A stretch of 64,000 bases of DNA from Thelephora terrestris. Its lineage: Eukaryota > Basidiomycota > Agaricomycetes > Thelephorales > Thelephoraceae. The notes beneath the pieces were generated by a model. It ran no database searches. It was not told the origin of the DNA and saw only the letters and a list, made by a program, of their open reading frames with translations. Position numbers and translations under genes: made by a program. Location of the stretch: positions 620,001 to 684,000 of the forward strand of contig WIUZ02000008.1 in NCBI GenBank assembly GCA_015956445.1. Reading direction: 5' to 3'. Shown piece after piece: positions 1 through 64,000 of this stretch (positions are counted from its first letter, which is position 1; every line of letters begins with the position of its first letter).

Positions 1-371
1 GTTGGGATTTCCCACCAAAGAACGATAATAGCAGGGGAATGGGTGTGGATATTAGTCGTGAGATGAACACGTGGAGAGGGGAAGTAAAAGGCCGGACTGA
101 TACTGAAGTAGACCGTCGCAAGGACACTCTCAGTAAGATCTGAATTCCAAAGGAATTGATGATCGGCTCCTAGCAGAAATGGAGGAGTAGTGACTCTGGC
201 GTCGAGAGCTGCAAAGGGTCGGTAGTAAGGAAAATGGGTAAGTAAACCGGCGGTTCGGTTTACTTGAAGACTTCTGATGAGCTTATACTCCCAGATAGAT
301 CTTCTGGCGTCAGGGATAACTGGTCGCTGGACGGGGCTGGTAGAGGAAAAAGGGTTAGGGGCACTGAACAT
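1..371 (-). CDS. gene B1, partial (C-terminus outside the window)
   Basis: Reading leftward from an ATG at 371-369, the frame stays open for 123 codons to the window edge. It aligns throughout with the complete B3 protein: start MFSAPNPF, then RRSIWEYKLIRSLQVNRTAG, YRPFAALDA, GADHQFLWNSDLTESVLATVYF and IIVLWWEIP. I do not recognise the family. There is no signal peptide or membrane segment in the visible part; it looks like a soluble protein rich in aromatic residues and proline. It is divergently paired with A1, about 600 bases between the two starts. Function unknown. Confidence 0.65.
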   Translation of the reverse strand, partial: MFSAPNPFSSTSPVQRPVIPDARRSIWEYKLIRSLQVNRTAGLLTHFPYYRPFAALDARVTTPPFLLGADHQFLWNSDLTESVLATVYFSISPAFYFPSPRVHLTTNIHTHSPAIIVLWWEIP

Positions 372-870
372 ACACTGGCAGGAAGATTCCTGCTGAAATG
401 AGTCAGAAAAGGTAAGGCGTGAGGAGAATTCCTCAGCTTACTTTTATTCAGGTTGTGGATAGAGGAGTACAGAAGAGATTGAGAATGGGGGAAAGAAAGG
501 AGCGAACGCTCTTCCTTATATACCCAATTCTCTACAGGAGTCATTATTTTACAACGAGTCAAACAGGAGTCAACATGGTCTGTGCGTAGTTTAGGGTAGG
601 GTAAATGAGTCAGAGAGAGAGAGGACTTAGAACGACAGATGGTAATTACTAATACGGGAACAGTAGAGGCGCGGGTCGATGGAAGCATTCGGGGATTTCT
701 CGTGTTTCATGGTAGTAATAGAAGCGTGGTGGGGATTTCTCATGATCGATGGGGATTTCTCAGGGTTTGATGGGATCGCGATTGGGGCTGAGGGTTTGTT
801 TATCCTAATTAGGATCTTAATGGATAATGGGTTATTGTTTTCTCTTTCCGGCTCTTCCCTTGAGTCAGGA

Positions 871-880
871 TGTATTTAAG
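871..880 (+). promoter_or_regulatory. TATA-like box of gene A1
   Basis: The sequence tgtatttaag lies about 90 bases before the A1 start. The same GAGTCAGRATRTATTTAAGTC context precedes A2 (near 10066) and A3 (near 11552) at the same spacing, which supports a core promoter rather than chance. Confidence 0.5.
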
Positions 881-969
881 TCAGGGGGATTAATGATCGT
901 TTCCTCCATCGCCTCTTTTCCACCCACAATCACCAGCACTACTCTCCTCTCTCAAATATCATTACTACT

Positions 970-1707
970 ATGTCTGCCTTCGTTGCCAACAACGCCGTGC
1001 TCAGTGCTGCCGCCACCCCCTTTACTCCGTCTTTCAAGACGAATTGTCCCCACGATGTGGAACAACACTTGTACGACTCCCCCGCCAACATCGCTCATGA
1101 CAACCAGGTTGCCATTAAATTCCTCACCGCCCATAACGCCCCCGCCGAGTTCTGGGAGCAAGCTGGGTACAAAGACCCCAGGCTCTCTGGGCCTGTAGTT
1201 CGGGCTCAACACCCTGGAGCCGTTCTTTTATTGGACGCCATGGAGAGGGATAGGGAGGATCGGATTGCGAAGTTGGAGAAGCGGGTGGACCTTATGTACG
1301 TCATCATGAACAGTTTGAATGATGACTTCTCTCATTTTGCTTTGGAACATTGGGGACCTTTCCAGGCATCTCTCTTCAGATATTTCGGACACCAGTGTCA
1401 CGGGGCTTATTGCACCGACCCCCCTTGCAAGTCCCCAGTCATCCCTTCGCCACCGCCAGGATCAGGGCGTTCCTCTCCCTCCATCCCCTCCCTGGAGTCC
1501 TGCCCCAGTTCACCAGATGGTGGAGAGGTCCCTGAAGAAGAAGAACCGCAAGAGTCCGATGACTCGTTCTGGTCAACGTTGTCGTCCCTCCGACAAGTCA
1601 CGTCAGGTTCGGATGAAGTTGAAGGTGGAAGTGGCGGGTCTCCAAGACCGCTATGGGTTCGCCTTAGTGAGCGCAGCCTTGTCGGACGTGAAGCGGGAGA
1701 TGTATGA
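970..1707 (+). CDS. gene A1, frame-1 part (N-terminal and acidic region)
   Basis: Starts at ATG in actATGtctgcc, matching the starts of A2 and A3. Residues 1-75 carry the conserved stretch VEQHLYDSPANIAHDN and FLTAHNAPAEFWEQAGY. Residues 95-115 (DREDRIAKLEKRVDLMY) suit a short coiled coil. A Cys/His patch follows (FGHQCHGAYCTDPPC), then a Ser/Pro-rich and Glu-rich tail. Frame 1 stops at 1707. Compared with A3, substitutions up to about 1570 fall mostly in frame-1 third positions, so this frame is constrained there; beyond about 1600 constraint moves to the +1 frame. The natural product probably continues into the 1517-1873 frame. Family not recognised. Confidence 0.65.
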   Translation: MSAFVANNAVLSAAATPFTPSFKTNCPHDVEQHLYDSPANIAHDNQVAIKFLTAHNAPAEFWEQAGYKDPRLSGPVVRAQHPGAVLLLDAMERDREDRIAKLEKRVDLMYVIMNSLNDDFSHFALEHWGPFQASLFRYFGHQCHGAYCTDPPCKSPVIPSPPPGSGRSSPSIPSLESCPSSPDGGEVPEEEEPQESDDSFWSTLSSLRQVTSGSDEVEGGSGGSPRPLWVRLSERSLVGREAGDV

Positions 1708-1873
1708 TAGTCTATCTCATGATGTGTTGGGGTGTAGGGAGTGTTGGCAGGATCCGGTGACGCGAGAGTGGTCTTATTGTCCTGAGAGTATTCATAACCC
1801 TCACCACTTCGCTCATCGTTGCCCCCTTCCTCAGAACTGTTCATGTGATATCGACCCGTTTGTCCTGGTCTAA
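1517..1873 (+). CDS. gene A1, frame-2 part (basic Cys/His C-terminal module)
   Basis: This +1 frame is open from at least 1319. An ATG conserved in A1, A2 and A3 lies at 1517 (MVERSLKKKNRK). The module is basic, then reads VRMKLKVEVAGLQDRYGF, then a Cys/His-rich end with GCRECWQDP, YCPES, HHFAHRCP and DPFVLV-stop. The spacing of Cys and His suggests metal binding, but no named finger family was recognised. No GT-AG intron conserved in all copies could join it to frame 1, so a +1 ribosomal shift, a separate protein started at 1517, or an atypical intron all remain possible. The end is shared almost residue for residue with A2 and A3. Confidence 0.6.
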   Translation: MVERSLKKKNRKSPMTRSGQRCRPSDKSRQVRMKLKVEVAGLQDRYGFALVSAALSDVKREMYDSLSHDVLGCRECWQDPVTREWSYCPESIHNPHHFAHRCPLPQNCSCDIDPFVLV

Positions 1874-1935
1874 GTTTGTAGTTCTTTTTAACCACTCTTG
1901 TACTATTATTACTGCAAATGAGACCAATGTCTTGA

Positions 1936-4903
1936 ATTAAAGGGTGACTTAGGACTGTGAGTTAGAACAACAACATTTAATCTCCCCCAGGAAGTCTTGA
2001 ATATCATAGAGGACATCTGTGGGATCAATCCCCACCCACTCTGAAGAAAATTGGCGGACCGGTTTTTGAGATATTTCCACATCTTTACCAGGAGGAAAAG
2101 TGTCTTCTGGGCAAATGTATGAGTGCATTAGAGTCCCATAGTAGGGTTCCCTAGACTACTATAGGGCCAAGGAGGACCCTCCAGGAGAAATCCAGAATTT
2201 TGGAGGTGTCCTGCATGATTTGACTTTGTGCCTCCTGTGTGTTGGGGAGGAGGTGACTCAAATGGTTCCACAATGCTCTAAAAATCACAGAAGTAGACAC
2301 ATACACCTTGTAGATGCTCATAAGGATGGGGGAGAGGGTTTCAGGATTTTTGGGCAAAGGTCTGGACCTCCTGTTTGGACATTTCCACATGCTCCCTAGG
2401 GTGAACTGGGCAAATGTATGAGCACATCAAAATCTCATGTTTGCATTTCCCAGACTACTATAGCACCAAGGAGGACCTTCCAGGCAAGACCTAGAATTTT
2501 GGAGGTGTCTTGCATGATTGGACTCCCCCCTGTGTGTGGGGAGGGGGTGACCCAAATGGTTCCACAATGCTCTAAAAATCACAGAAGTGGACACATACAC
2601 CTTGTAGATGCTCATAAGGATGGGGGAGAGGGTTTCAGGATTTTTGGGCAAAGGTCTGGACCTCCTGTTTGGACATTTCCACATGCTCACTGGGGTGGAC
2701 TGGGCAAATGTATGAGCACATCAAGGTCCCATATCTGCATTCCCCAAGCTACTATAGCACCAAGGAGGACCTTCCAGGAGAGATTGAGAATTTTGGAGGT
2801 TTCCTGCATGATTGGACTCCCCCTGTGTGTTGGGAGGGGGTGACCCAAATGGTTCCACAATGCTCTAAAAATCACAGAAGTGGACACATACACCCTGTAG
2901 ATGCTCAGAAGCATGGGGGAGAGGGATGCAGGATTTTTGGGCCCAGACCTTTCCCACTGAGATGGGTGGGATGAATGGTCAGGAGACATGGGGGTGGATT
3001 TGAAATGCCGCACCAGTGAGCAAGACACAGAGCCCATCACACAATTCCAAGCCCTATGTACAGAAGCCTGGATAGACTAGAGGTTGTCCCACACTTGTTG
3101 GCTGGGAGAGGAGGGGTGTTGGATGACTGGGCCTTGGCAATTCATTGAGGGGGTTGGTTATGAGGGGCACTAGTTATCTGCACAGGATACAACTGGAGAA
3201 TGCAGAGGCATAAAGTCAAAAACATGATGAGTTTAGTGTGGATATTTTCCCATCCGGCTCTCCTTGAGAGGGTAAGGTGAGATGATTCCACAAAGGACTA
3301 AAAACCACAGGAGTGCATGTACACACTCAACAGACCTTGCAGACTGCGGTGACAAACAATCCAGTGGTTTTGGACAAACATCCACTCTTCCATCTCCCAC
3401 CCCACCCACCCCCACACCCAGGGGGTGGGGTGGGTGGGGTGGGAGATGGAAGAGTGGATGTTTGTCCAAAACCACTGGATTGTTTGTCACCGCAGTCTGC
3501 AAGGTCTGTTGAGTGTGTACATGCACTCCTGTGGTTTTTAGTCCTTTGTGGAATCATCTCACCTTACCCTCTCAAGGAGAGCCGGATGGGAAAATATCCA
3601 CACTAAACTCATCATGTTTTTGACTTTATGCCTCTGCATTCTCCAGTTGTATCCTGTGCAGATAACTAGTGCCCCTCATAACCAACCCCCTCAATGAATT
3701 GCCAAGGCCCAGTCATCCAACACCCCTCCTCTCCCAGCCAACAAGTGTGGGACAACCTCTAGTCTATCCAGGCTTCTGTACATAGGGCTTGGAATTGTGT
3801 GATGGGCTCTGTGTCTTGCTCACTGGTGCGGCATTTCAAATCCACCCCCATGTCTCCTGACCATTCATCCCACCCATCTCAGTGGGAAAGGTCTGGGCCC
3901 AAAAATCCTGCATCCCTCTCCCCCATGCTTCTGAGCATCTACAGGGTGTATGTGTCCACTTCTGTGATTTTTAGAGCATTGTGGAACCATTTGGGTCACC
4001 CCCTCCCAACACACAGGGGGAGTCCAATCATGCAGGAAACCTCCAAAATTCTCAATCTCTCCTGGAAGGTCCTCCTTGGTGCTATAGTAGCTTGGGGAAT
4101 GCAGATATGGGACCTTGATGTGCTCATACATTTGCCCAGTCCACCCCAGTGAGCATGTGGAAATGTCCAAACAGGAGGTCCAGACCTTTGCCCAAAAATC
4201 CTGAAACCCTCTCCCCCATCCTTATGAGCATCTACAAGGTGTATGTGTCCACTTCTGTGATTTTTAGAGCATTGTGGAACCATTTGGGTCACCCCCTCCC
4301 CACACACAGGGGGGAGTCCAATCATGCAAGACACCTCCAAAATTCTAGGTCTTGCCTGGAAGGTCCTCCTTGGTGCTATAGTAGTCTGGGAAATGCAAAC
4401 ATGAGATTTTGATGTGCTCATACATTTGCCCAGTTCACCCTAGGGAGCATGTGGAAATGTCCAAACAGGAGGTCCAGACCTTTGCCCAAAAATCCTGAAA
4501 CCCTCTCCCCCATCCTTATGAGCATCTACAAGGTGTATGTGTCTACTTCTGTGATTTTTAGAGCATTGTGGAACCATTTGAGTCACCTCCTCCCCAACAC
4601 ACAGGAGGCACAAAGTCAAATCATGCAGGACACCTCCAAAATTCTGGATTTCTCCTGGAGGGTCCTCCTTGGCCCTATAGTAGTCTAGGGAACCCTACTA
4701 TGGGACTCTAATGCACTCATACATTTGCCCAGAAGACACTTTTCCTCCTGGTAAAGATGTGGAAATATCTCAAAAACCGGTCCGCCAATTTTCTTCAGAG
4801 TGGGTGGGGATTGATCCCACAGATGTCCTCTATGATATTCAAGACTTCCTGGGGGAGATTAAATGTTGTTGTTCTAACTCACAGTCCTAAGTCACCCTTT
4901 AAT
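1936..4903. repeat. P1, near-perfect 2,968-base palindrome
   Basis: Mirror positions sum to 6839 across the whole unit, so the two arms of about 1.48 kb align without indels and meet with almost no spacer near 3420 in a GGGTGGGG/CCCCACCC tract. Termini are ATTAAAGGGTGAC and its reverse complement. Within each arm a module of roughly 250-290 bases containing ggttccacaatgctctaaaa and gacctcctgtttggac recurs about three times; a diverged relative lies near the centre. The reading frames inside are mirror images and show no gene character. Flanking bases show no target duplication: the left flank is element E1 and the right flank is part of P2, so the palindrome sits on a junction between unrelated sequences. 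Confidence 0.9.
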
Positions 4904-5761
4904 CAGCTGTAATCTTATCTGGCCTTAATCCAAATACCGTAGCTAACCAACATCTAACCCAACTTCACCTGGCTCACCAGCAAGTAACTGGGCTACAGGA
5001 ACACACTGTGAGCTGCACTATCCCATATCCTGTATCCAACTGTCACTCAAACACAAGAACTGTGGTGGACCTACAAGTTAGTGGACCCATAAGCCCACAG
5101 ACCCACAAGTATAGGCTGCTCACTCAGTGGAGACATCTGTTATCCAACCTCACCCACGTACCACCCTCACCCTGTGTTCTGTGCCAGAGTGCAACTTCAC
5201 CACAGCTCAAGTTCAACTACCTGGCTAAACCCATGTACAATCAGGTCTACAAATCCATGGATCCATAACCAACAGTCTATCAACCTGACTTGCAGGTTCA
5301 GCCAGGTGGTTGAACTTGAGCTGTGGTGAAGTTGCACTCTGGCACAGAACACAGGGTGAGGGTGGTACGTGGGTGAGGTTGGATAACAGATGTCTCCACT
5401 GAGTGAGCAGCCTATACTTGTGGGTCTGTGGGCTTATGGGTCCACTAACTTGTAGGTCCACCACAGTTCTTGTGTTTGAGTGACAGTTGGATACAGGATA
5501 TGGGATAGTGCAGCTCACAGTGTGTTCCTGTAGCCCAGTTACTTGCTGGTGAGCCAGGTGAAGTTGGGTTAGATGTTGGTTAGCTACGGTATTTGGATTA
5601 AGGCCAGATAAGATTACAGCTGATTAGAAGAGATAAACTCAAGTTGCATCAGTCTAGGTCAGGTGAACCACTTTAGGTTAGGTTGGGTGATCTGTGGTGG
5701 ACTAGGCTAAGTTGACTATGTCAGGTTAGGTTGGGTCTAGGGTAGGTAAGACAGGATAAGA

Positions 5762-5792
<31 letters not shown>

Positions 5793-7283
5793 AGATAAGA
5801 CAAGGCTGAACTAGGCCAGGTCAGAGTTAGGTTTAGGGCAGGTTAGGTTTAGATGTAGGTTTAGGTTTAGGTTTGGTGCTAGGTTAGGTTTAGGGCAGGC
5901 TGGATATAGGGCAGGTTAGGTTTGGGGTTAGGTTAGGTTAGGTTAGGTTTAGGTTAGGTTTAGGTTAGGTTAGGTTAGGTTGGGTTAGGTTAGGTTAGGT
6001 TGGGTTAGGTTAGGTTAGGTTAGGTTGGGTTAGGTTAGGTTAAGGTTAGGTTAGGTTAGGTTTAGGTTAGGTTAGGTTAGGTTAGGGTTAGGTTGGGTTT
6101 AGTGTTAGGTTAGGTGTAGGTTTAGGTCTAGGTTAGGGTTAGGGTTAGGGTTAGGGCTAGAGTTAGGCTAGGTTAGGTTAGGTTAGGTCCAGGACTAGGT
6201 TTAGGGCTAGTTTATGACCACAAACTGGTCTGTACTTCATGATATAATGAATATTATGGATATATTTCTATTTTCCTATTTTGATTTATTTTTTTGGGAT
6301 TTTTATGAATTTTTTGGGCAAAAAATATATTAATATTACAATTATGGGCTATTCAATAAACCAAAAAATTGAAATAATTTTTATAAAATATTTATCTATA
6401 TTCTGGAATTTTTCATGATTTTTCCAGCCAGAAAAACAATTTTCTGGATATTTCTGGGAGTAATTTACCATTTTGGGCACTTTCTAGACCTGTGGGAATT
6501 TTTTCGATATTTTTTAAGATTTTTCTGGCATTTTTCCGATTTTTCTGGCATATAATTTCCTTTTTTGGTAATTTTTGCCAAAATCATTTTTGAGTTGCTC
6601 ATGTAAGCCATCAAAATTTCCTTTTTGGAAACTCTTTCCCAAAAAGGAAATTTCCTTTTTCGGTAATTTTTGTGAAAAGCATTTTTGAGCTGCTTATGTA
6701 AGCCATCAAAATTTCCTTTTTTGGTAATCCATCAAATATTTCCTAAAAAGGAAATCCTTTTTAGGAAAGACCCCTCCAAAAGCAATTTTGAGACGCTTAT
6801 GTAAGCCATCAAAACTTTCCTTTTTTGGATGGTCACATGACCTGATTACATAAGCAACACCCACTTTTTTCAGTCACATGACCTGCTTATGTCAGCCATC
6901 AAAATTTCCTCTTTGGGAAATTCAATGCCAAAATCATTTTCAAGTCGCTTATGTAAGCCATCAAAAATTCCCTTTTTTGGTCAGTCACATGATCTGCTTA
7001 CATCAGCAACTCCCACTTTTTTCAGTCACCTGACCTGCTTATATAAGCCATCAAAATTTCCTTTTTTGGAAAAATCACATGACTCACTTATATAAGCACA
7101 CCCAGTCACTCGGTGCTACCACATTGTCGGCTCCTGCCTAATCAGGAGTACCGAGCAGCTGGTATTGCAACTGCCACAGGCAGCATTGCAATGCCATTGA
7201 GCATTGTAATCACTACGAGTTAAAGTATTACAATTTTACGAGATCTGGCAGTAAATTGTACACAATTATGATAAGGACTACTG
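4904..7283. repeat. P2 left copy, truncated palindrome (core plus right arm)
   Basis: Corresponds to 45668-48049 of the complete P2. It keeps about 300 bases of the left arm next to the centre, a loop of about 60 bases near 5229-5290, and the full right arm. The right arm has a GATAA tandem run (about 5757-5801), then telomere-like TTAGG/TTAGGG arrays (about 5820-6200), then AT-rich DNA, then repeats of a phrase like aagccatcaaaatttccttt (about 6600-7075), and the terminus ataaggactactg. The left side is replaced by P1. No coding potential is evident. Confidence 0.88.
5757..6200 (+). repeat. GATAA run and telomere-like TTAGG/TTAGGG arrays inside P2
   Basis: About seven GATAA units are followed by some 400 bases made mainly of TTAGG, TTTAGG and TTGGG variants, with a short true TTAGGG run near 6135-6155. 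TTAGGG is the usual fungal telomere repeat, but here the array is internal to a palindromic element, is mixed in sequence and is flanked by unique DNA, so it is not a chromosome end in this location. Confidence 0.85.
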
Positions 7284-7324
7284 TAGCACTAGATTCGAAG
7301 GTCGCGCGAATAGACGGCGGGTCA
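7284..7324 (-). mobile_element. 41-base gypsy LTR remnant
   Basis: Matches the promoter-side end of the gypsy LTR (minus-strand start TGACCCGCC) at 29290-29330 with two C/T changes. It is the piece of LTR left on the far side of the P2 insertion and carries the second copy of the P2 target duplication, TAGCACT, at 7284-7290. It shows that the duplicated block was copied after P2 entered the LTR. Confidence 0.8.
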
Positions 7325-7565
7325 ACGGGCGAGCCTAATGAGGTGCCTACGCTGGATCTCGGAGGCGACCTGTCGGAGTGGTCGGTTGACGCTGTATCGG
7401 AACCGTCTTCCCTCATCTCCACGAGACTCGTCACCATCTGAGCCACCTGGAAGATGGTAGGGGTGAGAAGCCTGCATGCGATGACCGTGACCACGCTTGC
7501 TGCGTTGACCCCGTCTAGTCAAACGCACCTCTACGGATCTATCCTCCGCCTTGTCAACCTCCATC
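7325..7565 (-). pseudogene. gene C2 fragment
   Basis: Reads leftward from about 7564 with MEVDKAEDRS, RRGQRSKRG, EGRRFRYSVNRPLRQ and SEIQRRHLIRLAR, and aligns with exon 4 of C1 (MEVDRAED, REFRYRINRPYRQVESEIQLRH). The frame is cut on one side by element E5, inserted in the codons around MEVD, and on the other by the gypsy LTR. A second open frame (AQMVTSLVEM...) overlaps it, as in C1. Only about 80 residues remain, so it is a broken copy. Confidence 0.65.
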
Positions 7566-8028
7566 TGTCAGGGTTGAAGGCCTGCTTACTTTCTGTGGGG
7601 CGCTAGAGGATTAGTGGGATAGGGAGTGTCGGGGCGACAAGGGTGATTGAGTGGAGTTCCTGGCGTAGGGAGGAGTTGAGGGGGGAGGTCGAGAGCGAGG
7701 GGTGACTCGGTTGAATAGGGGTGGATTGGCGAGTTGTAGTCTTGACAAAACTCGAGGAGATGTTGGATGAACGGTTCGAAGTCTTGGTCGCTGAGTCGTT
7801 CAAAGTCGACAAGGTAGTCTATGATAGCAAAGGGAAGGTCAATAGGTATGGACGTTGGTGGTGAGATGAACTCGAGGGGTGGGAAAATAGAAGGAGGGAC
7901 TGATACTAAATAGACGGTGGCTAGCACGCTATTAGTAAGTTCCGATCTCCAGAGGAATTGATGATCCGCTCTGAGAAGAAAAGGTGAAGTGGTTACTCCG
8001 GCGTCGAGAGCAGCAAAGGGACGATAGT
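7566..8028. mobile_element. E5, truncated TGTCAGG-family A/B element
   Basis: Begins TGTCAGGGTTGAAGGCCTGC, the same 5' end as E2 and E3, directly after CCATC in gene C2. Only the gene-B side survives; palindrome P3 cuts it at 8029. The matching right end and target duplication are therefore absent. Confidence 0.75.
7586..8028 (-). pseudogene. gene B5 fragment
   Basis: Aligns with B3 from YRPFAALDAGVTT to the C-terminal end NPLAPHRK. The N-terminal third is missing at P3. The stretch corresponding to SPAIIVLWWEIPTELPY of B3 is deleted. This left copy has one base fewer near 7909 than its duplicate, which by chance rejoins the frame to IDYLVDFERLSDQDFEPF; in the right-hand duplicate the frame ends soon after TTNVHTY. 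Not expected to be functional. Confidence 0.65.
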
Positions 8029-8753
8029 CACTGGGGGCAAGGGAGTACTTACCCAGTGGGTGCATTGTGAGTTCATTGTGGGTTTTGAAACCATTTGCCC
8101 AGTTGTTACCCACCAGGTACTTTTTGGGTACTTTTTGAAAGATACCCATCAATTTGCCTGCATTTTACCCACTGGGTACATGGTGGGTACTTTGTAAAAG
8201 TACCCATTCAGGAACCCAGTGGGTACTTCTTGAGCGAAACCCCTGGGTTCTTTCACAATTTACTTTCCAAAGTGCCCATTACAAACCTGAGCCACTTGTT
8301 GAGAGTTCTTTCATAAAGTACCCACTGTTCTGATCACAATGTACTCAACCAGATACTCAATGGGTTCTTTGAGAGTTTGTGATGAAACTGAGCCACACTG
8401 TAAGTTCTTTGTGAGTTCTTTGAAAAAAACCCACTGGGTACATTGTGATCAGATTGGTGGGTACTTTATGAAAGAACTCTCAACAAGTAGCTCAGGTTTG
8501 TAATGGGCACTTTGGAAAGTAAATTGTGAAAGAACCCAGGGGTTTCGCTCAAGAAGTACCCACTGGGTTCCTGAGTGGGTACTTTTACAAGGTACCCACC
8601 ATGTACCCAGTGGGTAAAATGCAGGCAAATTGATGGGTATCTTTCAAAAAGTACCCAAAAAGTACCTGGTGGGTAACAACTGGGCAAATGGTTTCAAAAC
8701 CCACAATGAACTCACAATGTACCCACTGGGTAAGTACCCCCTTGCCCCCAGTG
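8029..8753. repeat. P3, CACTGGGG-family palindrome (725 bases)
   Basis: Termini CACTGGGGGCAAGGG and reverse complement; mirror positions sum to 16782 with few mismatches. The interior repeats phrases such as cccactgggta and gaaagaactc, seen also in P6 and P7. Unlike its relatives it has no 3-base duplication: the left flank is gene B5 and the right flank is gene C3. This suggests that the junction formed by recombination between two palindrome copies, or by loss of adjacent DNA. Confidence 0.88.
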
Positions 8754-9005
8754 TCAGAGGTCCAGCATCGGTACCTCACTCGGCTCGCCATTGCTGATCC
8801 CACGAGGGGTCCGATGAGGGAGACAGAGGGTCGCTTGCCAATTACGTTGACAGCGCTGCCGAGCAATCACCCGGTGTTGGAGATGTGGAACCAAGTGTTC
8901 CAAAGTTCGGTGACATCTGGGCGGCTGATGGGTCCCTTCAAAGGAGTCTCTTTGTATCGACTTGAACTAGTCGTTCAGTTGAGTGAGGAGGATGGGGACG
9001 CCATG
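8754..9005 (+). pseudogene. gene C3, first part
   Basis: Starts abruptly after P3 at SEVQHRYLTRLA and runs to LELVVQLSEEDGDAM, where E2 is inserted. It aligns with C1, but a one-base deletion near 8795 puts the stretch that C1 reads in its first frame (DEGD.GSLA.YVDSA) into the second frame, so it reads as one open frame. Substitutions against C1 indicate first-frame constraint up to FGDIW and second-frame constraint after, so the single frame is a lesion, not the original state. Continues at 15890. Confidence 0.6.
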
Positions 9006-9025
9006 TGTCAGGGTTGTAGGCCTGC

Positions 9026-9561
9026 TTACTCTTTGTGGGACGCTAGAGGATTAGCGGAAGGGGTGAGGGTACGGGGTCGAACTTGGAGAGGGGTTCCGGG
9101 TGTAGAGGGGAGATGAGGAGGGATATCAAGCGAGAGTGGTGACTCGGTTTGATAAGGGTGAACGGGCGAGTGGTAGTCTTGGCAGAATTGACTCAGTTGC
9201 TGTACGAACGGTTCGAAGTCTTGATCGCTGAGGCGTTCGAAGTTAACGAGATATTCTATAACCGAGTAAGGTAGTTCAGTTGGCACTTCCCACCAAAGGA
9301 CGAGGATAGCGGGAGAGTGAGTATGAATGTTAGTGGTAAGGTGAATGCGAGGGTTGGGGAAGTAGAAAGCTGGGCTTATACTGAAGTAGACAGTCGCTAG
9401 GACGCTCTCAGTAAAGTCTGAATATGGGTTAATAAACCGGCTGTTCGGTTTACTTGGAGACTCCTGATGAGCTTATACTCCCAGATAGATCTCCTGGCGT
9501 CTGGTACGACGGGACGTTGGGTGGGGCTGGTAGAGGGGAAAGGGTTGGGGGCGCTGAACAT
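9026..9561 (-). pseudogene. gene B2, broken
   Basis: Start at ATG 9561-9559. A deletion of about 100 bases near 9428, at a short CAT/ATT match, removes the region equivalent to YRPFAALDA...HQFLW of B3 and shifts the frame to a stop. The C-terminal half is still open (9286-9026): ELPYSVIEYLVNFERLSDQDFEPFVQQL to ANPLASHKE. Divergent to A2. Confidence 0.7.
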
Positions 9562-10308
9562 ACACTGGCAGGAGAATTCCTGCTAGAATGAGTCAGAAAG
9601 GAAATAAGGCGTGAGGAGAATTCCTCAGCTTACTTTGTTTATTCAAGTTATGGGTAGAGGAGTACAGAAGAGATTGAGAATGGGGAAAAGAAAGGAGCGG
9701 ACGCTCTTCCTTATATACCCAGTCCTCTACAGGAGTCATAATTCTACAACGAGCCAAACAGGGATCAACATGGTCTGTGCGTAGTTTAGGGTAGGTCGAA
9801 TGAGTCATGGGAGTGGGACTTAGAACGATAGGGGATGATGACTAATGTGGGGACAATAGGGGGGAACAAACTGATGGAAGTATTAGGGGATTTCTCGTGT
9901 TTTACGGTAGTAATAGAAGCGCACTGGGGATTTCTCATGATCGATGGGGATTTCTCGGAGTTTGATGGGATCGCGATTGGGGCTGAGGGTTCGTTTACCC
10001 TAATTGGGACATTAATGGATAATAGGTTATTGTTTTCCCCTTTCGGTTTTCTTTGAGTCAGAATATATTTAAGTCAGGGGGATTAATGATCGTTCCCTCC
10101 ATCGTCTCTTTTCCTCTCCCACCAATACCTCAACCACTCTCACCTCTCTAAACATCCCTTGATTTACTATGTCTGCCTTCGCTGCCAACCAAGCTTTGCT
10201 CAATGCTACCACCACCCCCTTTGATCTTTCCCCGTCGTTCGAGACGGATGCTCCCTATGAAGTGGAGCAGCACCTATACGACACCCCTTGTCAGGGTTGT
10301 GGGCCTGC

Positions 10309-10932
10309 TTACTGTTTGTGGGGCGCTAGAGGATTAGCGGATGGGTGGGGAGTGTCGGGTCTGGTTTTGAAGGGGGTTCCGGGTGTGGAGACAAGTGGAG
10401 GAGGGATATCGAGAGAGAGAGGTGACTCGGTGTGATAGGGGTGGACGGGCGAATGGTAGTCTTTGCAGAACTGGCTGAGTTGCTGCACAAACGGTTCGAA
10501 GTCTTGATCACTAAGACGTTCGAAATTGACGAGATATTCTATAACAGGATAAGGTAGTTCAGTTGGAATTTCCCACCAAAGAACGATAATAGCAGGGGAG
10601 TGGGTGTGGATATTAGTCGTGAGATGAATGCGTGGAGAAGGGAAATAAAAGGCCGGGCTGACGCTGAAGTAGACGGTCGCTAAGACGCTTTCAGTAAAAT
10701 CTGAATTCCAGAGGAATTGATGATCTGCCCCTAGTAGAAAAGGGGGAGTAGTGACTCCGGCGTCAAGAGCTGCAAAGGGTCGATAGTAGGGGAAATGAGT
10801 AAGTAAGCCGGCTGTTCGGTTTACTTGAAGACTTCTGATGAGCTTATACTCCCAGATAGATCTCCGGGCGTCGGGGACGACTGGTCGTTGGACTGGACTG
10901 GTAGAGGGGAAAGGGTTTGGGGCACTGAACAT
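10309..10932 (-). CDS. gene B3, complete 207-residue protein
   Basis: Open from ATG 10932 to a stop just inside the element end; no intron needed. Conserved blocks shared by four copies: MFSAPNPFPS; RRSIWEYKLIRSLQVNRTAG; YRPFAALDAGVTTPPFLLGA; HQFLW; ESVLATVYF; IIVLWWEIPTELPYPVIEYL; NFERLSDQDFEPFVQQLSQF; then a Pro/Ser-rich tail SPLSLDIPP...PLAPHKQ. No membrane segment, signal peptide or catalytic motif was recognised. The ERLSDQDFEPFVQQL stretch may be an amphipathic helix. It is divergent to A3 with 716 bases between starts. Function unknown; because it always travels with A, a joint role in the element is inferred. Confidence 0.72.
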   Translation of the reverse strand: MFSAPNPFPSTSPVQRPVVPDARRSIWEYKLIRSLQVNRTAGLLTHFPYYRPFAALDAGVTTPPFLLGADHQFLWNSDFTESVLATVYFSVSPAFYFPSPRIHLTTNIHTHSPAIIVLWWEIPTELPYPVIEYLVNFERLSDQDFEPFVQQLSQFCKDYHSPVHPYHTESPLSLDIPPPLVSTPGTPFKTRPDTPHPSANPLAPHKQ

Positions 10933-11077
10933 ACACTGGCAGGAAGATTCCTGCTGAGATGAGTTAGAAAAGGGGTAAGGCGTGAGGAGAATTCCTCAGC
11001 TTACTTTTATTCAGGTTTGTGGGTAGAGGAGTACAGAAGAGATTGAGAATGGGGAAAAGAAGGAGCGAACGCTCTTC

Positions 11078-11086
11078 CTTATATAC
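11078..11086 (-). promoter_or_regulatory. TATA box of gene B3
   Basis: Minus-strand TATATAAGG, about 146 bases before the B3 start. The same box occurs in E1 (near 512-521) and E2 (near 9710-9718), preceded by the same flanking sequence. Confidence 0.5.
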
Positions 11087-11135
11087 CCAATCTTTTACAG
11101 GAGTCATTATTCTACGACGAGTCAATCAAGAGTCA

Positions 11136-11149
11136 ACATGGTCTGTGCG
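11136..11149. promoter_or_regulatory. shared motif ACATGGTCTGTGCG in E3
   Basis: Found between the divergent promoters in E1 (573-586), E2 (9768-9781) and E3, and twice in the otherwise different element E4 (13499-13512, and 13520-13533 with GCATGG). Conservation across elements with different cargo suggests a binding site for a shared factor. Neither its function nor the factor can be read from the sequence. Confidence 0.45.
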
Positions 11150-11249
11150 TAGTTTAGGGTAGGATAGATGAGTCAGAATGAGGGGACTTAGGACGACAGA
11201 TGGTAATTACTCATACGGGAACAATAGGGGTACAAGTTGATAGAAGCGT

Positions 11250-11455
11250 TCGGGGATTTCTCGGGTTTCGTGGTAGCAATAGAAGCGTGGTGGGGATTTC
11301 TCGTGATCGATGGGGATTTCCCTGGATCAATGGTAGTAATAGAAGCATGATGGGATTTCCCGTGATCGATGGGGATTTCTCTGGATCAAATGGTAGTAAT
11401 AGAAGCGTGGTGGGGATTTCCCATGACGGATGGGGATTTCTCGGGGTTTGATGGG
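11250..11455 (+). repeat. GGGATTTC repeats upstream of gene A3
   Basis: At least six copies of GGGATTTC(T/C)C occur in a loose repeat of about 60 bases with gatcgatgggg and tagtaatagaagc. E1 and E2 have about three copies at the same place. Copy number varies between elements, and the left duplicate lacks one G near 11354 that the right duplicate has. It may hold upstream activating sites for A, or simply be an unstable minisatellite. Confidence 0.6.
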
Positions 11456-11647
11456 GTTGCGATCAGGGTTAAGGGTTTGTTTATCCTAATTCGGACTTTA
11501 ATGGATAATGGATTATTGTCTTCCCTTTCCGGTTTGTCTTGAGTCAGAATGTATTTAAGTCAGAGGGATTAAGGATCGTTTTTCCCTCATCGTCTCCTTT
11601 CCACCCCCACAATCACCACTACCACTCTCCTCATCAAAACATCTACT

Positions 11648-12385
11648 ATGTCTGCTTTCATTGTCAACAACGCTACTCTCAACGCTGCCGCCACTCCCTT
11701 CACCCCATCTTTCGAGACGGATGTTCCCTACGACGTGGAACAACACCTATATGACTCCCCTGCCAACATTGCTCATGACAACCAGGTCGCCGTCGACTTC
11801 CTCACCGCCCACAACGCTCCGGCCGAGTTCTGGGAGCAGGCCGGGTATGAAGATCCCCGACTTGCTAGGCCTCAAGTTGAGGCTATGCATCCTGGAGCCG
11901 TCCGTTTGTTGGACGCCATGGAAAGGGATCGGGAGGATAGGATTGCGAAGTTGGAGAAGCGTGTGGATCTTATGTACGTCATCATGAACAGTTTGAATGA
12001 AGACTTCTCTCATTTTGCTTTGGAACATTGGGGACCTTTCCAGGCGGCTCTCTTCCGACATTTCGGACACCAATGTCGCGGCGCCTACTGCACCGATCCC
12101 CCTTGCAAGTCCCCAGTCATCCCTTCGCCGCCACCAGGATCGGGGCGTTCCTCTCCCTCCATCCCCTCCTTGGAGTCCTCCCCCAGTTCGCCAGATGGTG
12201 GAGAGGTCCCAGAAGAAGAAGACCCGCAAGAGTCCGATGACTCCTTCTGGTCAACGTTGTCGTCCCTCCGACAAGTCACGTCAAGTACGGATGAAGTTGA
12301 AGGTGGAGGTGGCGGGTCTCCAAGACAGGTATGGGTTCGCATTAGTGAGCGGGGCCTTGTCGAGCGTGCAGCGAGAAATGCATGA
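11648..12385 (+). CDS. gene A3, frame-1 part
   Basis: Complete counterpart of A1 (245 codons): start MSAFIVNNA, VEQHLYDSPANIAHDN, FWEQAGYEDP, coiled-coil-like DREDRIAKLEKRVDLMY, Cys/His patch FGHQCRGAYCTDPPC, Ser/Pro-rich linker and acidic EVPEEEDPQESDDSFW. The frame-1 stop is at 12383-12385, but past about 12290 the conserved frame is the +1 frame. No disabling change is visible, so this could be a working gene. It reads away from B3. Family unknown; a nucleic-acid or protein-binding role is only a guess from the basic Cys/His end. Confidence 0.68.
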   Translation: MSAFIVNNATLNAAATPFTPSFETDVPYDVEQHLYDSPANIAHDNQVAVDFLTAHNAPAEFWEQAGYEDPRLARPQVEAMHPGAVRLLDAMERDREDRIAKLEKRVDLMYVIMNSLNEDFSHFALEHWGPFQAALFRHFGHQCRGAYCTDPPCKSPVIPSPPPGSGRSSPSIPSLESSPSSPDGGEVPEEEDPQESDDSFWSTLSSLRQVTSSTDEVEGGGGGSPRQVWVRISERGLVERAARNA

Positions 12386-12551
12386 CAGTCTGTCTCATGA
12401 TGTGTTGGGGTGCAAGGAGTGTTGGCAGGATCCATCGACGCGAACGTATTCGTATTGCCCCGAGAGCGTGTATAACGCTCATCATTTCGCTCATAGATGT
12501 CCGTATTGGCAGGACTGCACTTGCGATGTAGACCCATTTGTCCTTGTTTAA
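12195..12551 (+). CDS. gene A3, frame-2 part (basic Cys/His module)
   Basis: Begins at the conserved in-frame ATG (MVERSQKKKTRK) and ends DVDPFVLV-stop. Contains VRMKLKVEVAGLQDRYGF, GCKECWQDP, YCPESVYN, HHFAHRCP and CTCD. The overlap with frame 1 is about 190 bases from this ATG and longer if the open frame from 11997 is counted. The 3' UTR after it (tacgaataagaccaatgtcttgaact) is shared by A1 and A2. Confidence 0.62.
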   Translation: MVERSQKKKTRKSPMTPSGQRCRPSDKSRQVRMKLKVEVAGLQDRYGFALVSGALSSVQREMHDSLSHDVLGCKECWQDPSTRTYSYCPESVYNAHHFAHRCPYWQDCTCDVDPFVLV

Positions 12552-13800
12552 CTTTATCTTTCTTCTTAGTTCCTTTTGTATTTTATATCTACGAATAAGA
12601 CCAATGTCTTGAACTATCTGTGTGATCTTGGCTACTATGTCACGCGTTCGTGACACCCCTGCCAACATCGCCCACGACAACAGAGTTGCCATGGATTTCT
12701 TGACCGCTCACAACGCTCCCCCCGAGTTCTGGGAACAAGCGGGGTACGAAGATCCCAACAGAACTGTGATGCGGGCTCCAGGTGTTCCTCCTTTGTTGGA
12801 TGCCATGGAAAGGGAGAGGGAGGATCGTATCAGAAACCTTTCCAGGAATCTCTCCTCAGGTACTTCGGCCATAGGTGCCATGGAGCTTACTGCACCGATG
12901 CAGCTCCCCAGTCCCCCGTCGTCCCTCCGCCACCAACACAATCGGGGAGTCCCTCTTCCTCAGTCCCCTCCCTGGAGTCCTGCTCCAGTTCGTCAGATGG
13001 TGGAGAGGACCCAGAGGAAGAAGGATCGGAAGAATCCGATGACGCGTTCTGGACAGCGCTGTCGACCCTTGGACAAAGCTCGCCAGGTCCGGATGAAGTT
13101 GAAGGTGGAGGTCGCGGGTCTCCAAGACCGTTATGGGTTCGCATTAGTGAGCTCGGCGTTGACGGACGTGAAATGTCAGGCCGACGCGACCTCTACAGTT
13201 CAATAGCACTCTTGCTATTCAAACCTATCACTTTCAGGGGTTAAACACACAGTTATAACCCTGTAGCAAACCCAGGGATATCGGAAGTCTCTTCACAGAC
13301 TAGATTGAAAGAGAGGAGAAAGAAGGAGACTAGGGTCTTCAGGCACTCTTGCTCTAAGCACACAGCAGTAGAGGTCACGGAGAGTCTGATGATAACAAAT
13401 CTAAGGAGTACAGGCTAAACTACTCTGAGTATATATACTACTTAGATTTGTGACGTGACAGTGACATGTAACTACCCTAAAGATACAAACACAGACAAAC
13501 ATGGTCCGTGCGCAGCACTGCATGGTCTGTGCGTTACGTGGTGACTAATGCTACAAATTATCAGCTGATAAACAAAAGTGTGGCGGCCAATAGCAATTTG
13601 AGAGCATTACAAAGCAGTTACAAAGCATGACGTAGCCTGGGAATGTTCGGAAGGAATGTGGGTATGACTGACTAACAGCCAATGGCAAAAGGGGAGCATA
13701 TGACTAAGAAATAGGGGCATATGATGTCATGTGGGTCATGCGCAGTAAACAATAGAAATGATGACTCAACTCCTGAGTCGTGGAAGGGGCGTGGCATTTG

Positions 13801-13810
13801 GTATATAACC
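13801..13810 (+). promoter_or_regulatory. TATA box of gene D
   Basis: gtatataacc lies 58 bases before the gene D start, after a GC-rich stretch (gaaggggcgtggc). Confidence 0.55.
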
Positions 13811-13867
13811 AAAGGGGGTTGGATGACTGGTCTTCCAACAAACCCACCTTTGTTACACACAGCCAAC

Positions 13868-15129
13868 ATGCCTCGTGCTCAAACTCGTGTTCCCACTCGC
13901 CGCTCTTCTTCCTACTCTCCTGTTCAGGAGAACAACTTCAACATTGACCGCTTCTCTCATGCCCGCCGTGATGCTTCTCGCCCTTATCCCACTTTGGGAA
14001 ACGTCATGGACCGGACCGCCACCGCCGACCCTAATGAGGGTTTCACCGACTTAGGTTCGGGATGCCGGTTGACATATTTAGCGTGTCTGCTGACGTTCTG
14101 CTTTAGGATTTAGGGATTTCATTTAGGCTTCTCGCAGGGTGTCTCGGCGCAAGTTGGCGCGTATCGAGACGAACCCTTATGCGACCGAACTCCTTAACAG
14201 GGGTGTCGAGTTCGTCACTGAGACCAACGAGACCTTCAACTCTGTGTTGGAGGCCAGCGTTATCCATACGGGTAACGTTGGGTCCATGTTGATGGATGAG
14301 ATTGCTCATGTCAATGAGCGAGTTGATGGTCATCGAGAAGAGATCGAGAAGTTGGAGAAGGAGTTCCTTGGATGTCATGAAGGCATCTTGAAGATCGAAG
14401 ATGAGCAAGAGCAGCATGGTATGGCGATCGATAGGTTGAAGGTAAGAAAGTTTGGGTCAGGAGTAATTGACCTTTCTAACTCAAACTTTCTTTTAGGGAG
14501 AGGTGATCACTTTGAAGGACCTGGTCCGGAGTCTCGTTGCGAAGACCGGGGAATTGGAAGACGATAAGGTACTGGGACTGGGATCGAAGATAGTTGTCAT
14601 CTTCTAACCCTGTTCCTTTTAGGTCCGCCTTACTCGTCGTGTTTCCGAGTTGACTGGAGAAGTCCGGGATCTCCAGAGGAAGTGTAACGAGCCGGAGGTC
14701 CGAGTCGAAGAAGAGGAGCCGGAAGTTCTGTATCGGGCCGGGTCGCCGATCATCCCTAACCGGGCTGAGTCGCCGCCCGCTCGTTTGTTGGTCCGTCACG
14801 AAAACAGGTTGGTTCCCATCGACGATGAGGTCATTGAGATCGGGAGCGACGAATTCTATCAGAACGTAGGAGTCGTCCGTAGGGACACTCCTCGTCCTGA
14901 GTTCGTTTCTACTCCTTGGGGTAGTCGCCGTCAATGGCCTGCTCTGGAGTATGATCCGTACGCCGAGTTCGTTCCCAATAGTGAACCAAACTCTGATACG
15001 GAGCTTCCAGATTATGATGACTTGTCGGACGTGGACCCGAACGAGATCCGGGAGCAGAACTGGCTGAACGAGGAGTTGGTGAGATCGGCATTGGAAGTAG
15101 TACAAAGGATCCGAAGAGATATTGATTAG
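13868..15129 (+). CDS. gene D, four-exon coiled-coil protein
   Basis: Exon 1 starts at ATG 13868 (MPRAQTRVPTRRSSSYSP). Intron 1 is least certain; 14083-14137 (55 bases, GTGTCT...GCAG, branch CTGAC) gives correct phase. Intron 2 is 14442-14496 (GTAAGA...TTTTAG, branch CTAAC). Intron 3 is 14569-14622 (GTACTG...TTTTAG, branch CTAAC). Exons 2-4 read through NERVDGHREEIEKLEKEF, AIDRLK|GEVITLKDLV, LEDDK|VRLTRRVSELTGEVRDLQ: about 130 residues of heptad-like coiled coil. An acidic tail follows (VDPNEIREQNW) and then LVRSALEVVQRIRRDID-stop. The design resembles C1, including a Cys right after the coil. Unknown family. Confidence 0.68.
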
Positions 15130-15889
15130 ATAACTCTTTTGTACTGTTGACTTCCAATGAATCTTCTTTCTATTTTGTCTATTGCGTATGATCCATGAGT
15201 CGTAAAGCATAATGGTTTTCATAAGTCCAATCCAAGGGTCAGATTAATAAGCCGGTTGACTTCTGCGAGAGGTCAGCGCGCGTCGCTTATTAATACATCC
15301 CTTGTTGTCGGTAGCCTGAATATCTACTAGTCGTCCAGGGGCAACGGAGGGCCAGGTAGGGGGGAACTTCATATGAAGGTCCGCCGGTACATGTTCACGT
15401 ATTATACCTCGGGTCTTCTGGGGTATCTTGACTAGTAGCACGTTCCACGTATTGGACTTTGAGTCGTTAAGCATAGGGCATACTGCATAATAAACAGTTT
15501 ACCGCCGTGTTTAGGGCAGGGCACCAACTGACTTAGTGGTGATGAGGCGTTAAATAAAGGAAATGAAAGGGGGTAAACGGCGAAATCATCACATGAAACG
15601 CGAGATGCAGGATAGCCTATTTCATGACGTATTCGGGTGTAGGGAGTGTTGGCAGGATCCTCAGACGAGGATTTATTCATACTGCCCTCAGAGTGTTTAC
15701 AACCCTCACCATTTCGCTCACCAATGTCCTTGTGATCAGGATTGTGCCTGTGATGTGGATCCTTTCGTACTTGTGTAGTATCTCTAGGATTCGTTTCCGT
15801 TTTTATCCTTTTTGTATTATTACTACGAATGAGACCAATGTCTTTGACTATTTGTGTGATCTTGAGTACTATGTCACGTGTTCGTGACA

Positions 15890-15987
15890 CCATGTTTGGA
15901 GAGTTGCCCGCAGGGAGAGGAGGTTGGCCGAACCGGGATGGAACCCTTGAGCATTGGGTGCCCATAGAGGATACAATCGACTACTAG
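15890..15987 (+). pseudogene. gene C3, last part
   Basis: Directly after the E2 target duplication the C3 frame continues as MFGELPAGRGGWPNRDG and stops at 15985-15987. C1 has MFGEVLARRGQ at the same place, confirming that E2 split a C-type gene. Together with 8754-9005 about 115 residues of C3 remain. Confidence 0.6.
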
Positions 15988-16010
15988 CTTTGGACTTCTG
16001 TGGTACTAGT

Positions 16011-16511
16011 CACTGGGGGCAGGGGCACCTGGAATCAGTGATTACATCTTGATTACATGGTGAGTTCATGTGCACTTTCCAATGATTGTAATCACCGATT
16101 CCAGGTTGATTACATTTCAAATGTTACCTTGACATGTAATTCAACTGTGCCCACCAACTCCATCTGAAATTTCCTCAAAATGTTTCCAAGCAATGTTTCC
16201 TGAATGTGCCCAGTGGGTACATTGTGAAAACATCTCATGTTTTTGAGCGCATTTAAATTACATCTCAGACGATTGAAGAACATGCTGATTACATTGCAGT
16301 ATCATTTTTGCCGACAGGTCAAAAGCATCCCAGAAACATTTGTTGAGAACATTTCAATTGGAATTGGTGGGCATTGGTTAGATTACATGTCAAGGTAACA
16401 TTTGAAATGTAATCAACCTGGAATTGGCGATTACAATTATTGGAAAGTGCACATGAACTCACCATGTAATCAAGATGTAATCACTGATTCCAGGTGCCCC
16501 TGCCCCCAGTC
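16011..16511. repeat. P4, CACTGGGG-family palindrome (501 bases)
   Basis: Starts CACTGGGGGCAGGGGCACC and ends with its reverse complement, except that the final G is C. Allowing that change, the flanks are a 3-base duplication AGT (16008-16010 and 16512-16514). Interior phrases such as gattacatcttgattacatg and ggtaacatttgaaatgtaat pair across the centre. It is about the same length as P5 and clearly the same subfamily. Confidence 0.85.
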
Positions 16512-16514
16512 AGT

Positions 16515-16674
16515 GTAACGTTCCATTTATGCCTTGAACACACTGTGCATTTCGTTGTTTGGATGATGGGGGAGTGAAGGATAAGGAGTGTGAGACCTTT
16601 GAACAATAAGAAAGGTAAGAAAGTTTGAAGAAAGAGCGTGTTATAAAAAGTTGAAAAATACCATGTTCCTGACA
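16515..16674. mobile_element. E7, outer end of a gene-C-type TGTCAGG element
   Basis: Ends in ccatgttcctgaca, the reverse complement of the first bases of E6 (TGTCAGGAACATGG), and aligns with E6 for about 130 bases (gtgaaggataaggagtgt, aagaaagagcgtgttataaa). E7 therefore lies in inverted orientation to E6 and once contained C3 (+). Its far end is lost near P3. The base run right of the end is GTCAA, a possible target duplication whose partner is missing. Confidence 0.7.
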
Positions 16675-16679
16675 GTCAA

Positions 16680-16855
16680 CAGGTGATGGCAAGAAGTTGT
16701 ACCACAACCACAGGATCTTATCTCATGGTCTGGTCAAGCTTGCTGGCACTGCTCAAGGATTACCTCTGTTCTCACACAATGAACCTCTGGTTCTTAGACT
16801 TGCTTGTTCCAGAGTTTCAGCTGCTTGCATATTTGAAACAATATGGTCTGGAAGG
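16680..16855 (+). pseudogene. exon-like fragment next to E7
   Basis: One frame is open from the E7 edge: GDGKKLYHNHRILSHGLVKL, AGTAQGLPLFSHNEPLVLRL, SRVSAACIFETIWSGR, followed by a plausible donor GGTGAGTAT. The composition looks like coding sequence, but I do not recognise the family and no partner exon was found. It may be the host gene that E7 interrupted. Confidence 0.35.
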
Positions 16856-16859
16856 TGAG

Positions 16860-19250
16860 TATATTGCCTGCCATGGAAGGTAATCCCCTGAGAGGGTGGA
16901 GCTGGAGTGCGTCGGTTTTCAGGACTGCCCAGATCACAGGCTTCTCTTTCATTTTGCCGCAATCGTGATTGATGACACTGAGGTGTGGTAGGTTCCCTTA
17001 CAAATGAGTTCAAATGATTAGTTTCTCCCCAAAGTTGGAGAAAGTAAAGTCACTCACATAAGAAATAGTTCTCCTATCAACTTCACAAGTAAATGGGCCC
17101 AACAGGGATTACAGCGAGATGTACATCCTCCAGGCAGAGATCAGAGGTGGTATTAGAGTGACCAAACAGCCAGTAGTTATGTGTAGGTGCTGAGCAGGCA
17201 GAAAGGCAACAGATATTGAGTAGATGGTGAGAGATAGCAGCTGATTAGAACTTTCAGAGCTTAATATTGTCAAATTTTCTTCAAGTTCTTGTCTAGAGAG
17301 AGCCCTTTTGGATAGCTGGTGGTTGTAATTTTTTCAGATTTTTTCGATTTTTTCCTGGATTTTTGTGTCCAGATTTCTCCAGATTTTTGTATGTTGGCAG
17401 ATATGTTGAGGTCAACAGGTGTTGCAGTCAGTGTATGCTTAGCCGACTCACAGAAATTAGCTAAGCAAGGTCTATTACCAAAAAAGGAACTACGGTCGCT
17501 GACATAAGCTAGGCTTTTTGGACACCCTAAGCAACCTAGAGCCTCACAAGCTCGGCTAACCAGGAGTTCTGTGGCCTGGCAACAGGTTTAACAGGCCACA
17601 CTCATTTCAGCAATAGCCAATGCCATGCCGGAGGTGCCGAATAAGCAATGTGAGGAACCAACATCACATAACCAACATCACATGGCTCAACTATCCCATC
17701 AGTAGATAGAGACCAGATCACTGGGTAACACACACACAAGTTGCAGGAATCTGACATAGATACAATCAGTCATATGATGGGCAGTATTCCTTAAGCCACT
17801 GTTACATGTCACACTATACAGCTGTGACTAATGTGGTAATGTATGTATGCAAGGACACTCAGTCAGTTACAATCAATCAAACACTTCTCTTCCTTTGACT
17901 GCTTGCAACAATACCTGAAGCTCTCCCCTTTAGTAATGTTTAGAGTGCCCTCATAGTAGGCGAGAATATACCACTATGTGTAACAGGGCTAGATGTGCAC
18001 CCAGAGGAATGGAAAGAATCCACCTGTGGGTCATTCTGCGTAATCCAGGCAAACAGTCCTACAAAAGGAACCTAAAGCCTACCATTTAATCACACTCTTG
18101 GACACACTAGGAAAGTTATCCTTGCTGATTATTATAGATGATTTTGGCCATTTTGTGAAACCAGGAACATCTTCCATCCTGAAGCACCTCTGAACTGCAA
18201 GGTATATACATGAAGCATAGTGCGGGAAAACAACATAGGAGTTGCCTAAAAAGAGGATAGTGCAGATATGAAAGATGACATAGTATGATGGGCATTACCA
18301 AATAAGGAACAATTCATTATGGAAAGTCACAGGAAAAATACTTTTCCAATACAAGGGCTACTAATGCACACTACAAGGCCGGTGAATCTCTCAATCTCAA
18401 TGCCTACACCTACATTCCTCCTCAATAACCTATTACAACAGTGATACCATAGGCCTTGACAACCTAACTATTGCTCATGGTGCCATGCCCCCAGGATTCC
18501 AGACCAAGTTACCAGATACTAGACAGGATCTACAATGCCCTTGGAGACTTCCAGGCCAGGGAAAAAAGATGGGAGTGATGGATGTGAAAAAATGGTGTTA
18601 ACACAGGGGAGCAAAGTTGAACTTGTGTGGATGCATGGACACAAGGACATCAAAAACCTAACACTCATCCAATGGACTGACACCCCCAAATATGTCTCAA
18701 ATAACTAGTCTGAGGTCACCTACTGTTATCCAGGCTCTCCCCCACGCTCTACTGTTGTCTGTTTGACCCACTCCCACACAGACAAACAATGGATAAAATT
18801 ATATGGGGATATAAGGAAAAAAAGAAGGGACGTGCTGGAAGGGCTCACCACCAACCACTTTGGGCCCGCGGCAAAAGCCCCCCATCAACAGCACCAATTG
18901 TTACCTCCCCTGCCATATCTTACACCACCTACACAACCTACCCAACCACAAAGTGTGTAATGTGTACCACAGCCCCTGCACAATAAAACTAGTGGCAAAA
19001 AGGAACAAACATGCTTCCATTACTCAAAGAGACTATGACCTCCTTGTAATCTGCTTGACCACGCAGATGGCCTGGGAGGGCTGAGATGCTTTCAGCTGTT
19101 GGAGTTAAGGTGATGCTTGCTAGGAATGTCTGGGCAGGGACATCAGATCACATGCTCGTAAGCCTGATTCCATGATGTTGGAGTCATGAAAGGCCTCCAA
19201 GAGCAACAGTGAAAGTGACTATTTGTATCATGGATCTACCTCCCAATTTC
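16860..19250. other. no recognisable gene
   Basis: About 2.4 kb of moderate composition with only short open frames, none with a coherent product, conserved motif or splice pattern. It contains a T-rich stretch near 17320-17390 and several cytosine-rich repeats such as accaacatcacataacc near 17660. It may be decayed transposon DNA. The duplicate at 57628-60018 is virtually identical, so duplication comparison gives no information on constraint. Confidence 0.5.
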
Positions 19251-19254
19251 AACA

Positions 19255-19505
19255 GGGGTGAAACCTAACCTAACATCAACCGAGCCTAACTGTAACCTGA
19301 ACCAATACTCGAACAAAATTATAGAACCGAAAACCTAAACCGGAACCGAAATCCCAACCTAAACCAAAAACCCAACCAAAACCAACCAAAACCAAAAACC
19401 CAACCTAAACTGAATTAAAGCACCGAAAACCTAAACCTAACTTAACCTATCTGAACCTAAAACCTAAACCTAACTTAACCTAGCTGAACCTGAAACCTCA
19501 ACGAT
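19255..19505 (-). repeat. degenerate telomere-like AACCTAA tract
   Basis: About 250 bases rich in AACCTAA, AACCAAAA and AACCGAAA, the complement of TTAGGTT-type units, strongly decayed. It resembles the arrays in P2 and P8 but with no visible inverted partner nearby. Confidence 0.6.
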
Positions 19506-19539
19506 AAATTGTAATACTGTTTATGGGGGAGGTTTGGGA

Positions 19540-19664
19540 GCCAGTGTAGTACGTATACCGCAATGGCAGGGCACTAGCAAAGGTTGCCAGTGTGGTACGT
19601 GTACCGCAATGGCAGGGCACTGGCAAAGGTTGCCAGTGTGGTACGTGTACCGCAATGGCAGGGG
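19540..19664 (+). repeat. tandem repeat, 46-base unit, about 2.7 copies
   Basis: Unit ccagtgtggtacgtgtaccg followed by caatggcagggcactggcaa and a short end; the first copy differs at a few positions. Each unit contains the inverted repeat GTACGTGTAC. Confidence 0.75.
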
Positions 19665-19679
19665 GGGTTCAGACGTTTT

Positions 19680-20505
19680 TTTGAATGGTTCGATAACCAG
19701 TTCCTATAGATAGGTCACGTGACCTGTTAGATTGATGCAAGAAGGGTTATTACGTAACTGTGGGTCCGATCATTTGATTGGCGCCCGTAGGTCCACATCA
19801 GTGGGCGCGGTGGGTCCAGTGGGTCCGTGGGCGTTTGTGGGTCCTTAGGGGTCCGTGGGCGTCTGTGGGTCCGTGGGTCCTTGTGGGTCCTCGAGCACCT
19901 GTGACTTGGGGAATTTTCGACTTTGACTCCTGTGACGTCATGCTGACTAATCGATCACCTGCCCTCGGGCAGGGGGCCCTTAACCGGGTACCGGCTAAGC
20001 GATCGGTTATAACTTGACCGAGCGGGCCGACGGGTTGATTCTTTCCCGACGATCGGGGCGCTCGTTCCTAACGGGGATTCATCGGATCAACTTAGGTCTG
20101 ATCCACCCGCGGCCTAGAACTGATGGCCTAAGGTAGTGACAGTGACGTAGTCGATGACGCCTTGCGGCGTTAAAGCTTAATATGACGTCGCGATCAACGC
20201 GCGTCCGTTAGGATCACGGCTATGGTTGAGCCGGTCCGGCGTTCGGTTTATTCCGGCGAGTAGCCAATTTTGCGTGGGAACTGATGAGACTGTACAGTCG
20301 AAAGGGATTATATAGCGCTCGATCGATCGCCGATCGAGTTCTATATCACTCTTCCCTCAACCACCACCATCTCCAGGTCGCCCCACCCCCTCAATAAAAC
20401 TCAAAAGTTTTATTTTTTAATCGGTATGCCCTTTTTGTCCACCCGCGACCTGACGGCCGCGGGTGGATTAGACCTAACCTAACCTAACCCTAACCTAACC
20501 TAACC
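19680..20505. other. GC-rich stretch with small hairpins and a second TAACC tract
   Basis: No convincing gene. Visible items: repeated gtgggtcc words (19765-19895); a TATA-like tatatagc near 20309; hairpins around 20317-20338 (CTCGATCG/CGATCGAG), 20394-20416 (AATAAAACT/AGTTTTATT) and 20438-20466 (CCACCCGCG/CGCGGGTGG); then CCTAACCTAACC repeats to about 20510. The three hairpins in 150 bases could mark an element end or a transcript end. Nothing here identifies which. Confidence 0.4.
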
Positions 20506-20776
20506 TAACCTAAAGTTACCCACAAAGACCAAGAAGCACAAAGGAAAGCAGGATGAAGACTTCAACCAGCTAGTGGACGACCTGAGTAACCTCAAGATTG
20601 ATGACCCCAAGTACTGGGTCAAATATGTACACTTTGCTCAGCAGTACCCACATCTCCAGAATTACGTAGAACCTCCTCCTAACCGAAACTCAGCAAGACC
20701 AAATCAACCTAGAAGACCATTCCAGAGGGATCTACCACCTCATCAGAACTTTGGCAACCAACAATTCCCCAACCCC
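20506..20776 (+). pseudogene. coding-like fragment interrupted by E6
   Basis: Open frame with a basic start (KTKKHKGK), then DEDFNQLVDDLSNLKIDDPK, YWVKYVHFAQQYPHLQNYVE and a Pro/Asn/Arg-rich end QPRRPFQRDLPPHQNFGNQQ. It stops being host sequence exactly at the E6 start (…CAACCCC|TGTCAGG). It looks like real protein, perhaps a low-complexity nucleic-acid-binding region, but no family was recognised and its start is unclear. Confidence 0.4.
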
Positions 20777-20961
20777 TGTCAGGAACATGGTATTTTTAAA
20801 CTTTTATAACACGCTCTTTCTTCGAACTCTTCTTACCACTTCTTATGTTTGAATGCTTTACACTCCTTATCCTTCACACCATTCATTCAAAACACACAAA
20901 ACGCGCATACATTCACGGCAATACGGAACAACATGGCTATACTAATGCTTATACAACGTCC

Positions 20962-21393
20962 TCAAAAGTCGACTCTATCTACGGCAGGCCTCATGGTCAT
21001 CACCCTTCCATCCCGGAGATCGAAGTGCTGGCCCCTCCTTGCGAGGACCTCCCCAAACATGGCGTCACCATCTTCGGCACTCAGCTGAACGACCAGTTCA
21101 AGCCGATAGGAAGAGATGCCTTCGAGCGGACCGATCAGCCTCCCAGATGTCACCGAACTGCGGAACACCTGGTCCCACATCTCCATCACCGGGTGACTGC
21201 TCAACAGCACTATCGACGTAGTCGGCAAGCGACCCTCCGTCTCCCTCGTCGGACCCCTGGGCGGAATCCTGTCTTGCGAGTCGAAGCTGGTGGCGAAGCT
21301 GGATCTCCGACTCGACCTGTCGGTAGGGGCGGTTGATCCGATAGCGGAACTCTCGTCCCCTATCTCGACCAGACTGGTCACCATCTGACTCAA
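20962..21393 (-). CDS. gene C1, second-frame C-terminal part
   Basis: A +1 frame overlapping the end of C1 exon 4. Shared with C3: PTRETEGRLP, SSVTSGRLIGPLEG, SYRLELVVQLSAEDGDAMFG. Comparison with C3 shows synonymous changes in this frame after the FGDIW point (for example CCG/CCC, GGC/GGA, CGG/CGA, CTG/CTA, CTG/TTG), but first-frame synonymous changes before it. The C-terminal end of the real product probably lies here, reached by a +1 shift or unusual splice. It ends AVDRVDF-stop. Confidence 0.5.
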   Translation of the reverse strand: MSQMVTSLVEIGDESSAIGSTAPTDRSSRRSSFATSFDSQDRIPPRGPTRETEGRLPTTSIVLLSSHPVMEMWDQVFRSSVTSGRLIGPLEGISSYRLELVVQLSAEDGDAMFGEVLARRGQHFDLRDGRVMTMRPAVDRVDF

Positions 21394-22700
21394 CTGGACG
21401 CGGGTATGGGTAAGCCGATGGAGCCATGCGATGAGCAGGACGGCGTCGAGAGCGTTTGCAACGTTGCCCCTTAGTCACCGGACGTACCTTGGCGACCCTC
21501 GGAGCATCTTCAGCTCGGTCAACCTCCATGACCTCATCCTCAATCTTCACCAACTGATGGATCGGCTGCAAGACGCAGCGCCCACAGTTCTCCTTGTCGG
21601 AAGCGGCCAAGGTGGAAGCCGGACCTGGAGTCAGAACGGGAACCGCGTTCTCGATCGGAGGCGTCGCATAGGACGACGGAGTAGGAGATGGAAGTACCAC
21701 CTCGTCGGCGTACTCCAACTCGAACGGAACATCGGCGGTCCCCTGACCAACCAATTTGGGACCCTTCTGGCAGTTGCAGGTTTTGTCCTGCAAGGACTCG
21801 ACCTGCGCTGTCAACACAGCCACCACGTTCTCGAGTTCTTCGGTCTAGGAAATGTCAGCTTCTATCATTTCAAGCAATGATGAAAGAGGCATTACCTTTT
21901 CATCCCTCCTGGCCAACGCCCCCTTGATGTTGTTGTCACGAACCTTCAACCCTGCGATCAACTCCTGATGATTGGCGACCATTGCCTCCAACGCCTCGTT
22001 CGTCCCTTGTTGGAAGGCTGCCAAAGTCTCCTTCATCTGAAGACCCTCCGCTGACAGACGAAGGACGTCTGCCTTCGCCTCTTTCACTTCGCGCTCCAAT
22101 CGTTCAACCTAGGCAGTCTGATTAGTCGAGAGTCATACTCGAATATTCAGACAGAAAACCTACCCGGTTTTCTCCTTCCCGAACGAGCGACCACAAAAGA
22201 CTAGTGGAAGCGGTAGCATGGCGGACAGCCCGAGGAACGGTCGCTCCGTGCTCCAACAGATCCTGATCGTAGATCCCCCTCTGCAGGGTGTACCAGAGTT
22301 CCTTCTTGATCGGATGCTCCAGCTCCCCGAACCTACCCCTCATCTGGAAGGCCACCTTCTCGGCGATGATCGTACGGACCCAAAGCTCATCATCCCAGGT
22401 TAACCCCTTCAAATGAGGCATCGTCTCCCTGAGACGTTCGGCGTCCACTTCCGTGACAACCTCCAAGATCTAGAAGCCGTTAGTCTGACATCAAACGCCA
22501 AAAGAACGGACCTCTACCTAGAGGAAGGCGTTAGTGCGAACACACGAAGCTCTAGGTCTCCCCCATACCTGGTCATCCGTGGTATAGGGAGTCCCAGCCG
22601 CACAGGCGTAGGTCTTGCGAGCGGCGGCACGACGGTCGATACGAGAAATGGTGGAGAGACCATTGGCGACTTTGTAGGTATGGTTGTTGGGGAAGGACAT
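21098..22700 (-). CDS. gene C1, four-exon coiled-coil protein
   Basis: Exons (minus strand) 22700-22569, 22469-22164, 22108-21896 and 21844-21098, all in phase 0. Introns start GTATGG, GTAGGT, GTAATG and end in TAG; sizes 99, 55 and 51 bases. Exon 1: MSFPNNHTYKVANGLSTISR. Exon 2: a folded-looking domain, TWDDELWVRTIIAEKVAFQM and ELWYTLQRGIYDQDLLEHGA. Exon 3 and early exon 4: coiled coil (VERLEREVKEAKADVLRLSA; EELENVVAVLTAQVESLQDK), then CNCQKG. Later exon 4: basic GQRCKRSRRR, FRYRINRPYRQVESEIQLRH and an acidic end GDGDVGPGVPQFGDIW. 465 residues in the first frame. Paralogue of gene D in design. Family unknown. Confidence 0.68.
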
Positions 22701-22760
22701 GTTTTGGTAAGATGATGGGGAAGTTGCTGGTGTTGCTGATCAAGGATGGCTCCAAGAAGA

Positions 22761-24088
22761 CGTCCTTCTTATAGCCTAGATCGGTGATCCTTCACGTGAC
22801 CTACCTCGACGAACCTCATTGGTCCGGGTCACATCAACTTCCGCCCCTGTACCATCATCGTTGGCTTACTACATCAAGCTGACACCTCGGCCCGCGGGAC
22901 GGCCTTGGAAGAACTTCGTTCCGGAACGCCTAGAACGCGCGCGCATTAAAAATAGGTCTCAAGACCCTGATGACCCCTTTATGACATCATGAACCCCTTT
23001 TCACGACCCCTCATGACTTTACGATTACGAGCAACCCTGAACCCTGGAACACACACGTGGGCACGGGGTATCAACATTTGGACACTGTGCTTCTAATCGG
23101 ATAGTAACCCTATCTGATCTAGTTGTGCTTTGGAAGCAGAGTAGGCCCAAGCCGAGAACGGCGGCCGAAGAATATAATCCCTGGTGCCACTTAGGAAGAA
23201 CGATATTCCCAGGTGCTATGCCTAATCAAGACTGGGTCTGATCAAGCGATTACGGTTGCAACTCCCAGGTTACTGCCTGTCCGTTGGTATCATACCACCT
23301 ACCGACAACAAGGGATGTGTAGAGTTCCTTCGATCTCTAGCCAATCACAGAAGCTCAGAGACGGTGCTCACCTGACCCTTGGGTGTGGTCTAGATTCAGG
23401 TACGAACTTTCATGACCCATGCCCCTATTTCTTCTAGGACTAGTGTTATCTTTACCCCTATGTTTCATGCGGACATTCATTATCTTTTATGCAATCCTTC
23501 ACACGCTAGTAAGGCCCTTTGTCCTTTATTCTCCCACGCGTCACATTTGTTCGCTTCCCTTACTTAGCGTTCTCACACTCTTTATCTCCCTTTGTTCTGG
23601 ACTTGATAAGGGTATATTAGGGTATTGACGTCATGGCCACTCCTTTAGTATAAGTAGCAACTGTGGCTGTATCGTAGTACCTTAGTTTTGTTACCTCAGG
23701 AAATCCTCTGCCCTTCTCAGCCCAGTTGCAGTTAAGGACAAGTCAGAGTTTCTTGTTTGATCCAAGACATCCCCATCTGCTCTCCCTCCCGCTCTGCGCG
23801 TCAACTGCGCCTCGTAACTATAGACTCCCAGCAGTCATATTAGAACACCTCGAGCGTCCAGTCGATCAACTGGTGGAGTCATCAATCCTGTTGTAGGGAT
23901 AAACCCTTGCTTGTTAAACCGAACGAAGTGCGGTTTAGGTTGGGTTTCTCTTTAGGATTTCGACCTGACTTGTAGTGACCTCGGACAACCTACCGGAAGA
24001 ATAGAGACGTGATCGTTCTCTCACAAGCTAGTTGGACTAGTGAGTACTCCGCGGAGTCGGCTCAGTGAACTGGTAGTTGTTGGGGTAG
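22761..24088. other. intergenic, no gene recognised
   Basis: About 1.3 kb without a coherent reading frame. Includes the point (after 23233) beyond which the right-hand duplicate leaves the window. The last few hundred bases may include lost 5' exons of the Plavaka-type gene, but no matching motifs could be read. Confidence 0.4.
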
Positions 24089-25171
24089 AGTGGCCCTGAC
24101 AAAGACCCAGCAGAGCTAGCTTCGTTTTCCGTAATGCAAGATCCGGCTGCAAAGGTACTTCCACTCGTTTGTGGCATCGATGTTCTGACCTCTCCTATAG
24201 AATTTCATTTTCAAACTTCGTGTTCACCTCCTCAGCCGACTTCTCGGGAAAGGCCTTAATGGTGACGATCCATGCCTGTTCACAGATGAGGAACGAAACT
24301 CCGTTCGGATCGTCGACAACATCATCTATTCAGTAAAGCAATTGTCCGTCAACTATACAACGTACGACGTCCGCCGTGACCGGGATACAGTAAATACCAG
24401 CAGCCGTCCCTACATCATGGTTTGGTCACCCGAATCAGGGGGTACCCACCCATACTGGTACGCCCAAGTTCTTGGGATTCATCACACCCTTGTGTCAACG
24501 ACCCATCCGGCGGCCTTGAAACATTCCGTTCAGCACATTCAATTTTTGTGGGTCCGATGGCTTGGCGCTGAGCCGGGATACCGTTCTGGATCGCGGGTGG
24601 CTCTCCTTCCAAAGGTCGGCTTTGTTGAGATTGAAGATGACGATGCGTTTGGGTTTTTAGACCCAGACCTTGTAATCCGAGGCACTCATCTCATTCCTGC
24701 GTTTCACTCTGGACGTACGACCAATCTGATGCCATACAATGGACCCACCATTGCACGCCTCGCTGGGGAGAAGGATGACTGGGAGAACTTTTATGTGAAC
24801 ATGTAAGGGTTTCTCCTGATCCAATCTTATGTTAATTCTGACTTATCTTCAGCTTCGTCGACCGTGATATGTTCGTACGGTATCTTGGGGGAGGCATCGG
24901 TCATCTTGAACAGTTCCCTGCAGCAAACAATGACAATGAAATTACATACGACTATGAAGATAACGAAGGTGATACAGCTAGAGATGACAATGGGGCAGAG
25001 GAAGGCAGAGATAATGAAGGAGAGGAGGGTGGTGAGGAAGATGAGGATGGCGAGGATGAGGACGGCGAGGATGAGGACGGTGAAGAGAGCGAGGAAAGTG
25101 AGGAAGATGAGGAGTCCGAAACCGATGATGCTGGGGGTAGTTCCGACGAGGATATGGGGAACTCGTATTAA
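24089..25171 (+). pseudogene. Plavaka/KDZ-type transposase, C-terminal fragment
   Basis: Three exons: 24089-24154, 24201-24804, then from about 24853 to 25171, with introns GTACTT...CTATAG (46 bases) and GTAAGG...CTTCAG. Motifs I associate with fungal Plavaka-type (CMC/KDZ) transposases are in order: DPAELASFSVMQDP, HLLSRLLGKG, VNYTTYDVRRDRDT, IMVWSP, PYWYAQVLGI, FLWVRWLGAEPG, GFVEI, AFGFLDPDLVIRGTHLIPAF, WENFYVNM and FVDRDMFVRYLGGGIGHLEQ. An acidic Glu/Asp repeat tail follows. The catalytic N-terminal part is absent, so the gene is truncated. It is the only DNA-transposase relative seen in the window and a plausible relic of a source of enzyme for CACTG palindromes. Confidence 0.7.
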
Positions 25172-25792
25172 AGTATTTATTGTGTAATATATTGGTTGTC
25201 AGAACGTCGAAGGGCGTGATCGGGTTGCTTCTCCCAGTCAGTCACTCTCGAGCGTTGAGTGATGCCCCATTCCGCACGAGTGACTGGCACAGCACAAGTT
25301 CCCCTCTCTTTCTACTTGCTCCCGTGCGCATACAACCCAGGTCGTTTCTCCAAGCTCAATCCTCCCCCCCAATGCGAGCCCGCACGCAGGTGGTGCCCCA
25401 CGTTGTACTCCCTCATCCGGTTCCCGCACTTCCAACCAAACTCTTCTCGCCCATCACAGACAGGAAGAGCTTGGACAGCTGGGATAGTTCCACCCACGAA
25501 GACAATTTCGCTACAGAACGGAAGCCAGAACACATCCCAAAGTCCCGAAGAGTATGCACCCTCCTCCGATTTCTTGCATTTTGAGCCGTGAATTAACCTC
25601 CCCCTCCCCTCTATTCTTATCTCACGTTTGGACAGTCATCGGACATGTTACCGTCCCATCTACTCACAGGAGCTCAGATGGCTGGATCCACCCATATACT
25701 CGTCGGTCACCATTTGCCGTCACCCGATACCTCGGCTCCATCCAGACACTGGTCCCTCTTGAACTTGTTCATCGACGATATCTATTGCCACT

Positions 25793-26293
25793 CACTGGGG
25801 GCAGGGGCACCTGGAATTGGTGATTACATCTTGATTACATGGTGAGTTCATGTGCACTTTTCAATGATTGTAATCACCGATTCCAGGTTGATTACATTTC
25901 AAATGTTACCTTGACATGTAATTCAACTGTGCCCACCAACTCCATCTGAAATTTCCTCAAAATGTTCCCAAGCAATGTTTCCTGAATGTGCCCACTGGGC
26001 ACATTGTGAAAACATCTCATGTTTTTGAGCGCATTTAGATTACATCTTGGACGATTGAAGAACATGTTGACTACATTGCAGCATCATTTTTGCCGACAGG
26101 TAAAAAACATCCCAGAAACATTTGTAGATAACATTTCAAATGTAATTGGTGGACATTGGCTGGATTACATGTCAAGGTAACATTTGAAATGTAATCAATC
26201 TGGAATTGGCAATTACAATTATTGAAAAGTGCACATGAACTCACCATCCAATCAAGATGTAATCACTGATTCCAGGTTCCCCTGCCCCCAGTG
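25793..26293. repeat. P5, CACTGGGG-family palindrome (501 bases)
   Basis: CACTGGGGGCAGGGGCACC ... TGCCCCCAGTG with a 3-base duplication ACT on both sides (25790-25792, 26294-26296). Close relative of P4. It lies in or just before the ADIP-like gene. Confidence 0.88.
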
Positions 26294-26676
26294 ACTGAAG
26301 CTCAAGACACCAATATCTCCAAGCCGCACTACGACTGCTTGATTTGTTTGCCCGAATTTGGACGTCAGTGCGACGCAGGGAAGGTTCGACAAGGGGTATC
26401 TTGATATCGCTTTGGAGGACGTTGAGAACGCGAGGGTGAATCTCGCCGAGGAGAACGATGTGCTGAGGAAGTTGGTTGTGGATTGTGTGAATGGAGCTCA
26501 GGGGTTGTTGCATAGGATCAAATATCGTGGTGACGAACGACATATGGTCGACGAGGTACGAGATTCAGCTCGACCGCAACTTTTGGTCACGAAACTGACC
26601 CCGTATCAGCCCACTCCTGTGACCGAGGCACAGTTGTTCCCATTGGCCCCTATGAACGCCACCCGGGAGGCATTCA

Positions 26677-27399
26677 CACTGGGGGCAGACCCCTACTTAC
26701 CTGGCAGGCAAATTGAGGGTTTTTTGAGAGTTTTTCAACAATTTACTCAGATTTTACCCAGTGGGTTAATTGTGAACAAATTCAAAACTTACCCACCACT
26801 TTGCCCACACTTTGATCAGTGGGTAAGTTTTGAATTTGTTCTGAACAAGCTCATCAGTTTGCCCATGAGGTACTTCTTTGACAAAGCTTCAAGGGTTCTT
26901 TCACAAATTGTACAAAATGTGTCCACCACATTATCTGAGCCACTCACCCAGAGTTCTTTCACAAATTACCCAGAAATTTGCCCACAACATGTTTAATCAT
27001 GTATGCAGTGGGATTGTTGAGAGTTTGTCAAGAAATTGAGCATATCAAGAGTTTGTTGTGATTACATCAAAGAAAACCTGGTGGGTATGTTACTGAGTAT
27101 GTTGTGAGCAAGTTTTGAAAGAATTCTTGATGAGTGGCTCAGAGCATGTGGTGGGCATATTTGGTGGAATTTGTGAAAGAACCCTTGGGGTTTGTCAAAG
27201 AAGTACCTCATGGGCAAACTGATGAGCTTGTTCAGAACAAATTCAAAACTTACCCACTGATCAAAGTGTGGGCAAAGTGGTGGGTAAGTTTTGAATTTGT
27301 TCACAATTAACCCACTGGGTAAAATCTGAGTAAATTGTTGAAAAACTCTCAAAAAACCCTCAATTTGCCTGCCAGGTAAGTAGGGGTCTGCCCCCAGTG
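26677..27399. repeat. P6, CACTGGGG-family palindrome (723 bases)
   Basis: CACTGGGGGCAGACCCC ... TGCCCCCAGTG with duplication TCA (26674-26676, 27400-27402). It splits an exon of the ADIP-like gene. With the palindrome and one TCA left out, the frame reads on as REAF|K|GILHAVGDTI, showing precise insertion into coding sequence. Confidence 0.9.
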
Positions 27400-28326
27400 T
27401 CAAGGGAATCTTGCATGCTGTCGGCGACACGATAGAGAAGCGACCGGATAACATCCCCGATCCTAGCGATTCACGTAACGCTGACGTCGCCAAGCTTAAC
27501 GCTATCGTCCAACATTTGCGAAATGAACCTGGTAAGCTATCACTCCCCTCTGAGATTGTGCTTGATCTAAGGTGTCGCTCCTTCACAGATCAAGCGCGAT
27601 GCCACACCTCTGATTACGCCAGTCAAGCCCGATCACTCGTGGACAAGTTCATAAAGGGCCAGGATTCTTCGCGCGTTCTTTCGAGCTCTCCAGACGTGGA
27701 CTCGGAGACAACATCGATAGAGAAGAGGCGGTTGCAGGCTGAGCGTGATGAACTCGATGAGGATCGTCGTAACCTCACCGAAGCCGCCTTGAAGCTTGGC
27801 CGGGAGAGGGCAGCGCTTGAGGTTCAGCGGTTAGAGTTCTTGGAGGATCGACGGGCGTGGGACGTCAAGAAGATGATTGATGACCTTCCGCCTTCACCCA
27901 AAGCCACAGGAGCGCCTATGTCGTCCACAGTGGTCAAGTCTGCGTTGAAGGAGAAGCTGGCTTCTCCTTCACGCAGGAAATCGACGCTCTTCCTCCCTTT
28001 CTTGCCAGCCCCCGCAATGATCGACGTTCCTCGTTTCTGCCTCGAGGCTTGGGTTTTCAACGGGATTTCAAGTTTGGTTCCCCTCCCAAGAAAGTAGCTC
28101 CAATGCAGACATTGGATACCGAGCTAATCCCCTCTTCCCTACCCCCGCCCTCGAGAGAGACCATCGCCCGCATGACGGGTGTGGAGGATCTATTGGCTTC
28201 TTGCACCCAACCAAAGGAACTTGTGACTACAGAGTTTGTCGTCCCTCCGCGTTCGCCTCAGTCATCACTATCCCCACCTTCAAAACCCACAAGCCATGCC
28301 CCCTTCAAACTTTCTGCCCCTTCCAT

Positions 28327-29330
28327 TGAACTGCTACTATCCGGGTGGAGTCGGGACGCGACCAGAATAGCAGAAGTGGGGGTGAGGGGTCGCCGGTTGT
28401 GCAGAGGTCGGGAAGGGGAGAGAAGCTAGACAGAGGAGAGGGAACCACGGTAGGTCGCGACATTGTCGGGACGAGAAGGGAGAACTTCGTACTAGCAAAC
28501 TCCTGCTAGACGATGACGATGGGCTAGGGGGCTAGTGGGCGATGGGCTAGTGGGCTAGGGGGCTATTGGAACTATGGGGCTAGTGGAATCGATGTCAGAG
28601 CGAGGGGCTGGAGGTTTTCGATGATCAGTTCGTTCAGGCAGAAGGGAGAAGAGGTGTGAAGAGGCCCGGGGGTTTCTTGTTTTGTCAACTAGCTAGTACA
28701 GGGTATTTATAGGTGAAGACGGTGCGATCTACGCGAAAGAGATGGGAAAAGTAGCGAACAAATGGAGAAACGGTGGGAGAATAAGAACAGGTAGATAGAA
28801 GGGGATAAACGAGAGTCCGACGCAGGGTAGGGAGACGAACGGTTCGTCGGGAGGCCGGAACGAGGCTGGGACAGGTCTTACCGAGAGGATGGAGCGATCG
28901 TGAGGAACAGAACCAAAAGGGGAAGTCTACAGGTTCGAGGTCAAAAGATCGTAACCGGGCGGGGGAGCGGGAGCAGTTGAAGATGATTGACGAGCGAGAA
29001 GGAACGAGTCGGCACGTGTCTAGACTGAAGGGAACCGGACCGGGGGAGGGGACGCGTCATCGCGACGAGATAAGGGATCGGGAGGCATCGGCCGATCAAC
29101 ACGTCATGTGCTGTTCGGGGAGGACGGCCACGGATGCGGAAGCAGTAGGCGATGACGCACGTCGAAGGGATCGCGAGAACGGTTTGATGATCGGGACGTC
29201 AAGTGGGCGTGACACCCCTGTGACCGATCGAGGGGTCGTCGGCTCGCGTAGTCAGTAGCTAGCGGGGTAGGGAGACAGGGACTGGGGACTAGCACTAGAT
29301 TTGAAGGTCGCGCGAATAGATGGCGGGTCA
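28327..29330 (-). repeat. gypsy 3' LTR (1,004 bases)
   Basis: On the minus strand it starts TGACCCGCC and ends GCAGTTCA. It matches the 5' LTR (43143-44112 plus 48057-48090) with about ten differences, all transitions and nearly all at CpG. A TATA-like run lies on the minus strand within cagggtatttatagg (about 28697). It is fused at its left edge to the ADIP-like gene. Confidence 0.85.
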
Positions 29331-29342
29331 TCTCCTCGAGAC
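29331..29342 (-). promoter_or_regulatory. polypurine tract of the gypsy element
   Basis: Minus-strand CTCGAGGAGA directly precedes the 3' LTR start TGACCC, the expected place for the plus-strand primer of reverse transcription. Confidence 0.5.
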
Positions 29343-29481
29343 TTTAAAATTCAACCACCCTTGGTTGCATGAGGTCGCCATGAGGCAAACGTGAGGCGTC
29401 CAAATCGGGAAGGCCGCACGGAAGCAAAACGACGAGATCGCGGTTTCGCCAACTCATCACTTTTCTTTTCTGACCTCTGCC

Positions 29482-29736
29482 ATGTCTTCCTCTTCCAAAT
29501 GGACTCCTCCTCCTGCTGAATCAGACGTGGCCGCTCGTGTACGAATGCTGCAGCACGCTGTCGCCTACATGCTCCGTGCTCGTGAGATGTTCGCGAGATC
29601 CACGGGCAGATATGCGGGATATGAAGATGACCTTGACCCCGCGGAGGACGCCATGATGAGCGTGGTTGGGGAGACCTCGCGGCGCATTCGAGCTGAGTTT
29701 GGAGAGGGTCGTGACTGCAGAGGTGACGGGGCATAG
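29482..29736 (+). CDS. small antisense ORF in the gypsy 3' region
   Basis: 84 codons on the strand opposite to gag-pol, between integrase and the 3' LTR. ATG lies in a good context (ctgccATGtcttcc) after a pyrimidine-rich leader. Product: MSSSSKWTPPPAESDVAARV, then a helix-like RMLQHAVAYMLRAREMFARS, then acidic YEDDLDPAEDAMMSVVGETS. No known domain. The amino-acid make-up looks protein-like rather than random, but conservation cannot be tested here. Confidence 0.4.
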   Translation: MSSSSKWTPPPAESDVAARVRMLQHAVAYMLRAREMFARSTGRYAGYEDDLDPAEDAMMSVVGETSRRIRAEFGEGRDCRGDGA

Positions 29737-29957
29737 TCCAAGGTAAGAGTGAATCAGCTGGTCATTGATGCGCAACTGCGAAGAAAAAGGGGTTGTAAAG
29801 ATGATGAAAGAAGGACAGCGGGCAAAGGAAACGTGGGTGTCTAGAAGCTAGATCGAAAGTGGGACAGCGTTAGAATCTTAGAAGGAGGCGGTTGCGAAAG
29901 TAAATAGAGAGGTGCATAGCTATAGTCCAGAATAAATACGAGACAGGTTGGTCTGTC

Positions 29958-31552
29958 CTAGAACGAAGGGGAGGGAACCTCACGATAAGATCCAGCAGCG
30001 GGGTTCAAGGAATCGAAGAAGTGGACATCTTCAGGGTCTTCACTGGTGGGGTCCTCGTCGTCGGGAAGAGTCGCGAAGCTTGGGTCGCGAGTCTCTGTAC
30101 GAGCAAGGTAGGGGATCAGACGAAACCCGGCTACCCTGAGCTGAGACTGGGCGCCGTCGAGTTCAGCGACGACGTAGGAGGGGCCAGCCTTCTTGCGAAT
30201 GACGACATAGGGGCCATTGTACCGGGGCTTGGTCTTGCGGTTCAGAGACTCTTCAATGCGGGAGTTCCGAACGAGGACCAGGGATCCAGGCTTGAAATCG
30301 AAGTCTACAATCTGTGAACCATGGCGCTTCTCAAACCGCTCTAGGTTCTTGACGCGGGAAGCGGTAACTGTCTCCTGCATCTTTTCGATATCTTCCTCAC
30401 GCTTCGCGAGCTGACGAGCCCGGATTGCGATGAGCTCTTCGGTAGAGATGCCAAAGTCTTGGGCAGGGACAAGGTAAGTGGCTTCGAGAATATCGAAAGG
30501 AAGGATGGGGTGGACACCGTGGACCATGTAGTAGGGGGAGAACCCAGTCGCCTTCCGTACAGTGACACGCTCGGCCCAGAAGACCTGTGGGAGAACCTCG
30601 TGCCATCTGGACTCGTTTCCATGGCAGGTTTTCATGACAGCTTCGCGGACATCGAAGTGCTTCGACTCGACGATCCCATTGGCTTGGGAGTTGTAGCCAG
30701 AGATGCGGATGTGTCGGATACCGTATCGCGACGCGAGGATGTCGAGGGCGGCGATATAGGAGGAACCGTTGTCGGTGACAATCTCGGCGATGCCACCCCA
30801 TCGACATAGGAGGTCCTGGAAGATGAAGTCGGTGATGACCTTGGCAGACTCGGAGGTAGTTGCCCGAGCTTCGGGATAAGACGTAAGCGCATCGCGAGCG
30901 TGGATGACGTATCGGTAGCTTCCAGTCCTGGGCATAAGAAAGGTATCAATATGGGCTTTCCAAAACAGGCCGGGAACGGTCGGGACGGTTGGCAGGATGT
31001 AGAAGTACTCGGTTTGGCGCAGCTGACACTCGTGGCATGTCTTGACGTACCATCGGACGTTCTCACTGAGGCAGGGCCACCAGAAACGCAGAAGGAGGTT
31101 GGCTGTCGTCGCGAAGGCTCCCTTGTGGCCGAGGTTGTCGTGGGCAAACCGAATGAGGCGGAGGCGATCTGAAGGAGGAGGAACGAGCTGTGGGCTACCC
31201 TTGCGATTCTTCCGGAACAGCTTGTTGCCAACGAGGAAGTAGTCTGTGGCTTGGCGGATGAACTGCCGGTAGTCGTGGTCAGAGAGGTCTGGAGGGCGCT
31301 CCAAGTCGGACAGGAGCTTCTGTATCACGACCAGCCGTTCTTTGCGACGGAGGCCTTTGGGGGACTGGGGGATCGCGACATCGGTCTCAGAATCCGGTGA
31401 GGAGGATCGCGACGGAGCGGCAGAGTCGTCGGGAGGTTCTGGAGAGGGTCAAGGGGAAGGGGAGGAGGCATGCAGAGCTGGTTCGGGTTCAATGGCGAAT
31501 AATATAGAAGGTGCTGGGTCTAGGGGGGATCGAGGTGTGTTGACTTCAGAGC
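29958..31552 (-). pseudogene. gypsy integrase with one in-frame stop upstream
   Basis: Zinc-binding HHCC region (HDNLGHKGAF...CHECQLRQ), catalytic core with Asp in AHIDTFL, Asp in IVTDNGSSY and Glu in QANGIVESKH, spaced as expected for a retroviral-type integrase, and a C-terminal SH3-like part (FKPGSLVLVRNSR, PRYNGPYVVI). The integrase itself is open from about 31445 down to 29958. A TGA near 31446 interrupts the linker after RNase H; CGA to TGA would explain it. P8 splits the linker further upstream. Confidence 0.85.
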
Positions 31553-31679
31553 CCCTTCAGCTATCTTTTCTCCATGGGTCATGGACCATACATCGTGACA
31601 ATTCTCCATGGGTCATGGGCTATGCAACGTTGTACAACGTGTTGTACAACCCATGACCCATGGGTAATGGAATAGTATC

Positions 31680-33310
31680 TGTTGCCCATGCCCCATGGGT
31701 TGTACAACACTATCCCTTCCCCATGCCTCATGGGTTGTACAATGCTATCCTTTCCCCATGGGGCATGGGTTGTACAACGCTATCCAATTCCCATGCCCCA
31801 TGGGTTGTACAACACTATCCATTTCCCATGGGTCATGGGTTGTACAACACTATCCAATTCCCATGCCCCATGGGTTGTACAACGCTATCCATTCCCCATG
31901 GGTCATGGGTTGTACAACGCTATCCTTTCTCCATGGGGCATGGGTTGTACAACACTATCCATTTTCCATGGGGCATGGGTTGTACAACGCTATCCTTTCT
32001 CCATGGGGCATGGGTTGTACAACACTATCCATTTCCCATGGGGCATGGGTTGTACAACACTATCCATTCTCCATGGGGCATGGGTTGTACAACACTATCT
32101 GTTTCCCATGGGTCATGGGTTGTACAACACTATCTGTTTCCCATGGGTCATGGGTTGTACAACACTATCTGTTTCCCATGGGTCATGGGTTGTACAACAC
32201 TATCCAGTTCCCATGGGTCATGGGTTGTACAACGCTATCCAATTCCCATGCCCCATGGGTTGTACAACGCTATCTGTTCCCCATGGGGCATGGGTTGTAC
32301 AACGCTATCCATTCCCCATGCCTCATGGGTTGTACAACACTATCCATTTCCCATGGGTCATGGGTTGTACAACACTATCTGTTCCCCATGGGTCATGGGT
32401 TGTACAATGCTATCCATTCTCCATGGGGCATGGGTTGTACAACGCTATCCATTCTCCATGGGGCATGGGTTGTACAACACTATCCATTCTCCATGGGGCA
32501 TGGGTTGTACAACACTATCCATTTCCCATGGGTCATGGGTTGTACAACACTATCCATTCTCCATGGGGCATGGGTTGTACAACACTATCCAGTTCCCATG
32601 GGTCATGGGTTGTACAATGCTATCCAATTCCCATGCCCCATGGGTTGTACAACACTATCTGTTCCCCATGGGGCATGGGTTGTACAACGCTATCCATTCC
32701 CCATGCCTCATGGGTTGTACAACACTATCTGTTTCCCATGGGTCATGGGTTGTACAACACTATCTGTTCCCCATGGGGCATGGGTTGTACAACACTACCC
32801 ATTCTCCATGCCCCATGGGTTGTACAACACTATCCATTCTCCATGGGGCATGGGTTGTACAACACTATCCAGTTCCCATGGGGCATGGGTTGTACAACGA
32901 TATCCAATTCCCATGGGGCATGGGTTGTACAACGCTATCTGTTCCCCATGGGGCATGGGTTGTACAACACTATCCATTTCCCATGGGTCATGGGTTGTAC
33001 AACACTATCTGTTCCCCATGGGGCATGGGTTGTACAACACTATCCTTTCCCCATGGGGCATGGGTTGTACAACACTACCCATTCTCCATGCCCCATGGGT
33101 TGTACAACACTATCTGATTCCCATGCCCCATGGGTTGTACAACACTATCCATTCTCCATGGTGCATGGGTTATACAACACTATCTATTTTCCATGCCCCA
33201 TGGGTTGTACAATGCTATCCAATTCCCATGCCCCATGGGTTGTACATCACTATCCAATTCCCATGCACCATGGGTTGTACAACAGCATCTTGTGCCCATG
33301 GGGCATCAGT
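31680..33310 (+). repeat. 35-base minisatellite array, left arm of P8
   Basis: Unit pattern CATGGGTTGTACAACRCTAT followed by CYRWTYCCCATGSSSY-type variants. As 35 is not a multiple of 3 and no unit has a stop in any forward frame, all three frames stay open for 485-572 codons, giving a 35-residue repeat such as MGCTTLSIPHGAWVVQHYPF. The openness follows from the repeat itself and is not evidence of a gene. Confidence 0.92.
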
Positions 33311-33559
33311 TGCAGAATGGTGTCCTTTCTCCATGTCCCATGGATTATATCACTATTCCAGGAAAGGAGATACTTTATAAATCAACCATTAGCTGTGTGA
33401 ATTTGAAAAAATTAGACTCTGTTTGTATGCATGATAGACCATATATCAGTATGTGGCTCTAACCTAATGGAAACTAAACTTAACCTGATAATAGCCACAA
33501 CCTAATCCTCAATCTAACCTGAGCCAATGTAAACTTGACCCATGAACCTAAGCCTAACC

Positions 33560-34460
33560 TAATCCTAAACCTGGTCTAATCCCAAATCTAACCCTAACCT
33601 GACCTGACCTAACCTAACCTAACCTAACCTATACCTAGACTAACCTATACCTATACTAACCTATACCTAACCTAACCTGGTATGGGCAAACCTAACCTAC
33701 CTATCATGACCTGTTCCAGCCTAATGTCATGTATGCCAGCCAAGACTAACTTCACCCAGTTGCAAACATATGACTTGGGTCACAGGACCATAAAGCAAAC
33801 TGCAGTCCCCTCACTCTGTGCCCAACCATCCCATAAGCCCACAGACGCACATATATATCATCAGCAACCCAGCATCATGCTTATCACCCATGTTCAACCA
33901 CAAACCACTCTCACCCTTTGTTCTGTGCTATCTCAAAGCCTAACCATAACTCTAGCTCACCCACCCATATTAATCCTTGTGTGGAATATGTTATAAGTCT
34001 ATAAACCATATGTTTGTAGGCCACTTGCTTGTGGGCCCAAGGAGGTGGATGAACTTGAGTTGTGGTTTGTCTGTGAGATGGCACAGAACAAAGGGTGAGA
34101 GTGGTTTGTGGTTGAACATGGGTGATAAGCATGATGCTGGGTTGCTGATGATATATATGTGCGTCTGTGGGCTTATGGGATGGTTGGGCACAGAGTGAGG
34201 GGACTGCAGTTTGCTTTATGGTCCTGTGACCCAAGTCATATGTTTGCAACTGGGTGAAGTTAGTCTTGGCTGGCATACATGACATTAGGCTGGAACAGGT
34301 CATGATAGGTAGGTTAGGTTTGCCCATACCAGGTTAGGTTAGGTATAGGTTAGTATAGGTATAGGTTAGTCTAGGTATAGGTTAGGTTAGGTTAGGTTAG
34401 GTCAGGTCAGGTTAGGGTTAGATTTGGGATTAGACCAGGTTTAGGATTAGGTTAGGCTTA
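33560..34460. repeat. core of P8: telomere-like arrays around a unique centre
   Basis: Left side has CCTAACCTAACC and CCTATACC words (33590-33690), right side the complement (34310-34420). The centre contains gaacttgagttgtgg, tggcacagaacaaagggtgagagtgg and tctgtgggcttatggg, which closely match the P2 core (gaacttgagctgtgg, tggcacagaacacagggtgagggtgg). The loop around 33960-34040 is not paired. Confidence 0.8.
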
Positions 34461-34719
34461 GGTTCATGGGTCAAGTTTACATTGGCTCAGGTTAGATTGA
34501 GGATTAGGTTGTGGCTATTATCAGGTTAAGTTTAGTTTCCATTAGGTTAGAGCCACATACTGATATATGGTCTATCATGCATACAAACAGAGTCTAATTT
34601 TTTCAAATTCACACAGCTAATGGTTGATTTATAAAGTATCTCCTTTCCTGGAATAGTGATATAATCCATGGGACATGGAGAAAGGACACCATTCTGCAAC
34701 TGATGCCCCATGGGCACAA

Positions 34720-36770
34720 GATGCTGTTGTACAACCCATGGTGCATGGGAATTGGATAGTGATGTACAACCCATGGGGCATGGGAATTGGATAGCATTGT
34801 ACAACCCATGGGGCATGGAAAATAGATAGTGTTGTACAACCCATGCACCATGGAGAATGGATAGTGTTGTACAACCCATGGGGCATGGGAATCAGATAGT
34901 GTTGTACAACCCATGGGGCATGGAGAATGGGTAGTGTTGTACAACCCATGCCCCATGGGGAAAGGATAGTGTTGTACAACCCATGCCCCATGGGGAACAG
35001 ATAGTGTTGTACAACCCATGACCCATGGGAAATGGATAGTGTTGTACAACCCATGCCCCATGGGGAACAGATAGCATTGTACAACCCATGGGGCATGGGA
35101 ATTGGATATCGTTGTACAACCCATGACCCATGGGAACTGGATAGTGTTGTACAACCCATGCCCCATGGAGAATGGATAGTGTTGTACAACCCATGGGGCA
35201 TGGAGAATGGGTAGTGTTGTACAACCCATGCCCCATGGGGAACAGATAGTGTTGTACAACCCATGACCCATGGGAAACAGATAGTGTTGTACAACCCATG
35301 AGGCATGGGGAATGGATAGCGTTGTACAACCCATGCCCCATGGGGAACAGATAGTGTTGTACAACCCATGGGGCATGGGAATTGGATAGCGTTGTACAAC
35401 CCATGACCCATGGGAACTGGATAGTGTTGTACAACCCATGCCCCATGGAGAATGGATAGTGTTGTACAACCCATGCCCCATGGAGAATGGATAGTGTTGT
35501 ACAACCCATGCCCCATGGAGAATGGATAGTGTTGTACAACCCATGCCCCATGGAGAATGGATAGCGTTGTACAACCCATGACCCATGGGGAACGGATAGC
35601 GTTGTACAACCCATGGGGCATGGGAATTGGATAGTGTTGTGCAACCCATGACCCATGGGAACTGGATAGTGTTGTACAACCCATGCCCCATGGAGAATGG
35701 ATAGCATTGTACAACCCATGAGGCATGGGGAAGGGATAGCATTGTACAACCCATGAGGCATGGGGAAGGGATAGCGTTGTACAACCCATGCCCCATGGGG
35801 AACAGATAGCGTTGTACAACCCATGGGGCATGGGAATTGGATAGCGTTGTACAACCAATGACCCATGGGAAACAGATAGTGTTGTACAACCCATGCCCCA
35901 TGGGGAATGGATAGCGTTGTACAACCCATGGGGCATGGGAATTGGATAGCGTTGTACAACCCATGGGGCATGGAGAATGGGTAGTGTTGTACAACCCATG
36001 CCCCATGGGGAAAGGATAGTGTTGTACAACCCATGCCCCATGGGGAGAGGATAGTGTTGTACAACCCATGACCCATGGGAAACAGATAGTGTTGTACAAC
36101 CCATGGGGCATGGAGAATGGGTAGTGTTGTACAACCCATGCCCCATGGGGAACAGATAGTGTTGTACAACCCATGACCCATGGGAAATGGATAGTGTTGT
36201 ACAACCCATGCCCCATGGGGAAAGGATAGCATTGTACAACCCATGCCCCATGGGGAAAGGATAGCGTTGTACAACCCATGCCCCATGGGGAACAGATAGC
36301 GTTGTACAACCCATGGGGCATGGGAATTGGATAGCGTTGTACAACCCATGACCCATGGGAACTGGATAGTGTTGTACAACCCATGCCCCATGGAGAATGG
36401 ATAGCGTTGTACAACCCATGACCCATGGGGAACGGATAGCGTTGTACAACCCATGGGGCATGGGAATTGGATAGTGTTGTGCAACCCATGACCCATGGGA
36501 AATGGATAGTGTTGTACAACCCATGGGGCATGGAAAATGGATAGCATTGTACAACCCATGACCCATGGGAACTGGATAGTGTTGTACAACCCATGGGGCA
36601 TGGGAATTGGATAGCGTTGTACAACCCATGCCCCATGGGGAAAGGATAGCATTGTACAACCCATGAGGCATGGGGAAGGGATAGTGTTGTACAACCCATG
36701 GGGCATGGGCAACAGATACCATTGTACAACCCATGGGGCATGGGCAACGGATACTATTCCATTACCCATG
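34720..36770 (-). repeat. 35-base minisatellite array, right arm of P8
   Basis: Reverse complement of the left array with about 14 more units. Three open frames of 625-712 codons on the minus strand for the same reason. One array edge carries slightly diverged units (ttgtacaacccatgacccat). Confidence 0.92.
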
Positions 36771-36946
36771 GGTCATGGGTTGTACAATGGTATCCTTTCT
36801 CCATGGGTCATGGGTTGTACAATGGTATCCTTTCTCCATGGGTCATGGGTTGTACAACGCGTTGTACAACATTGCATGGCCCATGACCCATGGAGAATTG
36901 TCACGATGTATGGTCCATGACCCATGGAGAAAAGATAGCTGAACCC

Positions 36947-37658
36947 TGTGGACTTCAAGGAAGAATCCTGCGCCGAGGTCTATCCACTCTTCTAGTTCGT
37001 CCGGATCATCGGGAGGCGGATCCTCAGGGGCGCGAGGACGACGGGAGAGACCGTCAGCTCCAGTGTGCTTGTCAGCGGGGACATGGACGAGTTCGAAGTC
37101 AAAGAGCAGGATGGCGGATATCCATCGGTTCACGGCATCGTTGGGATGGAGCGTAGGGTTATTGAGCATCCCCTTGATAAACTTGGCATCCATTTCCACA
37201 GTGAGTTTCTTCACGCCGATGGTGTAAATTTGCATCTGCTTGAGTGCGCGAAACAGCCCGAAGAGCTCGAGCTTGGCCTGAGAGTATCGCGACTCGCGAT
37301 CGTTGAACGTGATGGACCCGAATCGACTGGGGTAGCGCTTGCCGTCTTCACCGACCTGAAGGAGAATGAAACCAACACCGTTCATGCAGGAGTCGACAGC
37401 TAGGATGACTGGGCGTTGCGACTCGTAGTCGATGGGGCGTAGAGCTGGTGAGTTTACGATCGCGGCTTTGAGGTTCTCAATAGCTGCCAACTGCGGGGGT
37501 CCGATTTCGAAGGGTTCGTCTTTCCGTGTTAGCTGGATGAGGGGCCTCGCGACGAGAGTGTAGTTCTTGATGAAGATTCGAAGGACTCCACAAGTTCCCA
37601 GAAAGGCTCGAACCTCTGAGACATTCGTCGGGACGGGCCAATCCTGGATGGCCTGGAT
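36947..37658 (-). pseudogene. gypsy RNase H
   Basis: Motifs VILAVDSCMNGVGFILLQ, YSQAKLELFGLFRAL, LTVEMDAKFIKGML and HTGADGLSRRP give the Asp-Glu-Asp-Asp set. The region upstream (IQAIQDWPVPTNVSEVRAFL, the RT thumb/connection) follows a TGA directly after RIADPL, again explainable as CGA to TGA. The frame is open from there to the P8 edge. Confidence 0.85.
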
Positions 37659-39472
37659 TCACAAAGGATCTGCAATACGGCCTTCATAAGTACAGATGTG
37701 TCCGAGGATATCGGCCTGAGGTACTCCGATGAACGCCTTCTTCCCGCTAAACGTAGCTCCGTAGGACTTGACGCGCTGGATGATCCGGTGTACTGCTTGG
37801 AAGTGCTCCCAGACGAATCGTCGTATGCCTGGGTTTTCGGGGATGGTCTCATACGTTCCGTCGGGAAGCTCGTATCGCGACTTTGGGCCTTTGATGGGGA
37901 CATCGTCGGCGAAAGGCTGGGTCCAGTGCGGGATTTCGGGTCGAAGGATGTGGGAGACGTCTCCCTGTAGCGCGGCTGGGGAGTTGGTCCAACCCATCGG
38001 TAGAACTGTGAGTCGGAACGCGCCGAGGGGAGTGTTGAACGTGGTCATGTCGCGAGAGTCGGGATGAAGCTGGCGCTGGTCGAAGGAAACGTATAGGTCG
38101 AGCGTGGTGTAGATGGAGCGACCAGCGAAGTCTTCGGCAACCACATCGGTGTAGGGAGGCATGGCAGCGTTCTTGATCATAACGGCGTTGAGAGGTTCCA
38201 AGGAATGAACCAGACGTAAGGACTTCCCATCCTTCTTGTAGACGCAGAACCATCTACTGTTGTAGGAGGAGGACGAGGGTTCGTAGACACCGGACTGCCA
38301 CTTGTTCTCGATGATCTGGGTGACCTCAGAGAGGATCCCGTGAGGGATGGGGCCTTGTCTGAGTACCCAGGGCGTGTGCGCGATGTGCGGGATCTCGATG
38401 GGGGCGAAGTACTTGGGATCAAATGTCCCTCTCTCGTCGTCAGTCCATGCGAATGCCGTGTGATGGGTGCTAACAATCCACTCCGCGAGCTTCACCTCTT
38501 CTGGTAGCAGAAGTCCTTTGCCAAGCGCCATTTGCTTCCGGCGTTCGGGAGTGAAGCGGGGGACGGGGGTGTATTCGGGAGGGTGCGTAGGCAAGGGAGG
38601 CATGTCGGCAAGGGGGTCGGGATGGTCGTGCCGAATGATCCGAAAGTTCTCTGGCAGGGTGGTGGCGACGGGTCGAGTCTTGTTCGCTACTTTCTTGTAC
38701 AGGAATGTGGATCCACCGAAGGTCTCGCTAGCGAGCGGGATCTGGGAGTAGAGCTCCGATAACCACATGCTGGCTGCTCGTGCGGGAGTAAGAGGGTTGA
38801 GAGGGGGAGATGGTAACTCTTCGCGAAGGGCTGCAAACTCTGTCGAAAGATCGCGACGGGCGGGAGCATTACCCATCGCGAGGAAGAAATGTTCTAGGCG
38901 TTCTGACGAAGTTCCTGCCACTCCGAGAGGCGGGTAACCGTCTTGGGTGTCTGCATTGTTTTGGGGTGATCCTTCCGTCACACTCGATCTGAGAGCTCTG
39001 TAGACCTCTAATGCCAGGTGGCGGGTGAGAGCTGGTGTCGATGAGGTGGTCGCGACGTTGGGAGGATCGGGGATATCGAGAGTGGAGCGATCCAGTGGGG
39101 TCTCAGGATGGCCATCTATAGAATCGTATCCTATGAAGAAAGAGGAGAAAGGAGTGGGGGCAGCATAGTAGGATGATATGGGGAAAGGAGTGGAGGGGAG
39201 AAAAGGAGAAAGGACGGAGGAAATCGAGACAAGAGGAGGTGGGAGAGGAGACATAGGTGAAACTGACGCAAGTTCTGGTAGAGGGGACCGGGACAGGGAG
39301 GTATCATAGGGTATCCGATGTTTTGCGGCCTGCAGCTTGGCGTGCACTGCAGACACTGGGAGTCGGTTGGGTCGGGACGCGGGAGTAGGTTCAGACGGCT
39401 CCACGAAGATGTGGGGCTCTTTGCGCGAGAGCGGGGGAGGTTGGGGCTCTGTTGCGACCGTAGTGCCGTCTG
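37659..39472 (-). pseudogene. gypsy reverse transcriptase
   Basis: Palm and fingers motifs: YKKDGKSLRLVHSLEPLN, IYTTLDLYVSFDQRQLHPDS, FRLTVLPMGWTNSPAALQ and catalytic FADD in PFADDVPIKGP; ends DILGHICTYEGRIADPL-stop. A long Pro/Ser-rich spacer precedes RT. Its frame begins in a different frame from the retropepsin ORF (39473-40128); at the junction both are open for about 40 bases, so a one-base slip near 39500 is likely. Confidence 0.87.
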
Positions 39473-40128
39473 CTAATGAAAATTTACCGCTTCCTCGGGA
39501 TTTGGTCGAGGAGACTTGTGGATTCGGGGCTGCGTCGCGAACACGTAGAGCTTTCCCGTTTTCGGATCTTTGACGCGGATCTTGTGCTTCCCTCCTGCGC
39601 TGCTGACTTCGGAGCAGCTGATGACATCGAAGAAAGGTCGTCCTAAAAGAACCTCGAAAGGCGCTTCTTCGACGACCTGGATCTGGAGATAGATAGTGAT
39701 GGGACCGAGCTGAACTGGGTGGTCTTCAATAAGGCCTAGCGTCATGGTGGTGCTTGCGTTCGCCGACTCCATTGGCATAGCGCGACTCGCGACGATGGGT
39801 GCTTGCAATCGGGACCAAACATCCTTTCTCATCACCACGACCTGAGCACCTCCGTCGAGAATGCACTCGGGTTCGACACCCGGCCCAAACGTCGGGTGGA
39901 TGACGCGAAGGGGAAGGGAGGAGGCTGCTGCGGAGGATGAGGAGTCGTACTTCACGAGGTCCAAGAAGACTGAGGGGGGTTCTGCATCGAAACATCCAGC
40001 TAGGTAAGCATCCACTTCATCGACTTCTACCGTGTTGGCCGAGATCTTCTTGCTGGTGACAATCTCCCTGACGTGTTTTTGAAGGTCGGGAGCGACGGCC
40101 AGAAGTTCGCGAGCGCTGAGGTTGACCT
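39473..40128 (-). pseudogene. gypsy retropepsin domain
   Basis: Contains CILDGGAQVVVMRKDVW with the active-site Asp, LGLIEDHPVQLG, APFEVLLGRPFFDV and KIRVKDPKTGKLYVFATQPR, typical of basidiomycete gypsy proteases, where D-G-G replaces the usual D-S/T-G. It is contiguous in frame with gag when P7 and one CCT are left out (HRVLDSK|VNLSARELL). Confidence 0.8.
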
Positions 40129-40965
40129 CACTGGGGACAAGGGCACAAATACCCAGTGGGTACATGCTGAACACATTGAGATTACAGTCAACAAGTGATC
40201 ACAATGTGCCCAGTGGGGAAAATTTGAATACATTCAAAATGTGCCAGGCCATGTGTATCCAATGTGCCCACTGGGCACATTTTGATTGTGATCACAATGT
40301 ACTCAGCAATGTGATCTCAATGTGCCCAGTGGGCACATTTTAAATTCTTTCACAAAGTGCTCAGCAAAGTGTTCACAATGTACCCAGCTCATTACATGAT
40401 GGTTTCTTTCAAAATGTTGTCCACAATGTGTCCAGTATGTGGCTGAGCCACTCATTCAAACTTCTTTCACAAAGTATCCAGTGATGTGTCCAGAATGTGT
40501 GCAGCCATATACATGATGATTTCTTTGAGAATACATGGTGAAATTGAACAATATTGTGATTACATTGTGATTACTTCAAAAAGTACCCCCTGGGGACATT
40601 GTGGACACATCACTGGATACTTTGTGAAAGAAGTTTGAATGAGTGGCTCAGGCACATGCTGGACACATTGTGGACAACATTGTGAAAGAAACCATCACGT
40701 AATGAGCTAGGTACATTGTGAACACATTGCTGAGCACTTTGTGAAAGAATTCAAAATGTGCCCACTGGGCACATTGAAATCACATTGCTGAGTACATTGT
40801 GATTACAATCAAAATGTGCCCACTGGGCACATTGGATACACATGGCCTGGCAAATTTTGAATGTATTCAGATTTTCCCCACTGGGCACATTGTGATCACT
40901 TTTTGACTGTAATCTCAATGTGTTCAGCATGTACCCACTGGGTATTTGTGCCCTTGTCCCCAGTG
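40129..40965. repeat. P7, CACTGGGG-family palindrome (837 bases)
   Basis: CACTGGGGACAAGGGCAC ... TTGTCCCCAGTG with duplication CCT (40126-40128, 40966-40968). It splits gag-retropepsin. The interior repeats cacaatgtgcccagtgggcac-type words many times. It is the longest member of this family here. Confidence 0.9.
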
Positions 40966-40968
40966 CCT

Positions 40969-43105
40969 TGGAGTCGAGCACACGATGGACTATGTCGCTT
41001 GTCTTCATGTTGTGTTCGACTGGGGCCTGGAAGCGATACTTGGAGTCGTCGGGAGGTGGTCTGGGTGGATAGGAGACTGGTCGCATCGGTCCTTGGGGGC
41101 GCTGTGTCTGGCGATCTCCCGCTCGAGCTCCAGGCTTTCCGGAGGTGTTGGCGGGGTTCGTCTGGGTCTGGGTAGGAGCAGGAGTGGGCTTGGACGGTCC
41201 CGACTCGCGACTGGCTGGGGTAGGGCCCGTAGGGGCAGGTGGTAATCGTCCATCCCTTCGGGGTGGGCCCGTCCTTCTCGCGATCTCGACACCGTCAAAC
41301 CTGACTTTCTTGGGGCCAGTCTGCAGGGCGTAGATCTGGGCGTTGCGAATGGAGTTGAGCTGGGCTTGCATCAGTTCGACTTGTTCTAGTGTCTCGTCGT
41401 CATACTTGGAGAGGGGGGTAGGAGCGTAGCGATTCTCGATGGGAGTGTGTGGTATGCTGGTAGTCGCGTAGTCCTCCTGGTCGGGATCGTATTCCTCCTC
41501 GAAGAGGTCGTACTGTTCGTTGGGATGGGCGTAATACTCTTCGGCAGGGGGGTCTATGTCTATGGTGAACACACACTCGTCTGGGCCTTCCAAGAAGTTG
41601 GTTGCAAAGGCGTCGCGACCTTGTCCTTCGTCGAGGCCCTCTGATGTCCAGTAGTTGTCGATACGTTCGCGAAGGTTCTTGCCGGGGATGTTGCGTGGAG
41701 GGTAGCGGCCATCGGGTAAGGATAGCTTCCCGTAGCCGTTCTTGATGACCTTTCCTTGTACAAGGTAGTCCGCTGCGATGGGGCAGTCGCAAACGAAGTG
41801 GTCATGGGCGCTACAGAACACGCAGTTCTGGGTGTACTGCTCTGGGTTTAGGGTGTTCCACCGGGGGACGTTTTGAAATACTCCTCCCGGAGTAGTCTGG
41901 GAAGTAGCGGGACGAGGGAGGCGTGGTGGAGGGGCAGAAGGAGGGGGCCCACGGCGAGGCTGTACGTTCGCGGTGAAGACCCGAGTCAGGTTTGACATCG
42001 CCTGGATGAGCTCGCTGACGCTCCCCTGCTCTGCGGGCTCCGTCTTCGGGATGACAGCTCGAGAGTCGGGGTTGTCGTCGGGAGCGCGTGCGTTAAGGAT
42101 GAACAACGCAGCCTCGTGGACATCAGAGAACTGGTAACCGTCGTCGGGAAGGACGTCAGGCTTCTTGATCGACAGTCGATGCAGGATTCGTGCGCGGATA
42201 GGCTGGGGGAATCCCCTGAGATAGGCGGCGTCACGCTCCCGAGCGGTGTAGCGTCCCTTCGCAATGAGGTACGTGGAATAGGTAAGGAAGGACCGGTGGT
42301 AGTCGCCGAGGTCTTCGCGACTCATGTCCCGGTACCCGCGAGTGCGCTCCAGGAGGGTATCCAGATCTCGAGTGGTCCAGCGGCGATCCGCTTGGAGGTG
42401 GGAATAAAGATGTCTAACCTCGATCTTGAACTGAGCCCAAGTGGCGGGAGTGTGAGCGAGGACGTCCGGGTGCAAGCAGGGAACGTGCTCCCAGGATTCA
42501 GCTGCCCGACCGGCGTAACGCTGAGCCCAGTCGATCATCTGTGCGTCGTTTAGACCTGCGCGCTTGGCTACTTCCTCAAGCTCGTCAAAGAAGGTCTTGA
42601 AGCCCTGCTCGGTATCGGAGGCGAACCGAGGAGCCTCGCGACTGTGCGTCAGGGGCATGTTCGCCGTCATTGCTGGATAAGATACGGGTGGGTGGGTGGG
42701 AGAAGTTGGTGTCGTGATCGGGAGGGCCTGCGCGAGTCGCGACGGGGAGTCTGGGGGAGTGGGCGATCGTGACGGCGGAATGGTGCCTGGCAAGTCGGTG
42801 GGTGAAGATAGTGGGGTGCGGAAGAAGGTCTCGTCTTGTTCTGGATGCGGGAGAGGGTTGGTCGATGAGGAGGCAATCTGCCGGGCTACGATGGCGGAAA
42901 CGACGTTGTCGAGTAGGGAGAGAGTCTGGCGAGTGTCGAGAATAGCCTGTCGGGCTTCCCGAACGTCTTGGTTAATCTCGGCTGGAGCTTGCAAAGCCAG
43001 GAGCCGAGCGCGAGATCGCGTCTGAGGGGGGGAGAAATCTAGCGGGATAACCTTTTGCGCACGACCTCGTCCGCGGGGTGGAATGGCTGATAGCTTCTAG
43101 CCAGA
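40969..43105 (-). pseudogene. gypsy gag
   Basis: Open from a TAG near 43098 down to P7. Features: coiled-coil-like QDVREARQAILDTRQTLSLL, capsid-like core FKTFFDELEEVAKRAGLN, WAQRYAGRAAESWEHVP, WAQFKIEVRHLYSHLQADRR, LTYSTYLIAKGRYTARERDA and a CCHC knuckle CVFCSAHDHFVCDC (C-X2-C-X4-H-X4-C). No ATG precedes the capsid in this frame after the TAG, so the start is damaged, or lies upstream of the stop. Confidence 0.82.
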
Positions 43106-43120
43106 AGTGACCTCTGAACC

Positions 43121-43140
43121 GGTCTCGGCGTGGGTTCCAA
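43121..43140 (-). promoter_or_regulatory. candidate primer-binding site
   Basis: Two bases inside the 5' LTR end the minus strand reads TTGGAACCCACGCCGAGACC. The TGG start and position fit a tRNA primer site, but I could not assign the tRNA. Confidence 0.4.
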
Positions 43141-43142
43141 AA

Positions 43143-44112
43143 TGAACTGCTACTATCCGGGTGGAGTCAGGACACGACCAGAATAGCAGAAGTGGGGGTG
43201 AGGGGTCGCCGGTTGTGCAGAGGTCGGGAAGGGGAGAGAAGCTAGACAGAGGAGAGGGAACCACGGTAGGTCGCGACGTTGTCGGGACGAGAAGGGAGAA
43301 CTTCGTACTAGCAAACTCCTGCTAGACGATGACGATGGGCTAGGGGGCTAGTGGGCGATGGGCTAGTGGGCTAGGGGGCTATTGGAACTATGGGGCTAGT
43401 GGAATCGATGTCAGAGCGAGGGGCTGGAGGTTTTCGATGATCAGTTCGTTCAGGCAGAAGGGAGAAGAGGTGTGAAGAGGCCCGGGGGTTTCTTGTTTTG
43501 TCAACTAGCTAGTACAGGGTATTTATAGGTGAAGACGGTGCGATCTACGCGAAAGAGATGGGAAAAGTAGCGAACAAATGGAGAAACAGTGGGAGAATAA
43601 GAACAGGTAGATAGAAGGGGATAAACGAGAGTCCGACGTAGGGTAGGGAGACGAACGGTTCGTCGGGAGGCCGGAACGAGGCTGGGACAGGTCTTACCGA
43701 GAGGATGGAGCGATCGTGAGGAACAGAACCAAAAGGGGAAGTCTACAGGTTCGAGGTCAAAAGATCGTAACCGGGCGGGGGAGCGGGAGCAGTTGAAGAT
43801 GATTGACGAGCGAGAAGGAACGAGTCGGCACGTGTCTAGACTGAAGGGAACCGGACCGGGGGAGGGGATGCGTCATCGCGACGAGATAAGGGATCGGGAG
43901 GCATCGGCCGATCAACACGTCATGTGCCGTTCGGGGAGGACGGCCATGGATGCGGAAGCAGTAGGCGATGACGCACGTCGAAGGGATCGCGAGAACGGTT
44001 TGATGATCGGGACGTCAAGTGGGCGTGACACCCCTGTGACCGATCGAGGGGTCGTCGGCTCGCGTAGTCAGTAGCTAGCGGGGTAGGGAGACAGGGACTG
44101 GGGACTAGCACT
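43143..44112 (-). repeat. gypsy 5' LTR, main part
   Basis: Same sequence as the 3' LTR apart from about ten transitions. It is interrupted at 44113 by P2 and resumes at 48057 after the duplicated TAGCACT. Confidence 0.87.
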
Positions 44113-45169
44113 CAGTAGTCCTTATCATAATTGTGTACAATTTACTGCCAGATCTCGTAAAATTGTAATACTTTAACTCGTAGCGATTACAATGCTCAAT
44201 GGCATTGCAATGCTGCCTGTGGCAGTTGCAATACCAGCTGCTCGGTACTCCTGATTAGGCAGGAGCCGACAATGTGGTAGCACCGAGTGACTGGGTGTGC
44301 TTATATAAGTGAGTCATGTGATTTTTCCAAAAAAGGAAATTTTGATGGCTTATATAAGCAGGTCAGGTGACTGAAAAAAGTGGGAGTTGCTGATGTAAGC
44401 AGATCATGTGACTGAAAAAAGTGGGAGTTGCTGATGTAAGCAGATCATGTGACTGACCAAAAAAGGAAATTTTTGATGGCTTACATAAGCGACTTGAAAA
44501 TGATTTTGGCATTGAATTTCCCAAAGAGGAAATTTTGATGGCTGACATAAGCAGGTCATGTGACTGAAAAAAGTGGGTGTTGCTTATGTAATCAGGTCAT
44601 GTGACCATCCAAAAAAGGAAAGTTTTGATGGATTACCAAAAAAGGAAATTTTGATGGCTTACATAAGCAGCTCAAAAATGCTTTTCACAAAAATTACCGA
44701 AAAAGGAAATTTCCTTTTTGGGAAAGAGTTTCCAAAAAAGGAAATTTTGATGGCTTACATGAGCAACTCAAAAATGATTTTGGCAAAAATTACCAAAAAA
44801 GGAAATTATATGCCAGAAAAATCGGAAAAATGCCAGAAAAATCTTAAAAAATATCGAAAAAATTCCCACAGGTCTAGAAAGTGCCCAAAATGGTAAATTA
44901 CTCCCAGAAATATCCAGAAAATTGTTTTTCTGGCTGGAAAAATCATGAAAAATTCCAGAATATAGATAAATATTTTATAAAAATTATTTCAATTTTTTTG
45001 GTTTATTGAATAGCCCATAATTGTAATATTAATATATTTTTTGCCCAAAAAATTCATAAAAATCCCAAAAAATAAATCAAAATAGGAAAATAGAAATATA
45101 TCCATAATATTCATTATATCATGAAGTACAGACCAGTTTGTGGTCATAAACTAGCCCTAAACCTAGTCC

Positions 45170-45497
45170 TGGACCTAACCTAACCTAACCTAGCCTAACT
45201 CTAGCCCTAACCCTAACCCTAACCCTAACCCTAACCTAGACCTAAACCTACACCTAACCTAACACTAAACCCAACCTAACCCTAACCTAACCTAACCTAA
45301 CCTAACCCAACCTAACCTAACCTAACCTAAACCTAACCTAAACCTAACCTAACCTAACCTAACCCCAAACCTAACCTGCCCTATATCCAGCCTGCCCTAA
45401 ACCTAACCTAGCACCAAACCTAAACCTAAACCTACATCTAAACCTAACCTGCCCTAAACCTAACTCTGACCTGGCCTAGTTCAGCCTTGTCTTATCT

Positions 45498-45528
<31 letters not shown>

Positions 45529-45540
45529 TCTTATCCTGTC
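45170..45540 (-). repeat. telomere-like array in left arm of P2
   Basis: CCTAACC/CCCTAA units, ending with a CTTAT run, complementary to 46510-46970. Confidence 0.85.
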
Positions 45541-46509
45541 TTACCTACCCTAGACCCAACCTAACCTGACATAGTCAACTTAGCCTAGTCCACCACAGAT
45601 CACCCAACCTAACCTAAAGTGGTTCACCTGACCTAGACTGATGCAACTTGAGTTTATCTCTTCTAATCAGCTGTAATCTTATCTGGCCTTAATCCAAATA
45701 CCGTAGCTAACCAACATCTAACCCAACTTCACCTGGCTCACCAGCAAGTAACTGGGCTACAGGAACACACTGTGAGCTGCACTATCCCATATCCTGTATC
45801 CAACTGTCACTCAAACACAAGAACTGTGGTGGACCTACAAGTTAGTGGACCCATAAGCCCACAGACCCACAAGTATAGGCTGCTCACTCAGTGGAGACAT
45901 CTGTTATCCAACCTCACCCACGTACCACCCTCACCCTGTGTTCTGTGCCAGAGTGCAACTTCACCACAGCTCAAGTTCAACTACCTGGCTAAACCCATGT
46001 ACAATCAGGTCTACAAATCCATGGATCCATAACCAACAGTCTATCAACCTGACTTGCAGGTTCAGCCAGGTGGTTGAACTTGAGCTGTGGTGAAGTTGCA
46101 CTCTGGCACAGAACACAGGGTGAGGGTGGTACGTGGGTGAGGTTGGATAACAGATGTCTCCACTGAGTGAGCAGCCTATACTTGTGGGTCTGTGGGCTTA
46201 TGGGTCCACTAACTTGTAGGTCCACCACAGTTCTTGTGTTTGAGTGACAGTTGGATACAGGATATGGGATAGTGCAGCTCACAGTGTGTTCCTGTAGCCC
46301 AGTTACTTGCTGGTGAGCCAGGTGAAGTTGGGTTAGATGTTGGTTAGCTACGGTATTTGGATTAAGGCCAGATAAGATTACAGCTGATTAGAAGAGATAA
46401 ACTCAAGTTGCATCAGTCTAGGTCAGGTGAACCACTTTAGGTTAGGTTGGGTGATCTGTGGTGGACTAGGCTAAGTTGACTATGTCAGGTTAGGTTGGGT
46501 CTAGGGTAG

Positions 46510-46525
46510 GTAAGACAGGATAAGA

Positions 46526-46556
<31 letters not shown>

Positions 46557-46970
46557 AGATAAGACAAGGCTGAACTAGGCCAGGTCAGAGTTAGGTTTAG
46601 GGCAGGTTAGGTTTAGATGTAGGTTTAGGTTTAGGTTTGGTGCTAGGTTAGGTTTAGGGCAGGCTGGATATAGGGCAGGTTAGGTTTGGGGTTAGGTTAG
46701 GTTAGGTTAGGTTTAGGTTAGGTTTAGGTTAGGTTAGGTTAGGTTGGGTTAGGTTAGGTTAGGTTGGGTTAGGTTAGGTTAGGTTAGGTTGGGTTAGGTT
46801 AGGTTAAGGTTAGGTTAGGTTAGGTTTAGGTTAGGTTAGGTTAGGTTAGGGTTAGGTTGGGTTTAGTGTTAGGTTAGGTGTAGGTTTAGGTCTAGGTTAG
46901 GGTTAGGGTTAGGGTTAGGGCTAGAGTTAGGCTAGGTTAGGTTAGGTTAGGTCCAGGACTAGGTTTAGGG
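46510..46970 (+). repeat. telomere-like array in right arm of P2
   Basis: GATAA run then TTAGG/TTTAGG/TTAGGG units; same as 5757-6200 in the left copy and complementary to the other arm. Confidence 0.85.
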
Positions 46971-48049
46971 CTAGTTTATGACCACAAACTGGTCTGTACT
47001 TCATGATATAATGAATATTATGGATATATTTCTATTTTCCTATTTTGATTTATTTTTTTGGGATTTTTATGAATTTTTTGGGCAAAAAATATATTAATAT
47101 TACAATTATGGGCTATTCAATAAACCAAAAAAATTGAAATAATTTTTATAAAATATTTATCTATATTCTGGAATTTTTCATGATTTTTCCAGCCAGAAAA
47201 ACAATTTTCTGGATATTTCTGGGAGTAATTTACCATTTTGGGCACTTTCTAGACCTGTGGGAATTTTTTCGATATTTTTTAAGATTTTTCTGGCATTTTT
47301 CCGATTTTTCTGGCATATAATTTCCTTTTTTGGTAATTTTTGCCAAAATCATTTTTGAGTTGCTCATGTAAGCCATCAAAATTTCCTTTTTTGGAAACTC
47401 TTTCCCAAAAAGGAAATTTCCTTTTTCGGTAATTTTTGTGAAAAGCATTTTTGAGCTGCTTATGTAAGCCATCAAAATTTCCTTTTTTGGTAATCCATCA
47501 AATATTTCCTAAAAAGGAAATCCTTTTTAGGAAAGACCCCTCCAAAAGCAATTTTGAGACGCTTATGTAAGCCATCAAAACTTTCCTTTTTTGGATGGTC
47601 ACATGACCTGATTACATAAGCAACACCCACTTTTTTCAGTCACATGACCTGCTTATGTCAGCCATCAAAATTTCCTCTTTGGGAAATTCAATGCCAAAAT
47701 CATTTTCAAGTCGCTTATGTAAGCCATCAAAAATTCCCTTTTTTGGTCAGTCACATGATCTGCTTACATCAGCAACTCCCACTTTTTTCAGTCACCTGAC
47801 CTGCTTATATAAGCCATCAAAATTTCCTTTTTTGGAAAAATCACATGACTCACTTATATAAGCACACCCAGTCACTCGGTGCTACCACATTGTCGGCTCC
47901 TGCCTAATCAGGAGTACCGAGCAGCTGGTATTGCAACTGCCACAGGCAGCATTGCAATGCCATTGAGCATTGTAATCACTACGAGTTAAAGTATTACAAT
48001 TTTACGAGATCTGGCAGTAAATTGTACACAATTATGATAAGGACTACTG

Positions 48050-48090
48050 TAGCACTAGATTCGAAGGTCGCGCGAATAGACGGCGGGTCA
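48050..48090 (-). mobile_element. gypsy 5' LTR, outer 41 bases (right copy)
   Basis: Includes the second copy of TAGCACT and the LTR start (minus-strand TGACCCGCC). Followed by gene C2. Confidence 0.82.
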
Positions 48091-48331
48091 ACGGGCGAGC
48101 CTAATGAGGTGCCTACGCTGGATCTCGGAGGCGACCTGTCGGAGTGGTCGGTTGACGCTGTATCGGAACCGTCTTCCCTCATCTCCACGAGACTCGTCAC
48201 CATCTGAGCCACCTGGAAGATGGTAGGGGTGAGAAGCCTGCATGCGATGACCGTGACCACGCTTGCTGCGTTGACCCCGTCTAGTCAAACGCACCTCTAC
48301 GGATCTATCCTCCGCCTTGTCAACCTCCATC
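48091..48331 (-). pseudogene. gene C2 fragment, right copy
   Basis: Identical to the 7325-7565 fragment: exon-4 region of a C-type gene cut by the LTR and by E5. Confidence 0.65.
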
Positions 48332-48795
48332 TGTCAGGGTTGAAGGCCTGCTTACTTTCTGTGGGGCGCTAGAGGATTAGTGGGATAGGGAGTGTCGGGG
48401 CGACAAGGGTGATTGAGTGGAGTTCCTGGCGTAGGGAGGAGTTGAGGGGGGAGGTCGAGAGCGAGGGGTGACTCGGTTGAATAGGGGTGGATTGGCGAGT
48501 TGTAGTCTTGACAAAACTCGAGGAGATGTTGGATGAACGGTTCGAAGTCTTGGTCGCTGAGTCGTTCAAAGTCGACAAGGTAGTCTATGATAGCAAAGGG
48601 AAGGTCAATAGGTATGGACGTTGGTGGTGAGATGAACTCGAGGGGTGGGAAAATAGAAGGAGGGACTGATACTAAAATAGACGGTGGCTAGCACGCTATT
48701 AGTAAGTTCCGATCTCCAGAGGAATTGATGATCCGCTCTGAGAAGAAAAGGTGAAGTGGTTACTCCGGCGTCGAGAGCAGCAAAGGGACGATAGT
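48332..48795 (-). pseudogene. E5 with gene B5 fragment, right copy
   Basis: Same as 7566-8028 but with one extra A in the run after gatactaaa. In this copy the frame follows other B genes through ATVYFSISPSFYFPTPRVHL and then stops at TTNVHTY. The extra A is likely ancestral because it preserves the B-family reading at this point. Confidence 0.65.
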
Positions 48796-49520
48796 CACTG
48801 GGGGCAAGGGAGTACTTACCCAGTGGGTGCATTGTGAGTTCATTGTGGGTTTTGAAACCATTTGCCCAGTTGTTACCCACCAGGTACTTTTTGGGTACTT
48901 TTTGAAAGATACCCATCAATTTGCCTGCATTTTACCCACTGGGTACATGGTGGGTACTTTGTAAAAGTACCCATTCAGGAACCCAGTGGGTACTTCTTGA
49001 GCGAAACCCCTGGGTTCTTTCACAATTTACTTTCCAAAGTGCCCATTACAAACCTGAGCCACTTGTTGAGAGTTCTTTCATAAAGTACCCACTGTTCTGA
49101 TCACAATGTACTCAACCAGATACTCAATGGGTTCTTTGAGAGTTTGTGATGAAACTGAGCCACACTGTAAGTTCTTTGTGAGTTCTTTGAAAAAAACCCA
49201 CTGGGTACATTGTGATCAGATTGGTGGGTACTTTATGAAAGAACTCTCAACAAGTAGCTCAGGTTTGTAATGGGCACTTTGGAAAGTAAATTGTGAAAGA
49301 ACCCAGGGGTTTCGCTCAAGAAGTACCCACTGGGTTCCTGAGTGGGTACTTTTACAAGGTACCCACCATGTACCCAGTGGGTAAAATGCAGGCAAATTGA
49401 TGGGTATCTTTCAAAAAGTACCCAAAAAGTACCTGGTGGGTAACAACTGGGCAAATGGTTTCAAAACCCACAATGAACTCACAATGTACCCACTGGGTAA
49501 GTACCCCCTTGCCCCCAGTG
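48796..49520. repeat. P3, right copy
   Basis: Identical to 8029-8753, again without a target duplication. Confidence 0.88.
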
Positions 49521-49772
49521 TCAGAGGTCCAGCATCGGTACCTCACTCGGCTCGCCATTGCTGATCCCACGAGGGGTCCGATGAGGGAGACAGAGGGTCG
49601 CTTGCCAATTACGTTGACAGCGCTGCCGAGCAATCACCCGGTGTTGGAGATGTGGAACCAAGTGTTCCAAAGTTCGGTGACATCTGGGCGGCTGATGGGT
49701 CCCTTCAAAGGAGTCTCTTTGTATCGACTTGAACTAGTCGTTCAGTTGAGTGAGGAGGATGGGGACGCCATG
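49521..49772 (+). pseudogene. gene C3, first part, right copy
   Basis: Same as 8754-9005, from SEVQHRYL to EEDGDAM at the E2 insertion. Confidence 0.6.
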
Positions 49773-49792
49773 TGTCAGGGTTGTAGGCCTGC

Positions 49793-50328
49793 TTACTCTT
49801 TGTGGGACGCTAGAGGATTAGCGGAAGGGGTGAGGGTACGGGGTCGAACTTGGAGAGGGGTTCCGGGTGTAGAGGGGAGATGAGGAGGGATATCAAGCGA
49901 GAGTGGTGACTCGGTTTGATAAGGGTGAACGGGCGAGTGGTAGTCTTGGCAGAATTGACTCAGTTGCTGTACGAACGGTTCGAAGTCTTGATCGCTGAGG
50001 CGTTCGAAGTTAACGAGATATTCTATAACCGAGTAAGGTAGTTCAGTTGGCACTTCCCACCAAAGGACGAGGATAGCGGGAGAGTGAGTATGAATGTTAG
50101 TGGTAAGGTGAATGCGAGGGTTGGGGAAGTAGAAAGCTGGGCTTATACTGAAGTAGACAGTCGCTAGGACGCTCTCAGTAAAGTCTGAATATGGGTTAAT
50201 AAACCGGCTGTTCGGTTTACTTGGAGACTCCTGATGAGCTTATACTCCCAGATAGATCTCCTGGCGTCTGGTACGACGGGACGTTGGGTGGGGCTGGTAG
50301 AGGGGAAAGGGTTGGGGGCGCTGAACAT
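49793..50328 (-). pseudogene. gene B2, broken, right copy
   Basis: Same internal deletion and frame loss as 9026-9561. Confidence 0.7.
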
Positions 50329-51075
50329 ACACTGGCAGGAGAATTCCTGCTAGAATGAGTCAGAAAGGAAATAAGGCGTGAGGAGAATTCCTCAGCTTAC
50401 TTTGTTTATTCAAGTTATGGGTAGAGGAGTACAGAAGAGATTGAGAATGGGGAAAAGAAAGGAGCGGACGCTCTTCCTTATATACCCAGTCCTCTACAGG
50501 AGTCATAATTCTACAACGAGCCAAACAGGGATCAACATGGTCTGTGCGTAGTTTAGGGTAGGTCGAATGAGTCATGGGAGTGGGACTTAGAACGATAGGG
50601 GATGATGACTAATGTGGGGACAATAGGGGGGAACAAACTGATGGAAGTATTAGGGGATTTCTCGTGTTTTACGGTAGTAATAGAAGCGCACTGGGGATTT
50701 CTCATGATCGATGGGGATTTCTCGGAGTTTGATGGGATCGCGATTGGGGCTGAGGGTTCGTTTACCCTAATTGGGACATTAATGGATAATAGGTTATTGT
50801 TTTCCCCTTTCGGTTTTCTTTGAGTCAGAATATATTTAAGTCAGGGGGATTAATGATCGTTCCCTCCATCGTCTCTTTTCCTCTCCCACCAATACCTCAA
50901 CCACTCTCACCTCTCTAAACATCCCTTGATTTACTATGTCTGCCTTCGCTGCCAACCAAGCTTTGCTCAATGCTACCACCACCCCCTTTGATCTTTCCCC
51001 GTCGTTCGAGACGGATGCTCCCTATGAAGTGGAGCAGCACCTATACGACACCCCTTGTCAGGGTTGTGGGCCTGC

Positions 51076-51699
51076 TTACTGTTTGTGGGGCGCTAGAGGA
51101 TTAGCGGATGGGTGGGGAGTGTCGGGTCTGGTTTTGAAGGGGGTTCCGGGTGTGGAGACAAGTGGAGGAGGGATATCGAGAGAGAGAGGTGACTCGGTGT
51201 GATAGGGGTGGACGGGCGAATGGTAGTCTTTGCAGAACTGGCTGAGTTGCTGCACAAACGGTTCGAAGTCTTGATCACTAAGACGTTCGAAATTGACGAG
51301 ATATTCTATAACAGGATAAGGTAGTTCAGTTGGAATTTCCCACCAAAGAACGATAATAGCAGGGGAGTGGGTGTGGATATTAGTCGTGAGATGAATGCGT
51401 GGAGAAGGGAAATAAAAGGCCGGGCTGACGCTGAAGTAGACGGTCGCTAAGACGCTTTCAGTAAAATCTGAATTCCAGAGGAATTGATGATCTGCCCCTA
51501 GTAGAAAAGGGGGAGTAGTGACTCCGGCGTCAAGAGCTGCAAAGGGTCGATAGTAGGGGAAATGAGTAAGTAAGCCGGCTGTTCGGTTTACTTGAAGACT
51601 TCTGATGAGCTTATACTCCCAGATAGATCTCCGGGCGTCGGGGACGACTGGTCGTTGGACTGGACTGGTAGAGGGGAAAGGGTTTGGGGCACTGAACAT
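51076..51699 (-). CDS. gene B3, right copy
   Basis: Identical 207-residue protein to 10309-10932; same TATA and divergent partner. Confidence 0.72.
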   Translation of the reverse strand: MFSAPNPFPSTSPVQRPVVPDARRSIWEYKLIRSLQVNRTAGLLTHFPYYRPFAALDAGVTTPPFLLGADHQFLWNSDFTESVLATVYFSVSPAFYFPSPRIHLTTNIHTHSPAIIVLWWEIPTELPYPVIEYLVNFERLSDQDFEPFVQQLSQFCKDYHSPVHPYHTESPLSLDIPPPLVSTPGTPFKTRPDTPHPSANPLAPHKQ

Positions 51700-52415
51700 A
51701 CACTGGCAGGAAGATTCCTGCTGAGATGAGTTAGAAAAGGGGTAAGGCGTGAGGAGAATTCCTCAGCTTACTTTTATTCAGGTTTGTGGGTAGAGGAGTA
51801 CAGAAGAGATTGAGAATGGGGAAAAGAAGGAGCGAACGCTCTTCCTTATATACCCAATCTTTTACAGGAGTCATTATTCTACGACGAGTCAATCAAGAGT
51901 CAACATGGTCTGTGCGTAGTTTAGGGTAGGATAGATGAGTCAGAATGAGGGGACTTAGGACGACAGATGGTAATTACTCATACGGGAACAATAGGGGTAC
52001 AAGTTGATAGAAGCGTTCGGGGATTTCTCGGGTTTCGTGGTAGCAATAGAAGCGTGGTGGGGATTTCTCGTGATCGATGGGGATTTCCCTGGATCAATGG
52101 TAGTAATAGAAGCATGATGGGGATTTCCCGTGATCGATGGGGATTTCTCTGGATCAAATGGTAGTAATAGAAGCGTGGTGGGGATTTCCCATGACGGATG
52201 GGGATTTCTCGGGGTTTGATGGGGTTGCGATCAGGGTTAAGGGTTTGTTTATCCTAATTCGGACTTTAATGGATAATGGATTATTGTCTTCCCTTTCCGG
52301 TTTGTCTTGAGTCAGAATGTATTTAAGTCAGAGGGATTAAGGATCGTTTTTCCCTCATCGTCTCCTTTCCACCCCCACAATCACCACTACCACTCTCCTC
52401 ATCAAAACATCTACT

Positions 52416-53153
52416 ATGTCTGCTTTCATTGTCAACAACGCTACTCTCAACGCTGCCGCCACTCCCTTCACCCCATCTTTCGAGACGGATGTTCCCTACG
52501 ACGTGGAACAACACCTATATGACTCCCCTGCCAACATTGCTCATGACAACCAGGTCGCCGTCGACTTCCTCACCGCCCACAACGCTCCGGCCGAGTTCTG
52601 GGAGCAGGCCGGGTATGAAGATCCCCGACTTGCTAGGCCTCAAGTTGAGGCTATGCATCCTGGAGCCGTCCGTTTGTTGGACGCCATGGAAAGGGATCGG
52701 GAGGATAGGATTGCGAAGTTGGAGAAGCGTGTGGATCTTATGTACGTCATCATGAACAGTTTGAATGAAGACTTCTCTCATTTTGCTTTGGAACATTGGG
52801 GACCTTTCCAGGCGGCTCTCTTCCGACATTTCGGACACCAATGTCGCGGCGCCTACTGCACCGATCCCCCTTGCAAGTCCCCAGTCATCCCTTCGCCGCC
52901 ACCAGGATCGGGGCGTTCCTCTCCCTCCATCCCCTCCTTGGAGTCCTGCCCCAGTTCGCCAGATGGTGGAGAGGTCCCAGAAGAAGAAGACCCGCAAGAG
53001 TCCGATGACTCCTTCTGGTCAACGTTGTCGTCCCTCCGACAAGTCACGTCAAGTACGGATGAAGTTGAAGGTGGAGGTGGCGGGTCTCCAAGACAGGTAT
53101 GGGTTCGCATTAGTGAGCGGGGCCTTGTCGAGCGTGCAGCGAGAAATGCATGA
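52416..53153 (+). CDS. gene A3 frame-1 part, right copy
   Basis: Same as 11648-12385 except one G/C change that gives LESCPSSP, as in A1, rather than LESSPSSP. The Cys version is likely ancestral because A1 and A2 share it. Confidence 0.68.
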   Translation: MSAFIVNNATLNAAATPFTPSFETDVPYDVEQHLYDSPANIAHDNQVAVDFLTAHNAPAEFWEQAGYEDPRLARPQVEAMHPGAVRLLDAMERDREDRIAKLEKRVDLMYVIMNSLNEDFSHFALEHWGPFQAALFRHFGHQCRGAYCTDPPCKSPVIPSPPPGSGRSSPSIPSLESCPSSPDGGEVPEEEDPQESDDSFWSTLSSLRQVTSSTDEVEGGGGGSPRQVWVRISERGLVERAARNA

Positions 53154-53319
53154 CAGTCTGTCTCATGATGTGTTGGGGTGCAAGGAGTGTTGGCAGGATC
53201 CATCGACGCGAACGTATTCGTATTGCCCCGAGAGCGTGTATAACGCTCATCATTTCGCTCATAGATGTCCGTATTGGCAGGACTGCACTTGCGATGTAGA
53301 CCCATTTGTCCTTGTTTAA
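52963..53319 (+). CDS. gene A3 frame-2 part, right copy
   Basis: Same +1-frame Cys/His module as 12195-12551, ending DVDPFVLV. Confidence 0.62.
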   Translation: MVERSQKKKTRKSPMTPSGQRCRPSDKSRQVRMKLKVEVAGLQDRYGFALVSGALSSVQREMHDSLSHDVLGCKECWQDPSTRTYSYCPESVYNAHHFAHRCPYWQDCTCDVDPFVLV

Positions 53320-53941
53320 CTTTATCTTTCTTCTTAGTTCCTTTTGTATTTTATATCTACGAATAAGACCAATGTCTTGAACTATCTGTGTGATCTTGGC
53401 TACTATGTCACGCGTTCGTGACACCCCTGCCAACATCGCCCACGACAACAGAGTTGCCATGGATTTCTTGACCGCTCACAACGCTCCCCCCGAGTTCTGG
53501 GAACAAGCGGGGTACGAAGATCCCAACAGAACTGTGATGCGGGCTCCAGGTGTTCCTCCTTTGTTGGATGCCATGGAAAGGGAGAGGGAGGATCGTATCA
53601 GAAACCTTTCCAGGAATCTCTCCTCAGGTACTTCGGCCATAGGTGCCATGGAGCTTACTGCACCGATGCAGCTCCCCAGTCCCCCGTCGTCCCTCCGCCA
53701 CCAACACAATCGGGGAGTCCCTCTTCCTCAGTCCCCTCCCTGGAGTCCTGCTCCAGTTCGTCAGATGGTGGAGAGGACCCAGAGGAAGAAGGATCGGAAG
53801 AATCCGATGACGCGTTCTGGACAGCGCTGTCGACCCTTGGACAAAGCTCGCCAGGTCCGGATGAAGTTGAAGGTGGAGGTCGCGGGTCTCCAAGACCGTT
53901 ATGGGTTCGCATTAGTGAGCTCGGCGTTGACGGACGTGAAA

Positions 53942-56361
53942 TGTCAGGCCGACGCGACCTCTACAGTTCAATAGCACTCTTGCTATTCAAACCTATCACT
54001 TTCAGGGGTTAAACACACAGTTATAACCCTGTAGCAAACCCAGGGATATCGGAAGTCTCTTCACAGACTAGATTGAAAGAGAGGAGAAAGAAGGAGACTA
54101 GGGTCTTCAGGCACTCTTGCTCTAAGCACACAGCAGTAGAGGTCACGGAGAGTCTGATGATAACAAATCTAAGGAGTACAGGCTAAACTACTCTGAGTAT
54201 ATATACTACTTAGATTTGTGACGTGACAGTGACATGTAACTACCCTAAAGATACAAACACAGACAAACATGGTCCGTGCGCAGCACTGCATGGTCTGTGC
54301 GTTACGTGGTGACTAATGCTACAAATTATCAGCTGATAAACAAAAGTGTGGCGGCCAATAGCAATTTGAGAGCATTACAAAGCAGTTACAAAGCATGACG
54401 TAGCCTGGGAATGTTCGGAAGGAATGTGGGTATGACTGACTAACAGCCAATGGCAAAAGGGGAGCATATGACTAAGAAATAGGGGCATATGATGTCATGT
54501 GGGTCATGCGCAGTAAACAATAGAAATGATGACTCAACTCCTGAGTCGTGGAAGGGGCGTGGCATTTGGTATATAACCAAAGGGGGTTGGATGACTGGTC
54601 TTCCAACAAACCCACCTTTGTTACACACAGCCAACATGCCTCGTGCTCAAACTCGTGTTCCCACTCGCCGCTCTTCTTCCTACTCTCCTGTTCAGGAGAA
54701 CAACTTCAACATTGACCGCTTCTCTCATGCCCGCCGTGATGCTTCTCGCCCTTATCCCACTTTGGGAAACGTCATGGACCGGACCGCCACCGCCGACCCT
54801 AATGAGGGTTTCACCGACTTAGGTTCGGGATGCCGGTTGACATATTTAGCGTGTCTGCTGACGTTCTGCTTTAGGATTTAGGGATTTCATTTAGGCTTCT
54901 CGCAGGGTGTCTCGGCGCAAGTTGGCGCGTATCGAGACGAACCCTTATGCGACCGAACTCCTTAACAGGGGTGTCGAGTTCGTCACTGAGACCAACGAGA
55001 CCTTCAACTCTGTGTTGGAGGCCAGCGTTATCCATACGGGTAACGTTGGGTCCATGTTGATGGATGAGATTGCTCATGTCAATGAGCGAGTTGATGGTCA
55101 TCGAGAAGAGATCGAGAAGTTGGAGAAGGAGTTCCTTGGATGTCATGAAGGCATCTTGAAGATCGAAGATGAGCAAGAGCAGCATGGTATGGCGATCGAT
55201 AGGTTGAAGGTAAGAAAGTTTGGGTCAGGAGTAATTGACCTTTCTAACTCAAACTTTCTTTTAGGGAGAGGTGATCACTTTGAAGGACCTGGTCCGGAGT
55301 CTCGTTGCGAAGACCGGGGAATTGGAAGACGATAAGGTACTGGGACTGGGATCGAAGATAGTTGTCATCTTCTAACCCTGTTCCTTTTAGGTCCGCCTTA
55401 CTCGTCGTGTTTCCGAGTTGACTGGAGAAGTCCGGGATCTCCAGAGGAAGTGTAACGAGCCGGAGGTCCGAGTCGAAGAAGAGGAGCCGGAAGTTCTGTA
55501 TCGGGCCGGGTCGCCGATCATCCCTAACCGGGCTGAGTCGCCGCCCGCTCGTTTGTTGGTCCGTCACGAAAACAGGTTGGTTCCCATCGACGATGAGGTC
55601 ATTGAGATCGGGAGCGACGAATTCTATCAGAACGTAGGAGTCGTCCGTAGGGACACTCCTCGTCCTGAGTTCGTTTCTACTCCTTGGGGTAGTCGCCGTC
55701 AATGGCCTGCTCTGGAGTATGATCCGTACGCCGAGTTCGTTCCCAATAGTGAACCAAACTCTGATACGGAGCTTCCAGATTATGATGACTTGTCGGACGT
55801 GGACCCGAACGAGATCCGGGAGCAGAACTGGCTGAACGAGGAGTTGGTGAGATCGGCATTGGAAGTAGTACAAAGGATCCGAAGAGATATTGATTAGATA
55901 ACTCTTTTGTACTGTTGACTTCCAATGAATCTTCTTTCTATTTTGTCTATTGCGTATGATCCATGAGTCGTAAAGCATAATGGTTTTCATAAGTCCAATC
56001 CAAGGGTCAGATTAATAAGCCGGTTGACTTCTGCGAGAGGTCAGCGCGCGTCGCTTATTAATACATCCCTTGTTGTCGGTAGCCTGAATATCTACTAGTC
56101 GTCCAGGGGCAACGGAGGGCCAGGTAGGGGGGAACTTCATATGAAGGTCCGCCGGTACATGTTCACGTATTATACCTCGGGTCTTCTGGGGTATCTTGAC
56201 TAGTAGCACGTTCCACGTATTGGACTTTGAGTCGTTAAGCATAGGGCATACTGCATAATAAACAGTTTACCGCCGTGTTTAGGGCAGGGCACCAACTGAC
56301 TTAGTGGTGATGAGGCGTTAAATAAAGGAAATGAAAGGGGGTAAACGGCGAAATCATCACA
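53942..56361. mobile_element. E4, right copy
   Basis: TGTCAGGCC ... ATCACA between TGAAA copies at 53937-53941 and 56362-56366; same as 13174-15593. Confidence 0.82.
54636..55897 (+). CDS. gene D, right copy
   Basis: Same four-exon coiled-coil gene as 13868-15129; intron 2 at 55210-55264 and intron 3 at 55337-55390. Confidence 0.68.
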
Positions 56362-56657
56362 TGAAACGCGAGATGCAGGATAGCCTATTTCATGATGTAT
56401 TCGGGTGTAGGGAGTGTTGGCAGGATCCTCAGACGAGGATTTATTCATACTGCCCTCAGAGTGTTTACAACCCTCACCATTTCGCTCACCAATGTCCTTG
56501 TGATCAGGATTGTGCCTGTGATGTGGATCCTTTCGTACTTGTGTAGTATCTCTAGGATTCGTTTCCGTTTTTATCCTTTTTGTATTATTACTACGAATGA
56601 GACCAATGTCTTTGACTATTTGTGTGATCTTGAGTACTATGTCACGTGTTCGTGACA

Positions 56658-56755
56658 CCATGTTTGGAGAGTTGCCCGCAGGGAGAGGAGGTTGGCCGAA
56701 CCGGGATGGAACCCTTGAGCATTGGGTGCCCATAGAGGATACAATCGACTACTAG
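56658..56755 (+). pseudogene. gene C3, last part, right copy
   Basis: MFGELPAGRGG... to stop, as at 15890-15987. Confidence 0.6.
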
Positions 56756-56778
56756 CTTTGGACTTCTGTGGTACTAGT

Positions 56779-57279
56779 CACTGGGGGCAGGGGCACCTGG
56801 AATCAGTGATTACATCTTGATTACATGGTGAGTTCATGTGCACTTTCCAATGATTGTAATCACCGATTCCAGGTTGATTACATTTCAAATGTTACCTTGA
56901 CATGTAATTCAACTGTGCCCACCAACTCCATCTGAAATTTCCTCAAAATGTTTCCAAGCAATGTTTCCTGAATGTGCCCAGTGGGTACATTGTGAAAACA
57001 TCTCATGTTTTTGAGCGCATTTAAATTACATCTCAGACGATTGAAGAACATGCTGATTACATTGCAGTATCATTTTTGCCGACAGGTCAAAAGCATCCCA
57101 GAAACATTTGTTGAGAACATTTCAATTGGAATTGGTGGGCATTGGTTAGATTACATGTCAAGGTAACATTTGAAATGTAATCAACCTGGAATTGGCGATT
57201 ACAATTATTGGAAAGTGCACATGAACTCACCATGTAATCAAGATGTAATCACTGATTCCAGGTGCCCCTGCCCCCAGTC
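56779..57279. repeat. P4, right copy
   Basis: Same 501-base palindrome with the altered terminal base and AGT flanks. Confidence 0.85.
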
Positions 57280-57282
57280 AGT

Positions 57283-57442
57283 GTAACGTTCCATTTATGC
57301 CTTGAACACACTGTGCATTTCGTTGTTTGGATGATGGGGGAGTGAAGGATAAGGAGTGTGAGACCTTTGAACAATAAGAAAGGTAAGAAAGTTTGAAGAA
57401 AGAGCGTGTTATAAAAAGTTGAAAAATACCATGTTCCTGACA
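57283..57442. mobile_element. E7 outer end, right copy
   Basis: Same 160 bases ending CCTGACA, followed by GTCAA. Confidence 0.7.
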
Positions 57443-57447
57443 GTCAA

Positions 57448-57623
57448 CAGGTGATGGCAAGAAGTTGTACCACAACCACAGGATCTTATCTCATGGTCTG
57501 GTCAAGCTTGCTGGCACTGCTCAAGGATTACCTCTGTTCTCACACAATGAACCTCTGGTTCTTAGACTTGCTTGTTCCAGAGTTTCAGCTGCTTGCATAT
57601 TTGAAACAATATGGTCTGGAAGG
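57448..57623 (+). pseudogene. exon-like fragment next to E7, right copy
   Basis: Same open frame as 16680-16855, with donor GGTGAGTAT. Confidence 0.35.
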
Positions 57624-57627
57624 TGAG

Positions 57628-60600
57628 TATATTGCCTGCCATGGAAGGTAATCCCCTGAGAGGGTGGAGCTGGAGTGCGTCGGTTTTCAGGACTGCCCAG
57701 ATCACAGGCTTCTCTTTCATTTTGCCGCAATCGTGATTGATGACACTGAGGTGTGGTAGGTTCCCTTACAAATGAGTTCAAATGATTAGTTTCTCCCCAA
57801 AGTTGGAGAAAGTAAAGTCACTCACATAAGAAATAGTTCTCCTATCAACTTCACAAGTAAATGGGCCCAACAGGGATTACAGCGAGATGTACATCCTCCA
57901 GGCAGAGATCAGAGGTGGTATTAGAGTGACCAAACAGCCAGTAGTTATGTGTAGGTGCTGAGCAGGCAGAAAGGCAACAGATATTGAGTAGATGGTGAGA
58001 GATAGCAGCTGATTAGAACTTTCAGAGCTTAATATTGTCAAATTTTCTTCAAGTTCTTGTCTAGAGAGAGCCCTTTTGGATAGCTGGTGGTTGTAATTTT
58101 TTCAGATTTTTTCGATTTTTTCCTGGATTTTTGTGTCCAGATTTCTCCAGATTTTTGTATGTTGGCAGATATGTTGAGGTCAACAGGTGTTGCAGTCAGT
58201 GTATGCTTAGCCGACTCACAGAAATTAGCTAAGCAAGGTCTATTACCAAAAAAGGAACTACGGTCGCTGACATAAGCTAGGCTTTTTGGACACCCTAAGC
58301 AACCTAGAGCCTCACAAGCTCGGCTAACCAGGAGTTCTGTGGCCTGGCAACAGGTTTAACAGGCCACACTCATTTCAGCAATAGCCAATGCCATGCCGGA
58401 GGTGCCGAATAAGCAATGTGAGGAACCAACATCACATAACCAACATCACATGGCTCAACTATCCCATCAGTAGATAGAGACCAGATCACTGGGTAACACA
58501 CACACAAGTTGCAGGAATCTGACATAGATACAATCAGTCATATGATGGGCAGTATTCCTTAAGCCACTGTTACATGTCACACTATACAGCTGTGACTAAT
58601 GTGGTAATGTATGTATGCAAGGACACTCAGTCAGTTACAATCAATCAAACACTTCTCTTCCTTTGACTGCTTGCAACAATACCTGAAGCTCTCCCCTTTA
58701 GTAATGTTTAGAGTGCCCTCATAGTAGGCGAGAATATACCACTATGTGTAACAGGGCTAGATGTGCACCCAGAGGAATGGAAAGAATCCACCTGTGGGTC
58801 ATTCTGCGTAATCCAGGCAAACAGTCCTACAAAAGGAACCTAAAGCCTACCATTTAATCACACTCTTGGACACACTAGGAAAGTTATCCTTGCTGATTAT
58901 TATAGATGATTTTGGCCATTTTGTGAAACCAGGAACATCTTCCATCCTGAAGCACCTCTGAACTGCAAGGTATATACATGAAGCATAGTGCGGGAAAACA
59001 ACATAGGAGTTGCCTAAAAAGAGGATAGTGCAGATATGAAAGATGACATAGTATGATGGGCATTACCAAATAAGGAACAATTCATTATGGAAAGTCACAG
59101 GAAAAATACTTTTCCAATACAAGGGCTACTAATGCACACTACAAGGCCGGTGAATCTCTCAATCTCAATGCCTACACCTACATTCCTCCTCAATAACCTA
59201 TTACAACAGTGATACCATAGGCCTTGACAACCTAACTATTGCTCATGGTGCCATGCCCCCAGGATTCCAGACCAAGTTACCAGATACTAGACAGGATCTA
59301 CAATGCCCTTGGAGACTTCCAGGCCAGGGAAAAAAGATGGGAGTGATGGATGTGAAAAAATGGTGTTAACACAGGGGAGCAAAGTTGAACTTGTGTGGAT
59401 GCATGGACACAAGGACATCAAAAACCTAACACTCATCCAATGGACTGACACCCCCAAATATGTCTCAAATAACTAGTCTGAGGTCACCTACTGTTATCCA
59501 GGCTCTCCCCCACGCTCTACTGTTGTCTGTTTGACCCACTCCCACACAGACAAACAATGGATAAAATTATATGGGGATATAAGGAAAAAAAGAAGGGACG
59601 TGCTGGAAGGGCTCACCACCAACCACTTTGGGCCCGCGGCAAAAGCCCCCCATCAACAGCACCAATTGTTACCTCCCCTGCCATATCTTACACCACCTAC
59701 ACAACCTACCCAACCACAAAGTGTGTAATGTGTACCACAGCCCCTGCACAATAAAACTAGTGGCAAAAAGGAACAAACATGCTTCCATTACTCAAAGAGA
59801 CTATGACCTCCTTGTAATCTGCTTGACCACGCAGATGGCCTGGGAGGGCTGAGATGCTTTCAGCTGTTGGAGTTAAGGTGATGCTTGCTAGGAATGTCTG
59901 GGCAGGGACATCAGATCACATGCTCGTAAGCCTGATTCCATGATGTTGGAGTCATGAAAGGCCTCCAAGAGCAACAGTGAAAGTGACTATTTGTATCATG
60001 GATCTACCTCCCAATTTCAACAGGGGTGAAACCTAACCTAACATCAACCGAGCCTAACTGTAACCTGAACCAATACTCGAACAAAATTATAGAACCGAAA
60101 ACCTAAACCGGAACCGAAATCCCAACCTAAACCAAAAACCCAACCAAAACCAACCAAAACCAAAAACCCAACCTAAACTGAATTAAAGCACCGAAAACCT
60201 AAACCTAACTTAACCTATCTGAACCTAAAACCTAAACCTAACTTAACCTAGCTGAACCTGAAACCTCAACGATAAATTGTAATACTGTTTATGGGGGAGG
60301 TTTGGGAGCCAGTGTAGTACGTATACCGCAATGGCAGGGCACTAGCAAAGGTTGCCAGTGTGGTACGTGTACCGCAATGGCAGGGCACTGGCAAAGGTTG
60401 CCAGTGTGGTACGTGTACCGCAATGGCAGGGGGGGTTCAGACGTTTTTTTGAATGGTTCGATAACCAGTTCCTATAGATAGGTCACGTGACCTGTTAGAT
60501 TGATGCAAGAAGGGTTATTACGTAACTGTGGGTCCGATCATTTGATTGGCGCCCGTAGGTCCACATCAGTGGGCGCGGTGGGTCCAGTGGGTCCGTGGGC

Positions 60601-61273
60601 GTTTGTGGGTCCTTAGGGGTCCGTGGGCGTCTGTGGGTCCGTGGGTCCTTGTGGGTCCTCGAGCACCTGTGACTTGGGGAATTTTCGACTTTGACTCCTG
60701 TGACGTCATGCTGACTAATCGATCACCTGCCCTCGGGCAGGGGGCCCTTAACCGGGTACCGGCTAAGCGATCGGTTATAACTTGACCGAGCGGGCCGACG
60801 GGTTGATTCTTTCCCGACGATCGGGGCGCTCGTTCCTAACGGGGATTCATCGGATCAACTTAGGTCTGATCCACCCGCGGCCTAGAACTGATGGCCTAAG
60901 GTAGTGACAGTGACGTAGTCGATGACGCCTTGCGGCGTTAAAGCTTAATATGACGTCGCGATCAACGCGCGTCCGTTAGGATCACGGCTATGGTTGAGCC
61001 GGTCCGGCGTTCGGTTTATTCCGGCGAGTAGCCAATTTTGCGTGGGAACTGATGAGACTGTACAGTCGAAAGGGATTATATAGCGCTCGATCGATCGCCG
61101 ATCGAGTTCTATATCACTCTTCCCTCAACCACCACCATCTCCAGGTCGCCCCACCCCCTCAATAAAACTCAAAAGTTTTATTTTTTAATCGGTATGCCCT
61201 TTTTGTCCACCCGCGACCTGACGGCCGCGGGTGGATTAGACCTAACCTAACCTAACCCTAACCTAACCTAACC
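57628..61273. other. no recognisable gene; repeats as in 16860-20505
   Basis: Contains the AACCTAA tract (60023-60273), the 46-base tandem repeat (60308-60432), gtgggtcc words, the three small hairpins (61085-61234) and the TAACC tract before 61278. Confidence 0.5.
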
Positions 61274-61544
61274 TAACCTAAAGTTACCCACAAAGACCAA
61301 GAAGCACAAAGGAAAGCAGGATGAAGACTTCAACCAGCTAGTGGACGACCTGAGTAACCTCAAGATTGATGACCCCAAGTACTGGGTCAAATATGTACAC
61401 TTTGCTCAGCAGTACCCACATCTCCAGAATTACGTAGAACCTCCTCCTAACCGAAACTCAGCAAGACCAAATCAACCTAGAAGACCATTCCAGAGGGATC
61501 TACCACCTCATCAGAACTTTGGCAACCAACAATTCCCCAACCCC
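61274..61544 (+). pseudogene. coding-like fragment interrupted by E6, right copy
   Basis: Same as 20506-20776. In this copy an extra T in the T run near 61570 lets the open frame run on through E6 DNA; that fusion is accidental. Confidence 0.4.
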
Positions 61545-63529
61545 TGTCAGGAACATGGTATTTTTAAACTTTTTATAACACGCTCTTTCTTCGAACTCTT
61601 CTTACCACTTCTTATGTTTGAATGCTTTACACTCCTTATCCTTCACACCATTCATTCAAAACACACAAAACGCGCATACATTCACGGCAATACGGAACAA
61701 CATGGCTATACTAATGCTTATACAACGTCCTCAAAAGTCGACTCTATCTACGGCAGGCCTCATGGTCATCACCCTTCCATCCCGGAGATCGAAGTGCTGG
61801 CCCCTCCTTGCGAGGACCTCCCCAAACATGGCGTCACCATCTTCGGCACTCAGCTGAACGACCAGTTCAAGCCGATAGGAAGAGATGCCTTCGAGCGGAC
61901 CGATCAGCCTCCCAGATGTCACCGAACTGCGGAACACCTGGTCCCACATCTCCATCACCGGGTGACTGCTCAACAGCACTATCGACGTAGTCGGCAAGCG
62001 ACCCTCCGTCTCCCTCGTCGGACCCCTGGGCGGAATCCTGTCTTGCGAGTCGAAGCTGGTGGCGAAGCTGGATCTCCGACTCGACCTGTCGGTAGGGGCG
62101 GTTGATCCGATAGCGGAACTCTCGTCCCCTATCTCGACCAGACTGGTCACCATCTGACTCAACTGGACGCGGGTATGGGTAAGCCGATGGAGCCATGCGA
62201 TGAGCAGGACGGCGTCGAGAGCGTTTGCAACGTTGCCCCTTAGTCACCGGACGTACCTTGGCGACCCTCGGAGCATCTTCAGCTCGGTCAACCTCCATGA
62301 CCTCATCCTCAATCTTCACCAACTGATGGATCGGCTGCAAGACGCAGCGCCCACAGTTCTCCTTGTCGGAAGCGGCCAAGGTGGAAGCCGGACCTGGAGT
62401 CAGAACGGGAACCGCGTTCTCGATCGGAGGCGTCGCATAGGACGACGGAGTAGGAGATGGAAGTACCACCTCGTCGGCGTACTCCAACTCGAACGGAACA
62501 TCGGCGGTCCCCTGACCAACCAATTTGGGACCCTTCTGGCAGTTGCAGGTTTTGTCCTGCAAGGACTCGACCTGCGCTGTCAACACAGCCACCACGTTCT
62601 CGAGTTCTTCGGTCTAGGAAATGTCAGCTTCTATCATTTCAAGCAATGATGAAAGAGGCATTACCTTTTCATCCCTCCTGGCCAACGCCCCCTTGATGTT
62701 GTTGTCACGAACCTTCAACCCTGCGATCAACTCCTGATGATTGGCGACCATTGCCTCCAACGCCTCGTTCGTCCCTTGTTGGAAGGCTGCCAAAGTCTCC
62801 TTCATCTGAAGACCCTCCGCTGACAGACGAAGGACGTCTGCCTTCGCCTCTTTCACTTCGCGCTCCAATCGTTCAACCTAGGCAGTCTGATTAGTCGAGA
62901 GTCATACTCGAATATTCAGACAGAAAACCTACCCGGTTTTCTCCTTCCCGAACGAGCGACCACAAAAGACTAGTGGAAGCGGTAGCATGGCGGACAGCCC
63001 GAGGAACGGTCGCTCCGTGCTCCAACAGATCCTGATCGTAGATCCCCCTCTGCAGGGTGTACCAGAGTTCCTTCTTGATCGGATGCTCCAGCTCCCCGAA
63101 CCTACCCCTCATCTGGAAGGCCACCTTCTCGGCGATGATCGTACGGACCCAAAGCTCATCATCCCAGGTTAACCCCTTCAAATGAGGCATCGTCTCCCTG
63201 AGACGTTCGGCGTCCACTTCCGTGACAACCTCCAAGATCTAGAAGCCGTTAGTCTGACATCAAACGCCAAAAGAACGGACCTCTACCTAGAGGAAGGCGT
63301 TAGTGCGAACACACGAAGCTCTAGGTCTCCCCCATACCTGGTCATCCGTGGTATAGGGAGTCCCAGCCGCACAGGCGTAGGTCTTGCGAGCGGCGGCACG
63401 ACGGTCGATACGAGAAATGGTGGAGAGACCATTGGCGACTTTGTAGGTATGGTTGTTGGGGAAGGACATGTTTTGGTAAGATGATGGGGAAGTTGCTGGT
63501 GTTGCTGATCAAGGATGGCTCCAAGAAGA
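61545..63529. mobile_element. E6, right copy
   Basis: Starts TGTCAGGAACATGG after ACCCC; far end again not located. Confidence 0.6.
61731..63469 (-). CDS. gene C1, right copy (both frames)
   Basis: Exons 63469-63338, 63238-62933, 62877-62665 and 62613-61867 in the first frame; second-frame end at 61731. Sequence as in the left copy. Confidence 0.66.
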
Positions 63530-64000
63530 CGTCCTTCTTATAGCCTAGATCGGTGATCCTTCACGTGACCTACCTCGACGAACCTCATTGGTCCGGGTCA
63601 CATCAACTTCCGCCCCTGTACCATCATCGTTGGCTTACTACATCAAGCTGACACCTCGGCCCGCGGGACGGCCTTGGAAGAACTTCGTTCCGGAACGCCT
63701 AGAACGCGCGCGCATTAAAAATAGGTCTCAAGACCCTGATGACCCCTTTATGACATCATGAACCCCTTTTCACGACCCCTCATGACTTTACGATTACGAG
63801 CAACCCTGAACCCTGGAACACACACGTGGGCACGGGGTATCAACATTTGGACACTGTGCTTCTAATCGGATAGTAACCCTATCTGATCTAGTTGTGCTTT
63901 GGAAGCAGAGTAGGCCCAAGCCGAGAACGGCGGCCGAAGAATATAATCCCTGGTGCCACTTAGGAAGAACGATATTCCCAGGTGCTATGCCTAATCAAGA
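63530..64000. other. intergenic to window end
   Basis: Same as 22761-23231; no gene seen. The duplication is still continuing at the last base. Confidence 0.5.

Follow-up and report, generated by a model that had tools for sequence, protein, structure and literature searches.

Gene-carrying insertions in Thelephora terrestris as probable giant solo LTRs of Ty3/gypsy-type retrotransposons

Results

Nested insertions in the window

The window, a 64,000-nucleotide stretch of the Thelephora terrestris genome, contains three insertions, E2, E3 and E4; the latter two lie inside E2, and the host of the E2 insertion is an F-type gene (Table 1). E2 spans 6884 bp gross and ~2087 bp once E3, E4 and their duplications are subtracted. 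The 5′ ends of all three read TGTCAGG, and the 3′ ends are GTTCGTGACA in E2 and E3 and CATCACA in E4. The strand given for them is the LTR sense (minus), assigned by analogy with F. The first-pass annotation had described three insertions of ~2.1–2.4 kb with TGTCAGG...ACA ends and exact 5-bp target site duplications (TSDs), and the coordinates of E2, E3 and E4 confirm this. It had also described one family class with unplaceable proteins and without reverse transcriptase or transposase; accordingly, no Pfam match above cut-off and no recognisable reverse transcriptase or transposase was found among the E2-, E3- and E4-encoded proteins tested.

The second E2/E3/E4 nest was rejected as an independent insertion, since it belongs to a segmental duplication (99.96%). 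The Rfam search gave a single match, under its gathering score and located in a palindrome.

Table 1. Features of the window discussed in the text
Feature	Position	Strand	Remarks
Further E3-type unit	1..1939	-	Cut by window edge and palindrome
F-type antisense gene fragment	8753..9005	+	Split by E2
TSD of E2, CCATG	9001-9005 and 15890-15894		Exact 5-bp duplication
E2	9006..15889	-	Putative E3-type giant LTR by analogy with F, ~2.1 kb net; holds E3 and E4
E3	10289..12655	-	Complete, 2367 bp, inside E2; TSD CCCCT; putative solo LTR by analogy with F
Gene A of E3, 207 aa	10309..10932	-	LTR-sense orientation
TATA-like box upstream of gene A	11080..11085	-	LTR position 1571, LTR sense
TATA-like box TATTTAAG upstream of antisense gene B	11552..11559	+	
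Antisense gene B, first exon	11648..12328	+	245-aa frame continues to 12385
Gene B, proposed 43-bp intron	12329..12371	+	Based on reading frame and splice-like ends
Gene B, Cys/His-rich C-terminal part	12372..12551	+	184-aa frame
E4	13174..15593	-	Complete, 2420 bp, inside E2; TSD TGAAA; putative solo LTR by analogy with F
Antisense gene D of E4	13868..15129	+	Coiled-coil protein
F-type LTR, terminal part	16571..16674	+	Ends CCTGACA
F-type LTR, 3.3 kb	20777..24101	+	LTR sense plus, antisense gene on minus; flanking 5-mers differ
Second E2/E3/E4 nest	49773..56657	-	Inside segmental duplication

Ends, copy number and target site duplications

The genome contains 317 E3-type 5′ ends (≤2 mismatches), against 0 for the reversed-pattern control. 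TSDs were typed in 100 of 197 5′ flanks beginning with A, G or T (control 0) and in 77 of 142 flanks on the 3′ side (control 1). The genome search with the ends and the tabulation of flanking 5-mers, both proposed at the first pass, bore out the duplications: identical 5-mers were present in 36 of the 38 E3-type end pairs spaced 2.2–2.45 kb (shuffle mean 1.0). Both mismatching pairs represent neighbouring copies, C12:3266329 and 3270249. For 22 other E3 5′ ends with a distant candidate, a same-5-mer partner was found in 15, of which the three examined for this hold a nested F, and none among the typed flanks in 7. On the 36 matching pairs, E3 is a single unit with TG...CA ends and a 5-bp TSD, as expected of a solo LTR. 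E3-type units of 5.4–5.7 kb were considered as large autonomous relatives and rejected, all three examined being E3 with a nested F.

E4 was scored in the same way, as a single unit with TG...CA ends and a 5-bp TSD, on five complete copies; the duplications are exact in the window, C12 and C5, differ by one mismatch in L028 and do not match at C23:1883001. Occupied and empty sites were compared for the L028 copy (flanks GCTCC/GCCCC), whose site is empty in L029. Among the E3 and E4 copies, the youngest pair shows 99.8% identity and different TSDs. Self comparison revealed no direct repeats of at least 100 bp inside E3 or E4, so the two-LTR structure of TRIM or LARD elements was not seen. The inverted terminal match is limited to TGTCA in E3 and TGT in E4 and extends over 7 bp in F.

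Genes carried by the elements

E3 carries gene A in LTR sense and, on the opposite strand, gene B, whose 184-aa frame overlaps the 245-aa frame at 11997-12385. Of 20 complete copies, 18 retain gene A intact. The predicted structure of the gene A product had a pLDDT of 39, too low for use. Gene D of E4 has introns at ~14442-14496 and ~14569-14622 and an uncertain first intron; by reading, its window copy carries an in-frame stop near an exon start, and the listed relatives are without it. The antisense genes are presumably spliced in vivo. A search with protein D, using an early splice version whose first intron is wrong as judged by gene models, returned 72 matches, and all 71 with a record name belong to Thelephora terrestris. 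Homology between proteins B and D was not detectable; this was counted against the LTR reading.

Divergence at codon positions 1, 2 and 3 was 0.041, 0.019 and 0.245 in gene A and 0.073, 0.047 and 0.182 in the first exon of gene B, compared to 0.17–0.19 in non-coding sequence. This codon-position bias reveals that the two E3 genes are under purifying selection, strong for A. Third-position bias was likewise seen when 5 copies of gene D and 6 of the F gene were compared. The replacement/silent ratio per site in gene A was 0.049 for shared changes and 0.33 for private ones (Fisher's test, p = 3e-11), the pattern predicted when an active source lineage is under selection while solo copies decay. 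The encoded proteins would most probably serve the retrotransposon in an accessory or regulatory role.

F is the LTR of a gypsy retrotransposon

F (3.3 kb, TGTCAGG...CCTGACA) is the LTR of a Ty3/gypsy chromodomain retrotransposon, because the same sequence stands in direct orientation at both ends of gag-pol in L035. The order there is inverted F, putative primer-site region, gag, pol, purine tract and inverted F: the first F ends at 3064 and is followed by GAGTAACAAAACTACC, and the second starts at 9082, directly preceded by the polypurine tract AGGAAGAGGATAA. The two F stretches are identical across 690 bp, the portion compared of both LTRs. The gag frame (3132-5171) contains a CCHC knuckle and a Retrotrans_gag match below cut-off. 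The pol frame (5093-9055) encodes protease (RVP), RT, RNase H, H2C2, rve, SH3_Tf2 and Chromo domains in this order, with RT and RNase H preceding integrase as in gypsy elements. About 20 bases separate the pol stop from the LTR; the antisense gene lies inside the LTR, and the same open antisense exons are present in the LTR of the full-length F copy. Two further gypsy families are present at L034 and L036.

The 22-mer at the F-gag junction has 8 exact matches and occurs nowhere else at ≤3 mismatches. It lies once beside each of the 8 H2C2 matches to model positions 1-59 (among 90 H2C2 matches), at a distance of 4561 bp in six cases and of 4541 and 3623 bp in the remaining two; this conserved junction, the putative primer-site region, thus lies beside all 8 pol copies of the F family. 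F is almost always solo, with 8 primer-side junctions versus 284 F ends.

Origin of the E elements

In Thelephora terrestris, E2, E3 and E4 are very probably giant solo LTRs (2.1–2.4 kb) from retrotransposons of the Ty3/gypsy type, inverted relative to the earlier reading. The first-pass annotation had listed giant gene-carrying solo LTRs as an alternative; this is now the best supported reading, directly for F and, for E3 and E4, only by analogy with F, because the flanks examined contained no full-length element bounded by E3 or E4 LTRs. E3 and F have in common the ends TGTCAsGAAC...CCCTGACA, 5-bp TSDs and an antisense intron-bearing gene, and TGTNR ends are described as the rule for Gypsy LTRs (PMC2836005).

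The suggested check for two copies around gag-pol succeeded for the sister family F; for E3 and E4, no such pair was found in 152 of 249 E3 flanks and 100 of 118 E4 flanks. At the rate of F (8/284), 4.3 and 2.8 5′ LTRs, respectively, were expected in these flanks. None was recognised, an outcome with a chance of 0.013 for E3 and 0.057 for E4 that counts against the LTR reading, though only recurrent flanks would be noticed. A distance test against the 90 integrase H2C2 matches, based on incomplete E3 and E4 lists, placed four E3 ends and zero E4 ends within loose limits. Three of these (C3:973090, C15:525093 and C4:82450) are each bounded by a matching TSD of their own; for the fourth, C1:546843, which lies downstream of an F-type pol, the typed flanks contain no TSD partner. 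E3 was also rejected as the LTR of the gypsy element at C59:692639, having inserted there separately with the TSD CCTCC. The recurrent flank CAAGAGGGTGCCC (C8, C22) was rejected as a gag-pol side, being a 99.9% duplicated locus with no gag-like frame in ~0.9 kb inspected by eye. The flank at C1:200898 likewise showed no gag-like frame (~0.9 kb, by eye). Another recurrent E3/E4 flank, GTAACTGGGCTAC, occurs as an inverted pair on C13.

E3 and E4 could instead be stand-alone non-autonomous elements that mimic F-type ends, are inserted in trans by a gypsy integrase as DNA or cDNA, and use their own genes to exploit the helper. The lack of full-length E3 or E4 in the flanks examined would fit this, as would the close end pairs forming single units with their own TSDs, the different TSDs of the near-identical youngest pair and the preservation of gene A. 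We nevertheless consider it unlikely: F, which is built alike and has similar ends, is itself an LTR and nearly always solo, and the relaxed private changes in gene A fit dead solo copies. Moreover, we know of no route producing blunt single-LTR cDNA, which counts against such elements. Of the trans-acting integrase proposed at the first pass, an integrase-type enzyme supplied from elsewhere stands, while small independent elements moved in trans are less supported than giant solo LTRs.

It is highly improbable that the E elements, with their TGT...ACA ends and 5-bp duplications, are DNA transposons of a Ginger-like or other DDE class. Their TGTCA ends and 5-bp TSDs agree with this, and Tdd-4/5 of the Ginger2 group are described as giving 5-bp TSDs (PMC2836005). 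However, E3 and E4 have no long terminal inverted repeats, no DDE transposase was detected among the proteins tested, the two rve loci examined, L026 and L027, resemble Copia gag-pol by inspection, Plavaka and IS481EU are described with other TSD lengths, and F is an LTR. That the E units are LTRs of the Copia family or of the window gypsy is refuted for both families. Integrase matches of a Copia do occur close to E4 (C23, C2) and to E3 (C1), but that Copia has 355-bp LTRs (TGTTGAACC...CTCAACA, TSD TAGGG) and sits inside E4 in L028, and the LTRs of the window gypsy measure 970 bp and end differently.

Under the solo-LTR interpretation, retrotransposon RNA would start at a TATA box within the LTR and would then read the remaining LTR (gene A in E3), the primer site, gag and pol. 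Integrase would insert the cDNA, giving the 5-bp duplications, and later LTR-LTR recombination would delete the interior and leave a single LTR between the duplicated 5-mers. On the opposite strand, the same central promoter region may serve one intron-bearing accessory gene per LTR (B in E3, D in E4); in this working model, F and G LTRs also carry related antisense intron-bearing genes. The introns could persist through retrotransposition because these genes are antisense to the copied RNA and to gag-pol. The introns of gene D, earlier taken to make copying through the gene's own spliced mRNA unlikely, thus lose their force as an argument, since splicing of that transcript spares the copied strand.

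Discussion

The new aspect is most likely the presence of conserved protein genes inside very long LTRs, one of them antisense with introns. LTRs are usually regarded as regulatory sequence; here they host selected protein genes, directly in F and by analogy in E3 and E4, on both strands in E3. Three families with >100 ends each occur in one ectomycorrhizal fungus, and these LTR genes are the source of many hypothetical proteins, among them the protein D matches. Antisense placement would explain long-term intron carriage by a retrotransposon. For annotation, such solo LTRs may be mistaken for independent transposons or host gene families.

A more speculative and rather doubtful extension is that a fungal gypsy lineage keeps accessory genes in its LTRs (antisense and intron-bearing in every family seen, with a sense leader gene in E3), and that hundreds of solo LTRs could keep making proteins controlling copy number or silencing of surviving elements. 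If so, the recombination that destroys the element would still leave a complete gene set, and solo LTRs, far from being debris, would function as trans-acting genes.

No description of an LTR-encoded antisense intron-bearing gene was found in the one literature collection searched. Among DNA transposons, Ginger2/TDD elements are similar in their TGTNR ends and 4-5 bp TSDs but are described as having inverted repeats of 50-180 bp and encoding a transposase (PMC2836005); neither was seen in the E elements. Rice Retrosat2 likewise has LTRs >3.2 kb and an extra ORF, and the ends of RIRE8 and Retrosat2, TGTCACACCC...GGGCGTGACA, are similar to those found here; however, the extra ORF0 lies upstream of the gag-pol ORF and is not described as within the LTR in the relevant part of that source (PMC3485330). 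The plant Gypsy elements Retand, Grande and RIRE2 are reported to carry accessory ORFs antisense to gag-pol, of unknown function as here, but between pol and the 3′ LTR (PMC11963269). With the antisense gene inside the LTR, a full element holds two copies and a solo LTR keeps one.

The closest known systems are Ty3/gypsy chromoviruses. F shares with them the order LTR, gag, protease/RT/RNase H/integrase/chromodomain, LTR, and with their solo LTRs the TG...CA ends, 5-bp TSD and mostly solo state. In contrast to these elements, the LTRs described here measure 2.2–3.8 kb and contain conserved protein genes, including an antisense intron-bearing gene, as observed in F and proposed by analogy for E3, E4 and G.

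Locus organisation and related families

The window spans bases 620001-684000 of contig 59 in the 40.6-Mb source assembly of Thelephora terrestris, an ectomycorrhizal basidiomycete. Insertions E3 and E4 lie within E2, which in turn sits in a gene belonging to F, a third family; the boundaries and 5-base duplications assigned to E2, E3 and E4 in the first-pass annotation proved exact. Build and end motif are common to E3-type, E4-type, F and a further family, G. Nucleotide comparison of G with F gave no match at the threshold used, and their genes are in part 33% identical across 115 residues (two-sequence comparison). At least the second and third of the four palindromes in the window have CACTGGGGGCA-like ends and for this reason look like fold-back transposons.

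Termini and sizes of the families compared
Family	Ends	Length	Copies
E3-type	TGTCAGGGTTGT...GTTCGTGACA	2224-2367 bp	20 complete, aligned
E4-type	TGTCAGGCCGAC...ATCATCACA		
F	TGTCAGGGCCACTC...TTCCTGACA	3.3 kb	
G	TGTCAGGGCCAGTC...GCACGCTGACA	3.8 kb	one

Coordinates of features in the window and in other contigs (C)
Feature	Position	Description
E2	9006-15889	
E3	10289-12655	
Gene B overlap	11997-12385	two overlapping open plus-strand frames, very low divergence
E4	13174-15593	
Segmental duplication	4900-23231, 45664-64000	at least 18.3 kb, 99.96% identity
Second nest	49773-56657	part of the 18-kb, 99.96%-identity duplication
Palindromes	1936-4903, 8029-8753, 16008-16515, 26673-27403	0.5-3 kb, halves 78-99.8% matching
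Separate gypsy element	28327-44112	970-bp LTRs, 99.2% identical; RT, RNase H, integrase fragments
Large inverted repeat	31560-36440	splits this gypsy element; ~35-bp tandem units (from match offsets)
L035	C23:1039001-1049000	F-gag-pol-F
L035, inverted F	ends 3064	terminates in GGCCCTGACA, then GAGTAACAAAACTACC
L035, gag frame	3132-5171	CCHC knuckle; Retrotrans_gag match below cut-off
L035, pol frame	5093-9055	overlaps gag; protease, RT, RNase H, integrase zinc and core, SH3_Tf2, chromodomain
L035, inverted F	restarts 9082	preceded by pol, then purine tract AGGAAGAGGATAA
Duplicated locus	C8:940990-941900, C22:113890-114800	99.9% identical, same E3 insertion
E3 copy	C4:68508-82450	TSD GCCAA, extent 13.9 kb

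F as a gypsy LTR

A search for the LTR ends of gypsy families led to L035, where gag and pol lie between two F stretches that are identical across their 690-bp overlap. A 22-mer spanning the LTR and primer-side region had eight exact matches in the genome and no others at up to 3 mismatches. Of 90 integrase zinc-domain matches, eight cover model positions 1-59, and these are the eight beside which the 22-mer sites lie; the distance, by coordinates, is 4561 bp in six cases, 4541 bp in one and 3623 bp in one. Because of the F-gag-pol-F arrangement and this recurrent junction beside integrase matches, F is an LTR. The primer-side junction was seen in 2 of 100 listed F flanks, from a count of 284 F ends. 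Almost every F copy is a solo LTR; the 284 ends also take in 3' LTRs belonging to full elements, which number no more than about eight. F belongs to a chromovirus-type LTR retrotransposon, and solo-LTR formation is its common fate.

L035 and C23:1037315 appear to form a tandem array of two F-type gypsy copies (period 9310 bp, one LTR in common), which may be an assembly effect.

E3-type ends and target-site duplications

Genome-wide, 317 E3-type 5' ends were found at up to 2 mismatches, against none for the reversed pattern. TSDs were typed from 100 listed of 197 A/G/T-first flanks on the 5' side (control 0) and from 77 of 100 listed flanks, 142 in all, on the 3' side (control 1). Among typed flanks, 36 of 38 end pairs spaced 2.2-2.45 kb had identical 5-mers (1.0 upon shuffling), more than expected by chance; the first-pass observation of the E-family insertions is confirmed. 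A further 22 5' ends had a distant candidate; a same-5-mer partner was present for 15 and absent for seven. G was favoured at the first place (30/77) and C at the last (35/77), where A was scarce (5/77); this symmetrical preference is as expected for an integrase. The 13.9-kb E3 copy appears, judged by coordinates only, to harbour an F-type gypsy element.

E3 and E4 as probable LTRs

By analogy, E3 and E4 would also be LTRs: they share with F the type of termini, the TSD, the size class and the arrangement of genes. The LTR-sense sequence is TGTCACGAAC...CCCTGACA for E3 and TGTCAGGAAC...CCCTGACA for F. In the sense direction, a TATA-like box is present at LTR position 1571 (E3) or 2157 (E4), and the antisense gene has a separate one. 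The arms at 1-630 of E4 (five copies) and 1-600 of F (six copies), non-coding and strongly conserved without codon periodicity, may represent an RNA leader.

The main evidence against the analogy is that no full-length E3 or E4 was found in the flanks examined, the probability of which at F's rate is 0.013 (E3) and 0.057 (E4). No common primer-side sequence was present in the 152 of 249 exact-pattern E3 flanks and 100 of 118 E4 flanks examined. Recurrent flanks comprised the C8/C22 duplicated locus, an E4 pair on C1 and an inverted pair on C13; the 0.9 kb examined at the C8/C22 locus and at the C1 pair held no gag-like frame. Four E3 ends fell within loose distance limits of 90 H2C2 matches: three (C3:973090, C15:525093, C4:82450) have their own matching TSD, and the fourth (C1:546843) lies downstream of an F-type pol, with no TSD partner in the typed list.

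The first-pass annotation favoured small elements moved in trans, with very large solo LTRs carrying genes as its alternative, and proposed looking for copies flanking gag-pol. Such copies exist for F and were absent for E3 and E4 in the flanks examined. This absence leaves room for mobilisation of E3 and E4 in trans, a reading weakened by their sister F being an LTR. The annotation's favoured reading is supported in part; its alternative, giant gene-carrying solo LTRs, is the best-supported reading, directly for F and by analogy for E3 and E4.

Coding capacity and selection

Of the 20 E3 copies, 18 keep gene A (LTR sense, 207 aa) intact; its divergence at codon positions 1/2/3 was 0.041/0.019/0.245. 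The first exon of gene B, the antisense gene, gave 0.073/0.047/0.182, and non-coding divergence was 0.17-0.19. After exclusion of a 99.8% twin from the 20 copies, the replacement-to-silent ratio per site in gene A was 0.049 for shared versus 0.33 for private changes (p = 3e-11; shifted-frame control, 2.36 and 1.05). Gene B showed the same direction (0.137 versus 0.541, p = 5e-6); stop cells alongside these counts numbered 3 and 2. The contrast is as expected if active source elements are under selection while solo copies decay; it falls short of proof, since private changes are in any case less filtered as a rule.

Within gene B, both plus-strand frames are open from 11999 to about 12300, with divergence down to 0.03-0.06; beyond 12300, third-position bias appears in the second frame, which has a Cys/His-rich end. 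Overlap ratios per site were 0.25 shared and 0.34 private for the 245-aa frame, and 0.53 and 0.89 for the second. Eight stop-codon cells fell in the first frame's overlap and eight in the second frame's C-terminus. The sequence pattern suggests use of both frames, and it is a suggestion because of the second-frame ratios and the stop-codon cells. The F antisense gene likewise has two overlapping open frames near its end.

Protein D, from the antisense gene of E4, had 72 database matches; the 71 carrying a record name are all from Thelephora terrestris. Protein B had 39 and gene A nine, some of them on short contigs of JGI origin. Pfam returned no match for A, for B or for the tested exons of F, and only coiled-coil-like models, all below cut-offs, for D. 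B and D showed no detectable relationship, and the predicted structure of the gene A product was unusable.

Proposed mechanism and comparison with known elements

Transcription would start from mid-LTR promoters on both strands, and the antisense gene would be spliced. The antisense position accounts for the survival of its introns, which in the genomic RNA are in the wrong orientation to be spliced out. The LTR-encoded proteins may have accessory or regulatory roles.

The literature searched on solo, long, antisense-gene and ORF-bearing LTRs yielded no account of LTRs that contain conserved antisense genes with introns. Retrosat2 has long LTRs and an extra ORF upstream of gag-pol (PMC3485330). 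The antisense ORFs of Retand, Grande and RIRE2 lie outside the LTR, between pol and the 3' LTR (PMC11963269), whereas those of F and, by analogy, of E3 and E4 lie inside it.
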